Of a DNA stretch of 64,000 bases, positions 1 to 64,000 are shown piece after piece; position 1 is the first letter of the stretch, and every line of letters begins with the position of its first letter. The DNA lies in assembly GCA_035610835.1 (NCBI GenBank), contig JAYJML010000069.1, forward strand, positions 1 through 64,000, in the 5' to 3' direction. The position numbers and the translations under genes are program-made. The notes under the pieces are model-generated. The model was not told the origin of the DNA. It saw nothing but the letters and a program-made list of their open reading frames with translations, and did no database searches. The DNA is from Ophiura sarsii (taxonomy: Eukaryota > Echinodermata > Ophiuroidea > Amphilepidida > Ophiuridae).

Positions 1-1123
1 GAACTTGAGTTCTGATTACCACGTTGATATCTAAAAAATATTTCCATATTTCTACCAACCGTTTGAATTTCAAAGGCTTCTCCATGAGTAATTGTTTAAG
101 CTTATTCACAATCGTATGAGAGACCGTGCGGTCATCAATAAGTGATTTGTAGCTGTCCTATGAAACCACTCCTATGATACATTTAAATGATGATATACTT
201 GATACCGTATCGATGATCTCACCTACCAGAGAGACACACTTCAAAAGTGATTCTGGTCCATTCTTGAGTTCCCTGTCCAGGATCAGTGTGAGTAGAGATT
301 CTGAATACGTATTTAAACATTCAAACACAGGTCTTTGTACCGTTTTGTGATAACTAACAAGAGTTTCCGATGTCATAAAGTTCAAGAAGTACCACCATAG
401 GTGAAGCCAGTTCCCCCGATCGATTCCTTTTATCAACCAGACACACGCTGAGCGCAGACACATGATCATGTCATCTGGGATCTGGTTTGGTTGACAATGT
501 CGCCATATGGTCCCCGCGATGTACTGGTTTTCATTGTTTTCAATAACCGATACTTGAAGACCTAAATCGATTAGTTTGCCCAACAATAGCGTCATGCAAA
601 TAACTTGAGATGGATTCCAAACAGCAAGATTTCGCTGAAACCAACCAATGAAAGCATGAGGGTCTATCGATTGTAGCATTGGAAACCCACTCGTGACTAT
701 ATTCAGTAATGCCACCTGGAAATACTCATTTGTAACGCACGAATTAAGCAAGTCCATGTATAGAAGTAGGCCCTCAGCGGTAGTTTTGTCTTGCTTAGCT
801 GGCGCTTTGTCTGGGTACATAAACACGTCGTAACTACTACGAGTAAAGTCCACGTGCCTATCTTCTTTTTCCTGTATCTCGTCTTTTTTCGTTGTAGATG
901 AGTAGAAATATGTATAAGATTCATCTTTAGTAAGCTCCAGGTCTATTTCAGCAAGCCACCATTGCTTGTGAGATCTCGGTGAGCGTGACAGATAAACGGC
1001 TTTTAAATTAGGCATTGGGTGAAATGGAGTCATATGTTTGCCCCGAATTGCTAAGGTCACAGTTTGAACCGTATGCTTCTTGCATTCACGGACAAGTACC
1101 CGGAATGATACCATTACTTTTTG
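1..1123 (-). pseudogene. RNF213/mysterin-like coding exon (partial, in-frame TAG)
   Basis: A reading frame of about 320 codons runs on the minus strand from 1123 to 161. Its start is a splice acceptor, not an ATG: a pyrimidine tract ending in CAG (minus strand, AG at 1124-1125) precedes the codon at 1123-1121. The first ~100 residues look like a beta-rich, carbohydrate-binding-like domain (VMVSFRVLV, QTVTLAIRG, QWWLAEIDLEL, YTYFYS). A helical stretch follows (GLLLYMDLLNSC, GNWLHLWWYFLNFM). This order resembles the N-terminal part of RNF213-type giant AAA+/RING E3 ligases, which are expanded in marine invertebrates and linked to lipid and innate immune functions. A TAG occurs at 158-160, and the same frame then stays open for 52 codons (157 to 2) to the window edge with similar composition. 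So the gene is either a pseudogene or recently broken, or there is a sequencing error or readthrough. Upstream exons were not found. Family assignment is from recall of domain order only, hence moderate. Confidence 0.55.
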
Positions 1124-1209
1124 CTGAAAGAGAGAACATCCATACACAGCGCAAATTGAGATGTTTGTGTCTACAGGGGAAATATATATGCGTATAATGC
1201 ACACATTAT

Positions 1210-1881
1210 CAGTTGTACGACGCACTATACGACCCCCGGGAGAGGTGCGTCATTTATCACCACATGTTTGACGCCGGGTACGCCATGGGTAGCCTTTGGC
1301 CGGTTCGTCACAATATTGACGAATGGGCGCGTCAATTTCGGTCAATTTACCTAGGTGCATCACAGGGTACGTCATCATGCGTGTAACAAAATACAAACCG
1401 TTTTATATTTTACATGGTACGTGCAGCTCTTGAAGAATAAAATGTTGGGTCCCAAATCGCGATAAAGATGCATAAAGTTGAATAACGTCGGAAATGGTCA
1501 AACAATTGCAAAATATCTACGATAATAACTTCAAACGAGTAAAATTTAGATGTTTAATAATTATAGACAGCCATCTTCTCTTTTTCAATCATTGTTTGTT
1601 TTTGTTTTTTCTACATAGATCTGAAACCATTTTACCCTTTTTAAAAGATATTCTCATATGTATTGCAATCCAGTTCAGTCAACAATGATGTATGACGGTG
1701 GGGATGTGTCATTTGAGAGTCATGGTTCGTCAGAATCAGTCAATAGAGCGTCACAAAATTGACTAACGGTACCGTCATTGGTGACACAGGGGTGCTTCAT
1801 AATCATAGTAACATGAGAAAGTGATGCATCTCGGTAAAGTGACGCACCATTCCCGGGGTATTATAGTGCGTCATACAACTG
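1210..1881. mobile_element. Non-autonomous TIR DNA element, family 1 (GTCA-rich)
   Basis: The ends are inverted copies of each other: CAGTTGTACGACGCACTATA at 1210 and its near-perfect reverse complement ending at 1881, continuing inward through CCCCGGGA and GGTGCGTCA for about 45 bp. Weaker inverted similarity extends outward to about 1196 and 1893. The interior has many GTCA/TGAC steps and no usable ORF. A second partial copy lies at 10985-11092. It sits in the intron just upstream of the RNF213-like exon. No clear target duplication was identified. Confidence 0.75.
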
Positions 1882-1913
1882 ACATGTGCATAACTCTATA
1901 CAATACTACTGCA

Positions 1914-2054
1914 CTATCGACCGATACTGAAATATAAAAACGTTCCAGTATCGGTCGTAACAGTAGGCCTATCGGACACTGGCAACTTTAATGTTCCAGT
2001 ATTCTTGAACGATACTGGCATACCAGTATCTGGGACCTATAGTACACTTTTTCC
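1914..2054 (+). repeat. Dispersed CCAGTATCG-rich repeat, copy A
   Basis: This block of about 140 bp is rich in CCAGTATCG/CGATACTGG words in both orientations. It ends in GACCTATAGTACACTTTTTCC-like sequence. A second copy with the same word content and the same terminal string (ACCTAAAGTACACTTTTTCC) lies at 44202-44350. The internal inverted words suggest a short foldback element. The family is unknown. Confidence 0.6.
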
Positions 2055-3538
2055 GTCATAACTTTTATTTTGATCGTCTTATTATATCGTAATTGGTATA
2101 GACATTCAAGATTTTTTAAGCTACAGTTTGATATAAACTAAATGCCTCAAATTTCAATATTATGCACTCAATACAAATCAACTCGTAAATACTTATTTTG
2201 TTACACGACGCGATTTTCGCGTCACAACACGTCGTTCCTAAATTTGAAAGACTTGAAAGTAAGAACAATTGTGTAAATGCCTAGGATTTTGTATTAATTA
2301 AGATTAATGGGACATCACCTCCATGCACACTGACTATAAAATGTGCATGTCATCTAGGTAAATTTTGAGAGATCTTTCAAATTTGTCTTTTTTACTAATA
2401 CCAGGACGATTACGGTGACATTTTCAAGCTCGTTGGACACGGTCTTTTCAGAGCGGTCGTTTAGAAAATCGAGCAGGCTACCTGTTTTCAATTTCCGGTG
2501 AGAAAAAGTAATAATCTTCAAGCAAAATTCACTCTAAAAGGTCCCATTTCAAAATGTAACGGTCTAAAATAGGGTTTGATATCACTAATGTTGTACATAT
2601 CCTTATGGCCTTTATACACAAATAAGCTTGTCAATTGAAGATCTTGAACGTTATCAAAATGTAACAAACTAAATTCTAAATTATTTAAGACCGTATCAAT
2701 AACGTTATTGTTTAATGATCAAATTCAAAGATCAGATCTTGCTAATGGGTGTGGAATTTTCGCGATGTTTATCGTCATAATGTTTACATACTTACCTTTG
2801 CTGAAGCCGATGGCGCTTCATTTGACACAGGTGATGGTTGATGAAACAAAAGTTCATTTGTCTGTTAAAAAATGACAACGAATAATTAAAACTTCATGAT
2901 TATATTTTGGCTCTGTTTGTTTGTCTTTCTAATAGGATTGCCTTTTAATATTAAATCTAAATGTACAACTTAATATCAAAGATAGAATCATACTATAATT
3001 TGCGCAATAGTGTATGTATGTTTTGTGACTATCCATAAAATGCTCTCTCAGTTTTCAACTTAACGCCGTGAACGTTGTACCGATAATAGGTGATGATAAT
3101 GTGAGTATTTTAAGCTATAATTGGCTGAAAACCGTACAGAATTGACAAAGATATGAGCAAAAGCGTAAAATCCAGGGCTTTTTCAGACTATTTTTACGTG
3201 TTGGGTTAGTTTATCTCTATGCGTACTGCAACCATGCATTCGGCGAGTAACACATAACGCGTCGTAGTTCGCCATGCAAAACTAACGCGCTACACGCGCT
3301 ACACGCACTAATAACACCCACGTACCCCTACACACGCGGGCGGGCAAATATCAGAGAAATACGCTGCGCTACAGGAGATGGTTATAGATATGGAACGATT
3401 TAGGGCAAAGAAAAAGATTGGAATGTTTATTTTGAAATATCACCCTTACTCGTAACTTCAACAATTTAAGTCACACATATTCAGTTTAAGGCTACTTGAA
3501 TATTGCAAGTAAAAATTACGCTTTTATTTTATGAAAAC
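2055..3538. other. Non-coding, nothing recognised
   Basis: AT-rich sequence without an ORF of interest, convincing splice-bounded exon or repeat structure that I could see. Confidence 0.6.
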
Positions 3539-3660
3539 CATTTTTTTTTCTCCTAAGTTAGGTTTTCAACCTCACCAATTTCTTAACCAAACAATATAAA
3601 ACATAAGGTGTTTTTTTCTTCTTTAAAGTTAGGTTTTGAACATCACCAATTTCCTAGAGT
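3539..3660. repeat. Imperfect direct duplication
   Basis: Two copies of a segment containing AAGTTAGGTTTT, then A(A/C)C(A/C)TCACCAATTTC, occur about 67 bp apart, each preceded by a T-rich run. From here to 3993 nothing else is evident except a lone mariner-like end (TTTTTGACTCACCCTGTA, about 3873-3890). Confidence 0.6.
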
Positions 3661-3993
3661 GGATAGATTTCAAGAGAATTAGCGTTCCGTGGACAGCTAA
3701 AAAAAGGGTTCTTTGATTAAAACAGGCATAACTCCTGATATAATTGATCGATTTCAATGATTCCTTTTGTCATATGAGCGGAATAAGTTGCTCTTTGAAT
3801 AAGTGCCTCATTGGTTTGTCAAATTTGTTTGGTCTATTTTAAATCAAATATTCATTCCCGTACAACTTCTTTTTGACTCACCCTGTATGCCTTTAAAATT
3901 TGTAGTGCTCTATACTAAAAGTCTGTGTCATTATTACGATGAATTCGTCAACAGCATAAATCTAGTAGCGCAACCTAATATTGTGTAAACAGT

Positions 3994-4945
3994 CTAAATC
4001 TGCCCTGAGAACCAATTCTCTTTTATTGAATTTACAGGGGCATTGAGAGATACGTATGGGAGTGCGCCCTCAATTTTCCTGAACATTGTATTTGTTGGCA
4101 CCATAGCGTTAATGTAAAATAGGCCCCTGTGTGTATGTTGTACAGCGGGGCATAATGTAATGGGGGATTCTGGGCAAATAGGTTCCCATTGACGATTTTC
4201 GGCGAACGTAAGATCGTCCACATATTTCCAATAGTGGGAATAGCAATTCTCAGCCGCATCATTGATAACTGCCTGAAAGGTTATGGGTCCAAGTTTAGTT
4301 CCTTGAGGAACACCAGCACATAGGGGCAAATAATTGGACACGGTTTGGTTATAGCGCACGCATTGACGAAGATCATTGAGAAAACTACATATCCATGGAA
4401 CAATAGTCCCCCGGACCCCCAAGGCAATTAACTTCTGAATAGCAATATAATGATTTACTAGATCAAATGCCTTCGAAAAATCCGTGAGGACTAACTGTTC
4501 CGATATTTTTTGGCTTGTCAGCACCCTGGAACAAGAAATAAGTAAGATTCAAAAGATAGTGCGCAGTTGAAACACCTTGAATGTTACCAAACTGATTGAT
4601 GTCATTAGAATCTTGAATATCCTGCACCATCCATTTAGCAATAAACCCTTCAGCAATTTTGGCAAATATATCTGTCAGTGATATTGGTCTCATTTTATCA
4701 ATGGAGGGGGGAAATTGTTTAGGAATGGGAACAACAATTGCCGACCTCCATTGGTGTGGGACCACCCCTTCTTTAAAGGAACAATAAAGCACGTCCGTGA
4801 GTGGACTACTCAGTTCATAGGCAAACTCTTTTATGAGTTTGGGTGGAAGGCCATCAGGGCCACTGGATTTGGATGTCTTAACTACCTTGAGCACAGTATA
4901 TACTTCCCATGGATTTAGTTCAGGGGCTACATGTTTGACAGGCAA
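3994..4945 (-). pseudogene. Non-LTR retrotransposon reverse transcriptase fragment, frameshifted
   Basis: Minus-strand reading frames carry reverse-transcriptase motifs in order: SSGPDGLPPKLIKE, VVPIPK, RPISLTDIFAKI, then (after a +1 nt shift near 4490-4500) LTDFSKAFDLVNH, GVPQGTKLGP and the catalytic WKYVDDLTF. The CR1/jockey-like GVPQGTKLGP signature matches the fragment at 11095-12115. Homology stops shortly after YVDD; downstream residues (to 3994) look unrelated, so the 3' part is lost. There is no endonuclease domain. The 5' side joins a dispersed repeat at about 4965. This is a dead, 5'- and 3'-truncated copy. Confidence 0.85.
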
Positions 4946-4964
4946 ATAGGCAGGGCAGACATAT

Positions 4965-5395
4965 TAAGAGGTTCAATATGGGATGAAATACTGAACATGT
5001 GGTAAGAAGATTGCATAACATGACAGCAGAAGCAGGTAAATCCTTTTTTTTTCTCGCCAAGTATGATGCAAAAGACAATAACGTTAATCCCTGTGTAATT
5101 TGATATATGTAGTATAAAAGGAAAAAGTAAGGAGAGGCAATTGAATAAAAAGTAAACAAATATCAGTATTTCAAATAGCCCATTTTCATTGAAAAATGCC
5201 CAGTCAGTGAGACACGAATATTGCGGAAAATCAAACAATTTAGAAAAAATCCAAGCAATTAACTAGTTAGAGAGATTCCATATGATAGTAAACTAATTAT
5301 CTGAACTTATTCGCATGAAACCTGCAGAAAATATGCGCATGCGCAGACGGCAGATCATTTTGAACTGGGCCAAAAATGGCTAAAATCATAATTTT
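4965..5395 (-). repeat. Dispersed ~430 bp repeat, copy A (inverted partner at 61965-62390)
   Basis: The reverse complement of this block matches 61965-62390 over almost its full length. Shared landmarks are TGCGCATGCGCATATTTTCT, GCCTCTCCTTACTTTTTCC, and the CATGTTATGCAAT and ACCACATGTT blocks. It carries no intact gene. The partner copy sits wholly inside a TA-flanked mariner-type element, so this copy is probably part of a decayed relative. Confidence 0.8.
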
Positions 5396-5399
5396 CCCA

Positions 5400-5474
5400 T
5401 GGTTTAATGCAAGCATCAAGGTCAAATGGTCGTTTCAAACCGTGCCCATTGTTTTTTTGATTCACCCTCTATAG
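5400..5474 (-). mobile_element. Solitary mariner-type terminal repeat (same family as 23287-24400)
   Basis: The segment running through GCATCAAGGTCAAATGG and TTTTTTGATTCACCCT is a near copy of the terminal repeat at 24335-24400. The matching opposite end is not visible nearby, so this is a solo or truncated end. Nothing is recognised between here and 5604. Confidence 0.7.
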
Positions 5475-5604
5475 CTATATTATTTGGTGGTGTCAAACGG
5501 ATAAAATGTTCTAACTTAATAGTAACTGGCGATGGACAATTGCACGTTCAGGGTGGTTGCTGGAAGAGCACGTTTTAATTTTGAAAATCGACAATAATGG
5601 ATGA

Positions 5605-7150
5605 TATTTATTTATCTATTTATTTGAATAAATACTTTTACAACAGTGGCACTCGTCTACCCGACGGTGCGTTTATAATATATACATACAATAATTAACA
5701 AGACAAAAGAACATTAATAATTATATAATATATAATAGTCATGTATACAATAGTCTCAATAGACTCACTTTTAGTTTATGATCTGACATCTTACAGCCCA
5801 TGCACGTTTAAGGTATGATTTGCAGAATTGGTTAAGAATAACCTATTCGTCGCTTTCTTTCAAAACCAACTTTCCTCGAAATTGATTTTTTGTGTTTATC
5901 ATGATGTCAGAGACATTATGCAAATGATGGTAATATTTTAAATTGCCACAGCCAATCAGAAGGCAGAACAAATTTGCTTTTTCAGCACCTGTGTTTCAAA
6001 ACCTCGTATGTATACGAGGTTTTGAAACAAGGTGTTGACCATGTGTTGAGGGGAAACTTCCAACATTCTTGATATTTCGCAGCAAATTTGTGGACTACAG
6101 GTGAGAGGTATTGTAAATGGCTTGAATTGATATACGGACTGGTTAAACGACAGCGATATCATAATTATTCTTTCAAAACCTCGTATATCCAACTTTCTTT
6201 TTTTCATCCTCCTGTATTTTTTTTTTTTTGAGATACGAGGTTTTGAACAAACGGGCATATTTAGTGTGTCTGCAAGGCGTGGTGATATTAATTGGACAAC
6301 CGAGCATTATATACAATTTTGAGTCCAGATTACTGATAATAAATTCCAGCCAAACATCACTAAAACCATTGTTGCATAGGTTATTTTCGAGTTCGAGATA
6401 TTCCTCGACCCTTATCTCATTCAGTGATCTACATGTAAATAAGAAGTGTCTTAAGTCTTCCACACTGAATCATCATTATACAAAGCATACATTTACCATC
6501 CTTATTATTTGAAGACCATTTGCGTATTCTATGTTCCATAGAAGCGTGTTTGATCGCGCTTTGAATTTCACACTACAACCAAATAAATTAGTTTTGTCTA
6601 AAAGATAGTCTTCCAATTGAACGGGGTTTTTTAAACTGCAAATAGCCTTTAAGAGACGATTTTTCCCTAACAGTGTTACTCCATACATTATGACAGACAA
6701 TCTTATTAATGCGCTTAAATGTGTTCACCCAGCGTGGGGGTGTGTGGGCGTTATTAATAATGTAGTCCATGTTGCACCTTTTAAGCGTATCTCTAATCGA
6801 CGATAACCATTTGTAACTGAAATGGTTCATGTCGCAGTTTAAATTCATTTTGAGCGTTTAACATAAGTGTTGGCCAACGGTGCATCTCTAGATGAGAGAG
6901 TCGTGCAAGATACTTAATTCTATGAACATCTTGAAGGGAGGCGATGGGGTTCCACCCCAAGTCGCCATAGAGGGCTACGCCCGGAGTGTTACGGGGTGCC
7001 TTCAAGATATATCTTGCCATTATGTAGCTGCAAGTTCTATACTTTGTTGATATTAGCCTTGCTACCACAGGTCCATACTGAGCATGCATAATTAATAGAG
7101 GGAAGCGCTAATGATTTCCAAAGAATGTTACCATAGTACTCTCTTAATTC
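5605..7150 (-). pseudogene. 5'-truncated LINE, C-terminal half plus 3' tail, decayed
   Basis: Overlapping minus-strand frames encode the post-RT part of a CR1-like LINE: SLALPSINYACSVWTCGSKA, ALYGDLGWNPIASLQDV, HRIKYLARLSHLEMHRWP, REKSSLKGYLQFK, VKFKARSNTLL and EDLRHFLFTCRSLNEIR. These align with the product at 17295-18386 (GDLGW, CDKSSLKFYVQYK, LKFKASSNTLPLN, EDIKHFMLSCKSLRAIR). The element ends at 5605-5634 in an (AAAT)n-type tail, read as TTTA on plus, after a 3' UTR-like stretch. Several frameshifts and two palindromes (5987-6033, 6171-6248) break it. Confidence 0.8.
5987..6033. repeat. Perfect palindrome (CAAAACCTCGTAT hairpin)
   Basis: GTTTCAAAACCTCGTAT is followed directly by its reverse complement, and flanking CACCT/AGGTG extend the stem. 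The same word pair recurs at 6171-6187 and 6232-6248 around a T-rich loop. It may be a small foldback MITE inserted in the LINE tail. Confidence 0.7.
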
Positions 7151-7154
7151 CAAA

Positions 7155-7305
7155 TATTGAAAATTCAATCTTAAAGATTGACTTTTCAATCTTTCATAGA
7201 TTACCGCGAGGGAACAAACTTTTAAGATTGACATTCAATCTTCTTTGGATTGAAGAGTTTCAATCTAAAAATAAAAACGATTGAACATTCAATCCAAAAG
7301 ATCGG
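7155..7305. repeat. Cluster of AATCTT/AAGATT words
   Basis: Short repeated words in both orientations (TTCAATCTT, AAGATTGA, GATTGAA) fill this block at the 5' edge of the LINE fragment. From 7306 to 7797 I see nothing recognisable. Confidence 0.5.
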
Positions 7306-7801
7306 CAGTGCTGACACTCGATGTTAACAGTTGTGCATCATTAATTATTGAAAACCGAAGTTAAAACGAATTAATGTAAAAGTTATTCACGTTTTTGTGT
7401 GTATCGAATGGAACTGCTGAATGCATTTCAAAATTGAAAATCAATATCACGGTCCACGATTGAAATGAGTTCGTGTGTATCGAAAGTTTACTGACGTTGT
7501 TTAATGATTATATTGACGCATATGGCGATCTCATGTCGGCAACATATTAGTTTGAGACTATGAACAGGTGTTTCAAATAGGTCATTTACAAATTTTGTTC
7601 GCCTGTAAACCATGCTAGCCCTTTTCCGTATGCTCGACAAACCTCTAATATTCATATCTTGTATTAAAATTTAAAAATAATTAATATGGGGAATCTGGAG
7701 TATAATATAGGCCTATTTCACATGCTCTGCATTGCATTGCATGCTTTTGGCAATCTGATTCTAATCTGATTTTATTTGTCATTTTAGAACCAATGGGTTA
7801 A

Positions 7802-8126
7802 AGGTATATTATGTGATCTTTCCAGGGAACGCCCTCAACATCGAAAAAAAAATAGAAAGAAGATTTTCTTGCAGATTTACATTTTATGATCATAAAAAAT
7901 CATGATTTTAGAGTGAAAATAAACTGTCGGATTATCCGACAGTTTATATTTTCACTCTAAAATTCACTCTAAAACCATGATTTTAAGGTAATTAGGAATC
8001 GTATCGCTCTGTAACTTGGAATGTATGTATGATTTATGATCAGAAATGTAAATCTGCAAGAAAAGATACTTTCTAAAAAAATAATAAATAGTGGGCGCTC
8101 TCTGGAAAAGATCACATAATATGCCT
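7802..8126. mobile_element. Palindromic MITE with TTAA target duplication
   Basis: The ends AGGTATATTATGTGATCTTT and its inverted near copy are flanked on both sides by TTAA (7798-7801 and 8127-8130), as for piggyBac/Kolobok-type elements. Inverted similarity continues inward (TTTTCTTGCAGATTTACATTT on both arms) to a central perfect hairpin around 7901-7965 (GAGTGAAAATA, then AACTGTCGGATTATCCGACAGTT). No coding capacity. From 8131 to 8470 nothing else is seen. Confidence 0.8.
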
Positions 8127-8478
8127 TTAATGAACGCGTGGGTGGGGAGGGGTTGCAACTAACAGTAACCATGGTAACGTGTTGTTATCTACGAAAGATA
8201 GCAGATTATGGCACTATTTGTTGCAATCTGACGATGACGAATGCAATGGCTCGCTAACATTTTCGGGTTTTTTAACTTTAAGCTTGAATTGATAAAACTA
8301 ATTCACGTGATGGGCGTAAAAATTGCCAATGTTGACATTGACATTAAACTGGTATAGCATGACGTTAAACATGTCACCTGTCTTTTTAGGGGGTCGTGTC
8401 CTCCGCCTCCACTCGCCTCAATCGCCTAAGTTACTATATTTTGAGGATAACAGCGAAGGTATCATATAATACTATATA

Positions 8479-8915
8479 CAGGGATGGAAATAAGACCCGC
8501 CCGCCCGCCCATAGCGGGTAACTTTCGTGTCGGGCGGGTGAAGATTCAAAGGTACCCGTCCGACTGGCGGGTAACATTTTTGAAGCTCAAAGTGTAAGTA
8601 ACAGTAAATTCAGGGTAATTTCATCATCAGATGATCGTGTGTCATGATGATAGAGGAGATCAGGTTGATAGGAGATTAAAGAGAGTATTGGATTGATGAA
8701 CATGAATACGAGGAGCTGTTACGGGCTAGGTTTACAGTGGAACATCGTACAATAAAGACAAAAACATCTAAATGGAGTTTAAAAGTAGTCTTGCATTGTT
8801 TGCTGCAAAATGTTATGAAAAAACCTTGGGCTGGTAGAATTTTTGTCGGGCAGGTAGATTCTGTGAGTTACCTGCCCGACTGGCTAGTTGAAAAAAATCT
8901 GAAGTTCCATCCCTG
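8479..8915. mobile_element. Non-autonomous hAT element (MITE) with 8 bp TSD
   Basis: Terminal repeats CAGGGATGGAA at the left and TTCCATCCCTG at the right are flanked by a perfect 8 bp direct repeat ACTATATA (8471-8478 and 8916-8923), the hAT hallmark. The interior has GCCCGAC/GTCGGGC motifs repeated in both orientations near each end. A second, 5'-truncated copy in the same orientation is at 28561-28825. No transposase. Confidence 0.9.
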
Positions 8916-8923
8916 ACTATATA

Positions 8924-10984
8924 GCATAGTATCGAGGAAGTGGACATTTCCTGATGTACTGATTGGGCCCCTGGCCCTAATTGGGCCTGTGACTTTTGCA
9001 TAAGGTTTTGAGGAAACAATATATAATTAACGAGGGTATTAGGCCTACTTGTGATGAGATAATTATATGAATAGGCCTGATGCATGATATTTATGAAGTG
9101 CAATAATCGTCGTTGTCTACTGAAGATAACAGTTATTGCTTATACACTAACGACTAAAGTAATACGTATTTGCATTTTGTTGTATCTCTCTTAACTCCTT
9201 AAAGTGCACTGTGATGATACTGAAGATAGTAGCCTCGACTCAACTTTTAATATGACGACTTGTATTTTATCGTATCGATGAAAATACCACTCATCTATCA
9301 ATAGTTAGGAATTGGGTATATTTTAACAATACAAACCTGTGTCATAATGATTCCTAATTATCACCTATACTTTCATCCATAATAGTTAATTTGTAATTAA
9401 AACTAAAAATATCTCACGCAGTGGTCCATCAAAAATAGATTGCTGTGTTTTATGCTTCCATATAATTGTTGTAATCGATAGTGTGGGTAAGTAGGCATAT
9501 GACGCATACCTTTAAGGCCTATTGTTAGTTTTATATTCCGTTTAAAATTCAACAGCTGGCTGCGATTTAGCAACGAAATCTAAGAAGAAAATAATACATT
9601 TCACACAGATGTGGATGGAAATATTGCTCACTTATTTGTGCCCGTTAGAAAGTCTGATGAGTAATATTACAAACAATAATATGTCTCAACACCAGGGTAA
9701 TGCAGTTGCCTCTAAATTATTTTACAAGGATGGTTAAGCTCTATAGTGGTTATTCAACAATATGTCACTTTCGACTAGATTGCCTATCATGTGGGCATAG
9801 ATGATGATTGACCATTCGTAACTATATATATAATATATATATATACACATGTATAGTTACTAATGGTTATCTAGTAAGATGATTCTATTGTAAAGGGTAC
9901 ATATCATAAAGGCATGATAGCCTATGATATGGTGAGTCTAAGATACCTTTACATCTAAAAAGGGACCTTAAAGGTGAATGTTCCCATCACCTTTTATTTG
10001 GCTATGAATTTTTGTTTCACTTGAAGATATTTTGATATCAGAAGAATCACCATATTATGTTCTCGTTGTGTCCGTAAAATCTTAGGGGCCAGAAATGTTC
10101 CGTTTAGAAATTATGTGGTGAATTACTGCTAAATTTCTTGTGACCTTGTGCTTAAGAACCATTGAAGTTAAACAACTCAAACTTTGGAATTTGACAATTT
10201 TAAGGATGACCTTTCATGTAAAATAGAAAACATCAAGGTGCAAATCGGGCTAGCAATCAGAACATCTACCTTAAACATATAAAAACTATAGTTGTAGGCC
10301 TATACAGGGTGTAATACGTATACAAGTACGAACAGTGATGAATCCCTAAGTATTATGATCACTGACTGGATAAGTGAAATACTGCCCTCTATAGTTTGGA
10401 ACAGTCCAAAGATGACAGGCTGTGCTAGACTAGAGACAGCTGTGATTAGCCGGGAGAATCAATGGCAGCCACCATGTTAACACGCACATGTGGTAGCTAA
10501 AGAAGAAACCACAGCTTTCGTCGCTAAATGATGTTTACTTCTACTCAAACATTTATTTATACAACCTACTGATGAATGGTAACTGGTATACTAAACAGGC
10601 CTGCAACGCAGAATGCTAGCAATTCAAATGGAACATTTTCCCAAAATGCATGCAATATTATAAGCTTACTTACTCTTAGGCCAAGTCCGGACATTCATTA
10701 ACTGATTGATATAATCGTGGAAAGAGTAGAAGACTCTACTTATCCCAGGACATGATTATTGTTTATTGACTATTTATTTGTATCTTTAGCATGAATAAAC
10801 CATTCGATTGTCCCTGATGTGATATAGTTAAAGCCAGACACGTTTGTTGTTGTTTATATTTGGTTACACCTTTGGGTTTACCCTATTATGAGGTGGTAGA
10901 TCGACCTTGGTCAATTGTAGTATAACAGGAGATCGGAACATGAGATTATGAGGTAAGCTTCGACCTTGGTCATTATACACCTAT
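8924..10984. other. Non-coding stretch with small hairpin and duplication
   Basis: No gene was recognised. Contents: an AT-rich hairpin at 9811-9872 (ACCATTCGTAACTATAT and, inverted, ATATAGTTACTAATGGT); a lone mariner-like end TACAGGGTGTAATACGTA at about 10305; and a short direct duplication containing TCGACCTTGGTCA at about 10884-10973. Confidence 0.55.
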
Positions 10985-11092
10985 CAGTTGTAAGACGCAC
11001 TATACGACCCCCGGGAGAGGTGCGTCGTGGGTGCGTCGTTTACCAATAATTCTTGACGGAGGGTACGTCAGTGGCAGCCTTTGGTCCGTCAA
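10985..11092. mobile_element. Fragment of TIR element family 1
   Basis: It starts CAGTTGTAAGACGCACTATA and follows the 1210 element through CCCCCGGGAGAGGTGCGTC to GCAGCCTTTGG and (G/C)GTC. It stops abruptly at the LINE fragment that begins at 11095, so the rest of the element is missing or was displaced. Confidence 0.8.
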
Positions 11093-11094
11093 AA

Positions 11095-12115
11095 AAATTC
11101 ATAGGAGGTGAATTGAGCACCTCCTATTCAACGTACTGTCCACCTGGACATCCCATTTAAGGTTGTTTTGGATGCGCACACCAAGAACTTTAGCTTCAGT
11201 GACATATGCAAGTGGTTCAGTACCAATTCTTAAGTAGCGTAGTGGTGGTGGTTGTTTTGAAAAGGCAATTTGGAGTCCTTGGCACTTAGTGGGATTAAAT
11301 TTCAGGTTGTTGTCCGAAGCCCATTTTGTAAAATTGTCAAGATCATCTTGGATTGCACTTGTTTGGTATCCATTATAATTTTCAGCGAAACTCAAATCAT
11401 CAACATACTTCAGACATTTACTCCCAGAATTAAGTGCAGCATCATTAATTAAAATCTGAAATCCAATTGGGCCTAGTTTTGTACCCTGAGGAACACCACC
11501 GTGCAATTTAGTATAGTCTGAAAGAACATCGTTATACCTGACACACTGTTGCCGGTTGCGAAGAAAGTCGCAAATCCATGGAACGATGGACCTACGAACT
11601 CCAATGTCAATGATCTTCCCAATTAGAAGGGTGTGATCAACTAGGTCAAATGCCTTAGAGAAATCCGTAAGTACCACCGTTCCAATGTTGCGACTCTTCT
11701 CCGCACCCTGAAACAGGAAATGAACAAACGAAACCAGATAATGAGTAGTTGAAACTCCTTTGACGTTGCCAAATTGTCTGAGATCAATACCATGGTCAAC
11801 ATCCTCAAGCCCCACTTAGTAATAAAACCTTCTGCAATTTTAGCAAATATTGAAGTGAGGGAAACTGGTCTAAGTTTATCAAAACTTGGTGGTTGTTGCT
11901 TGGGAATAGGAACCACAATAGCCTGTTTCCATTGAACAGGCACATAGCCTTCCCTGTAGGAGGAATTTAGAATATCTGTACCCTGTAGGAGGAATTTAGA
12001 ATATCTGTAAGTGGTACACTTAATTCATACGCAAACTCCTTTACCAATTTTGGTGGAATTTGATCAGGACCACAAGCTTTTGCAGATTTCAATTTACAAC
12101 TGAGGAGCAGCTTCC
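11095..12115 (-). pseudogene. CR1-like LINE reverse transcriptase fragment
   Basis: The minus strand encodes an RT domain in three frames: CGPDQIPPKLVKEFAYELS, then VVPIPK and RPVSLTSIFAKIAEGF, then FGNVKGVSTTHYL, VVLTDFSKAFDLVDH, GVPQGTKLGPIGFQILINDA, the catalytic KYVDDLSFAE, and NPTKCQGLQIAF with VLGVRIQNNLKWD. It is the same family as 3994-4945 but more complete at the 3' side. A 29 bp tandem duplication (11952-11980 and 11981-12009) shifts the frame. The 5' end, including any endonuclease, is absent. One end abuts the family 1 TIR fragment and the other abuts the satellite array. Confidence 0.85.
11952..12009. repeat. 29 bp tandem duplication inside LINE RT
   Basis: CCCTGTAGGAGGAATTTAGA plus the following nine bases occurs twice in tandem with no visible difference. 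The length is not a multiple of three and breaks the reading frame. Confidence 0.9.
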
Positions 12116-12244
12116 GTGGCAGGTAAATACAGCTGTAGCACGATTTAGTGGAATTACAAATGTGAGGTTTTGATTCATCACAATTTTTCATCACAATTTT
12201 TCAACACAAAAACGCCCTCATTGTCCAAAACGACACGTATCTGT

Positions 12245-15200
12245 TGTCATGAAATGATGTGATGTTTCAAAATAACGCGTCACTTTTTTTTAGTTCTTTT
12301 GTATTTTATTATTTTTGTGATGAAAATTTGTGATGTTATGTATTTTATTATTTTTGTGATACAAATTTGTGATGTTTCAAAATCTCACTTCGAAATTTCT
12401 ATATCTTATGTATAATATTATATTGTGATGAAATGATGTGATGTTTCAAAATAACGCGTCACATTTTTTGAGTTCTTTTGTATTCTATTATTTTTGTGAT
12501 GAAAATTTGTGATGTTTCAAAATCTCACTACGAAATTCCTATTTCTGTGATGAAATGTTGTGATGTTTCAAAATATCGCCTCACTTTTTTGAGTTCTCTT
12601 TTGTATTTTATTATTTTTGTGATGAAAATTTGTGATGTTTCAAAATCTCACTTCGAAATTTCTGTTTCTTATGTATAATATTATATTGTGATGAAAATTT
12701 GTGATGTTTCAAAATATCGCTTGACTTTTTTGTGTTCTTATGTATTTTATTATTTTTGTGATGAAAATTTGTGATGTTTCAAAATCTCACTTCGAAATTT
12801 CTATTTCATATGTATAATATTATATTGTGATGAAATGATGTGATGTTTCAAAATAACGCGTCACTTTTGTTTTAGTTCTTATGTATTTTATTATTTTTGT
12901 GATGAAAATTTGTGATGTTTCAAAATCTCACTACGAAATTCCCATTTCTGTGATGAAATGTTGTGATGTTTCAAAATATCGCCTCACTTTTTTTGAGTTC
13001 TTTTGTATTTTATTATTTTTGTGATGAAAATGTGTGATGTTTCAAAATCTCACTTCGAAATTTCTGTTTCTTATGTATAATATTATATTGTGATGAAAAT
13101 TTGTGATGTTTCAAAATATCGCTTCACTTTTTTGTGTTCTTATGTATTTTATTATTTTTGTGATGAAAATTTGTGATGTTTCAAAATCTCACTTCGAAAT
13201 TTCTATTTCATATGTATAATATTATATTGTGATGAAATGATGTGATGTTTCAAAATAACGCGTCACTTTTGTTTTAGTTCTTATGTATTTTATTATTTTT
13301 GTGATGAAAATTTGTGATGTTTCAAAATCTCACTACGAAATTCCCATTTCTGTGATGAAATGTTGTGATGTTTCAAAATATCGCCTCACTTTTTTTGAGT
13401 TCTTTTGTATTTTATTATTTTTGTGATGAAAATTTGTGATGTTTCAAAATCTCACTTCGAAATTTCTGTTTCTTATGTATAATATTATATTGTGATGAAA
13501 TATGATGTTTCAAAATATCGCTTCACTTTTTTGTGTTCTTATGTATTTTATTATTTTTGTGATGAAAATTTGTGATGTTTCAAAATCTCACTTCGAAATT
13601 TCTATTTCTTATGTATACTATTATATTGTGATGAAATGTTGTGATGTTTCAAAATATCGCCTCACTTTTTTGGGTTCTTATGTATTTTATTATTTTAGTG
13701 ATGAAAATTTGTGATGTTTCAAAATCTCACTACGAAATTTATTTTTCTTATGTATACTATTATATTGTGATGTTTCAAAATATCGCTTCACTTTTTGGGG
13801 GTTCTTATGTAAAATCTCACTTCGAAATTTCTATTTCTTATGTATAATTTTATATTGTGATGAAATGATGTGATGTTTCAAAATAACGCTTAACTTTTTT
13901 GAGTTTTTTTGTATTTTATTATTTTTGTGATGAAAATTTGTGATGTTTCAAAATCTCACTACGAAATTCCCATTTCTGTGATGAAATGTTGTGATGTTTC
14001 AAAATATCGCCTCACTCTTTTCGAGTTCTTTTGTATTTTATTATTTTTGTGATGAAAATTTGTGATGTTTCAAAATCTCACTTCGACATTTCTGTTTCTT
14101 ATGTATAATATTATATTGTGATAAAAATTTGTGATGTTTCAAAATATCGCTTCACTTTTTTGTGTTTTAATGTATTTTATTATTTTTGTGATGAAAATTT
14201 GTGATTTTTCAAAATCTCACTTCGAAATTTCTATTTCATATGTATAATATTATATTGTGATGAAATGATGTGATGTTTCAAAATAACGCGTCACTTTTGT
14301 TTTAGTTCTTATGTATTTTATTATATTTGTGATGAAAATGTGTGATGTTTCAAAATCTCACTACGAAATTCCCATTTCTGTGATGAAATGTTGTGATGTT
14401 TCAAAATATCGCCTCACTTTTTTTGAGTTCTTTTGTATTTTATTATTTTTGTGATGAAAATTTGTGATGTTTCAAAATCTCTCTTCGAAATTTCTGTTTC
14501 TTATGTATAATATTATATTGTGATGAAATGTGATGTTTCAAAATATCGCTTCACTTTTTTGTGTTCTTATGTATTTTATTATTTTTGTGATGAAAATTTG
14601 TGATGTTTCAAAATCTCACTTCGAAAATTCGATTTCTTATGTATACTATTATATTGTGATGAAATGTTGTGATGTTTCAAAATATCGCCTCACTTTTTTG
14701 GGTTCTTATGTATTTTATTATTTTAGTGATGAAAATTTGTGATGTTTCAAAATCTCACTACGAAATTTATTTTTCTAATGTATACTATTATATTGTGATG
14801 TTTCAAAATATCGCTTCACTTTTTGGGGGTTCTTATGTAAAATCTTACTTCGAAATTTCTATTTCTTATGTATAATTTTATATTGTGATGAAATGATGTG
14901 ATGTTTCAAAATAACGCTTCACTTTTTTTAGTTCTTTTGTATTTTATTTTTTTTGTGATGAAAATGTGTGATGTTTCAAAATCTCACTTCGAAATTTCTA
15001 TTTCATATGAATGATATTGTATTGTGATGAAATGATGTGATGTTTCAAAATAACGCGTCACTTTTTTTGAGTTCTTATGTATTTTATTATTTTTGTGATG
15101 AAAATTTGTGATGTTTCAAAATCTCACTTCGAAATTTCTATTTCTTATGTATACTATTATATTGTGATGAAATGTTGTGATGTTTCAAAATATCGCCTCA

Positions 15201-16393
15201 CTTTTTTGGGTTCTTATGTATTTTATTATTTTAGTGATGAAAACTTGTGATGTTTCAAAATCTCACTACGAAATTTCTTTTTCTTATGTATACTATTATA
15301 TTGTGATGTTTCAAAATATCGCTTCACTTTTTGGGGGTTCTTATGTATTTTATTATTTTGTGATGAAAATTTGTGATGTTTCAAAATCTCACTTCGAAAT
15401 TTCTATTTCTTATGTATAATTTTATATTGTGATGAAATGATGTGATGTTTCAAAATAACGCTTCACTTTTTTTTAGTTCTTTTGTATTTTATTATTTTTG
15501 TGATGAAAATGTGTGATGTTTCAAAAATTCACTTCGAAATTTCTATTTCATATGAATGATATTGTATTGTGATGAAATGATGTGATGTTTCAAAATAACG
15601 CGTCACTTTTTTTGAGTTCTTATGTATTTTATTATTTTTGTGATGAAAATTGGTGGTGTTTCAAAATCTCACTTCGAAATTTCTATTTCATATGTATAAT
15701 ATTACATTGTGATGAAATTATGTGATGTTTCAAAATAACGCGTCACTTTTTTGAGTTCTTTTGTATTCTATTATTTTTGTGATGACAATTTGTGATGTTT
15801 CAAAATCTCACTACGAAATTACTATTTCTTATGTATAATATTATATTGTGATGAAATGTTGTGATGTTTCAAAATATCGCCTCACTTTTTTTGAGTTCTT
15901 TTGTATTTTATTATTTGTGTGATGAAAATTTGTGATGTTTCAAAATCTCACTTCGAAATTTCTATTTCTTTTGTATAATTTTATATTGTGATGAAAGGAT
16001 GTGATGTTTCAAAATAACGCTTCACTTGTTTTAGTTCTTTTGTATTTTATTATTTTTGTGATGAAAATGTGTGATGTTTCAAAATCTCACTTCGAAATTT
16101 CTATTTCATATGTATAATATTACATTGTGATGAAATTATGTGATGTTTCAAAATAACGCGTCACTTTTTTGAGTTCTTTTGTATTCTATTATTTTTGTGA
16201 TGACAATTTGTGATGTTTCAAAATCTCACTACGAAATTCCTATTTCTTATGTATAATATTATATTGTGATGAAATGTTGTGATGTTTCAAAATATGGCCT
16301 CACTTTTTTTGAGTTCTTTTGTATTTTATTATTTTTTTGATGAAAATTTGTGATGTTTCAAAATCTCACTTCGAAATTTCTATTTCATATGTA
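12245..16393. repeat. Satellite array, ~140 bp dimeric unit, segment 1
   Basis: About 30 units. Each is a dimer of two ~70 bp halves that both begin TGTGATGTTTCAAAAT. Half A continues CTCACTTCGAAATTTC; half B continues AACGCGTCAC or ATCGCCTCAC and a T-rich run. Halves end in TGTGATGAAA-type words. Higher-order repetition is visible: a 402 bp period (12805 to 13207) and a 1028 bp period (13207 to 14235; also 13502 to 14530). Short open frames here just track the repeats and are not genes. An inverted scrap of the unit lies at about 12170-12205. Confidence 0.95.
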
Positions 16394-16826
16394 CAATTTG
16401 ATATTTTGACTTGATCCCGCTACATGGTTTTACAGATCTGTTTCGTAAGGACCGTTAGGTCCTCACTCGTCAGAAACTTGATACAGAATGATGGTACACA
16501 TTAATATAATAAGCACCAGTGCAATCATGTATACACATAATTGATTTTACATAGAAAGATAACCTGAAAGTTTATATAATGTTCATTGATCACAAGATGT
16601 CACTCAAGAGGTGTATTGTCAAGTACACTTGAATATTGATAGGTCCTATACTTGATCTTCCAGACACACAGATTAACATGATCATTGTCTATTTATCATG
16701 TATGAAGTTGCACAATAAGTGTTTTTTTCTATGGCGGTATGCACTTGTGAGTTCATTCCTTTATAAAGCTCCCTTACTGGTTGAGCACTTTACCTTTTGG
16801 ATGATTTCACATCTATTTTGAATTGT
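16394..16826 (-). mobile_element. Hammerhead-bearing island, copy 1 (433 bp insert in satellite)
   Basis: This non-satellite block interrupts the array and is flanked by a 13 bp direct repeat TATTTCATATGTA (16381-16393 and 16827-16839). That repeat is compatible with a target-site duplication, although the word also belongs to the satellite unit. It contains a hammerhead ribozyme on the minus strand (16427-16477). Hammerheads of this compact form occur in Penelope-like retroelements and retrozyme-type circular RNA elements, so the island may be a fragment of one. No protein is recognised. A near-identical copy is 4615 bp downstream. Confidence 0.65.
16427..16477 (-). ncRNA. Hammerhead ribozyme, type I, copy 1
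   Basis: Minus strand, 5' to 3': GTTT (stem I), CTGACGA (conserved CUGANGA core), GTGAGGACC, loop TAAC, GGTCCTTAC (9 bp stem II with one G-U), GAAA core, then ACA, GATC, TGT (short stem III) and A at the cleavage position, followed by AAAC which pairs with GTTT. Predicted self-cleavage is between 16431 and 16430. Every conserved core nucleotide I know for the family is present. The outer part of stem I is not clearly paired. Confidence 0.82.
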
Positions 16827-17294
16827 TATTTCATATGTATGATATTATATTGTGATGAAATGATGTGATGTTTCAAAATAACGCGTCACTTTTTTGAGTT
16901 CATTTGTATTTTATTATTTTTGTGATGACAGTTTGTGATGTTTCAAAATCTCATCACGAAATTTCTATTTCATATGTATAATATTATATTGTGATGAAAT
17001 GTTGTGATGTTTCAAAATATCACTTCACTTTTTTGTGTTCTTATGTATTTTATTATTTTTGTGATGAAAATGTATTTTATTATTTTTGTGATGAAAATTT
17101 GTGATGTTTTAATATCTCACTTCGAAATTTCTATTTCATATGTATACTATTATATTGTGATGAAATGATGTGATGTTTCAAAATAACGCATCACTTTTTT
17201 TTAGTTCTTATATATTTTATTATTTTTGTGATGAAAATTTGTGATGTTTCAAAATCAAACTTCGAAATTTCTATTTCATATGTATAATATTATA
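16827..17294. repeat. Satellite array, segment 2
   Basis: About three 140 bp units, the last broken in mid-unit (after ATATTATAT) by the LINE insertion at 17295. One internal duplication of TGTATTTTATTATTTTTGTG occurs near 17044-17090. Confidence 0.9.
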
Positions 17295-18386
17295 TACACC
17301 GTCAATGCCACTCTTGGGCGATTTAGGCTGGGATACCATAGAATCTACCCATAATATGATTAAAGCTAATTATTATTCACGTCTTCATAATATGGGCCCT
17401 TACTCAATGCAATGTTTATTATTCATGATCATGGTACTAAATTAAGATGGAAATGGCTTGACTCAATCAATCATATCTTATGTGATCACGGTATGGACTT
17501 TAACTTTTCAAGCATACAACCTAATAACCCCGAATGGGTCCAAGTGTTTAAAAGAATAAGTGCTCAACAAGATTATGATAGATGGTATAAAAATGTATGT
17601 GACAAATCTTCTTTAAAATTTTATGTTCAGTACAAAACACACCCATATTTGGAAAGTTATTTGAAGGACAAGCTTGATTTCTACGGGGCAAGCTTGAAGT
17701 TCAAAGCTAGTTCTAACACGCTTCCTCTAAATGTCAAACTAAGTTCGTGGGAGGTTAATAATGATGGTATGTGCTTACTTTGTTATAGTGGTTGTGAAGA
17801 TATCAAACATTTTATGCTTTCATGTAAGTCTCTACGTGCAATTCGCGACAATGAGCTTCACAACTTAGAATTGAATCTTCGCCGAGTAGATCTCTCCTAT
17901 GTATGGCATTTCTTTAATGTTAGTGACAATGATACACAAATGTGTTTAATTTTAGGTAGTACTTGTTTAAATGTCACCCCCATGGTGAGTAATTACTCAT
18001 ATGATGCATTGATTGATAAACAGTTTGATATATTTTGTAAATCTTATTTAAAACGTGCATGGTCATGTACATGTAGGACAGTTTTGTTGAATGATAATAA
18101 TAGCAGCAATAATGACATTAGTTAATGTACACACTCCACGTTACGCTTCATGATATAAGCTGATTAACCCATCTTTGTCTATGATATAATATCCATGATA
18201 TTCATGATTGTATGCTTATTTTGCTTATTTTCTCTCTTTTGAATTATCATTGTACAGTGTATTTACTTGTATTCTTTGTGTATTTTACTCTTGTTTTTGT
18301 ATTCTTTGGATGCACCACCTCCAGGTGGGTGCCGCTGCTTTGAAAGTGATTTCCGAATAAATAAATAAATAAATAAATAAATAAAT
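17295..18386 (+). pseudogene. 5'-truncated CR1-like LINE, C-terminal domain and (AAAT)n tail, inserted in satellite
   Basis: The insert starts with a frame reading PLLGDLGWDTIE, shifts frame near 17400-17410, and continues as an ORF of over 200 residues to 18125 (WKWLDSINHIL, EWVQVFKRIS, CDKSSLKFYVQYK, LKFKASSNTLPLN). A Cys/His motif CLLCYSGCEDIKHFMLSC (C-x2-C-x6-H-x4-C) follows. This is the region downstream of RT in CR1-like elements. The RT itself is missing, as in 5' truncation during reverse transcription. The 3' UTR has a CACCACCTCCAGGTGGGTG hairpin and ends in (AAAT)n at 18354-18386. Both junctions interrupt a satellite unit. It was copied with the array to 21862-22184. Confidence 0.85.
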
Positions 18387-21008
18387 ATTGTGATGAAATG
18401 TTGTGATGTTTCAAAATATCGCCTCACTTTTTTTGAGTTCTTTTGTATTTTGTTATTTTTGTGATGAAAATTTGTGATGTTTCAAAATCTCACTACGAAA
18501 TTTCTATTTCATATGTATAATATTATATTGTGATGAAATATTGTGATGTTTCAAAATATCACTTCACTTTTTTGTGTACTTATGTATTTTATTATTTTTG
18601 TGATGACAATTTGTGATGTTTTAAAATCTCACTTCGAAATTTCTATTTCATATGTATACTATTATATTGTGATGAAATGATGTGATGTTTCAAAATAACG
18701 CTTCACTTTTTTTAGTTCTTTTGTATTTTATTATTTTTGTGATGAAAATGTGTGATGTTTCAAAATCTCACTTCGAAATTTCTATTTCATATGTATAATG
18801 TTATATTGTGATGAAATGATGTAATGTTTCAAAATAACGCGTCACTTTTTTGAGTTCTTTTGTATTCTATTATTTTTGTAATGACAATTTGTGATGTTTC
18901 AAAATCTCACTACGAAATTCCTATTTCTTATGTATAATATTATATTGTGATGAAATGTTGTGATGCTTCAAAATATCGCCTTACTTTTTTTGAGTTCTTT
19001 TGTATTTTATTATTTTTGTGATGAAAATTTGCGATGTTTCAAAATCTCACTACGAAATTTCTATTCCATATGTATAATATTATATTGTGATAAAATGTTG
19101 TGATGTTTCAAAATATCACTTCACTTTTTTGTGTTCTTATGTATTTTATTATTTTTGTGATGAAAATTTGTGATGTTTTAAAATCTCACTTCGAAATTTC
19201 TATTTCATATGTATACTATTATATACTATTATATTGTGATGAAATGTTGTGATATTTCAAAATATCGCCTCACTTTTTTGGGTTCTTATGTATTTTATTA
19301 TTTTTGTGATGAAAATTTGTGATGTTTCAAAATCTCACTACGAAATTTCTTTTTCTTATGTATAATATTATATTGTGATGAAATGATGTGATGTTTCAAA
19401 ATAACGCGTCACTTTTTTTGGGTTCTTATGTATTTTATTTTTTTGTGATGAAAATTTGTGATGTTTCAAAATCTTACTTCGAAATTTCTATTTCTTATGT
19501 ATAATTTTATATTGTGATGAAATGATGTGATGTTACAAAATACCGCTTTCCTTTTTGTTAGTTCTTTTGTATTTTATTATTTTTGTGATGAAAATGTGTG
19601 ATGTTTCAAAATCTCACTTCGAAATTTCTATTTCATATGAATGATATTGTATTGTGATGAAATGATGTGATGTTTCAAAATTATGCGTCATAAGAACACT
19701 TTTTTTGAGTTCTTATGTATTTTATTATTTTTGTGATGACAATTTGTGATGTTTCAAAATCTCACTACGAAATTTCTATTTATTATGTTTAATATTATAT
19801 TGTGATGAAATGTTGTGATGTTTCAAAATATCGCTTCACTTTTTTTGGGTTCTTACGTATTTTATTATTTTTGTGATGAAAATTTGTGATGTTTCAAAAT
19901 CTCACTTCGAAATTTCTATTTCTTATGTATAATATTATATTGTGATGAAATGATGTGATGTTTTAAAATAACGCGTCACTTTTTTTGGGTTCTTATGTAT
20001 TTTATTTTTTTGTGATGAAAATGTGTGATGTTTCAAAATCTCAAAACGAAATTCCTATTTCTTATGTATAATATTATATTGTGATGAAATGTTGTGATGT
20101 TTCAAAATATCGCCTCACTTTTTTTGAGTTCTTTTGTATTTTATTACTTTTGTGATGAAAATTTGTTGTTTCAAAATCTCACTTCGAAATTTCTATTTCA
20201 TATGTATAATATTATATTGCGATGAAATGATGTGATGTTTCAAAATAACGCGTCACTTTTTTTGAGTTCTTTTGTATTTTATTATTTTTGTGATGAAAAT
20301 TTGTGATGTTTCAAAATCTCACTTCGAAATTTCTATTTCTTTTGTATAATTTTATATTGTGATGAAATGTGATGTTTCAAAATAACGCTTCACTTTTTTT
20401 AGTTCTTTTGTATTTTATTATTTTTGTGATGAAAATATGAGAATATGTATACTATTATATTGTGATGAAATGATGTGATGTTTCAAAATAACGCATCACC
20501 TTTTTTTTAGTTCTTATGTATTTTATTATTTTTGTGATGAAAATTTGTGATGTTTCAAAATCTCATTTCGAAATTTCTATTTCTTATGTATAATTTTATA
20601 TTGTGATGAAATGATGTGATGTTTCAAAATAACGCTTCACTTTTTTTAGTTCTTTTGTATTTTATTATTTTTGTGATGATATTGTGTGATGTTTCAAAAT
20701 CTTACTTCGAAATTTCTATTTCATATGTATAATATTATATTCTGATGAAATGATGTGATGTTTCAAAATAACGCTTCACTTGTTTTAGTTCTTATGTATT
20801 CTATTATTTTTGTAATGACAATTTGTGATGTTTCAAAATCTCACTACGAAATTCCTATTTCTTATGTATAATATTATATTGTGATGAAATGTTGTGATGT
20901 TTCAAAATATCGCCTCACTTTTTTTGAGTTCTTTTGTATTTTATTATTTTTGTGATGAAGATTTGTGATGTTTCAAAATCTCACTTCGAAATTTCTATTT
21001 CATATGTA
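18387..21008. repeat. Satellite array, segment 3
   Basis: About 18-19 units of the same 140 bp dimer, with occasional truncated units (for example near 19220 and 20435) and point differences. It resumes directly after the LINE (AAAT)n tail and runs to the second hammerhead island. Confidence 0.93.
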
Positions 21009-21441
21009 CAATTTGATATTTGGACTTGATCCCGCTACATGGTTTTACAGATCTGTTTCGTAAGGACCGTTAGGTCCTCACTCGTCAGAAACTTGATACA
21101 GAATGATGGTACACATTAATATAATAAGCACCAGTGCAATCATGTATACACATAATTGATTTTACATAGAAAGATAACCTGAAAGTTTATATAATGTTCA
21201 TTGATCACAAGATGTCACTCAAGAGGTGTATTGTCAAGTTCACTTGAATATTGATAGGTCCTATACTTGATCTTCCAGACACACAGATTAACATGATCAT
21301 TGTCTATTTATCATGTATGAAGTTGCACAATAAGTGTTTTTTTCTATGGCGGCATGCACTTGTGAGTTCATTCCTTTATAAAGCTCCCTTACTGGTTGAG
21401 CACTTTACCTTTTGGATGATTTCACATCTATTTTGAATTGT
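21009..21441 (-). mobile_element. Hammerhead-bearing island, copy 2
   Basis: Nearly identical to 16394-16826 (offset 4615 bp; a few substitutions, for example GGCGGCATGC against GGCGGTATGC). It is flanked by the same 13 bp word at 20996-21008 and 21442-21454. It reflects duplication of the array segment rather than a second insertion, since the neighbouring LINE piece was copied too. Confidence 0.8.
21042..21092 (-). ncRNA. Hammerhead ribozyme, type I, copy 2
   Basis: The 51 bases are identical to copy 1: CTGACGA core, 9 bp stem II, GAAA, short stem III and the UA cleavage dinucleotide. Predicted cleavage is between 21046 and 21045 on the minus strand. Confidence 0.82.
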
Positions 21442-21861
21442 TATTTCATATGTATGATATTATATTGTGATGAAATGATGTGATGTTTCAAAATAACGCG
21501 TCACTTTTTTTGAGTTCATTTGTATTTTATTATTTTTGTGATGACAATTTGTGATGTTTCCGACAAAATCTCACTACGAAAATATCACTTCACTTTTTTG
21601 TGTTCTTATGTATTTTATTATTTTTGTGATGAAAATGTATTTTATTATTTTTGCGATGAAAATTTGTGATGTTTTAATATCTCACTTCGAAATTTCTATT
21701 TCATATGTATACTATTATATTGTGATGAAATGATGTGATGTTTCAAAATATCGCATCACTTTTTTTTTAGTTCTTATATATTTTATTATTTTTGTGATGA
21801 AAATTTGTGATGTTTCAAAATCAAACTTCGAAATTTCTATTTCATATATATAATATTATAT
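21442..21861. repeat. Satellite array, segment 4
   Basis: About three units corresponding to 16827-17294, with a roughly 50 bp deletion and a small rearrangement near 21558-21585. Confidence 0.88.
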
Positions 21862-22184
21862 ACACCGTCAATGCCACTCTTGGGCGATTTAGGCTGGGAT
21901 ATTTGAAGGACAAGCTTGATTTCTACGGGGCAAGCTTGAAGTTCAAAGCTAGTTCTAACACGCTTCCTCTAAATGGCAAACTAAGTTCGTGGGAGGTTAA
22001 TAATGATGGTATGTGCTTACTTTGTAAAATTTTATGCTTTCATGTAAGTCTCTACGTGCAATTCGCGACAATGAGCTTCACAACTTAGAATTGAATCTTC
22101 GCCGAGTAGATCTCTCCTATGTATGGCATTTCTTTAATGTTAGTGACAATGATACACAAATTTGTTTAATTTTAGGTAGTACTT
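21862..22184 (+). pseudogene. Second, internally deleted copy of the satellite-embedded LINE tail
   Basis: It begins at the same junction as 17295 and then lacks about 324 bp (17335-17658 equivalent), about 25 bp near CTTTGT, and everything after TTAGGTAGTACTT, including the (AAAT)n tail. Beyond 22184 one short satellite scrap (to about 22235) closes the array. Confidence 0.85.
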
Positions 22185-22235
22185 ATATTTCTTATGTATA
22201 ATATTATATTGTGATGAAATGTTTGTGATGTTTGA

Positions 22236-23286
22236 TATATATAATATGACTAACTTCTATGCACAATTGGGCGTATGCGAGCAATAAACCTGCTATTTTC
22301 ACCCTTTTTACAAAATAGTTGTTAAGGTTTTATTTTAGACATATAACCGTTTAGATGAAAACGAGCTTAAGCGGAAATGATTTTACCTGTTTGATTGGTA
22401 GATATCTCAAGAATGCCTCTTGTAGTTTTTGTTACTTTTGATCAATCCCCTGAATTGTTGTGATTTTTTTGGCTGTGGTAAGTTTTGACGTTACCTACCA
22501 ATACATGTTTTGTTAAATCTCACTTTCGGGGAAGAATTCGCCTGAGGTAGTGTAATTTGTGCTGTAAGGATACCTAAATATGTTAAATACTTAAATGCAT
22601 TGTCCACATTCAAGTCGATTTTTTGATAAAGCTGTTAGAAATTTTAAAAGCGGAAACGATCGGTTTGGTAAAAAAAATGCATTACCTCCGAATACCTATT
22701 TAAAACACTGCCATTTTAATATAAACACAGATTAGTGAATGATATCTATAGAATAAGCGAAGTGTGATACAATGTACATGTGTGCCAAGTTTTATCATTT
22801 TGAAAGCAACATTTTTTGAAATATCAGCAATAAAAGGCTGTATTCGTAGGCAAATTTGAAATATGAACTTTTACCTTCAAATACAAATAACGATACCGTG
22901 GTTATTCCCTCTGTTGTTACATACTTGTATCGACTGGAATAAAGTAGAAATGTGCGCTGCGTTCGGCAAGCCACAGAGAAGTTTTGCATCAATCTTTCAG
23001 CTTTTTAAAGTAACTTTTCACAAAATTCTGTAGTTTGCGTACAAGTGCATCAATAATTTGTTGTTGTCTTAAAAGTTGATTGAATATAGCCTCCCTATGT
23101 CTCAATCTTGTTACTCCTATTAGTGTAGTTGTTTATGTTATTCACGCAAAGACATCCTCTGACAGTTGATTTAAATCGCAATGGGGGTGATAAATGTTTA
23201 TATAAATAATCAGTAACAGCTTCTCGTGCATTGACTTCATGTTGTATTCGGAGGTAACATGTATATGTAGGCAACATTCAATAATA
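22236..23286. other. Non-coding, unexplained; carries recurring motif
   Basis: No gene or known repeat. Three of the TTACCTMCGAATAC motif copies fall here (22682, 22840, 23244). Confidence 0.5.
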
Positions 23287-24400
23287 CAGGGTGAATCAAA
23301 AAACATTGTTCACGATTTGAAGCGGCCATTTGACCTTGATGCGTGCATTGAACCATGAAAATGTTGTTGTTTGTATAAAGCGTTGTAAGTCTAGTTTATC
23401 CTCCCAAAAAATGAAAGTAATTGACTTAAAAATAAGCAAACTGTGGCAAGTTTCGTAAACTGACCGCGTTTTTCGCCATTCCAATGGGATTTACACACAG
23501 TAAAATTGGTTTGGCTAAAATGGTCATTATTATCACATTAAATGTCAAAATGTTCCTGTAAAATCATTCTTTCACTCTAGGATAAGCAATTAATAGTCTG
23601 ATATCGAGTCAAATGAAAAGGCAAATCTGAATACAAGCATCTCCTGTTACAGACCAAGAAAGCAATAAGTCTTCAAGAAGTGGAGGCACGTGTCAGAGCC
23701 AAAATGACAGGCTTAACACCGCAACAGCATGAACAGGGGAATGGTTAGACGAGCTCTTCGTAACATGTTGGACAGGGCACACACATGTCTTCAGCAAAAT
23801 GTTGGCCATGTCCAAGGAAGGCTTCATTAACAAAACTAAATATCAGCAAACAACTAAAATGATTTCTATTTTGAATTGCAAGGAAGCTAACATTTTATTG
23901 TATGCCTTAAAAACACCTTTAGCAGAAGACCGTAACTCATACCGTGTGAATCTAAAGGAAAATGTGAATGACTTTTCAGTGCAACTATCAAGAAACAAAG
24001 TGTCTTCAGAACATTTCATTTGTGCAATATTTTTAGTTTGTGAAGTATTATTTATTTCTGCAATGTTTTACCACCTTTGGCTCATTTAATATACCAGGAA
24101 CCTGTAATAAATTACAGGCACAACAATGCCTTTTTGCTTGTAGACTCTCACTCCATATCATCATGCTGCTGCAATATTCATGTCTTACCTGTGTAAATCC
24201 CATTGGAATGGCGAAAAATGCGGACAGTTTACAAAACATGGTACAGTTTGCTTATTTTTTAGTCGATTACTTTCATTTTTGGGGAGGATAAACTAGATTA
24301 ACGACGCTTAATACAGACAACAAGAATGTTATGGTTCAATGCACGCATCAAGGTCAAATGGCTGTTTCAAATCGTGCACAATGTTTTTTGATTCACCCTG
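23287..24400 (+). mobile_element. Tc1/mariner-type element with ~200 bp TIRs, TA TSD
   Basis: CAGGGTGAATCAAAAAACAT at the left has its inverted copy at the right end, each flanked by TA (23285-23286 and 24401-24402). The inverted similarity extends about 200 bp inward, including CGCCATTCCAATGGGATTTA on both arms. The interior holds a decayed transposase C terminus (23656-23830). The terminal repeat also occurs alone at 5400-5474. Confidence 0.88.
23656..23830 (+). pseudogene. Mariner-superfamily transposase C-terminal relic
   Basis: One frame reads KKAISLQEVEARVRAKMTGL and TPQQ, then shifts at about 23729 into NRGMVRRALRNMLDRAHTCL, QQN, GHVQGRLH and a stop at 23828-23830. The arginine-rich helix followed by GHVQGRLH-stop resembles the tail of IS630/Tc1/mariner transposases from marine invertebrates. 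The catalytic part is absent. Confidence 0.6.
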
Positions 24401-24402
24401 TA

Positions 24403-27400
24403 TACACGGTGCATATTGGCCCTAAATGATTTTATTTTACATACAAGCAGTGCGCATTTATACAATCTGACTGGATATATTATTATATTTATATTTGGAG
24501 GGAAAACAATAATATTCCCTTATTAAATGAAAATAGGAGGTGTTAATTTAAATAAAATGCATGGTGTAATCACACTGGTTTTGCCGAGAACATATTTTTT
24601 GTTGGAGTTAGAGTGAATGAATGTTATTTATATCCATATATTACACGTTGATCGTCTTAAAATGGGTACATTTAGTCATAATATCCATGAAATTTCGGCT
24701 TCATAATCAATTTTCTCATATTCCATTTTGTATTCGTAGGTAACCTATATATTAGTTAATGAGCATGGTACAATTCCTGTATTGTTTTTCGCTTTCATTC
24801 GCACCTTATATTATGTAAATATTTAGCAGGAATGTATAAGACGGGAATAATATCGTTTGGTGCGTAATATTGTTTTAAACCAGCTTGTCGATATGATGTA
24901 TACGTAGTTAACCAACTTCCTCTGTCTTCATCTCAAACTTCTCTGGAATTGCAGAGAAGTGACTACTGAGGTACATAATATTGGCCATTATTGTAGTTGT
25001 ATTTAAAAATGGAATTCATGTGTCACAAATATAAAATAACTTGCTTCATTTTTGCTCGGGCAGGTTGTGTAATGTCACCGAAACGTATTTTAAGTGAACA
25101 AGAAATTTAGTAAATAATTTTCCCTTGTTTTTAAAGGTGGGAGGTAATCAAGGGTAGGCCTAACTGATTTCAGTCTCAAATCAAGAATTGTTCATGAATA
25201 ATGCTTCCGACATTAATTAATTAGTGTAATTGAACTAAGCAGGGGTTGATTTAAAAGAAAATCACAATGAAAGGCACATGCCCGACAATATCTTTGTCGT
25301 GGCAAAACCTATTAGATTAGTGTTTTTAAATCAAACAACATTGAATTTTTAAACATAAAATTCCTATTTTGTCTACATCTGACAAAATATTTCATATTGG
25401 TGATTCTATGTCAAACGGAATCTGCCTCCGGTTGAATCTCGATAAAAACTTACTATGTACGACTTTTAGATTGATACAAATTCCAAACTAGGAAATTATA
25501 TCTTAATTCTAATCTGACAACTGGATGTCTTGCTGTAAGTTGTATGTGCTTTATTCCGCGCGCTGTGGACTGAAATGCACGACATTTGAATGTTCTAGAC
25601 TTTGAACATGTTCGGCTCATATTAAACTTATATATAATATAAGGTCTGATATGAAATTATTTCAAAGTATTAAATGAATTAAAAAGCGATCTGGCTTTCG
25701 CGTTTAAAACAGCTATTCAAAATGATAACTGCTAGAAGACTTACTTGCCTCCTTCATTTAGAACAAATTGAGGAAGACAACCGGTTGTTTTATTGCTTAA
25801 AACAAATAACCTGACATTCAAGATTATGAATTACAGGCAAATCAAACTGTTTGCTAAAAGAAAACCGCTTGCTTTCTAATTAATGATGGCTCGAGGAAAT
25901 GTTCAATAGTTGATTCGATCCAATACTTTGGATTCACACGGAAACTGAAACGTTCATTTTTAACATTCTAAAATGTCCTATAATAAACCAAGAGTAATTC
26001 TGTTCTACTAGATATTCATTCTCGTGACAAGAGAGAGATGAAGAACTAACTACACAAAGAATACAACAAGATCCACTAAACTTGTTAAGTAGAGATTACA
26101 AGGCTGAATGATCAGAGGTATCTTACTTAAAATGTTTCTATATGCTTAATATTTCATTATGTTTAGTTTTATTGATGAACATGCTTTTTACCAAATGAGA
26201 TGAGTAAGAATATTATACTAGCGAGTTAATTGATTGTTTAACTATACCTTTACGAAATTTTAACCCAGTACGATATGTATGTTGTCATCATCTTGCCTTG
26301 TATCAGATGTTAAATATTACACACTTCTGACTGTTTTGTAGAAGTTAAACGCACATTCTTAATAATTGAAAGTCAAGCAAGAAAGACACTTACAAAATTG
26401 GATGATCAGATACGTTAGCATAATAAAACATTTTCTGCCGTAATTATCATGTGTAAATTAATTTAAATCAACATTCCTTAACCAAATTAGATGATCAATA
26501 ATACTAACAGTATAGGCCTAGTGAGTTTATTGATGTTTAGGATGTTTTCTTTTATATCTTAGAAATAGGAACATAGTTTTATATAATTTTAATGTTTATT
26601 TGGTTAATCTTGCTTTTTATTCAAATGTTGAATATTACGCAATTCTGATTGTTTTGTAAAAGCAGTGCTGAGCGCACATTCTTATATTATCAACTTTTAA
26701 CGTCAAGCAAGACACCTTTTTATTTTGCTGTACGACATTCACCCGCACACGCGATTCAAGGCATAAAAACTACGTCGAGTACAATTTTGCCTCTTAAACA
26801 TATGTAAAATCAAAGAATCCAACCGTTCTTAGTCAACGAAGTTAAAGTTGAGAACAAATGTGTTACCTACGAATACTTTGATTATTGCAATATTAGCTAC
26901 CGTGCTTTAAGTCTTAACATGTTTTTCTCTTATAGGAATGCTTAAAATTGTTGCCTGATATTTTGTTCTTAATAAACCTATTCAAAATCACAACTGAGAG
27001 TTAGATATTGTATATTTTTTCAACATTGAATTAATATTCTAGTATCTATTTAAAGTAAACTATTGGGGAATATGTCCATAATATTAGGATTTAAACATGT
27101 TTTAACATGTTTATTTAAAAACAAATATTGTTAACAACCCTGCATGATCATTTCACCCCAAAATGCAGCATAAATTAAGTACAACATTAATTTATTACAG
27201 TTTTACTTCTCTTATACCTACGTTTACATTAACTGTTACCTACGAATACGAAATGTCCACATTCCTCTATGTACTTAAGTTTCTGGCGCATGCTCAAAAT
27301 TCTAAATTTTCCAGAAAGGGTCATTCCCCCTCTTTGAGGTACATGAAAACAAATGTTCATTAAAATCATCTTGGTGAAAGTATACAAAGTGACTCAACCT

Positions 27401-27877
27401 CATGTTTCAAAGTATTGAGAGCCTGAAAATTCTACCTAACTGTGTGAATCTAAAATGTAAAAAAAGATGAGTACCTGTACAAATATGTCCACTTTCTATC
27501 AGCATTAGCATCTTCTGAATACAATACAATCACAAATTTGAATGCAATATGTAAATAGGTGGAATAATCATCACTTAATCAAAATATGGTACTTGTATTT
27601 GTAGGTAACATTGAGAAGTGTACCTTCAACTTCATCATTCCGCCACGTGGTCAATTGGAGAGATTAGTGATGGCACTTTTTTTCCATACAAGCTTGATAT
27701 GTTGACTTTGAGTGGGGAAAAGGAAAAAGAGATCGAAGCATTTTGAAACTGGACCCTAAAAATCTAGCCGTGTACACTTTTCGTTGGATTCGACCATATA
27801 TATATTCAAACTCCTACGATAGCTGTAGGACAAGTGCAGTGACGGGGAAATTAAGTGAGCGGTTAGTTTACAATAAT
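24403..27877. other. Non-coding, AT-rich; old tandem duplication at ~26095-26720
   Basis: No gene was recognised. Two diverged copies of a segment of about 300 bp (roughly 26095-26395 and 26395-26720) share GATGATCAGA, TCTGA(C/T)TGTTTTGTA(G/A)AAG, CGCACATTCTTA and GTCAAGCAAGA. Motif copies described separately also lie here. Confidence 0.5.
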
Positions 27878-28475
27878 CAGTTAGGTATACGGAATATATT
27901 ATAGCGATTAAATTTAATGGACACGTGACTCATTTATAACCTAGACCTGCGAGCGCTTGTGGAAGCTTCACTGTACAACAGCATAGGCATGTTATTAAGT
28001 AACTTAGTGAGATGTATACATTTCTTTTTCAAGGCATTTCTTGTTGTATGGAGATGGCCTGTGAATTATTTGACCCTGACCTATTATGTAAGACAGGCAT
28101 TGACCAACGTAAATCAATATTTGCTTACGGAAACGCAAATCACAGCAAGTTTATTAGGTGAATTAAGACTCATTTTGGCGATTTTGTGTGCAAGGCATGA
28201 CGATTGTAACACCATGGTTTACGTATCGCGTGGTATTTGGTGTTGAAATTTGTCTCCGGGCGGAAAATAATAACCGTAAACGTCTGCACTCTTTGTTATT
28301 TTCGTATGTATCATTAGTAAGGTAAGCTTATTAGACAATCACTTTGCTATTTGTGGAAAATGCATCAAAAAAGAAAACCATTAGCCATGCATTAGGCGGC
28401 TACAAGATGGCGACCCCCTATTAGTCACGTGTCCATTAAATTTAATCGCTATTATACATTCCGTATACCTAACTG
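27878..28475. mobile_element. Non-autonomous TIR element (CAGTTAGGTATACGG ends)
   Basis: CAGTTAGGTATACGGAAT continues through GCGATTAAATTTAATGGACA to CGTGAC at the left. The right end (to 28475) is the inverted copy, a TIR of about 55 bp. ATAAT flanks both ends and may be the target duplication. The 95-codon frame inside has no recognisable features. Superfamily not assigned. Confidence 0.8.
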
Positions 28476-28560
28476 ATAATGACCGATTATCTTGCTCAAT
28501 CTGCAAGATATACCCTGAACAAAAGAAATGTAATTTCGTGGTGGAACTAAAAACCTCAAA

Positions 28561-28825
28561 ATCAAGGTTGATCGGAGATTAAAGAGAGTATTGGATTGAT
28601 CAACATGATGAATACGAGGACGGGCTAGGGCTACAGTGGAACATCGTACAATATAAAGACAAAAACATGTAATTGTATCATCATATAAAAGAAGTCTGCT
28701 TAATTGTTTGCTGCAAAATATTATGAAAAAAAACCTTGGGCTGGTGGACTTTTTGTCGGGCAGGTAAATTCTATGAGTTACTTGCCCGACTGGCTAGTTG
28801 AAAAAAATCTGAAGTTCCACCACTG
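28561..28825. mobile_element. hAT MITE, truncated second copy
   Basis: It matches 8659-8915 in the same orientation (AGATTAAAGAGAGTATTGGA, CAGTGGAACATCGTACAAT, CCTTGGGCTGGT, GTCGGGCAGGTA, CTGAAGTTCCA). The left third is missing and the right terminal repeat is degraded (CCACCACTG). Confidence 0.85.
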
Positions 28826-28861
28826 ATGATTATATTAACATTCTTTTAAAAGTGTGGTGGC

Positions 28862-28887
28862 GGGGGGGGGGGGGGGGGGGGGGGGGG
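28862..28887 (+). repeat. Poly(G), 26 nt
   Basis: Uninterrupted G run, one of several long G/C homopolymers in the window. Confidence 0.9.
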
Positions 28888-28992
28888 CTGGTTAACCCGT
28901 CACAAAGTGGAAGATGGAATAATGCTGTGGTTGAATTCTGGGAAATTAATCTATGAAATGCTCTTTACATATCTGGGGCGGAGGGGCCGTGG

Positions 28993-29191
28993 TGGAGGTG
29001 TGCTTGTGTTTATGTGTCAGTTCTTCGTTTAAACCTTTGATTTGTGTGTAGACCTAAGATGAAATCCATGATAGATCAACATAGAATCTTCACACTATGT
29101 CCCTAATAATATAATATTGCATGATTTCTTGTTCACACACACAAATCGACAGGTTTAAATGAAGAACTGACTCTAAAACAAACACACCTCC
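28993..29191. mobile_element. Small palindromic MITE-like element
   Basis: GGAGGTGTGCTTGTGTTT and GTCAGTTCTTCGTTTAAACC on the left arm are repeated inverted on the right arm (GGTTTAAATGAAGAACTGAC, then AAACAAACACACCTCC). No coding capacity. Nothing else is recognised up to 29916. Confidence 0.65.
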
Positions 29192-29916
29192 ATCCAGGCA
29201 TCATCATAAGGGTCCAGAAAGTAACCGGTGCGATTTACTAAAATTATATTACGCTATTCTACTTTTATATGTTTATATAGGCCTATACATTTTCCCCAAA
29301 ATGTTTTATAATATCTCATTGGTGCACGGTGGTGGTGCTGAACGGATCGTGCCAGTTTTTTTCGGGGGAAAGATGCTATGAAAAGAGTCATAACTTACGA
29401 ATTGATGGCCATAACTGATGATATAACTAAATTGACTTTTAAATGCCGTTTGTGTTGTTGCATTCGGGTTAAGTACTAACAGTCAGATTTGTGCTGTGTT
29501 ATGATGAATGCTTCAAATTGAACATATGAATGGATGATCAGTTTCACATATCTTATTCTTACACAACTTTCATTATGTTAGCTCATCTTGGAAGCATAAA
29601 CAACACAGACACTACATGTATGAAAGATAATTTAATTTTCTTGAAGCTCATTTAAATCCAAAATGTTCGATTAGAGTGCTCGTAGTTGATCAAACATCTT
29701 AAGATTGAGAAAAATAAATATGCAATCAAATCAATGGCAAAATAAATCAGAGAATAAAATATAGTTCTTAGCTGATTTTTAAGCTCTCACGGAAAGACAC
29801 CTGGGATCAAAGTGCTTGATGGCACTCTTATGTCACTTTGATTTTCTGTTTTAACATTATTCCTCCATACCACCATCACTTTACAATGAACGTGTTTCAC
29901 ATAGCATAAAAAAGGG

Positions 29917-30433
29917 ACGTTGCTGGGGGCTACCCGGTACCTACCGGGTAGCCACCAGGTACTACTATGATTGTCTTAAACCATGAGGTAGCGGATGGCC
30001 ACCGGGTGGCCATCGGGTGTCCATCCGATAAATGTTCACATGCAAATTAGTAGGTACCAGATAGCTATCGGGTAGCTACCGGGTGGTCACCTGGTAGCTT
30101 ATATGCTAATTTATGCAAATTAGGTTCCTGGTAGCTACCAGGTGCCTTTGAAAGGGAACCAATAAGTAACTTTTAACCATGAGGCATCTGGGGGCTACCT
30201 GGTGACCACCGGGTAGCCACCAGGTACCTTGAGGTAGCGGATGGCCATCGGGTACCATGAGGTATCGGATGGCCACCGGGTACCATGAGGTAGCGGATGG
30301 CCACCGGATGGCCACCGGGTGGTCATCCGATAAATTTTCACATGCAAATTAGTAGGTACCAGATAGCTATCGGGTAGCTACCGGGTGGTCACCTGGTAGC
30401 TTATATGCTAATTTATGCAAATTAGGTTCCTGG
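29917..30433. repeat. GGTAGC/ACCGGGT degenerate repeat block, left
   Basis: Dense short words (GGTAGCTACC, GGCCACCGGGT, GGCCATCGGGT, GGTACC) in both orientations form near-palindromes. A unit of about 105 bp starting at CCGATAAAT occurs twice (about 30026-30133 and 30331-30436). The open frame on the minus strand is a by-product. A related block lies at 32805-32915 on the other side of the AT array. Confidence 0.8.
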
Positions 30434-30485
30434 TATTTTGGCCTATAACTGCGTAATGGAATACATCTTGCACCATAACATTTAC

Positions 30486-32384
30486 GGCTTCCATCTAATG
30501 GTCACGTCACGTCACGTGTGGCTAACCATGATATAGTATGTGTGCAACTCAATGGTGACATTTCATGTCACATTGTGCGTCTAAAATGAGAACCATTAGA
30601 GTTATGCAACTCAAATTTTGGAATGCGATTAGTTTAGTTTAGTTTATAGTTAATCTAGTTAGTTATTTTAAGTAATTAAATAGTAACTTATTATTTAATT
30701 CATTCATTTAAGTAATTGATTAAAATTAATTAATTTAATTGATTAATATTAATTCATTGTTAATTGATTGATTGATTGATTGATTCACATTTAATTAAAT
30801 AATCATTTATTTATTAATGTTATTAAGTTATTACAATTAATTATTAATTAATTATCAATTTGATTTATTAATTAATTATCAATTTGATTTATTAATTCTT
30901 TAACTTATCAATTCATTAATTTATTAATTTATTAATTCATTAATTTATTAATTCATTAATGTATTAATTCATTAATTTATTAATTCATTAATTTATTATT
31001 TCATTAATTTATTAATTCATTAATTTATTAATTCATTAATTTATTAATTCATTAATTTATCAATTCATTAATTTATTAATTAATTATTAATTCATTAATC
31101 TATTAATTCATTAATTTATGAATTTATTAATTTATTATTAATTTATTTGTAATTAATTAATTTATTAATTCATTAATTTATTATTTCATTAATTTATTAA
31201 TTCATTAATTTATTAATTCATTAATTTATTAATTCATTAATTTATTAATTCATTAATTTATTAATTCATTAATTTATTAATTCATTAATTTATTAATTCA
31301 TTAATTTATTAATTCATTAATTTATTAATTCATTAATTTATTAATTCATTAATTTATTAATTCATTAATTTATTAATTCATTAATTTTTTAATTCATTAA
31401 TTTATTAATTCATTAATTTATTAATTCATTAATTTATTAATTCATTAATTTATTAATTCATTAATTTATTAATTCATTAATTTATTATAACATTAATTTA
31501 TTAATTCATTAATTTATGCATTCATCATTAATTTATTTGTAATTAATTTATTTATTGATTCATTAATTTATTAATTCATTAATTTATTAATTCATCAATT
31601 CATTAATGTATTAATTCATTAATTTATTAATTCATTATTTCATTAATTTATTAATTTATTAATTTATTAATTCATTAATTTATTAATTCATTAATTCATT
31701 AATTTATTAATTCATTAATTTATTAATTCATTAATTTTTGAATTCATTATTCATTTATTTGTAATTTATTTATTTATTAATTCATTAATTTATTAATTCA
31801 TTAATTGAATTATTCATTATTTTATTAATTCATTAATTTATTAATTCATTAATTTATTAATTCATTAATTAATTCATTCATTAATTTGTTAATTCATTAA
31901 TTTATTAATTCATTAATTTATTAATTCATTAATTTATTAATTCATTAATTTATTAATTCATTAATTTATTAATTCATTAATTTATTAATTCATTAATTTA
32001 TTAATTCATTATTAATTTATTTGTCATTAATTAATTAATTAGTTATTTGATTAATATTAATTCATTCATTATTAATCGATAGTTTACGTACTTACGTAGT
32101 AATTTCACATACATTCGTAATATTGTTATTTTTACCATGTACGTACAGACATTTTTTTTACCATGTCCCCTCTGGGTGTTCGTACTTACTTAACCACACG
32201 TACCAAATTCAACAAAAAATCTCCCAAACACTTATTTAGTGTTGTGTGCCATTAATCCCTTCTAGACTCTAAATACATCACCCAATACCAACACACCCCC
32301 ACCCCTCACACCAGATGCATTCAAAACATCACCCAAACACTTATCCACATCACTTAAAGTGACGTGACCATTGGAGGTAAGCCA
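30486..32384. repeat. AT-rich array with 16 bp period (ATTAATTCATTAATTT), inside inverted ends
   Basis: From about 30640 to 32075 the sequence is ATTAATTCATTAATTT-type repeats with minor variants. The flanks at 30487-30513 (GGCTTCCATCTAATGGTCAC) and 32352-32382 (inverted GGCTTACCTCCAATGGTCAC) are inverted copies. The array may therefore lie inside a TIR element or foldback structure that expanded internally. Confidence 0.75.
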
Positions 32385-32627
32385 AATTTACATGGTCTAT
32401 ATAATGTACATGTAAGTGTATTACTATTAAGCTTACTTATTATGTAGCTTATTAGGCTTGATATATGTTACACATTTTACAAATGTCAAATACCTTCAAA
32501 AGGAACCAAAATATCCATCATATATGCTCCACATCACAACTGCCATGATCATAGCTATAGTGCAGACAACAGCAAATTTGAAATAGCAGTTGGTCATCAT
32601 GTGATCTTTTGCCTTGACCTTTGACCA

Positions 32628-32800
32628 TTTGCTGCTGCCTTCCTGGGGACTCATTTTCAGAGACTAAGTTTGCTGGTGCCTTCCTGGGAGCTCATTATGT
32701 TTGCTGGTACCTTCCTGGGGACTTATTTTCAGAAAGTAAGTTTGCTGATGCCTTCCTGGAAGCTCATGATGTTTGCTGGTGCCTTTCTGGGGACTCGTTT
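32628..32800. repeat. 72 bp tandem repeat (TTTGCTGGTGCCTTCCTGG)
   Basis: About 2.5 copies of a 72 bp unit, each made of two subunits starting TTTGCTG(G/A)T(G/A)CCTTCCTGG. It is open on the plus strand only because of the repeat. Confidence 0.85.
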
Positions 32801-32804
32801 GAGG

Positions 32805-32915
32805 CATCGGAAAGGTACCGGCTAGCCGGTGCTATCTGGTACCTTTCAAATAGATACCAGCAAGCTATCCGGTGACCATCGGATGACCACCGGGTGGTTA
32901 CCCGGTAACCTTTTT
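32805..32915. repeat. GGTACC/ACCGGGT degenerate repeat block, right
   Basis: Same word family as 29917-30433 (GGTACCGGCTAGCCGGTG, GACCACCGGGTGGTTACCC). From 32916 to 33405 nothing is recognised. Confidence 0.75.
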
Positions 32916-33405
32916 TTTTAAAAGTCGTTTCATTTGCTTTAAAACATGGACGTCACTTACTACATTTAGTACTCTACCGACATTTTTTTTTGAAAGACAG
33001 TTCTTGTTTAAATAGGGGGAAGAAGAAGGGGAAGCTATTACGGTAAGTGATAATTTAAATGGGCAATTCATAGGGGGATTGCGTGCGTCTGCCTCCCTGA
33101 ACATAGGTGACACGGATACTTACCTCTCTCTTAAAGTCGCACCTTTTTTCAAATGTCACTTAATTACCTCTTATTTAGCCCTCACAAAATGGCGCTTGAC
33201 ATTTTCATTCATAAAATGTCCATAATTGCCCAATGTGACCCACGTTTTTGCCAAATGTGAGATGTTCACTGATTTGCACTATCACCAAATTACACCGTGG
33301 TTTTGCCTTGAAGATCCTCGCCAAATACTCCTACTCCCGTCCACATACCTGTCACTTCAATATATAAGCCCTACCTTCTCAACTCTGCACTCTGTTTCAG
33401 TGCTA

Positions 33406-33428
33406 CCCCCCCCCCCCCCCCCCCCCCC
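33406..33428 (+). repeat. Poly(C), 23 nt
   Basis: Uninterrupted C run just before the 84 bp tandem repeats. Confidence 0.9.
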
Positions 33429-33437
33429 TCATCACAC

Positions 33438-33800
33438 ACCACCAGCCCAAAAAAGTCAAGTCTCACACCCCTATAGAAGGCATGGGAATTCCCAATTTTA
33501 ACCCCAAAAAAGCAACCTGGGAATTCCAAAATTAAACATTCATGCCTCACACCCCTATAGAAGGAATGGGAATTCCCAATTATAAAAACAAATAACAGCC
33601 TGGGAATTCCCAAAATAAAACAATCATGCCTGACAACCCTATAGAAGGCATGGGAATTCCCAATTTTAAAAACAAAAAGCAGCCTGTGAATTCCCAAAAT
33701 AAAACAATCATGCCTCATACCCTTATAATAGAAGGCATGGGAATTCCCAATATAAAAAAACCCGCAACCTTGTAATTCCCAAAAAAAAAATTAAGGTGTT
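33438..33800. repeat. 84 bp tandem repeat with GGGAATTCCC palindromes
   Basis: About four units (AGAAGG at 33475, 33559, 33643 and 33731; steps of 84, 84 and 88). Each carries TGGGAATTCCCA-type palindromes about twice. GGGAATTCCC fits the general kappaB consensus GGGRNNYYCC, but the setting is a simple tandem array. Confidence 0.85.
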
Positions 33801-34594
33801 GCTGGGAATTCCCACTTTTTTGTGACAGTTTTGGTCATTACCCTATAGAAAGCAGCGAAATGTTACCATGGGAATTCCGCAAATGTTCGGTAAACATATG
33901 TTTGCCTTCTATAGGGGGTGTTAATAAATCGAATAGCCCAATGCAGTAAACAATTTATAAATTAAATGATACATTAGGGATTTTTTGATAACCGATTTGG
34001 CAGACCGATTATTAAAATGGTTGCAAACATTTAATCCTTAACGGTTTTTCTAATTAAGATTGCTAAATTTAGACTTGTATAGTCATTTAAATTGTAAATC
34101 GACTATTTTTTAATTGTACTATGCAATTTAACTGTTGATGCGTCGCTTTCAATTTGTGGACACATTTGGGACACCTGCTTAGGGCGTGCATTCATGAAAA
34201 AAGAACACAAATTTAAAAATTCGGATTAACAGCAGAATCCAGCGGTAGACCAAGATCGTATACACCAGAATCCAGACACCACCACGTATCCTGTCATAAG
34301 AAGAAAACAAACTACAGACAACCAGGAAGACGGGACGCTTTGCGGGACTTATTCTAGCACGCGGTGGAAGTAAGCAATTAAAGAGATTCGTGCTCATGTT
34401 CAAATATTCGTACTTCTAGACAGGGTGAGTCCAAATGATTAAAACCCAATTTGATACAATCATTACAAATACCAAAACAAATATTTCACATTAGATTTGT
34501 TGATACATTTGGTGAAAAATTACATGTTGAAGAAGAAATGCGCTAAGGCGACGAAGAAAATCCACCCTATTGGCAATTAGGGTCGGTTGGGGAT

Positions 34595-34628
<34 letters not shown>

Positions 34629-35660
34629 ACCCTCACATTTCTGGTAATGTATTACCGAGTCAGAATTCGAGAGCGGGGGTGGTCCGTAGAAATAATGTTT
34701 GAGAATGTGTGGGTCCGTAATTATTTAATTTAGTAAGCTACCCAGGCGGGTGATACTCTCAATCTGCGCATTAATGAGATTTGGCTCTTGAATAGCGTAC
34801 TCTATAACAGTTATAGACACGCAATTAAGCAATCGATGAAGCGGGAACTGTATGGAAATGCAGGATATTCATCAAGTCGCGTCCGGTATTTGTATAATAG
34901 TTGTGTACATTGAAAATCATCTATCAAATGTCATTCTAATGGGTTGGCACACTCACTTTAAATCATTCGCATTGGTGGAGGTTCGAATCCCATGTCTTGC
35001 TGAATTTTCGAGATATAAATATAATATTTTATAAATTCTGTTCATCAATGTTTTCCGTATGTTTATGATAATTCGTTCAAATTTGGGCACGACATGTACC
35101 TAATAATATATTCAGTAAATCAGTTGTTTTATTCACTCTTATCCGGAAAATAAGTAGTGTATATTTGTATTATATACATTCAGCTAGCATGTTATACATA
35201 TGGTCGCTATCCTCTTTTTCAGCTACATGTAGTACGAGTGACCACGCTCACAAAACGGCCGTGTGTGCAAGATGGTAAATAAGCAGAGTATCAAATGCGC
35301 TATTTTTTTTTAAACATTTCAGGCAAAAACTCAACCATGAACTCATGATTATAGAACCCAAGGCTTCAATATTAATTAATATAGCTGATTTGATCATTTT
35401 CAACGATGTAAAGGAACTAAAATATTAAAAACTGTATCGCCATTTTAACGTATTTTTTTTGGAATTGAAAAGTGTCTCCATAAACTAGAGTCTTCGTTGC
35501 CATAAAATGTAAACATTCACAAGTGTTATTGCTCTATACGGTCAGGACCAGCAAAATAAGATGAACTGATGATTTTAGTTTCGCAACATTCCACATGTTC
35601 TGTCATACTCTGTTTAGAAATCCGCGTTACCGATCAATATAAAGTAAACCAGCCCTGCGT
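33801..35660. other. Non-coding; poly(C) at 34596-34628 and lone mariner-like end
   Basis: No gene was recognised. A 33 nt C run lies at 34596-34628. A mariner-like end ACAGGGTGAGTCCAAATGAT occurs at about 34420 without a visible partner. Confidence 0.55.
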
Positions 35661-35666
35661 GTAGTG

Positions 35667-38522
35667 TATGGCAAGTATATTGCACAATAGAACAGAAAAA
35701 CCAGGTTTATCAACCGATAAACCTGGATTTTCGCCGATAAACTTGGTTTTTCAATTCGATTGTCATAGTTAATCGAAAAACCAGGTTTATCAAAAAAAAC
35801 CTATGACAATCGAATTGAAAAACCAATTTTATCTGCGAAAAACCAGCTGAGGTTTCTCGGTCGATAAACCTGGTTTTTCAAAAACTATGACAATCGAATT
35901 CGAAAAACCAGGAAAGACCGCCGTTTGACTGGGGAAAAACCCTTCAGAAAAGAAATAAGTTGGCGCACCTAACGCAAGTACACCAAATTTCAGAAATCAT
36001 CGGATACCATTGATCCTAACCTTATTCCGCATTTCCCCTAAATTAAAAGTTACACACTTTCATCAAATTTGCCTCGAAAGTTCGCGTTCGAATCACGAAA
36101 AAACCCTGAAAATTCGGCAGCTTTGCAAATATTTACATGGTGAACAATTAGCGATCGATTTAATTATCTAGAAACAATCCAGTCCCTAAAATCCATATGA
36201 AATGAATAAAATCAGGTTTATTTGTGAACCAAACTTATTTTCTTGCATGAAACAGTGCTATTGTAATATGAAACGCTGATCAGGTCGTATCTAAAATAAT
36301 AAATAGGATTTCTGCACCAAAATGTTAGGTGTTATTTTTTTCATTTTGCAAACACCATATTTCCGATGTCAAATACACTTTTTAGTACTACCAAATAATG
36401 GTGTACACGTCTATTAGCCTGTTACTGTAAACTATTTTGTTAAACCACACTTTTGACTCATAATTATATAAAACAATATCAAAATTGATATATAAACTTG
36501 AAAAAAATAGTGTTTCGAAACAACCAGAACTCTTCGAAACTCTTGCGTACTGTGGCACATCTTCAAAAAGACTAAAGCTGCGAACATACTACACTTACAT
36601 ATACGCTCCAACGCTGCGCTCTCGCTCAACGGTAGCGTTGGGCCATAGCGTTGGGTCAGACTTTGTACGCTCAGTGCAACGCTATCAAGTTGACCCGATT
36701 TGAACATGAGCGTTGGATGTAGCGTTAACTGCTCTCTCGAAAAGCGTTGATTAATCAAATTATCGGAAAACGCTTTGCTGATCAAGCGTTGCTTCAATCC
36801 TTTTCGTAAGCTGGGGACGTTGGAGCCAGTGGCGGCACCAGCATAATTGAGGGGGTGCATTTGGGGGGGAGGGGCAAAAAAAAATTAGAGGGGGGGGCAT
36901 AAACAAAAACGATGCGTTCGAAGCGCGCACATTTTGTGTGCCTTTTTTACGCTTAAATGGTCAAATTTGCTCTAATACTAACTAATTTGGTATGAATATG
37001 CTCGCTTGCGCGCAAAATTTAGCTGCTAAAAATGGTCAACATTTGGTCTTATAGACGTTATTCATATTATTAGCGATTTCAGGCTAAAGAGGGAGACATA
37101 CTCGATGTGACGTCACTAATCACAACGAAAGCGAGGCCAACGATGGTAAATTACGTAAACATTGGTGTCATGTGACATGAAAAAAAATGTTGGGAGGGGG
37201 GAGGGGCAAACTGGGGGTGGGGGGGGGGGGGGGGGGGGGGGGGACTGTCATTTAGAATGCTGATTCAGGGACTTCTCTGAGTTCTAGTATGAGTAACGTA
37301 CGGTAAAATCGTTCATGGAATAAAACCCAGTCACATTGTAATTGCTTCGTACATTTGTATGTGTGTCGTAGGCTAACGTGTTTACATCATATGTTATCAT
37401 ATTCGATTGTTGGCGTTCTACGAGAAGTTCTTCTGACTGTCGATGTTTCGTGTGTAGGCCACCATATTGTTTGTGCAATCTCGATTCCTTATTTTAGAGT
37501 ACAAATGTCGTATTTAATATCACGCGTGAAACCATGTAGCGATCACACGGCGGTTTTCAATTCGATTGTCATAGGTTTTTTTGATAAACCTGGTTTTTCG
37601 ATCGAAAAACCAGGTTTTTCGAATTCGATTGTCATAGTTTTTGAAAAGCCTGGTTTTTCGATCGAAAAAACTAGGTTTCTCGATCGAAAAACTAGGTTTC
37701 TCGATCGAAAAACCAGGTTTCTCGGCCGATAAACCAGGTTTCTCGGCCGATAAACCTGGTTTTTCAAAAACTATGACAATCGAATTAGAAAAATCTGGTT
37801 TTTCAATCGAAAAACCAGGTTTATCAAAAAAAACTATGACAAACGAATTGAAAAACTAAGTTTATCGACGAAAATCCAGGTTTTCTCGGTCGATAAACCT
37901 GTTTTTTCGAATCGAAAAACCAGGTGTTTCGAATTCGATTGTCATAGTTTTTGAAAAACCAGGTTTCTCGGTCGATAAACCTGGTTTTTTAAAAAAACGA
38001 TGACAATCGAATTCGAAAAACCTGGTTTTTCAATCGAAAAACCAGGTTTATCAAAAAACCTATGACAATCGAAAATGAAAAACCAAGTTTATCGGCGAAA
38101 AACCAGGTTTCTCGGTCGATAAACCTGTTTTTTCAAAAACTATGACAATCGAAGTCGAAACACCTGGTTTTTCGATCGAATAACCAGGTTTATCAAAAAA
38201 AAACTATGACTATCGAATTGAAAACAAAGTTTATCGGCGAAAAACCTGGTTTCTCGGTCGATAAACCAGGTTTTTCAAAAACTATGACAATCGAATTCGA
38301 AAAAACCTGGTTTTTCGATTGATAAACCAGGTTTATCGATTCGATTGTCATAGTTTTTGATAAACCTGGTTTATCAGCCGAAAAACTAAGTTTATCAAAA
38401 AACTATGACAATCGAATTGATAAACCTGGTTTTTCGATTTGATAAACCTGGTTTTTCGATCGAAAAACCAGGTTTATCAACGAAAAAACAGGTTTTTCTG
38501 TTCTATTGTGCAATTTGCCATA
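35667..38522. mobile_element. Foldback-type element with repeat-built arms, 2.86 kb
   Basis: Outer ends are inverted copies: TATGGCAA, then TTGCACAATAGAACAGAAAA at the left, and the reverse complement at the right (38483-38522). GTAGTG flanks both sides (35661-35666 and 38523-38528), a candidate 6 bp target duplication. Both arms (35667-35930 and 37545-38522) are built from many inverted copies of AAAACCAGGTTT(A/T)TCG, with GATTCGATTGTCATAG-like spacers. The arm-core junctions are also inverted (CCGCCGT and ACGGCGG). The core, 35931-37544, has no recognised gene. It contains a palindrome-rich block with AGCGTTGG words (36600-36835), possibly the 5' end of another element (CAGTGGCGGCACC, 36835), and a 25 nt G run at 37219-37243. 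Confidence 0.8.
37219..37243 (+). repeat. Poly(G), 25 nt
   Basis: Uninterrupted G run inside the foldback element core. Confidence 0.9.
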
Positions 38523-38560
38523 GTAGTGTCGCGGGGAACACATGTATTTTAAATGAATGT

Positions 38561-38698
38561 GCCCTGCCCTGCCCTTCCCTGCCCTGCCCTTCCCTGCCCT
38601 GCCCTGCCCTTCCCTGCCTTGCCCTTCCATGCCCTGTTCTGCTCTGCCCTGTCCTGTCCTGCTCTGCCATGTCCTTCTCTGCTATGCCCTACCCCTAA
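38561..38698 (+). repeat. Pentanucleotide minisatellite (CCCTG/CCCTT)n
   Basis: About 25 imperfect CCCTG, CCCTT and related pentamers, just upstream of the exon at 38798. Apparent Pro/Cys/Leu frames on either strand are repeat products. Confidence 0.9.
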
Positions 38699-38797
38699 AA
38701 GTAATCAACATAAATCGCAAATGTATTTTTCTTATTGTATAACAGATTGCGATAGCCTATCATTATTACGCATCTGGATTTCTCACATTGTATCAAC

Positions 38798-38903
38798 ATG
38801 GCATTAAGTTGTCAGAATTGTATACGTTCAACGTTTATGTTACTTCTTATCGTGTCTGTCTTGACACTTGTATCATACCAAGTTCCACGTATACGTTCAG
38901 CGG
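38798..38903 (+). CDS. First coding exon of a predicted type II membrane protein
   Basis: The ATG is in good context (CAACATGG), with an in-frame stop upstream at 38753-38755. It opens 35 codons plus one base and ends exactly at GGTAAGT, a strong splice donor (GT at 38904). The product starts with a short cytoplasmic-like segment (MALSCQNCIRST), then one hydrophobic helix (FMLLLIVSVLTLVSY) and a basic stretch (QVPRIRSA). This is the layout of Golgi-resident type II glycosyltransferases and sulfotransferases; a cleaved signal peptide is less likely because of its length. The donor is phase 1. The exon at 62993-63040 is open only when entered in phase 1. The catalytic part must lie beyond the window, so the enzyme class is unknown. 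A CCCTG minisatellite lies directly upstream and no TATA box is evident. Confidence 0.6.
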
Positions 38904-39929
38904 GTAAGTCGGGAAGGGATTTGATAACTGGTGATGGGATGATAAGAGATGGAATGTGAGTTTGTCTTAGTTTTTTTTTTCTACGGAAGGTTTATCTGGG
39001 GTTTTCCAACTGCACGATCACAGGTATATTACATATTTTAACTTTTCAAATAGACATAATTGCAGTAACTGACTTTAATGTTGGCTTCAAATACTTATTG
39101 TTTTAATGGTTCTCGATTATACAATTGTAATGATTTTGTTTGACCTTTCCCTAACCCTAACCCTAACCAGCCAGATTAGGATCAATTATTTAACCTTGAA
39201 GAGGTTTGAATCGGGCAAACAAAATTTAAAAATCTCGAATAGGGAAAATATTTAAAATAGACAATAGTCGGACATAAAACAAATGCACTATGACACGGGA
39301 GAAAAATACCTAAATTGTGCAAAATCAACAAAATGCCTCAAATTGCGGTAAATTTCACACAAAGCTGACGTGAAACTTCATAAGATGTTTGTGACATTTA
39401 ACGCAATTTAAGACACCTCACCAGCAATTTTGGAAATTAATTTTGTTGAACAACATAATACCACACATAACGCCACTTTTGCGGACATTTCATAAGCAAC
39501 TTTGGAGATTTCAGAAACACTTATGGAAACTATCATATAATACAACTACGCGAACTTTGTTTAATTGTTAGATAAAACTTATGGGAAATAAGTGCAAATT
39601 GGAGAAACCTTTTTAGGATTTTTAGAACCAAAATGTATGCAACTTTATAGTGCAATTCATTGACACTTCAGGGATTTTTTTTATCGATTTTGATCAACTG
39701 TTCCACTATGACATGAGGAAAAGACGTGACACATGGAACATACATAAGATGATACTTAAAGAAACTTATAGCTACATGATACCTATAATTATGTGTGTTA
39801 AACGTATAACGGGGAAGACAGGGGGCTTAATAGGTACACGTTTTATATACAATATCGGTGATTTTAAAACTGAAACGCAATAAAGTGTTTCATCGACGTG
39901 TCAGAAAAGCACATTATACTACAATTCGG
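38904..39929 (+). other. Start of large intron; short telomere-like tract
   Basis: No exon was seen. CCCTAACCCTAACCCTAACC occurs at about 39149-39168, a three-copy interstitial version of the metazoan telomere repeat. Confidence 0.5.
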
Positions 39930-41235
39930 GTATAGGAACACCGTCGAGTTAAAATATAATTCGGGCAGCCCTATTATAGGAACACCGTCGAGTTATAATA
40001 GCATTCGGGGTAGCCCTATATAGGAACACCGTCGAGTTATATTACCATTCGGGGTAGCCCTATATAGGAACACCGTCGAGTTATAATACAATTCTGGGTA
40101 GCCTATATAGGAACACCGTCGAGTTACAATTCAATTCGGGGTTGCCCTATACAGGGTGTATCAACAAAAATAACACTCTGTTCCATGGCGGTTGTCTACT
40201 TTTCAACACCACTGGACCATGACCAATTCACCGTCAGTGCAAAGCTCAATTAATAATGATAATATTCTGAAAATCTTAGATTAATCCAATGACCAGAAAA
40301 TGACATGGTTTACATTTTAATACTTTGCATTTATAAATATTGTAAATCATCTATCAATAACAATAGCAAAGATTAGTTTGGTATTCCTCTTAATTCTGGC
40401 ACAAATCATTAATAGCTACATAATCCACAAAATACATGAATATTTCTGTGCAATGTTCAATGTTGCCTGTAGGAAAGTTGTGGTAGGAAAGCACCAATCA
40501 TGGAAAAAGTGTGTTTATGCCAATCATTGATTGAGAAGAACATTTATACTTGGAAATTGGACTTGTAAGTCAACTTCAATTTCTGCCACAAGTATGATAA
40601 GAATAAAATTAATTTAGCATGATAAGAATATGACTAATTTCCCTTTAGCCTATTTAAATATGTAATATTCCACTGTCATGTTACTCTACCTTTACATTTG
40701 TTTACTGTGTGAATAACCATTGTACATACTACAAAATGAGTTGACTTGCCCAGTTGGTCACATTTTCCTTAATTGATGATGGATTTTGTTCATCTTTTCA
40801 CTGCATGTACTTTGCAATGAAATCAAATTGGTCATGGTTCAGTGGTTTTAATCAGGATTAAATCCACGCTGAACGACAGTCCTATTTTGTTGATACGCCC
40901 TGTATAGGAACACCGTCGAGTTATAATACCATTCGGGGTAGCCCTATATAGGAACACCGTCGAGTTATAGTACCATTCGGTGTATCCCTATATAGGAACA
41001 CTGTCGAGTTATAATACAATTCGGGTAGCCCTATTATAGGAACACCGTCGAGTTATAGTACCATTCGGTGTATCCCTATATAGGAACACTGTCGAGTTAT
41101 AATACAATTCGGGGTAGCCCTATATAGGGACACCGTCGAGCTATAATACAATTCGGGGTAGCCCTATATAAGAACACCGTCGAGTTATAATACAATTCGG
41201 GGTAGCCCAACATAGGAGCACCGTCGAGTTATATT
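39930..41235. repeat. 44-45 bp tandem array, split by a MITE
   Basis: About 13 units containing TATAGGAACACCGTCGAGTT, then ATAATACCATTCGGGGTAGC. Five units precede the mariner-type insertion at 40152-40902 and about eight follow it. Variants (AACACTGTCGAG, GACACCGTCGAG) are shared between neighbouring units. Confidence 0.92.
40152..40902. mobile_element. Mariner-type MITE inserted in the 45 bp array, TA TSD
   Basis: The ends CAGGGTGTATCAACAAAA and (inverted) TTTTGTTGATACGCCCTG, with a subterminal inverted CCACTGGACCATGACCAATT, enclose about 750 bp without a transposase. TA is duplicated (40150-40151 and 40903-40904). Removing the insert and one TA restores the array word CCCTATATAGG, so the target site is directly seen. 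Confidence 0.92.
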
Positions 41236-41275
41236 TTACCAGAATGATGCTGTTAATTGTGAATATTTTCAGAAA

Positions 41276-42254
41276 GGACTCCCTCAAAAAGTAGGACCTA
41301 CAGATTACAAAAATAATGAATGAAACAACTCATGAAGAAAAGTACAAGGTCTATGTTGTTTAAACATTCCTTTGTTCTTTTGATGAGGTATTTGATAATG
41401 TCTATAATTTTACCATCTCATATTATTCTGTTTGGTGCCATTTTGACAATTAGGTAGCAGTTTCTTGTGGCGACATCAGATCGAGAAGACAAGATTGTGA
41501 TAGTGACCCGTATGCAAAATTGTAATGCTGTTCTTTGTATTTGATTGCAAAACTGCCATGTTTACAGAAGAAGAAAAAAATAACAACATAAATAAATGTG
41601 AGCTTTTTAGGCGACGACGCAAAGTTCGTTACAGGTTGACTAACTCAGCGCAGATTCAGTTTTGCGAGAAACTGACACCCGGTCTGTATATCAGTAACGG
41701 ATAACGACCTACTGTACGTGCTGCTACGAAGGTGGATCAGTCAGTTCGGACAGTCTGTCACCAATACCGTCTTCATTGTGTTATGTCGTCCTTTACACCA
41801 TATTTCTAACGCTATTGTATGTACATTTAGCGGGGAAATATAGCCTGTATATAATTTGCCAAATCCATTTTCTGCAGCTACTTATCTACCTGTGAAATGG
41901 ACCCTACAAAGACGGTATCAAATCATGCTGCATCACGACAATGCAAGTCCTTATTTGATGGAACATCCACCCTAATCCCCCAAATTGGCTCCTGCGACTT
42001 CTGGCTCTTTCAACCAATCAAATTAAAGATCGATTAAGGATCCAAGACCTAGCCAAAGCTGTGCATTGAGAGATGAGACAATCCATACATTAGATTACCG
42101 CCCATCCTTCGATATGTGGAGGATGAGGATGCAACGATGTATAGATGACAATGCAAGCTTCTTCAAGGGAATGCGACCGACTGTAGTCTTTGACATTGTA
42201 TGACCATCTTTAGAAATATGGCCCAACTGACAGCACTTTTTGATCCACCCACTA
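41276..42254 (+). pseudogene. Decayed mariner transposase and flanking ends
   Basis: Plus-strand frames carry mariner DD34D-type signatures: LHHDNASPY followed by HPP, stop, SPKLAP, then in another frame CDFWLFQPIKLK, and near the C terminus FDMWRMRMQRCIDDNASFFK. These match the HDNA...HPPYSPDLAPCDFWLF block and the C-terminal helix typical of mariner transposases. Stops and frameshifts are frequent and the N terminus (before about 41640) is unclear. TCAAAAAGT-like words near 41283 and, inverted, at about 42234 could be the terminal repeats. Confidence 0.75.
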
Positions 42255-44201
42255 TTACATCAATGCCTAATTTCTTTATCCCACATAATCGGGTCCTCCA
42301 CCTACGCATCTGCCCATGAAGCTAGTATAGAAGACAAGGAGAAAGGTCTTGTTACGCAACCCTAGTCATGCAATTGTCCCATCAATTGCGCACACCTATT
42401 CTTTGAGCGATGATAATCACCGCCGAAGTTGCCAGCCAATTTAATTGGATTTTCAATCCAGTAAATTTGTGATACATTATGTGGCCTATTTTAAACATTG
42501 TCATAATAAGTGGTTCATTTTGGGATCGGAATGTACGTTCAAACATTGCTTTCTCTCTCCCAAATACACTCTCCGCGGTGCCAAGAACAATGTATTCAGA
42601 ATAAACTGAAAATAAAAGAATATTATCAAGTTTACTAAAAAATTGATTTTACATTGAATTTATATCATTTATTTTATTCTTCTGTTATATCAAGACAGAT
42701 ATGGTGTATAAGTAATTATCTTAAACCTTTTTAAGTGAGCGCGGATTCGCGCGATTTTTCTGTTGAAATATAAACTGTTCACCATTTTGAATATTGACTT
42801 ATTTTTATCTACATTTTGATCCACATCTTATAATATAAATCAACCGCCTGTCAATAGTTTCGTTATGATATGTACAGTATTTTGCCTGGTTTTTACACAT
42901 TTGCAATATCAAAAACATGAAGTTATTTACCAAAATTGGTAGTGCTTTGAGATAAATAGATATTTTCAATGCAAGAATTGAGGTAAACACGCTACAGTGC
43001 AACAGACCATAAATGCAATAAATATCAATTTGTTATGCATAGACCTGTATTGGATGTAAACAAGCACATTATAGGGGACTGGTATAGAAATCCATACACT
43101 GGCCTCTTGTGTATAACCATGCTTCACTGCACAGGTTTAACATAATGTTCTGCTAACGCGGGAAATTCAAATGCATGTTCCCTGACTGGTGAACCATTTG
43201 TTTGCATACACTAAAGCTAAGAGTGTGTACAGAATGTATACACACTGCTTAAATACAAATAACTAAAAACTGAAAACAAAATCACTAAAAGCGCCTTGAC
43301 CATTTTGTTGTTTATGTCTTAAGCTCTAATTTGATAGCTCACAAGCCAATATTAAAGTGTTGGTTATCTTCAAATAAATTCTCAATTATCGGTTCTTAAT
43401 TATGCAAATTATTCTAATAAATAAATAAATACAAAGATTTTATTTTTATTTTGCTTTGACAAAAGTATCAGAACTAGGGATATGCACAACATAACTGATT
43501 TCCAGTTTACCAGGGTATACACATCTCTAGTTATAAATTAAAATGTGTTTTGGACTTGATGCGAATTAAATATGCAAATAATACGCAAATGATGTTATTT
43601 TATATTTACGGTACGGCTTCTATATCATGTGACACCAAACTTGACTTCATTGAAGAAAAAAATTGGTGTTTTTCTGGTCATTATAGTGAGTTTGATATTT
43701 ATTGCATTTATGGTCTGTTGCACTGTAGCGTCGGACCATCAAGGGTGGGACTACCGCTTACTGCCGCTTTGTCAATCTACATTGATTTTTCCGCGGTAAC
43801 TTTGATTGTCAGTGCAATACACGTTGTAACAATGATTTAGCCTCTTTTGTGTAGTACCACGGTGATCATCATCGTCCCATTGATACTGGCAAGAAGTAAC
43901 TGCTGTCTTCTAACTTCATGATCTGCCGTGAGCCATATCACGTATTGTTCATCTTTGTCCTTTGTTCGATCAAATCTTTAACCAAGCTAACGTCTGTTAT
44001 TTATATGTTACCATTAGATCACGTCTAAACTGAAAATACTCAACAGTTAAAATCACAGTATTACCTAATCTAGGATTTCATAAAGGCTTACGCATATGTT
44101 CTCAATTTTGTATTAGCAAAAATACCTTACTAGATACCTTCATCATCCAATACTGGGACAAATCACTTCTGGTAGCATTTGTAACAGAATCGCCCGACTA
44201 G
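42255..44201. other. Intronic, nothing recognised
   Basis: AT-rich sequence without identifiable genes or repeats. The 96-codon frame at 43550-43840 shows no domain features. Confidence 0.55.
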
Positions 44202-44350
44202 AAGATAACGACGTTCCGGTATCGCTCGATACTGGAGCACAATCTGGTGTTCCAGTATCGGACGATAACGGGACAACATATCAGAATCGAGCGCTAATGG
44301 CAAATTTCAAGCGCCAGTATCGCACCTGAGACCTAAAGTACACTTTTTCC
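44202..44350 (+). repeat. Dispersed CCAGTATCG-rich repeat, copy B
   Basis: It shares with 1914-2054 the alternating CGATACTGG/CCAGTATCG words, GTTCC and the terminal GACCTAAAGTACACTTTTTC. Confidence 0.6.
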
Positions 44351-44827
44351 AGGTTATTTAAATGAATATCTATGTTGATATTGTCAATGTTTATTTTAAT
44401 CCGACAGGTTATTAAAATTCAACGCAACAAAAACTTGGGCAGACTTTCACAGACTACACATTTTAATTCCAATTTTGATCATGAAAAACGAAAACAATTA
44501 TTTTGTTGATATTTACCGCATATATAACAGGTCTGCAACGTACACTCAATTTGGTATTAGATGTGACACGGCTAGATACGACACGTCATTTTCAAAGTAT
44601 AGGTAAGCATAGACCCAAGAGGAAGGCAGGGTATGTGGTTGTGCAGACTTTTGAGTGGAATCGACATTGTACCAAGTTCTTAAAGTTATCCTAAGCTATA
44701 ATGTCAAAAGGAATGAGTAGTAAACCACTAATAATTGGTTGGTTACAGTTAGAAAACACAAAACAATAATGAAATGAAAAATATTTCAAATGCGGTTTAC
44801 AATTGTATATTTTTGTTACAGTCTATA

Positions 44828-46260
44828 CTATAGGTTTTCCCGGCCAATTTGAAAATGTTATCAACCAAATTAGCTTTCCAGTATTCAAATTCGCGCTAAA
44901 TTGAATGATTATCTAAACGTATATTTCTATTTCCTTATAACAGCATTCAATTTCATTTACGTGAATTCTATTTCATTTTAACATCGATCAATTTCATTTT
45001 CAAGTATTTAATTTCATTTTGACGCATTCAAATTCGCTTGTGTGTACGTGCACAAGGTTTAATGGTCATAATTACATTTTCATTTTCATTTATACGCAAT
45101 AAATTTAATATTTTGTAGATTCTATTAAAAAGCCGATGTGTTCAATCAGGGACAGTCGACTGTCCCTGGTTCAATTAAACCGCATTTGTCTTAGGCTTTC
45201 ACAGAAAAGAGGCCAAGAGTTGAGGAAGGGTTCGGGAATATTTTGATTCATTGTAAAAAGAGTAAAATGGTTATTGAGACGTATAAGGCTGATCCGGAAA
45301 GAAGGGTGGGGGGGGGGGGGGGGGGGGGCGGCGAATGTTTTCCTCTCAGGAGGAATTGACTGGCTATAAGACGCATACAAAAATGTCTTTAAAAGTGAAT
45401 ATTGTCACAGTCAATGGGTGACATTCAAGGAAAGTCAATTTGAGGCCTATCCTGCTTATAAAAATTGTTGGTGGCGGAATCATCAACGATTAGTCGCGGA
45501 GGGGCGGAGACCATTTAGGAGGGATGCAAACATTTTAATTAAAATGTTCTATGTGGTACTTGGCGTTTTTTAGGTGAGGGGTGCAGAGGGGCCATGAAAT
45601 TTAGGGATCCCCTCCACCAGGTTCCGCTGTCTATATTGACTTAATGCATTATGTGTCTATGAAAATGCTCTTTATAACATTTCCATCATATTTTGCTATT
45701 CTGATTTAAAAGTGTAGCCATTATTGGTTACACCAATGTAAATAATTTACGCCAATCTTTCATCTTTCTCTTCTCTTTTCTCACATACATTTTTTTATAC
45801 ATAATTGTATATTTATTACATATCGTTAATTTGTGGATATGTTTAATAAGGTCTTTAGGGATTTTCATCACTGTGTTGGCGCTTTTTGGTTTTCGTTTGA
45901 CGAATAATGATACGAATAATAAGGCATATAGATCGTTTAGTATTGCTAAATAGAATGCATTTATCGGGTAATTGTTTGCATATAAATTAATTCGAATGCA
46001 CGAGATGACACGTACCGCGATCGCTTGCGAATTTGATTGCAGTAATATTTAAAAGCGTGACAAAAACATTACATTGATTGCTTATATTGCGAAATGACAT
46101 GAGCGCATGGCTTGGTTGAATGCGGATATTACTAAATAGAATGCTTTTATTTGGAAATTGACATTCATTCTAAAACGTTCAATCAATTTAGCGCGAATTA
46201 AAACTACGTAAATACTAAATAGAATGCTTCAATTTCTAAATTGATCGGGAAAACCTATAG
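44828..46260. mobile_element. TIR element (CTATAGGTTTTCCCG ends), TA TSD
   Basis: CTATAGGTTTTCCCG, two bases, then CAATTT at the left, and its inverted copy at the right, are flanked by TA (44826-44827 and 46261-46262). Subterminal AATTCGCGCTAAATTGA is repeated inverted. The interior is rich in ATTTCATTTT and CTAAATAGAATGC words and holds a 21 nt G run. No transposase, so it is non-autonomous. Confidence 0.85.
45308..45328 (+). repeat. Poly(G), 21 nt
   Basis: Uninterrupted G run inside the 44828-46260 element. Confidence 0.9.
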
Positions 46261-46278
46261 TAAAGTATTCTTGGGTCC

Positions 46279-46362
46279 TGATGATACCGTAGATACTCGA
46301 TATCAAGCCGACTTTGAAACTGCTTTGAAACTCTGATAGAGATGGCGCCCTGTCGCGAGTAT
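46279..46362 (+). repeat. Dispersed ~85 bp repeat, copy A (inverted partner at 62640-62725)
   Basis: Contains ACCGTAGATACTCGATATCA, CTCTGATAGAGATGGCGCCC and CGCGAGTATATT. The reverse complement is found at 62640-62725. From 46363 to 47053 nothing else is recognised. Confidence 0.8.
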
Positions 46363-47053
46363 ATTATAATAAATTAATAAAAAAGCGGAGGGCACTGGAC
46401 GGAACCTGCTTCTGGACAGAAGTAACGGTATAAACTTGCTCTATGTAACAAACTTCGGCTAAAACTCAAGCTCTATGTGAAACATCCGACGACATAAACA
46501 AAGAATTAAAATTTTCAAACTAGAAAACTCTAATGATGAAGACGTTGACATGTACAAATGTCTGGTTGATAGTTGTGTAAAAATGACGCGCTGAAAATGG
46601 CGTAAGTAGGCATAATGTTCGTAGTATATACATGTAGTCAGTTGTTTGCGCGATCACTGATGAGAGAGATGAGCTCTTTCTGTTATGAAGATCCCTTAGA
46701 TTCTCCTAGTTAATTCTGTTGCATTAGATGCTCGATCATTCGGAGATCGAAATTTGAAGGTGCGTTGACGTTAATGAATTATGATCGAAATTATAGAACC
46801 CAGAACGCTTGACCTAAAAGTTGTCTGCCTCTAGTCCATCTTACTGTATATGGGGCAAGAGTTCCAACTGTTCTGACAGGTTTAGACAATATACATTTGA
46901 TTGTTAGCTTTCAGTGTGTGAGTTATGTATATTTCAAGTAAAATATCGGCCCCCTCCCAAAAAATCAAATCTCAAAATTACTCATTTGTGGTCGAATAAC
47001 TCGATAGATCACCACCAGTTCATTATTCATTGAAAACGACGATCGCTTCAATG

Positions 47054-47137
47054 AGTAGTATGGCCGAGCGGTTTAAGCTATAGACTATAAATCTATTGGA
47101 CTCTCCCCGCGTCGGTTCGAATCCTGCTGAATACCTT
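47054..47137 (+). tRNA. Class II tRNA-like relic (Leu/Ser type), probably pseudogene or SINE head
   Basis: A-box TGGCCGAGCGGTTTAAGC, an anticodon-arm stem ATAGA/TCTAT, a long variable region and B-box GGTTCGAATCC are in the right order and spacing for a Leu/Ser-type tRNA. The 7 nt loop CTATAAA gives anticodon ATA, which does not fit a class II tRNA. The acceptor and T stems do not pair well. Hence probably not a functional tRNA. Confidence 0.5.
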
Positions 47138-47598
47138 TTGTTACTAAAAGCGTATATTGACGTATATTTTTACTCCGCACATATTCATTCATGGATGTAA
47201 TTACCTACCTCCAGCATTGTCCAGAGTATCTTAACTGCATTATTACCAAGATGTTTCACATCTTAATGTCGGGAACCTTATAACCTTTAACAATTTTACA
47301 TTCCGATAAATGTGTTAATGCAAGATTTTTATTCAAATATTTGTTCTATTTATATTGGCCTACTCCTTTATTTTCATATCAGTTTGAAATAGTAAGGAGC
47401 TACACTTAAAGACTTTCCACGCGGCAGGCGTCTGTAGACGACATTCCCAAAATTCCCAAAATATTTCAAAAATTGAAATAAGTATACATGCCTATATTTT
47501 TGCATTAATCCTTTGGATAGACCTTGCAAGCTAGTAAGGGTTTCTGACAAATCTATTTTATATACAATAAAAGCAATTAACAGCCGCATGGAAAGTGT

Positions 47599-49047
47599 TA
47601 AAGGAGGGGTCCCGCAAGCACAACATTGTGCATTACATGTTAGAAAAATAACTATCGAGCTCAACTTTTGTAATTATATAGAACAAAACACCACACTTAT
47701 GACAAAAACGAATGATAACCGCCATCTTTCAACATGCAATTTTTAAAATTCCCGGTGTCGATGATGTCACAGTAATACAATGCACATGCGCACATTTGAG
47801 CGCCGATAACCATGACGTCATCGACACCGGGGCTTTCGATCTCCGCGAATTTTAAAAATTGCATGTTGAGAGACGGCAGTTTTTATTAGTTTTTGTGACT
47901 ATAGTATGATGTTTTGTTCTATATAGTTACGCAATTTCGCCTCTATGATTATTTGTCTAAGGCCATATGTTTTGAACTCGCCACCCTTCCCGTTGCATGT
48001 CCAGATTTTTACATTTTACACCATCTGAGATTCGAATTAGCATATCGCAGTAACTACTAGTTCTATCCCATAAAAAGTATATATTTTCTGAACGGTAATC
48101 TCACAAGAAATCGAAATATGCGATTGGAATTTGCATAAGACCTAATGGTAACATGTTGTGATTAAGAATGTTTAAAAAATATCGATTTTTTCATATTTTG
48201 ATTAAAGCTCAATATTGTTTTTATTCCTATCCCAATCATCATTTTACTGCGCATATTAGTTCCTCATGCAATTTATTCATCAGAAAATAATGGTTGGCAA
48301 GGGTAACTTGTTGAAATATACTATATCTGGAAGTAAACGAGCACAAACGTATACATTTCAAATTTATTAGAGTTTACACATATATTTTTTTGGCTATTCA
48401 CCCTATCCTATTTTAAGCGAGATTTCTGAATTTCCCTATTCAAGAGCTTTCCAAAAATGTATAATTTAGCTATAATCGGTTGAATAATGTTGTTGTTATA
48501 GTGATGTATGTAAAACCAATGAATTGGGGCAAGTTCACTTTGTAGCGAATAGGGAGAAAGCCAAGGACAATGCAATCGATTCGTGATTACAACTGTTACG
48601 TAAGAGTTGACACGTTTGTTGAAACAGAAACGTATAGAATATAAAACAATCTATAAAATGAGAGCAAAATCATGTTTGTACCATACAGAAATGAGGAGTT
48701 ATTGTAATTTGAACGTAGAATTGGGAACATTTTCTATATTCCCCATAGAGATGGTACACGACGCCACCGCCACCGCCGCCACCCCTGACTTTCGAAATAT
48801 AATCAATCATATATCAGCCAAACAGTTATAGAAATACCTGATTTATTCACACAGTGTAGCTAGATAAATAAGCTTTCAAATGACACCTAAACCATAGCTC
48901 TACCACATATAGTTGTTGAGTTAATAGAGAGAGATGGATGATTCGTCACCAAAAATGCAACGCCGCCACCCTTTTTGGGTGGTCAGTTCAAAACACATGG
49001 CCCTAACAACTAATGCTCAATGTTGTGCTTTCGGGACCCCTCCTTTA
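47599..49047. mobile_element. TIR element (TAAAGGAGGGGTCCCG ends) with nested palindromic MITE
   Basis: TAAAGGAGGGGTCCCG, one base, then AAGCACAACATTG at the left has an inverted copy at the right end. The inverted match continues with GGCCATATGTTTTGAACT at 47961 and its counterpart at about 48983-49004. On the left arm this continuity is broken by the insert at 47660-47940. No transposase recognised. A (CCACCG)-type stretch lies near 48763. Confidence 0.75.
47660..47940. mobile_element. Palindromic MITE nested in a TIR
   Basis: Arms of about 110 bp are inverted copies: TATAGAACAAAACA and CAACATGCAATTTTTAAAAT, ending at CCGGTGTCGATGA around a short loop (about 47773-47810) that contains CACATGCGCACA. 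It interrupts the left TIR of the 47599-49047 element. Confidence 0.75.
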
Positions 49048-49445
49048 GGGCCCTTTAAAACCCAAATTGTGTTTTGACAGAATGTCCGTCACCCGGAATT
49101 TGTTCCTATTTTACACGCGAGTGTTTATTTTTTGTTGTGACACAATCAGTTGCAAATTAGCTATGTAATCGTTTCGTTGTCATTATTAATCGTCTTCTAA
49201 AATGACATTAAAAATCGATAATTGCTACATCAACTGGTTATTGTATAGCAGCAAAATGATCGAATGACAATCTCAACATTCTTCAATGGGTATTTAAGCG
49301 ATGTGCAACCAAGCGCATGAATCAGTATTCAGCGTGCTATATGTAATAAATAATATTGTATTCATTGGTGTCCACTGGATTGAATAAAAGTTAGGAAACT
49401 ATAAACAGTTTTGGGGAATAAAAAAATAACATGAAGACTACCATG

Positions 49446-49518
49446 AAATATACACGGTCTCGAACCCGGGTCCTATCGCTTCTGTGGCCGGAGTTTATCC
49501 ACTAGACCACACGGAGAC
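49446..49518 (-). tRNA. tRNA-like relic (pseudogene or SINE head), minus strand
   Basis: On the minus strand TGTGGTCTAGTGGATAA matches a pol III A-box region and CCGGGTTCGAGACC the B-box, at tRNA spacing. The T and acceptor stems do not close, so it is tRNA-derived rather than a working gene. From 49519 to 50187 only a 16 nt C run (49990-50005) is notable. Confidence 0.5.
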
Positions 49519-50187
49519 TGTAATCAAGTGAGCGCCACAAAACGAGCCCTAATGTATTAGCAGGCGTGTCAGTTGCCAACGTTGAGTGTATCTATGGTCT
49601 ATTATTGTAGGCGACACGATTTTGTTTTCACGTGGAAAGAGGATGTCATCTCGTGCAATTCATTTGACAACATGTCAGCCTTATACGTAAACAAAATTGT
49701 TTTCGGTAGGCCGCGCGCATTTCGTTTTGGCGACGTAAATTAATACCGCATTTCAGTTTTGTATTCCCATTTTTTTAAATATAAAACCTCAAAAGCGATT
49801 TAAATACAAATTACTGTAAAAAAAGATTAACATTTTGCACAAACAATTGAATCTGTTTGCTCTGGGAAGCCCAGTTATTATGACATGGGGCACAGTAGAA
49901 TACTGGCTGTGATTATTTGTGTCTTCAGGGTTCGCGGCGTATGGTAAATTGCAAAAATTGCCTTTAGAAAGTTATCCCACCGCACTTCTCCCCCCCCCCC
50001 CCCCCTAAAAAAAACCCCGCATATCGCATCTTGGTTTTCAGACCACCTACCGGAAACAAACTTGCTTTGTTTTTTTGCCTTATAGGCCTAACAGTGCCAA
50101 CAATAAGGCATTTAAATTAGGTTCAACGCAATGTGCCTATGGTGATTTTTACCAAGGGGGTGCTTAACAGTGATCTAAGCTATATGA

Positions 50188-50684
50188 AAGCGTGAGCTGA
50201 TACATGGAAAGTAACCTTTGAGCCTACCAAGTGCAAGACCATGGTAATCTATAGGAAGAGAACCCTATCCCAACTTGAACTTTGGTGACTGCAAGCTACC
50301 ATCTGCAGACAAACTGGAAATCCTGGGTGTAACCATTGATAGCAAGCTGACTTGGTCCAAACATATCTCGGCTGTCTCAACCAGGGCTGGTCAGAAGCTC
50401 GGCGCTCTTCGCAAGGTAGCAAACAAATTGACGGCATTGGGCAGATCTACTGTGTACGAATCACAAGTCCGTAGCGTAATGGAGTATGCTTAACTAGGAT
50501 GGTCTAGCGCTTCACCTACTATCCTAAGCCAGCTTGACAACATCCAAAGGAAGGCACTCAAGATCATTGGAGCTCATGACGCTACTGGTCTATCGCATCT
50601 CAGCATCGCAAGCTTACTTCACAGGCGACGGGTAGCAGCAGCCACGGTCTTAATTGTACAAACTGCACGCCAACCACTGCCCAC
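50188..50684 (+). pseudogene. LINE A, 5' piece (post-RT region), interrupted by LINE B
   Basis: Frames read DTWKVTFEPTKCKTMVIYRK, then (shifted) LEILGVTIDSKLTWSKHIS, LGALRKVANKLTALGR, VYESQVRSVMEYA, stop, LGWSSASPTIL, QRKALKIIGAHDATGLSHL and RRRVAAAT, ending at QPLPT. This is the region following RT in jockey/CR1-like LINEs. The frame continues exactly at 52057 (PYVHRRATRSS), showing that LINE B at 50685-52051 inserted here, with CCCAC at both junctions. Confidence 0.8.
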
Positions 50685-52051
50685 AAGATTTAGCAGCATT
50701 GTTTTATGTGCATTAGACAAAGGTGATATTTGTGCCCTTATTTTGTTAGATTTATCGGCAGCATTTGATACTGTTGATCAACAAATTCTTTTGAAAAGGC
50801 TGCATGATTACATGTATATTGGCTTGAGTGGAACTGCATTATCTTGGGCAAAATCTTACCTCAGCAATCGATCTCAACGCGTTATTATTGGCAACCCAAT
50901 GTCGGAGCCAGTCTCACTGAGATTTGGCCTACCGCAAGGATCGGTGCTGGGGCCACAATGGTTCACCATATATACATATCCCATTGGTGATATAGTCAGG
51001 AAGCACAATCTTCACTTTCATCTTTACGCTGACGACACCCAAATATATTTTGCTTTTCAACCTCTGGACTACTCTCCAAGTATTTCACGCATCGAAAAAT
51101 GCATCCAGGAGATCAGACTGTGGATGCGTGAAAACTTTCTTAAACTCAACGACAGCAAAACAGAGTTTCTCATCATCGGCTCAAAACACCGTAAATCCAA
51201 GACTGTCATCAATAATATTGTCATCGGGAACTCACAAGTTGTACCATCTAGTGATGCACGTAATTTAGGTGTCATCTTTGACTCGGACATGTCTCAAAAA
51301 TCACAAATCTCTTCAACCATCAAGGCTGCTTATTGTCAAATCCGTAATATTGGTAAGATTCGTAAATACCTCACCAAAGAAGCAACTCAACTCATCGTTC
51401 ACTCACTTGTAACATCTCGCTTGGACATGTGTAATTCACTTCTTTATGGATTACCTGGTAATCAACTTCAACGTCTACAACGTGCCCAAAATACAGCCGC
51501 ACGTCTCATAACTCTCACCAAGAGACGCTCTCACATCACCCCTGTACTCATTGACTTGCACTGGTTACCAATAAAACAACGCATTGACTACAAGATTCTT
51601 GTTATTGTTTTCAAATCACTCCATGGATTAGCACCATCATATTTAGCGGACCTTCTTCACGATTACGCACCTAATCGCACAGGACTACGTTCCACAAATC
51701 GTCAATTCATCTGTGAATCTAATTCGAATAACTCTTTCGGTGATCGTGCATTTGCAACATGTGCTCCAATACTGTGTAACCATCTTCCCATAGATGTCAT
51801 GAACTGCTGTAGCTTATCATCGTTTAAGACCGCTCTAAAAACTCACTTGTTCAAAGTTGCTTTTGCCAATGACTTGTAATGTTGTAAATCACATTCATGT
51901 GTGTTGTATACATGTAGTAGTATATCATTATGTTTCTGCATTTGTATTGCTTTTTATCATGTTCTCTGTTGTCTGTAGCGCAGTGAGCGGCTTTGTTTGT
52001 CGGGTACTTGCGCTTTATAAGTTTCCATTATTATTATTATTATTATTGCTC
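50685..52051 (+). mobile_element. LINE B, 5'-truncated CR1/L2-like retrotransposon
   Basis: A long frame, open from the 5' junction and ending at 51879, encodes the RT palm onward: LILLDLSAAFDTVDQQILL, GLPQGSVLGPQWFTIY, catalytic FHLYADDTQIYF, LNDSKTEFLIIG, DARNLGVIFDSDM, then LVTSRLDMCNSLLYGLP, RLQRAQNTAARLI, PVLIDLHWLPIKQRIDYKI and a C-terminal LKTHLFKVAF. The 5' part (endonuclease and first RT motifs) is missing. The 3' UTR ends in (ATT)n at about 52027-52047. The long intact frame indicates a young insertion relative to LINE A. Confidence 0.9.
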
Positions 52052-52056
52052 CCCAC

Positions 52057-52276
52057 ACCATATGTTCATCGTCGTGCTACGCGTTCAAGTGTTGCAATGC
52101 CAGATCATGCCCTTTCACTGCCGCATGCCAGAACTTGCTGCTTAGACAGAAGCTTCATCCATACAGCTGTTCCACTGTGGAACAGTCTTCCAGTCAATGT
52201 TGTTGGCTATATAAGCTCTCTCGATGTATCAATGACCTCCAGATATTATTTTTCTTCTCTTATTTATCCAAAATGA
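52057..52276 (+). pseudogene. LINE A, 3' piece
   Basis: In-frame continuation of LINE A after the LINE B insert: PYVHRRATRSSVAMPDHALS, RSFIHTAVPLWNSLPVNVVG and a stop at 52274-52276. The PLWNSLP motif is typical of the C terminus of jockey/CR1-like ORF2 proteins. Confidence 0.8.
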
Positions 52277-52405
52277 CCCCTTAGTTTTGGGAATCGCGGA
52301 CATAAAGCTTTAAAAAACACCCCTAATTTGGGGAAATCGCGGACATAACTTTAAAAAACACCCCTTTTGGGGGAAATCGAGGACATAAATGTCAGAAAAC
52401 CCTTC
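52277..52405. repeat. ~41 bp tandem repeat, three copies
   Basis: Units of CCCC(T/C)-(T/A)-rich, GGGAAATCG(C/A)GGACATAA and TTTAAAAAACAC follow the LINE A stop codon and may be its 3' UTR tandem tail. Confidence 0.75.
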
Positions 52406-52688
52406 CGTGATTTTTGGAACAATCATGCGTACCCAAAGTCAATGTTGACTGAAACCACCGGGAAACGGTTAAAATGATCCGTAATTTGATTTTTTTTTCT
52501 TCTCTTTTAACCTCATAGAGGTAGTGTAGTCTTTATTTTCATCTCAACAAGTGTTAACTTATAATATACCGTTAAATAATAATACACATGTGTAAATATA
52601 GATATCGTACTTTATGAGACATTCTTTTATAATATTATTGGTACAATGTGATAACTTGATTTAACACATTTCAAGAATAAAGTATCAT

Positions 52689-55600
52689 TTATTTTATATT
52701 CCAGTATATTTTGCAATGTTCTAAATCTTTCTGTTCTATTTTTACCTTTCTTTTCGAGACTGCAATAATTTCGTCAATCTTCTTAATTTCCAACATGAAC
52801 AGAATTGAAATAGGTGTTGTTTTATTTGTATCATAATAAATTATTCTTGATTTATATACGGCATAAGATGCTAGTTCAATTAACATATTTGTAAAATTAA
52901 AATTAGAATTACGGATGTTCCAACCGCATATGATTTTTTCCAAAGATATCTCAAAATCGTATTCCTTCATCAAGAATTGTATATATTTGGAAAATTTAAT
53001 CCAGAAATGTTTGTTATAATTGCATTTTACAAAAAAGTGGTCATAATTATCTAAACAATTACATACATTACATTTGTCTGAGACACTTAGTTGCCATTTA
53101 CATAAATTCCTTTTACAGCAAATAAGATTGTTCATGAGATTATATTGAAAATGGCCTATCTTGTTAACTATTCTGTTTCTAATTTTGAAAGAGAATATTT
53201 TACTCCAATCATTACTATTGATTTTTTGTTTTTCCCAATACTGTATACAAGAGGCATCTTCTGAGTGAGTATTTAACATTTTATATATATCTTTGGTCTG
53301 TAAAATACTAATGTGTTTGACCTTATTCCTAACATTAAAAAATGTACGACTTTGTTTCTTGTGTGAACACAAATTGTTCTGTTTTACTTCGTGTTTCCAT
53401 TTTTTTGGAATTGCAGACACAAGCATGTGCAGCTTGAATATATTTGTTGGACATTTAACTTTTCTTGACAGTTCCGTCAAGTTAATAAACCTGTTTTCAG
53501 TTACAATATCATGAACATGTATAATACCAGCATTTATCCACTTTGTATAATACAGCATTTGGCCCTTATACCTAACATTGTTATTTCCCCATATAATATC
53601 ATTCTTATGAAACGCACCGTCTTCATCTTTTTTTTCCTGCAGAACATACCAAGCTTTCAGAACGTCTTTATAAAATGGTGGAGGATTTTTTTAAAATACT
53701 TTGTTTACATCTTTACCTTTACAGTTAAGTTTGAGTAACAAGGATAGACCACCAATTGGCTCTAGTAGATATTTCACAATCTTATTCCAAATTCCAGTAT
53801 TATTTATATCTAACATTCGTGATACCCATTTGATTCTTAGAGCATTTATCTGACATTCAATATCAGTCATTTGTAGACCTCCATTATCCATGCATTGTGT
53901 TGTGGTGCGTCGCTTTACTTTTTCTTTACCGGACCCCCATAAAAATGTATACAGAATTGTATTTACTTCTTTAATAACGTAATCAGGTACTATGATACAC
54001 GATGCATTGTACAGTATCTGTGAGATGCCAATTGTTTTTATAATACTGATCTTTCCATAATATGTTAGTTTTCTCGCTTTCCAGCGGCTTAAAGTCTTTT
54101 CCAATTTTACAATATTTGGTTTCCAATTTAAATCTTCAACTTGTTTTTTATCTTTTCCAAAGTGTATTCCTAAACTTTTCACAGGATCATTCGACCACTT
54201 TATCAATACCTTTTGGTTCAAACTTGGCTTGTTTGGTCCCAACCATAAACCTTCTGTTTTATTATTGTTAACAGTTATCCCATATACCTCACTAAATTTA
54301 TATATTGTGTCGAATACATTAACAACTGAAGTTTCATCTTCTACCATCACAGTTGTATCGTCAGCCATTTGAACAATTTTTACTTCTAAATCATTTCCCA
54401 CTTTAATACCTTTTACACTCTGATTTTGCTTGATATTTACAGATAACATTTCTGTTGCTAAAATGAACAGCAGAGCTGAAAAGGACAACCTTGTCTTATT
54501 CCTCTTTGAACTTGAAACGATTCTGAAAGCCAGCCATTAACTAAAACACTGCTATTAATCTTTGTATATAAAGTTGATATCCATTTTTTGAATTGTATCC
54601 CGAAACCCATTTTCGATAAGCATTTATCTAAAAATGGAATTTCAAGCGTATCAAAAGCCTTTTTAAAATCAATAAACAGAATAGCTCCATTTTGTTTATT
54701 TTGTGTACAATAATCTATAACATCTTCAATTAGACGTACGTTTTGTCCTATAAAGCGCCCTTTTATATACCCAGTCTGTTCTGCACTTATTAGTTTGCCA
54801 ATAACTTGTTGCAATCTGGCTGCTAGAGCCGCAGTACAAATCTTGTAGTCGTAATTTAAAAGCGAAATTGGACGCCAATTATCTAGATTGGTTCTGTCTC
54901 CTTTTTTATACAGAAGTGTGATTATGCCACGTTTTTGTGTGAATGATAGTTCTGTTTTTACAAATCCTTCATTGATAGAATTAATCAATAGGTCTTTAAT
55001 ATCATCCCAAAATGCCTTATAAAAATCAGCTGTAAGACCATCGGAACCGGGAGCTTTGTTATTCTTGAGTTGTTTAACAACATTTTCACACTCATCGATT
55101 GTCAATTGAGGACCCTAGATCTAAAAGGGGGTTACGTCACAATCTTGTGAAATTGTAGTTAGTATCAGTTTTCTGCTACAAGGAGGATCTCTGCACCCTC
55201 CGTTCAAATCTTACAGTTAAGTCATGCGGGAAAGCTGTGTAAGAGTCCATGGGAGGTACAACCTGAGTGGGTCAAGTCCACACATGGACACAATGAAACC
55301 CAGTTTTTGCCATTTTTCTCAATGTGACTTAACCCCCTTTTAGATCTAGGGTCCTCAATTCACCTTCACACGTTAGAGCTTCTTCTTCGGTTAAGCACCT
55401 CACTTCATGATTGCTGAAGTACTCGTGCATATCATTGATATCGATATCTTTTGAAGCGTACAAGTTAGAATAGTATTGTACCGTTTCCTTTAGAATATCA
55501 CTAGTGCTATTTACAGTTTTGCCATTTTGTTTTCCGATATGCATTTCTTGACACTGTTACTTTTTTCCAGGCCCATAAAATATTTTGTATTCTTTTCTCC

Positions 55601-56707
55601 TTCTTCATACCATTTGACTCTTGAACGTATTATTGCACCTCTAGTTTTTTGTGTGTAATACTTTTCAAGTTTGTCTTTACATTCAATATAATGTTTTTGA
55701 TTTTTTTTTGGATCTACATTCCAATCTTCTTCACCCTGCAGTACTTCAGACTCTAAATTGGCTATCTTTTCATTTTGTGTTTTCACTTTTTGTTTACAAT
55801 AATTAACAGTGAAATCACGTATATTAATTTTACATAACTCCCATGTCAATTGGCCCGAAAAGTTGTATTTACTACTTTCTACCTTAGCATCATAAATAAC
55901 TTTTTTAATGTTATTCTTGTAAACTTGATCTTGAACAAGGGAGGAGTTGAACTTCCAATAGCCAGCACCAGTTTTTTGCTTTACCAAATAGATCATTTTT
56001 AAAGAAACTGCATTATGGTCACTTTTTATCGCAGGTCTTATATCTACAGATTGTACATAATTATTCAAAACATCACTTATTAACCAATAGTCTAATCTAG
56101 ATGCTATATTTAGGGAAAGTTGTCGCCATGTATATTGTCTTATGTGAGGGTGTTTCTTCCTCCAGATATCTATAAGACTGAATTTTCTTATCAATTTGTC
56201 TAGCTGTTTACATTTTTTTGTAACAGCCTTTGACATTTAAAGTATCATATGCATGGTTTTGAACACAATTGAAATCACCACCTATGATTATATTATATTT
56301 TGCATTTTTATGGATCCACTTTTGAGTCTTTCTGTAAAAGGGATTCTTTAGAGCTTCAACTGTGGGTGCATATATATTTACAATAGAATATTTGTTTTCT
56401 CCGATTTGCACATTTACCAGAATTCTTCTACCATCAATTGTTGAGTGATGATTTCGATATTGATATTAGTTCCTTTTTTGAATAGAATTGAGACTCCTCT
56501 GCTATGTAGTGAACCAAAAGAACTTAAAATAGAACCATTCCATGTTTTTTTAATATACATTTCAATTTTTTCATCTAAATATGTTTCTTGTAAAAGTACA
56601 ATATCAGCATGTTGATTATTTAACCATTTAAAAATACTCTGTCTTTTTTCTTTATTGCGTATTCCTCTCACATTGAGGGTTATTACGTGGATACATCTAT
56701 GAGACAT
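52689..56707 (-). pseudogene. L1/Tx1-like ORF2 (endonuclease plus RT), frameshifted
   Basis: Collinear minus-strand frames give the APE endonuclease (ITLNVRGIRNKEKRQ, DIVLLQETYLD, SIVNIYAPT, IIGGDFNCV, SRLDYWL, SDHNAV). RT follows: NNKAPGSDGLT, NWRPISLLN, GYIKGRFIGQNVRL, ILFIDFKKAFD, QRGIRQGCP, and catalytic QMADDTTVMVEDE, with Met in place of the usual Tyr/Phe before ADD. The C terminus has CNVCNCLDNYDHFFVKC (C-x2-C-x7-H-x4-C). Frame breaks lie near 56413, 56215, 55540, 54475 and between 53690 and 53558. The MITE at 55108-55356 interrupts the frame just before the RT domain. Translation begins about 30 bp after the ORF1 stop. Confidence 0.9.
55108..55356. mobile_element. 249 bp MITE inside ORF2, AATT flanks
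   Basis: A 33 bp TIR beginning GAGGACCCTAGATCTAAAAG is inverted at the other end with one mismatch. AATT flanks both sides (55104-55107 and 55357-55360). Reading across the insert with AATT counted once gives CEGELTIDECENVV in frame, so excision would restore ORF2 locally. Confidence 0.9.
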
Positions 56708-56736
56708 TTTATATTATTTACATAGTCAGTTGTTTT

Positions 56737-57936
56737 TTACCTTCTTCTTCCTTTCGGAGAATATCTGCATTTCCTCCTTCTTCTGCTACCAGTTTTTTGT
56801 TTCCTTTTTCTACCATCATTTGGGGATGGTGTCTGAGCACTCATGCTTGAAAAGTTCATGTGGCCGTGTTCTTGGTCATCATGTTCTAGTTCAGCAGTTG
56901 CTGTGCCATCATGGTCACTGTTACTTGAAGATGAGTAGTTCTCTTCTTCAGTGTCTTTATTCTCGGTTTGTGCAGGAACAGGTTTTTTACCCCTTGTTTG
57001 TTCCACTCGCGGATCACTGGTAATTACGAGTTTACCTGCAGTTAGTTTTAGGATACCACTTTGCTTGGGTTCCTCTGTAGGTGTCACTGTAGGTGTCACT
57101 GTAGGTGTCACTGTAGGTGTCGCTGTAGGTGTCACTGTAGGTGTGACGTTGCTAGGTGCGGTTGGTTCTGTGATTTGCGCCTCCTTTGGTGGATTTGTTT
57201 TTCTTGGGCAGTCCCAGTCACTGTGTCCTTTTGCTCGGCATGTGTTACAGTAAGGATTTTTGCCTCTACATTCTCCTGTACGGTGACCTTCCTTGCAGAG
57301 TTGGCATTTCTCTTCATTTCTGCATGTGGCTGAATAATGTCCTTTCTCGTAACAGTTACCGTACGTCACATCTTTCATTTGTGGTTGCCCTTGGTGGTAT
57401 AACTTAGCTTTAAAGTCATTTACTGCCACATATCTTGGAAGGGGTTCTTTTGGCATTTTGATCTCGATGCGTCTGTTTCCTGTTAGACAGTTCACTAATT
57501 GGCCATTCACTCTGAGCTTTTCTTTAATACAGTCTCCAAGTATCTCAGCTCCAAGGCTACGAACCTTGTTCATAATCTCTGAGTCGTGGACTGATAGCGG
57601 GACTTCACAAACTCGCACCATGATGGAGTTTGTGGAAGTATGTAAGAAGGGATTGTGTTCGTACAAGGTAACATTTTTTCCCCTGATATCAAGGCCTACG
57701 GCCAGAAGCTTGCATCTTGATCGCTGATCATTGATATAGAGACGCCATAAGCCACCGATACGTTGGACTCCCTCTATGTATTCTGAGCGTATCATTTTAC
57801 TTAATTGGACGTATATTTCCTCATTCTGAACGTAGTCACCTTTGTCTGAATAGTTCACGACGTCTCTGTTTTTTAGAAATACTACTGGTAGTACACCCCG
57901 TTGTTGTTGGGAGTGTGCAGGCTGTGTATCGGGCAT
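56737..57936 (-). CDS. L1/Tx1-like ORF1 (gag-like nucleic-acid-binding protein), intact frame
   Basis: A 399-residue uninterrupted ORF. Residues ~14-180 look like one or two RRM-like folds (VVFLKNRDVV, GLWRLYIND, SIMVRVCEVPLSVHDSEI). Three zinc-knuckle positions follow at 192-205, 211-223 and 230-243. The third is canonical (CNTCRAKGHSDWDC). The second, CQLCKEGHRTGEC, is one residue short between C and H. The first has Tyr in place of its first Cys (YGNCYEKGHYSATC). Residues ~264-287 are a Thr-Pro-Thr-Val repeat encoded by a 12 bp minisatellite. The C terminus is acidic, then strongly basic (GSRRRRKCRYSPKGRRR). In the family, ORF1 coats the element RNA. The start ATG is the first in a long 5' leader. 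Confidence 0.88.
   Translation of the reverse strand: MPDTQPAHSQQQRGVLPVVFLKNRDVVNYSDKGDYVQNEEIYVQLSKMIRSEYIEGVQRIGGLWRLYINDQRSRCKLLAVGLDIRGKNVTLYEHNPFLHTSTNSIMVRVCEVPLSVHDSEIMNKVRSLGAEILGDCIKEKLRVNGQLVNCLTGNRRIEIKMPKEPLPRYVAVNDFKAKLYHQGQPQMKDVTYGNCYEKGHYSATCRNEEKCQLCKEGHRTGECRGKNPYCNTCRAKGHSDWDCPRKTNPPKEAQITEPTAPSNVTPTVTPTATPTVTPTVTPTVTPTEEPKQSGILKLTAGKLVITSDPRVEQTRGKKPVPAQTENKDTEEENYSSSSNSDHDGTATAELEHDDQEHGHMNFSSMSAQTPSPNDGRKRKQKTGSRRRRKCRYSPKGRRR
57074..57145 (-). repeat. 12 bp minisatellite in ORF1 (TPTV repeat)
   Basis: Six copies of TGTAGGTGTCAC (plus strand) with one GTCGC variant. In-frame on the minus strand, giving Thr-Pro-Thr-Val/Ala repeats. Confidence 0.92.
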
Positions 57937-58352
57937 TGTCGTCTGTGCAGGTAAGTAACTTGGTTCGGATCAGCGCTCGGGTGTGTGCAAGTATAGTAAA
58001 TGCAGTCACTGTTCACTGGTCCGTGTTCACTCTACACGAGGGTCAATACAATCACGTTTAGTCAGTGATACAATGCAATAGGTGTACACGGTTCGTGTGT
58101 ACAGTATATTACGTACTGGTGTTTTTTAAAGTTTTGATTTTGATAGAGTTTACCTCAAATATTGTCGAAATAGGCACTATTTCAACCAAGATATAATCTC
58201 CGGAGCCTCTCCTGTACTTGTTACTGATGGTTCGTGAACACGTTTTGGTAAAGTTCCGTTGAAATAGGCGGGTTTTGTAATGTTTTGTCGGAACCGATGT
58301 CTACGCGACGTATCACACAGGCAGCAGCAATTATCGATCCGTAATTTGATTT

Positions 58353-60021
58353 GACACTAGCCCCTCACCCGGGTTTGAATGTTTCTGATCATGAGTAGGC
58401 CTGTCTCTGCTACTATTATAAATAATCATGGATAAAAGGTAACATTTTAAACTATATACTTCCCAAAAGCTAAAAACATTTTGAAACGATTTTAATTTGC
58501 CCGTTTTACCATCTTAACTTAGACGCCCCCCCCCCCCCCCCCCCCCCCCTCCTAGGAATCCCCTCCCTTAAGGAATAACCCGTTTAGGCCACGAGGTTCG
58601 TTATTCAGTTTTTCATATTAGGGATATTCATAACTAATGACACGAATGATATAGGGAGTAGCGAACCCTATTTCAAATTAAGGATAGCGAACCAAAACAT
58701 TGATCAATTGTTCAACGGGGTGTGCTGCGCCGATGAAATTATATTTTACCAAACTGATATTGTATTCAAATGGAGTTTTCATGGTTCTTGTGAAATTGAC
58801 GACGCAAAACACCCCACCCCGTTAATTTCAAACGGGTTTTAATTTATCAAAACGATAGGCAAAAAAACCATCCAAAATTGAACTCAAAACTCGACGTTTG
58901 AGGCTCAACTGGGGTCGCAGTTGAGGTGTGAAAGTAGAACCTACGGATCTGAACAGAGGTGTGAGAGGAAAGTATTATGCAACGCACATCCCATCGACTA
59001 TTAGTAATGTGAGTGCCCGCCCAAATTAACTCCTACATCGTGGAAACGACACATTTAAAACACTTATACAGATAATCAGTTGATTAGGGAAAGTTATAAT
59101 TGTACCACAAACAAGCCAATTTGTTATTGGAATAGAGACCATTCTTGACTCTGAAACTTGTTTATGTAACCCTCTGATATTCCAAATACTCTTACATTTT
59201 GTTCCATGCTAACTGAACAATATAAACAAGCAATGTTAACACTAAACCCCTTGGTCCATCATCAATACAACACTCAATCAATTGAGGTAGACCGTCTTCT
59301 GTCGATTAGTAATTTTTACTCACTGTGGCCGACCATACAACCTCCCTATATCATTTGACGTTAAACACCGGATAAACACATTTGTTGGCCATTTAACAAG
59401 TTTGCAGTTACAATACATTAATTATACTATATTATATCCCTCCCAAGGACATCAATATCATCAAAAGCCTCAAATATCTATGAAATGCATCGTATACCGT
59501 ATCATACACACAACATGCTCTTCGATGTGTATTTTGATTTGAGAATTTTATGTACACACAGCTCGTAGTCAGAGTGTAGACACAGCACGTCGTCATTTTC
59601 ATGGAAAACCATCGTGTCAATATTTCTAAAAACGCAATAAACACACCTAACTTTTACCCTAATTCCAAGAGTTCCCCAAGCGTCAATTTGTGTGCATTTT
59701 TTTGGTGGTTGTTGAATACTTTCTTAGTATTTTAAAACTTAAAACCAGCTTATAGACATCGATGTTCGGGTCATTACACGGATCGACAGCTCTACTATAC
59801 TTATTCATCCCCGTAACAAAGCGTTCCTCCTGTACCCGCAGTATTCGCTGTTCAGATCAATTCAATGCACGACCTTCAATACAAGCGTTACTGTTCAAAG
59901 AATGACCTATTATTACATTTGGCGGGTTATTTTATTTGAATCGAGTATATATCAACATGTGTAATTGGCAATGTGGGAATAAACAAGCTCGATTTATCGC
60001 GCTGGTGGTGGTGGTGGTGTC
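58353..60021. other. Intronic, no gene; poly(C) at 58526-58549
   Basis: No recognisable gene or repeat family apart from a 24 nt C run. Confidence 0.55.
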
Positions 60022-60075
60022 GGGGGGGGGGGGTTGTAATCGTTACGCACCCCCCCCCCCCCCCCCCCCCCCCCC
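60022..60075 (+). repeat. Poly(G) 12 nt and poly(C) 26 nt pair
   Basis: A GGTGGT run and G12 (60022-60033) are followed 16 bp later by C26 (60050-60075). The two could pair as a hairpin. From 60076 to 60430 nothing else is recognised. Confidence 0.85.
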
Positions 60076-60430
60076 AAGTTAGTTGTTGTGACTCGTTGGA
60101 TTCTCAAAAGTTGCCACCCTGGTAAAGTCACTTTTATTATGCCCCACCCCAACCCAACCCAACTCTTTACGAAAAACCTAGCTACGACACTGGAATAAGA
60201 ATCAATCATACATGTATAACGATTTTTCTTTTTGATTTTTTTAGGATAGACTGGTTCCCAAAAATATTAACTGTTGACAAAATAAAGTAAATTGATAATT
60301 TTGGGATATTTTCTCTATAGTCAGTGTTTGAAAATAATTTTATATTTAGCTGCTCAAGATATCCTTAACAATAACGAATAGCAACAAATATTATTCATGA
60401 AAAGAAAAGAAACACTGGTTAAGGCGAATA

Positions 60431-61099
60431 CAGGCTGTAACAAAAAAAAGTTATACAGTTTTGAAAAATATCTCCAGTAGAATTTCTGTTTCGAGTTTTA
60501 ATAACGTGCGAGGGGTATTTTCTTAGCTTACGAATAAGCTTTGTTTCATGGCAATCGATGGTCGGTGAGCAGAGATACGATCAATTGTCTAAAGTAGTCA
60601 TGAAATCACCTGTGCCACTTTGGTTTAATCAATAAACCACTGGGATAAATATGAATGGAATCGAACTAGGAACATAGCAGTAGGGCGCTCTTGTTAGACA
60701 ACAATGGTTCATTTCAAGTGGTTAAAAGTATTACAAAGAAGGTTAGGTCTTTACAAATAATTATTATTTATTTATTTTATGAATTTATTTATTTTATGAA
60801 TTTATTTATTCAAATGAAATAAAACTATTTGAAAAAGAATGATATTGTTCTATTTAATGTTCTTTGCATGATACCCTAACCATAAAATGTATACAAGCAA
60901 GATTGTATGATATTGTGAAAGTGGCCCAGTCCGATTTCTAGACGACTTAGTAGATTAGTCATAACTTTTAAACGCAAGTAGTTAAAAAGACTAAATAAAA
61001 TGATTCTGGTAGCCAAAACGAAACTCAACACATTGCATGATTTTAACATTGGATTAAAAATAAAATTGCGATTGTTAACTTTTTTTTTGTTACAGTCTG
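60431..61099. mobile_element. Mariner-type MITE (CAGGCTGTAACAAAA ends), TA TSD
   Basis: CAGGCTGTAACAAAAAAAAG at the left and inverted CTTTTTTTTTGTTACAGTCTG-like sequence at the right are flanked by TA (60429-60430 and 61100-61101). There is no transposase. An AT-rich minisatellite of TTTATTTATTTTATGAA words lies at about 60765-60815. Confidence 0.8.
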
Positions 61100-61238
61100 T
61101 ATGACCCCTCGATTCTCCGTATTTTACGTCTGCTGTTTTACCCCGTTACCAGACATTCACACTCGTATAGTCAATGGATAGGTCCTGGGATAGGTTCTTG
61201 ATCCGAAAATGATAACGGACTATATACTGCGAACATTA

Positions 61239-62600
61239 CGAGGGTCGTTCAATAATTAATGAAAGTGATCATGGTATGGGATGCATGAGTGATTCTATTG
61301 AGGGATAATGTGATCAATACAAAGTATGAACCTTTGTCTTTCAAACAATACACTTTTGTTAGATACCTTTGGTTATGTAATGTCATTAACATAAACACAA
61401 TGGGTTTCAGACACTGACTGAAATCTGTCAATTATTTGACTGGATATGTAATATGTTGAAAATGGGTTGATTGATACATTTGCGTATATCTCGGCAATGC
61501 AAGCATAAAAACAGATAACACTTAACACATAGTTAGAACACACACTCATCTCTGCTTGACACTCTTTTCTAGATCTGAATCCCTTGATACAAACAAGAAG
61601 GGACCATCTCAAATGCGCTTTTATTTAGCAAAATCCGCAATAATATACCTTAGAAAACAACAAAGGATAAAGAACAATGGAGGGATTATAATTTAGTAAA
61701 TTGTTGTGGGATGTAAAGCAATGATAGTGGGGATTTCAAGAGGAGCTGTTCATAAAATTTTCTCAAACCATTGAAATTATGCGACGATTACTTTAACAAT
61801 ACATATCTAGTAGCTCTAAAGATAGCAGTAATGAGAGAGGTGGTGGCAGCCATCTTTGATTGATACATTCATGTATAACTTTATTTTGACTATTACAATA
61901 TTTAAACACATTGATTTAAGCATTTTTCATTATTTCTGATTAGAATTTGAAGGCACAGCAAGCTTTTATCTGGTAAATTTCATGATTTTAGCCATTTGTG
62001 GCCCTGTTCCAAATTATCTGCCGTCTGCGCATGCGCATATTTTCTGCAGGTTCCATGCGAATAAGTTCAGATAATTAGTTAGCTATCATATGGAATCTCC
62101 CAAACTGGTTAATTGCTTGGATTTTTCCTAAATTGTTTGATTTTCCGAAATATTAGTGATTCCTGACTGAGCATTTTTAAATGAAAATTGGCTATTTGAA
62201 ATACTGATATTTGTATACATTTTATTTAATTGCCTCTCCTTACTTTTTCCTCTTATACTACATATATCAAATTACCCAGGGATTAAAGTTATTGTCTTTT
62301 TTATCATACTTACGCGAAAAAAATGGGATTTACCTGCTTCTGGTGTCATGTTATGCAATATTCTTACCACATGTTTTATACAAACAATTCAAATTTCCTG
62401 CCAAATAACTGACTTAGCAGTGTCCCAAGTGTACTTACTTTGAGACAATGCTATGACGTCATAGTTCACACTTATAAATCCAAAACTGTATTGTTTGAAA
62501 GATAAAGGTTCATACTTTATATTATTCACATTATCCCTCAATATAATCACCCATGCATCCCATACCATGATCACTTTCATTATTTATTGAACGACCCTCG
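61239..62600. mobile_element. Mariner-type element (CGAGGGTCGTTCAATAA ends), TA TSD
   Basis: CGAGGGTCGTTCAATAA and about 100 bp more (AATGAAAGTGATCATGGTAT, GGGATGCATG, GAGGGATAATGTGA, TTTCAAACAATACA) are repeated inverted at the right end. TA lies on both sides (61237-61238 and 62601-62602). The interior contains the dispersed block 61965-62390 and no recognisable transposase. The opposed frames at the two ends are TIR-encoded by-products. Confidence 0.88.
61965..62390 (+). repeat. Dispersed ~430 bp repeat, copy B
   Basis: Inverted partner of 4965-5395. It lies inside the 61239-62600 element. Confidence 0.8.
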
Positions 62601-62639
62601 TACTAACGTCATTTTCAGCGCCGCCGAAATTATTTAGTT

Positions 62640-62725
62640 AGAATATACTCGCGAGAGGGCGCCATCTCTATCAGAGTTTCAAAGCAATTTCAAAGTCGGC
62701 TTAATATCGAGTATCTACGGTATAT
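62640..62725 (-). repeat. Dispersed ~85 bp repeat, copy B
   Basis: Reverse complement of 46279-46362 (CGCGAGAGGGCGCCATCTCT, ATCAGAGTTTCAAAGCA, CGAGTATCTACGGTAT). Confidence 0.8.
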
Positions 62726-62992
62726 TGTTTAGAGGTTAACGAGACTGCAAACACATATTAGAAGTGGGTTGGTGCAGCACCTAAAGTTATCCATTATTAA
62801 ACACTTTATGTTATATCTCTATTTTTAACCTACTAATATTATTTTGGTAAATTAGAAATTCTAAATATATCTCCTCCCTTTTTGTACTCAATTGTTCATG
62901 TTATCAATCGTATAAATCTAGTCTTTAGTGATTTTAAAGATGTATGGTTTTAGGACAAAATTGTATTTTATTCTTTAATATTTCGTTTTAAG

Positions 62993-63040
62993 GATATCAA
63001 GGTACAACCGTGTGTCCAGAAGTAGATTTGCCATCTGAGG
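62993..63040 (+). CDS. Second exon (48 nt) of the predicted type II membrane protein
   Basis: A T-rich tract ending TTTCGTTTTAAG (AG at 62991-62992) and a consensus donor GTAAGTAT at 63041 bound 48 bases. Two of three phases contain stops. The phase-1 reading (joined to the last G of 38903) is open: GYQGTTVCPEVDLPSE, then one base of the next codon. The exon is symmetric (phase 1-1). The composition suits a short stem region after the membrane anchor encoded at 38798-38903. The intervening intron of about 24 kb is full of mobile elements. The next exon is not securely found; the gene presumably runs past 64000. Confidence 0.55.
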
Positions 63041-63525
63041 GTAAGTATACATACATGTAGTCGATATGATGTGTTATATCCGAATGTCATTGAACTATGC
63101 CAGGATGAAAACTGAAAGAGAGATTAAGGTGACCAGAATATTGAGGCAATGCAATTCAACAATTAAAATAACAAATCTTAACTTATGAATGAAAGCCCGA
63201 ATGTACAGGAAATTTCTTCTTTGAAATAATAGTCAATCAAAATCATCTGTAACATTGTTTTGGTGACATGTTGGATGACATTTTACAATATCAAGATTAA
63301 GGGTTCAATTCAAAAGGACATTATTACTTGCATAATTCAGTTTGAATCATACCTTTTAACTACAGCAATACATTGAGATGTACAATTAGCTGTACAAACA
63401 TGTTGATGCTTTAGAGACCGGTAACATAAGGTAAACATCAGCAATATTATTATTTTCAATTGTTTAAAAGCTGCGATGTGGTCCTTTTTTGTAGGGAAGT
63501 TTGGTAGTAAAGTATTTTCATCTAC

Positions 63526-63705
63526 GTGAAAAATAAACGTGGCCGACCAAAGCTCCGTTGGACTGATGATATTCAAGATACACCAGATAGGCTATGTAAC
63601 TGCTGTTCATAGCATGTCACTTAATAGATAGGATGGCGCTCCATCATTGATACAAAATTGGGTCAAAAGGAATCGCCCACGATTCATAAGTATAAGTGAC
63701 GACGA
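63526..63705 (+). pseudogene. RTE/jockey-like LINE C-terminal relic
   Basis: The frame reads KNKRGRPKLRWTDDIQD and after several stops GWRSIID, then GACGACGACG just before 63710. The RGRP-x-RW-x-DDI block near the C terminus and a (GAC/GAT)n tail are typical of RTE-like LINE ends. Very decayed. The flanks 63041-63525 and 63706-64000 show nothing firm. Confidence 0.5.
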
Positions 63706-64000
63706 CGATATGTGGTATCACGACATTGCCTGGCATAAACGCAATCTTTTGACATTTCCATGTATCTAAGGCATTTTTGTATTAGCTACTCCTGTACCCC
63801 ATGCGTGCTACACATTCACTTCACTCGATTTTAGAATACGTATGTTGGTTCTTTTTTCATTCCTGTTAAACGATCAGCGTAATTCCTATTTAAATCAACA
63901 TTTCAGCAGCCATTATCTATTTCTTTCTTATTTGGTTAGATTTCACCACGACAATTACAATGAGGTTCTATTTTCTACCGTGTTATATGTAATTGATGTA

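What the first reader, a model, noticed from the sequence alone, without database searches (positions are those of the whole stretch)
16427..16477. Hammerhead ribozyme inside a satellite array
The minus strand shows the full hammerhead core (CTGACGA, 9 bp stem II, GAAA), a three-base-pair stem III and UA at the cleavage site, with 4 bp of stem I. Known hammerheads of this compact design occur in Penelope-like elements and retrozymes. One embedded in a 140 bp satellite raises the possibility that satellite transcripts are processed, or that a circular RNA element seeded here.
Basis: partly seen in the sequence, partly recalled or inferred. Interest (0 to 1): 0.78.

Follow-up and report, generated by a model that had tools for sequence, protein, structure and literature searches.

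The report
Penelope retroelement hammerhead in satellite DNA
The motif is a real hammerhead ribozyme, but it belongs to a short broken copy of a Penelope-like jumping gene that landed in the satellite repeat and was later duplicated with it; its relatives in the same genome suggest that it may work as a pair rather than alone.

Summary
The hammerhead core is present as described (minus strand, 16427-16477); an identical copy at 21042-21092 was missed. Neither lies in the 139-bp satellite unit. Each sits in a 433-bp insert with 13-bp flanking direct repeats; the two are one insertion copied by a duplication of the array. In the 1.57-Gb genome the insert has many dispersed copies. They share one 3' end, differ at the 5' end, and lead to an open 749-codon frame of a Penelope-like retroelement. 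Related Penelope subfamilies carry hammerheads at the same place with different letters: in 14 anchored sequences 174 of 182 helix cells pair, shuffle mean 128, maximum 142. So the motif is real. Its shape is unusual: stem II of 9 bp and a palindromic stem III. Rfam 15 finds no hammerhead here or in ten Penelope loci tested. In none of 14 is the monomer's best fold a full hammerhead; in 7 of 14, this one included, the best homodimer leaves the whole core free. A known kind of thing. Cleavage and transcription are untested.

The parts
16427..16477 (-). Hammerhead ribozyme, copy 1. Stem I 16474-16477 with 16427-16430; CUGACGA 16467-16473; stem II hairpin 16445-16466 (9 bp, loop UAAC); GAA 16442-16444; self-complementary stem III tract ACAGAUCUGU 16432-16441; A17 at 16431; predicted cut 16431/16430.
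   Evidence: covariation with sibling subfamilies
21042..21092 (-). Hammerhead ribozyme, copy 2, identical; predicted cut 21046/21045
16394..16762 (-). 3' part of a Penelope-like element: last codons of the ORF (stop at 16691-16689, read by eye against L130), 3' non-coding region and hammerhead; 97.6% identical to L130 9121-9484
   Evidence: ORF; sequence
16762..16826 (+). Tail of the same element (start of the next unit's 5' region), in the opposite orientation to the hammerhead part, as after a 5' inversion (twin priming); in L127 and L139 it follows the hammerhead part directly on the same strand
   Evidence: in L127, L139 and the window the match to the full element L130 ends after ATTGT (read by eye)
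16381..16393 (.). Left 13-bp direct repeat TATTTCATATGTA (putative target-site duplication; the satellite unit itself holds this stretch)
16827..16839 (.). Right 13-bp direct repeat TATTTCATATGTA
21009..21441 (.). Second copy of the 433-bp insert with the same flanking repeats; 412 of 414 compared bases identical
12327..16393 (.). 139-bp satellite array left of the insert (about 69-bp half units); the array resumes at 16827, from 18385 and from 21442 to about 21859
18377..21901 (.). Duplicate of 13844-17335 (89% over 3621 columns), which carried the insert into its second copy

Best explanation
[quoted passage not shown] A 5'-truncated copy of the element's 3' end inserted into the satellite array by target-primed reverse transcription, with an inversion and a 13-bp target-site duplication, and a segmental duplication of the array copied it once. 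In sibling elements the ribozyme lies a few hundred bases 3' of the ORF, and in tandem copies at both ends of a unit. Helix III is too weak to close well alone. Two hammerheads on one tandem transcript would pair through helices I and III into a double hammerhead that cuts after GUA and frees unit-length RNA with a 5'-OH. Shown: motif, insert, family, ORF, covariation. Inferred from energy models: the dimer. Inferred only: insertion mechanism, cleavage and its role. At this locus the ribozyme is most likely a passenger; it could cut minus-strand satellite transcripts if they are made.
For: Own-genome search: 66 matches, 40 of 420 candidates scored. Ten 10-kb stretches share one 3' end with staggered 5' ends. 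Open 749-codon frame (stop to stop) in L130, hammerhead about 210 nt past its stop. Homologues of that protein: 3123 at E <= 0.001 among 7996 scored. YRDD invariant in 29 aligned proteins. AlphaFold model (pLDDT 86) matches telomerase TERT first in PDB, then mostly other reverse transcriptases. Units of 2467 and 2469 bp with hammerhead cores at both ends and 730- and 735-codon frames between (L180, L184). Of 50 PLE loci examined, 31 have a hammerhead by the stem descriptor and 10 more by the core blocks alone. In 14 anchored sequences 174 of 182 cells pair, 2000 shuffles mean 128, maximum 142; stems I+II 118 of 126 unslid against 37 and 25 slid by one base. Dimer: for 76-, 91-, 121- and 161-nt pieces the unconstrained homodimer is exactly the dimeric hammerhead, 36 of 36 pairs, core 22 of 22 free, 8 kcal/mol below two monomers; siblings.
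Against: No Rfam hammerhead hit here nor in 10 PLE loci of this genome. In a control Rfam found hammerheads in 5 of 10 phage loci, at 25-45 bits, all below gathering score. As a monomer the hammerhead fold lies 4.1 kcal/mol above the best fold, a gap reached by only 5 of 101 phage hammerheads. A 66-nt piece forms 28 of 36 dimer pairs and a 191-nt piece only 18. Full dimer core in only 7 of 14. The covariation set was picked by the core motif and holds close pairs (L194/L195, L167/L173, L163/L170). Nine of 50 PLE loci showed no hammerhead within the stretch examined. GIY-YIG endonuclease is weakly supported. In the Anolis PLE PAc, hammerhead mutants did not change insertion in vitro, the ribozyme cut only with protein added, and no RNA-seq ends lay at the cut site (PMC11167929 passages), which speaks against a needed role. 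No RNA data here.
Confidence: 0.9

Rival explanations
1. It is a non-autonomous retrozyme (metazoan non-LTR type): a short non-coding unit that makes small RNA circles with its hammerhead and was seeded into the satellite.
For: Size (433 bp), low GC (0.342), type I hammerhead, direct repeats longer than 4 bp; all close to what is described for mussel, coral and axolotl retrozymes (PMC7229834, abstract and Results parts 1-2 of 3 read).
Against: The ten copies read continue 5' by differing lengths, two sharing 2.3 kb, and share only the 3' end; L130 holds one open ORF there. The window copy has one hammerhead, no tandem units, and an inverted tail; its RNA is not unusually self-paired (z -1.24).
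Confidence: 0.04
2. Part of the satellite repeat itself, as in newt satellite repeats, so that satellite transcripts are cut to unit length.
For: It lies in the array and has been copied with it.
Against: Two motifs in the whole array; the other array units have none. The sequence between the satellite junctions matches a dispersed retroelement. Of 66 genome matches only these two run the full 401-base query, though only 40 of 420 candidates were scored.
Confidence: 0.03
3. A chance or dead look-alike: a hairpin whose flanks happen to spell the hammerhead core.
For: No Rfam match, weak score in my own model, monomer prefers another fold.
Against: About 0.0015 weaker hits expected per window; the same core with covarying stems recurs at the same place in sibling subfamilies.
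Confidence: 0.03

Closest known systems
Hammerheads of Penelope-like elements (Cervera & de la Pena 2014; Lunse, Weinberg & Breaker 2017; neither is held; known through passages of PMC7761336 and PMC6155905)
   Same: Type I hammerhead in the terminal repeat of a PLE, weak alone, proposed to act as dimers in tandem copies
   Different: The reviews say that PLE motifs usually lack helix III. Here a 9-10-nt tract whose ends pair with each other is kept in all 14 sequences parsed, 8 of them perfect palindromes (read); stem II is 8-10 bp in 6 of the 13 rows parsed and 4-6 bp in the rest.
Hammerhead of the Anolis PLE PAc (PMC11167929, passages read)
   Same: HHR at the junction of tandem units next to the ORF; element ends in a 'tail' set by internal start of reverse transcription, which may explain the tail seen here
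   Different: PAc is described with stems I and II only; its HHR cut only when the PLE protein was added
Repeat-type hammerhead of Aedes aegypti (PMC3088659, legend of Fig. S8 seen as a passage)
   Same: Palindromic stem and loop III that would form a 10-bp stem in a dimer, as ACAGAUCUGU does here
   Different: The passage does not tie it to a PLE; sequence not compared
Newt and salamander satellite hammerheads / metazoan retrozymes (PMC7229834)
   Same: Type I; the amphibian ones have a weak helix III and cut better as dimers
   Different: Those are units of 150-450-bp tandem repeats; this one belongs to a coding retroelement

Membership tests
Hammerhead ribozyme, type I | Core CUGANGA, GAA, A15.1-U16.1, H17 | tested here: met
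   GTA triplet also in 7 of 102 phage hammerheads. Core letters recalled, not from a call
Hammerhead ribozyme, type I | Three helices with stem I open | tested here: met
   covariation in 14 sequences
Hammerhead ribozyme, type I | Helix II of usual length with loop-loop contact to helix I | tested here: inconclusive
   Stem II is 9 bp; 101 of 102 phage controls have 4-6 bp and one has 2 (their fetch pattern favours short stems). Contact not testable.
Rfam RF00163 / RF00008 | Score at or above gathering threshold | tested here: not met
   ten PLE loci also none at E <= 1
Hammerhead ribozyme, type I | Self-cleavage | not testable with these tools
   needs RNA in vitro
Penelope-like element | Reverse transcriptase of the TERT-related kind | tested here: met
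   YRDD invariant in 29 aligned; Foldseek first hit TERT 3du5, E 6.5e-9, TMq 0.30, other reverse transcriptases next. Pfam RVT_1 in only 1 of 29, below its cut-off
Penelope-like element | C-terminal GIY-YIG endonuclease | tested here: inconclusive
   Pfam GIY-YIG above cut-off in the Solemya velum relative P0009, in 1 of 29 alignment members, none in L130; invariant Y590, G592, R601, H605, taken as GIY-YIG residues from recall
Penelope-like element | Tandem units with pseudo-LTR and HHR at both ends | tested here: met
   Sibling subfamily C: L180 and L184, 2467 and 2469 bp. For the window's own subfamily only the tandem junction was seen (L127, L139)
Metazoan non-LTR retrozyme | Short non-coding tandem repeats made into RNA circles | tested here: not met
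   Copies extend into an ORF and are dispersed; circles not testable
Satellite-unit hammerhead | Motif in each repeat unit | tested here: not met
   Two motifs in the whole window

The most novel reading that the evidence does not exclude
In this genome several Penelope subfamilies have kept a self-complementary or nearly self-complementary helix III while its letters changed. This could make the double hammerhead the only active form: cutting happens only when two hammerheads sit on one transcript, that is, when a whole unit flanked by both is present. The ribozyme would then act as a check for full-length tandem RNA. The window's pair, 4,615 bases apart on one strand, could by the same rule free one long satellite RNA.
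Probability: 0.25. Interest if true: 0.6.

Novelty: new member of a known kind. Interest (0 to 1): 0.38.

Why it matters
It settles a suspected ribozyme as a Penelope hammerhead and gives a set of siblings, some with open ORFs, in which dimer-only cleavage can be tested. Rfam 15 models found none in the window or in the ten Penelope loci tested, so counts of hammerheads based on them may be too low. And it is a clear case of a ribozyme carried into satellite DNA by a transposon and copied with it.

Tried and rejected
Rejected: satellite-unit hammerhead; retrozyme; chance (see rivals). An early reading that the left satellite runs on to 16409 was dropped: 16394-16409 belongs to the element. A Helitron or MITE was thought of and dropped when the copies proved 5'-truncated with one 3' end. 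Two same-strand copies on C82 (L139, 2833 bp apart) were first taken for a tandem PLE; L139 holds no PLE frame of 150 codons or more, so they look like duplicated truncated copies.

Led nowhere: protein search with an ORF of 362 residues (nothing); viral contigs and genome-contig scans with the hairpin (nothing); PLE protein in viral contigs (nothing); PDB sequence search (nothing convincing). RF00163 and hairpin-pattern counts over the whole genome did not complete. One search ended without output and the last part crashed; redid the dimer without constraints. One search gave no simulated hit in 200 Mb where searches gave 3 and 6.

Selections before counts. One search tested 10 of the 120 phage loci; one search tested 12. 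One search listed 102 phage hits; 101 entered the energy test and 18 entered the model. The 50 PLE loci are the 30 that fetched and 20 stretches that I chose for spread among its other matches. Of the 30, 18 have the stem descriptor in the sense strand, 9 more the core blocks by a looser pattern, one (L188) only a core pattern, 2 none. Of the 20, 10 have the descriptor, 3 more, 7 none. One search examined 23 loci, parsed 13 and failed on 10. One search used 14 sequences: 11 of those 13 (L197 and L198 repeat L196) plus L170, L173 and L205 with their unpaired cells. Of 42 rows, five are places fetched twice (L123/L133, L124/L129, L125/L130, L126/L131, L127/L132), leaving 37 places; six rows had a broken core.

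Full report
OBSERVATION. The minus strand of 16427-16477 reads GUUU CUGACGA GUGAGGACC UAAC GGUCCUUAC GAA ACAGAUCUGU A AAAC. The hammerhead core positions fit. The bare pattern CTGANGA...GAAA has five matches in the window, which shuffles also reach (30 of 100); a descriptor that asks for all three stems leaves this motif and an identical one at 21042-21092. Simulated sequence with the same dinucleotide make-up gave 3, 0 and 6 weaker hits in 80, 200 and 480 Mb of strand, about 0.0015 per window.

NEGATIVE RESULTS FIRST. Rfam 15 finds no hammerhead in the window at gathering score, nor at E up to 10 in 64 kb, 301 or 59 bases. So Rfam is an imperfect judge even there. A type I model built from 18 of those phage ribozymes ranks the two copies first and second in the window, but at 13.3 bits and E = 0.25; in 12 phage loci it lists 43 matches of 17.8-71.5 bits, training sequences among them. 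The difference lies in shape: 101 of 102 phage controls have stem II of 4-6 bp (one has 2), the candidate 9 (the fetch pattern favours short stems). In 70 of 101 controls the hammerhead is the best fold, while in the candidate it lies 4.1 kcal/mol above the best fold, a gap reached by 5 of 101.

WHERE IT SITS. The array is a 139-bp satellite. The motif is in a 433-bp stretch, 16394-16826, bounded by TATTTCATATGTA on both sides. The second copy, 21009-21441, has the same borders; 412 of 414 compared bases agree. The stretch 13844-17335 matches 18377-21901 at 89%, and a LINE fragment beyond it is also present twice, so the second copy came with a segmental duplication.

WHAT IT BELONGS TO. The genome tool answered one DNA query: the window is on contig 488 of a 1.57-Gb genome of 748 contigs, and the insert has 66 matches, with 40 of 420 candidates scored. 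Ten stretches of about 10 kb were read. They share one 3' end shortly after the hammerhead and differ in 5' length; the longest shared stretch is 2.3 kb. L130 holds an open frame of 749 codons, stop to stop, with the hammerhead about 210 nt past its end. That protein has 3123 homologues at E <= 0.001 among 7996 scored. An alignment of 29 keeps YRDD and several C, Y, G, R and H residues at the C-terminus. Pfam gives nothing for L130 itself, GIY-YIG for the Solemya velum relative, and RVT_1 and GIY-YIG in one member each of 29. An AlphaFold model (pLDDT 86, pTM 0.79) matches telomerase reverse transcriptase first, then bacterial reverse transcriptases. Reading these signs together as Penelope-like rests partly on recalled knowledge of that class.

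THE INSERTION. Bases 16394-16762 are the element's 3' part on the minus strand, from the last codons to just past the hammerhead; 16762-16826 are the next 65 bases of the element, on the plus strand. In L127 and L139 the two parts are contiguous on one strand, and in L127, L139 and the window the likeness to the full element L130 ends at the same base, after ATTGT (read by eye). This is what twin priming or a similar 5' inversion during target-primed reverse transcription would leave (inference). A shared tail end within the next unit agrees with the internal start of reverse transcription described for the Anolis element PAc (PMC11167929, passages).

SIBLINGS AND COVARIATION. A search with the last 300 residues found 133 matches, 131 of 3112 candidates scored, at 48-100% identity. 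I examined the 30 loci that it fetched and 20 further stretches 3' of ORFs that I chose. The stem descriptor finds a hammerhead in 18 of 30 and 13 of 20; core blocks alone are found in 10 more of the 30; 2 and 7 show none. The letters differ: stem I GUUU/AAAC, UUGUUC/GAACAA, GCAA/UUGC, AUUAUAC/GUAUAAU, UCAC/GUGA, UUCUAC/GUAGAG; stem III ACAGAUCUGU, ACAGUUCUGU, ACAAAUUUGU, ACAGUGCUGU, ACUACGUAGU and others. In 14 sequences anchored on the core, 174 of 182 cells pair; 2000 shuffles give mean 128 and maximum 142; sliding partners by one base drops stems I and II from 118 to 37 or 25 of 126. The set was chosen by its core and some members are near twins, so this is not an unbiased sample, but the changes of stem letters are real. 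Rfam finds no hammerhead at E <= 1 in ten of these loci, one of this family and nine siblings.

HOW IT LIKELY WORKS. In none of the 14 is the monomer's best fold a full hammerhead. For this motif, pieces of 76, 91, 121 and 161 nt fold as homodimers into exactly the dimeric hammerhead, with 36 of 36 pairs and all 22 core bases free; 66 nt gives 28 pairs and 191 nt only 18, with 16 of 22 core bases free. Among the 14, ten have the whole stem III intermolecular and seven have the whole core free. Two sibling units carry a hammerhead core at each end, 2467 and 2469 bp apart, around frames of 730 and 735 codons (L180, L184), so one transcript of such a unit could hold the two halves of a dimer. Dimer action is described for newt and viroid hammerheads and proposed for PLE ones (PMC6155905 and PMC7761336, passages; PMC3088659, passages). 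Against a needed role stands PAc, where hammerhead mutants did not change insertion in vitro. Cleavage, transcription and use by the element are inferred. Of 42 rows for this family's copies (37 places), 36 keep both core blocks, so the family is young or the motif is kept.

VERDICT. It is a new member of a known kind, with two points for specialists: a helix III tract that pairs with itself in all 14 sequences parsed, where reviews describe PLE hammerheads as usually lacking helix III, and motifs that Rfam did not see in the loci tested.

Noticed in passing
L123 (G000:C5), minus strand, about 1406-1375: A classical-looking type I hammerhead (CUGAUGAG ACUC ACGA GAGU CGAAA, GUC triplet, GCUA/UAGC stem I, read by eye) 148 nt downstream of a copy of this element; perhaps a retrozyme in the same genome.
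   Followed up: partly
17294-18387: A LINE 3' fragment with a zf-RVT ORF (17391-18125) and an (AATA)8 tail lies in the same satellite array.
   Followed up: partly
37554-38498 and 35695-35912: AT-rich repeats built on AAACCTGGTTTTTCG that are strongly self-complementary; Rfam scores them as miRNA precursors below threshold.
   Followed up: no
L130 6820-6950: A long near-perfect palindrome directly at the 5' end of the element copy with the open frame; Rfam gives miRNA scores below threshold at the same place (L159, about 27-175).
   Followed up: no
30695-32076: A 16-bp tandem array (TTAATTCATTAATTTA), about 86 copies.
   Followed up: no
4994-5399 and 61971-62375: A 407-column inverted repeat at 91% identity near the two ends of the window.
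   Followed up: no
52692-57969, minus: A broken LINE with RVT_1 and zf-RVT pieces and, by eye, a zinc-knuckle ORF1-like protein without a Pfam match.
   Followed up: no
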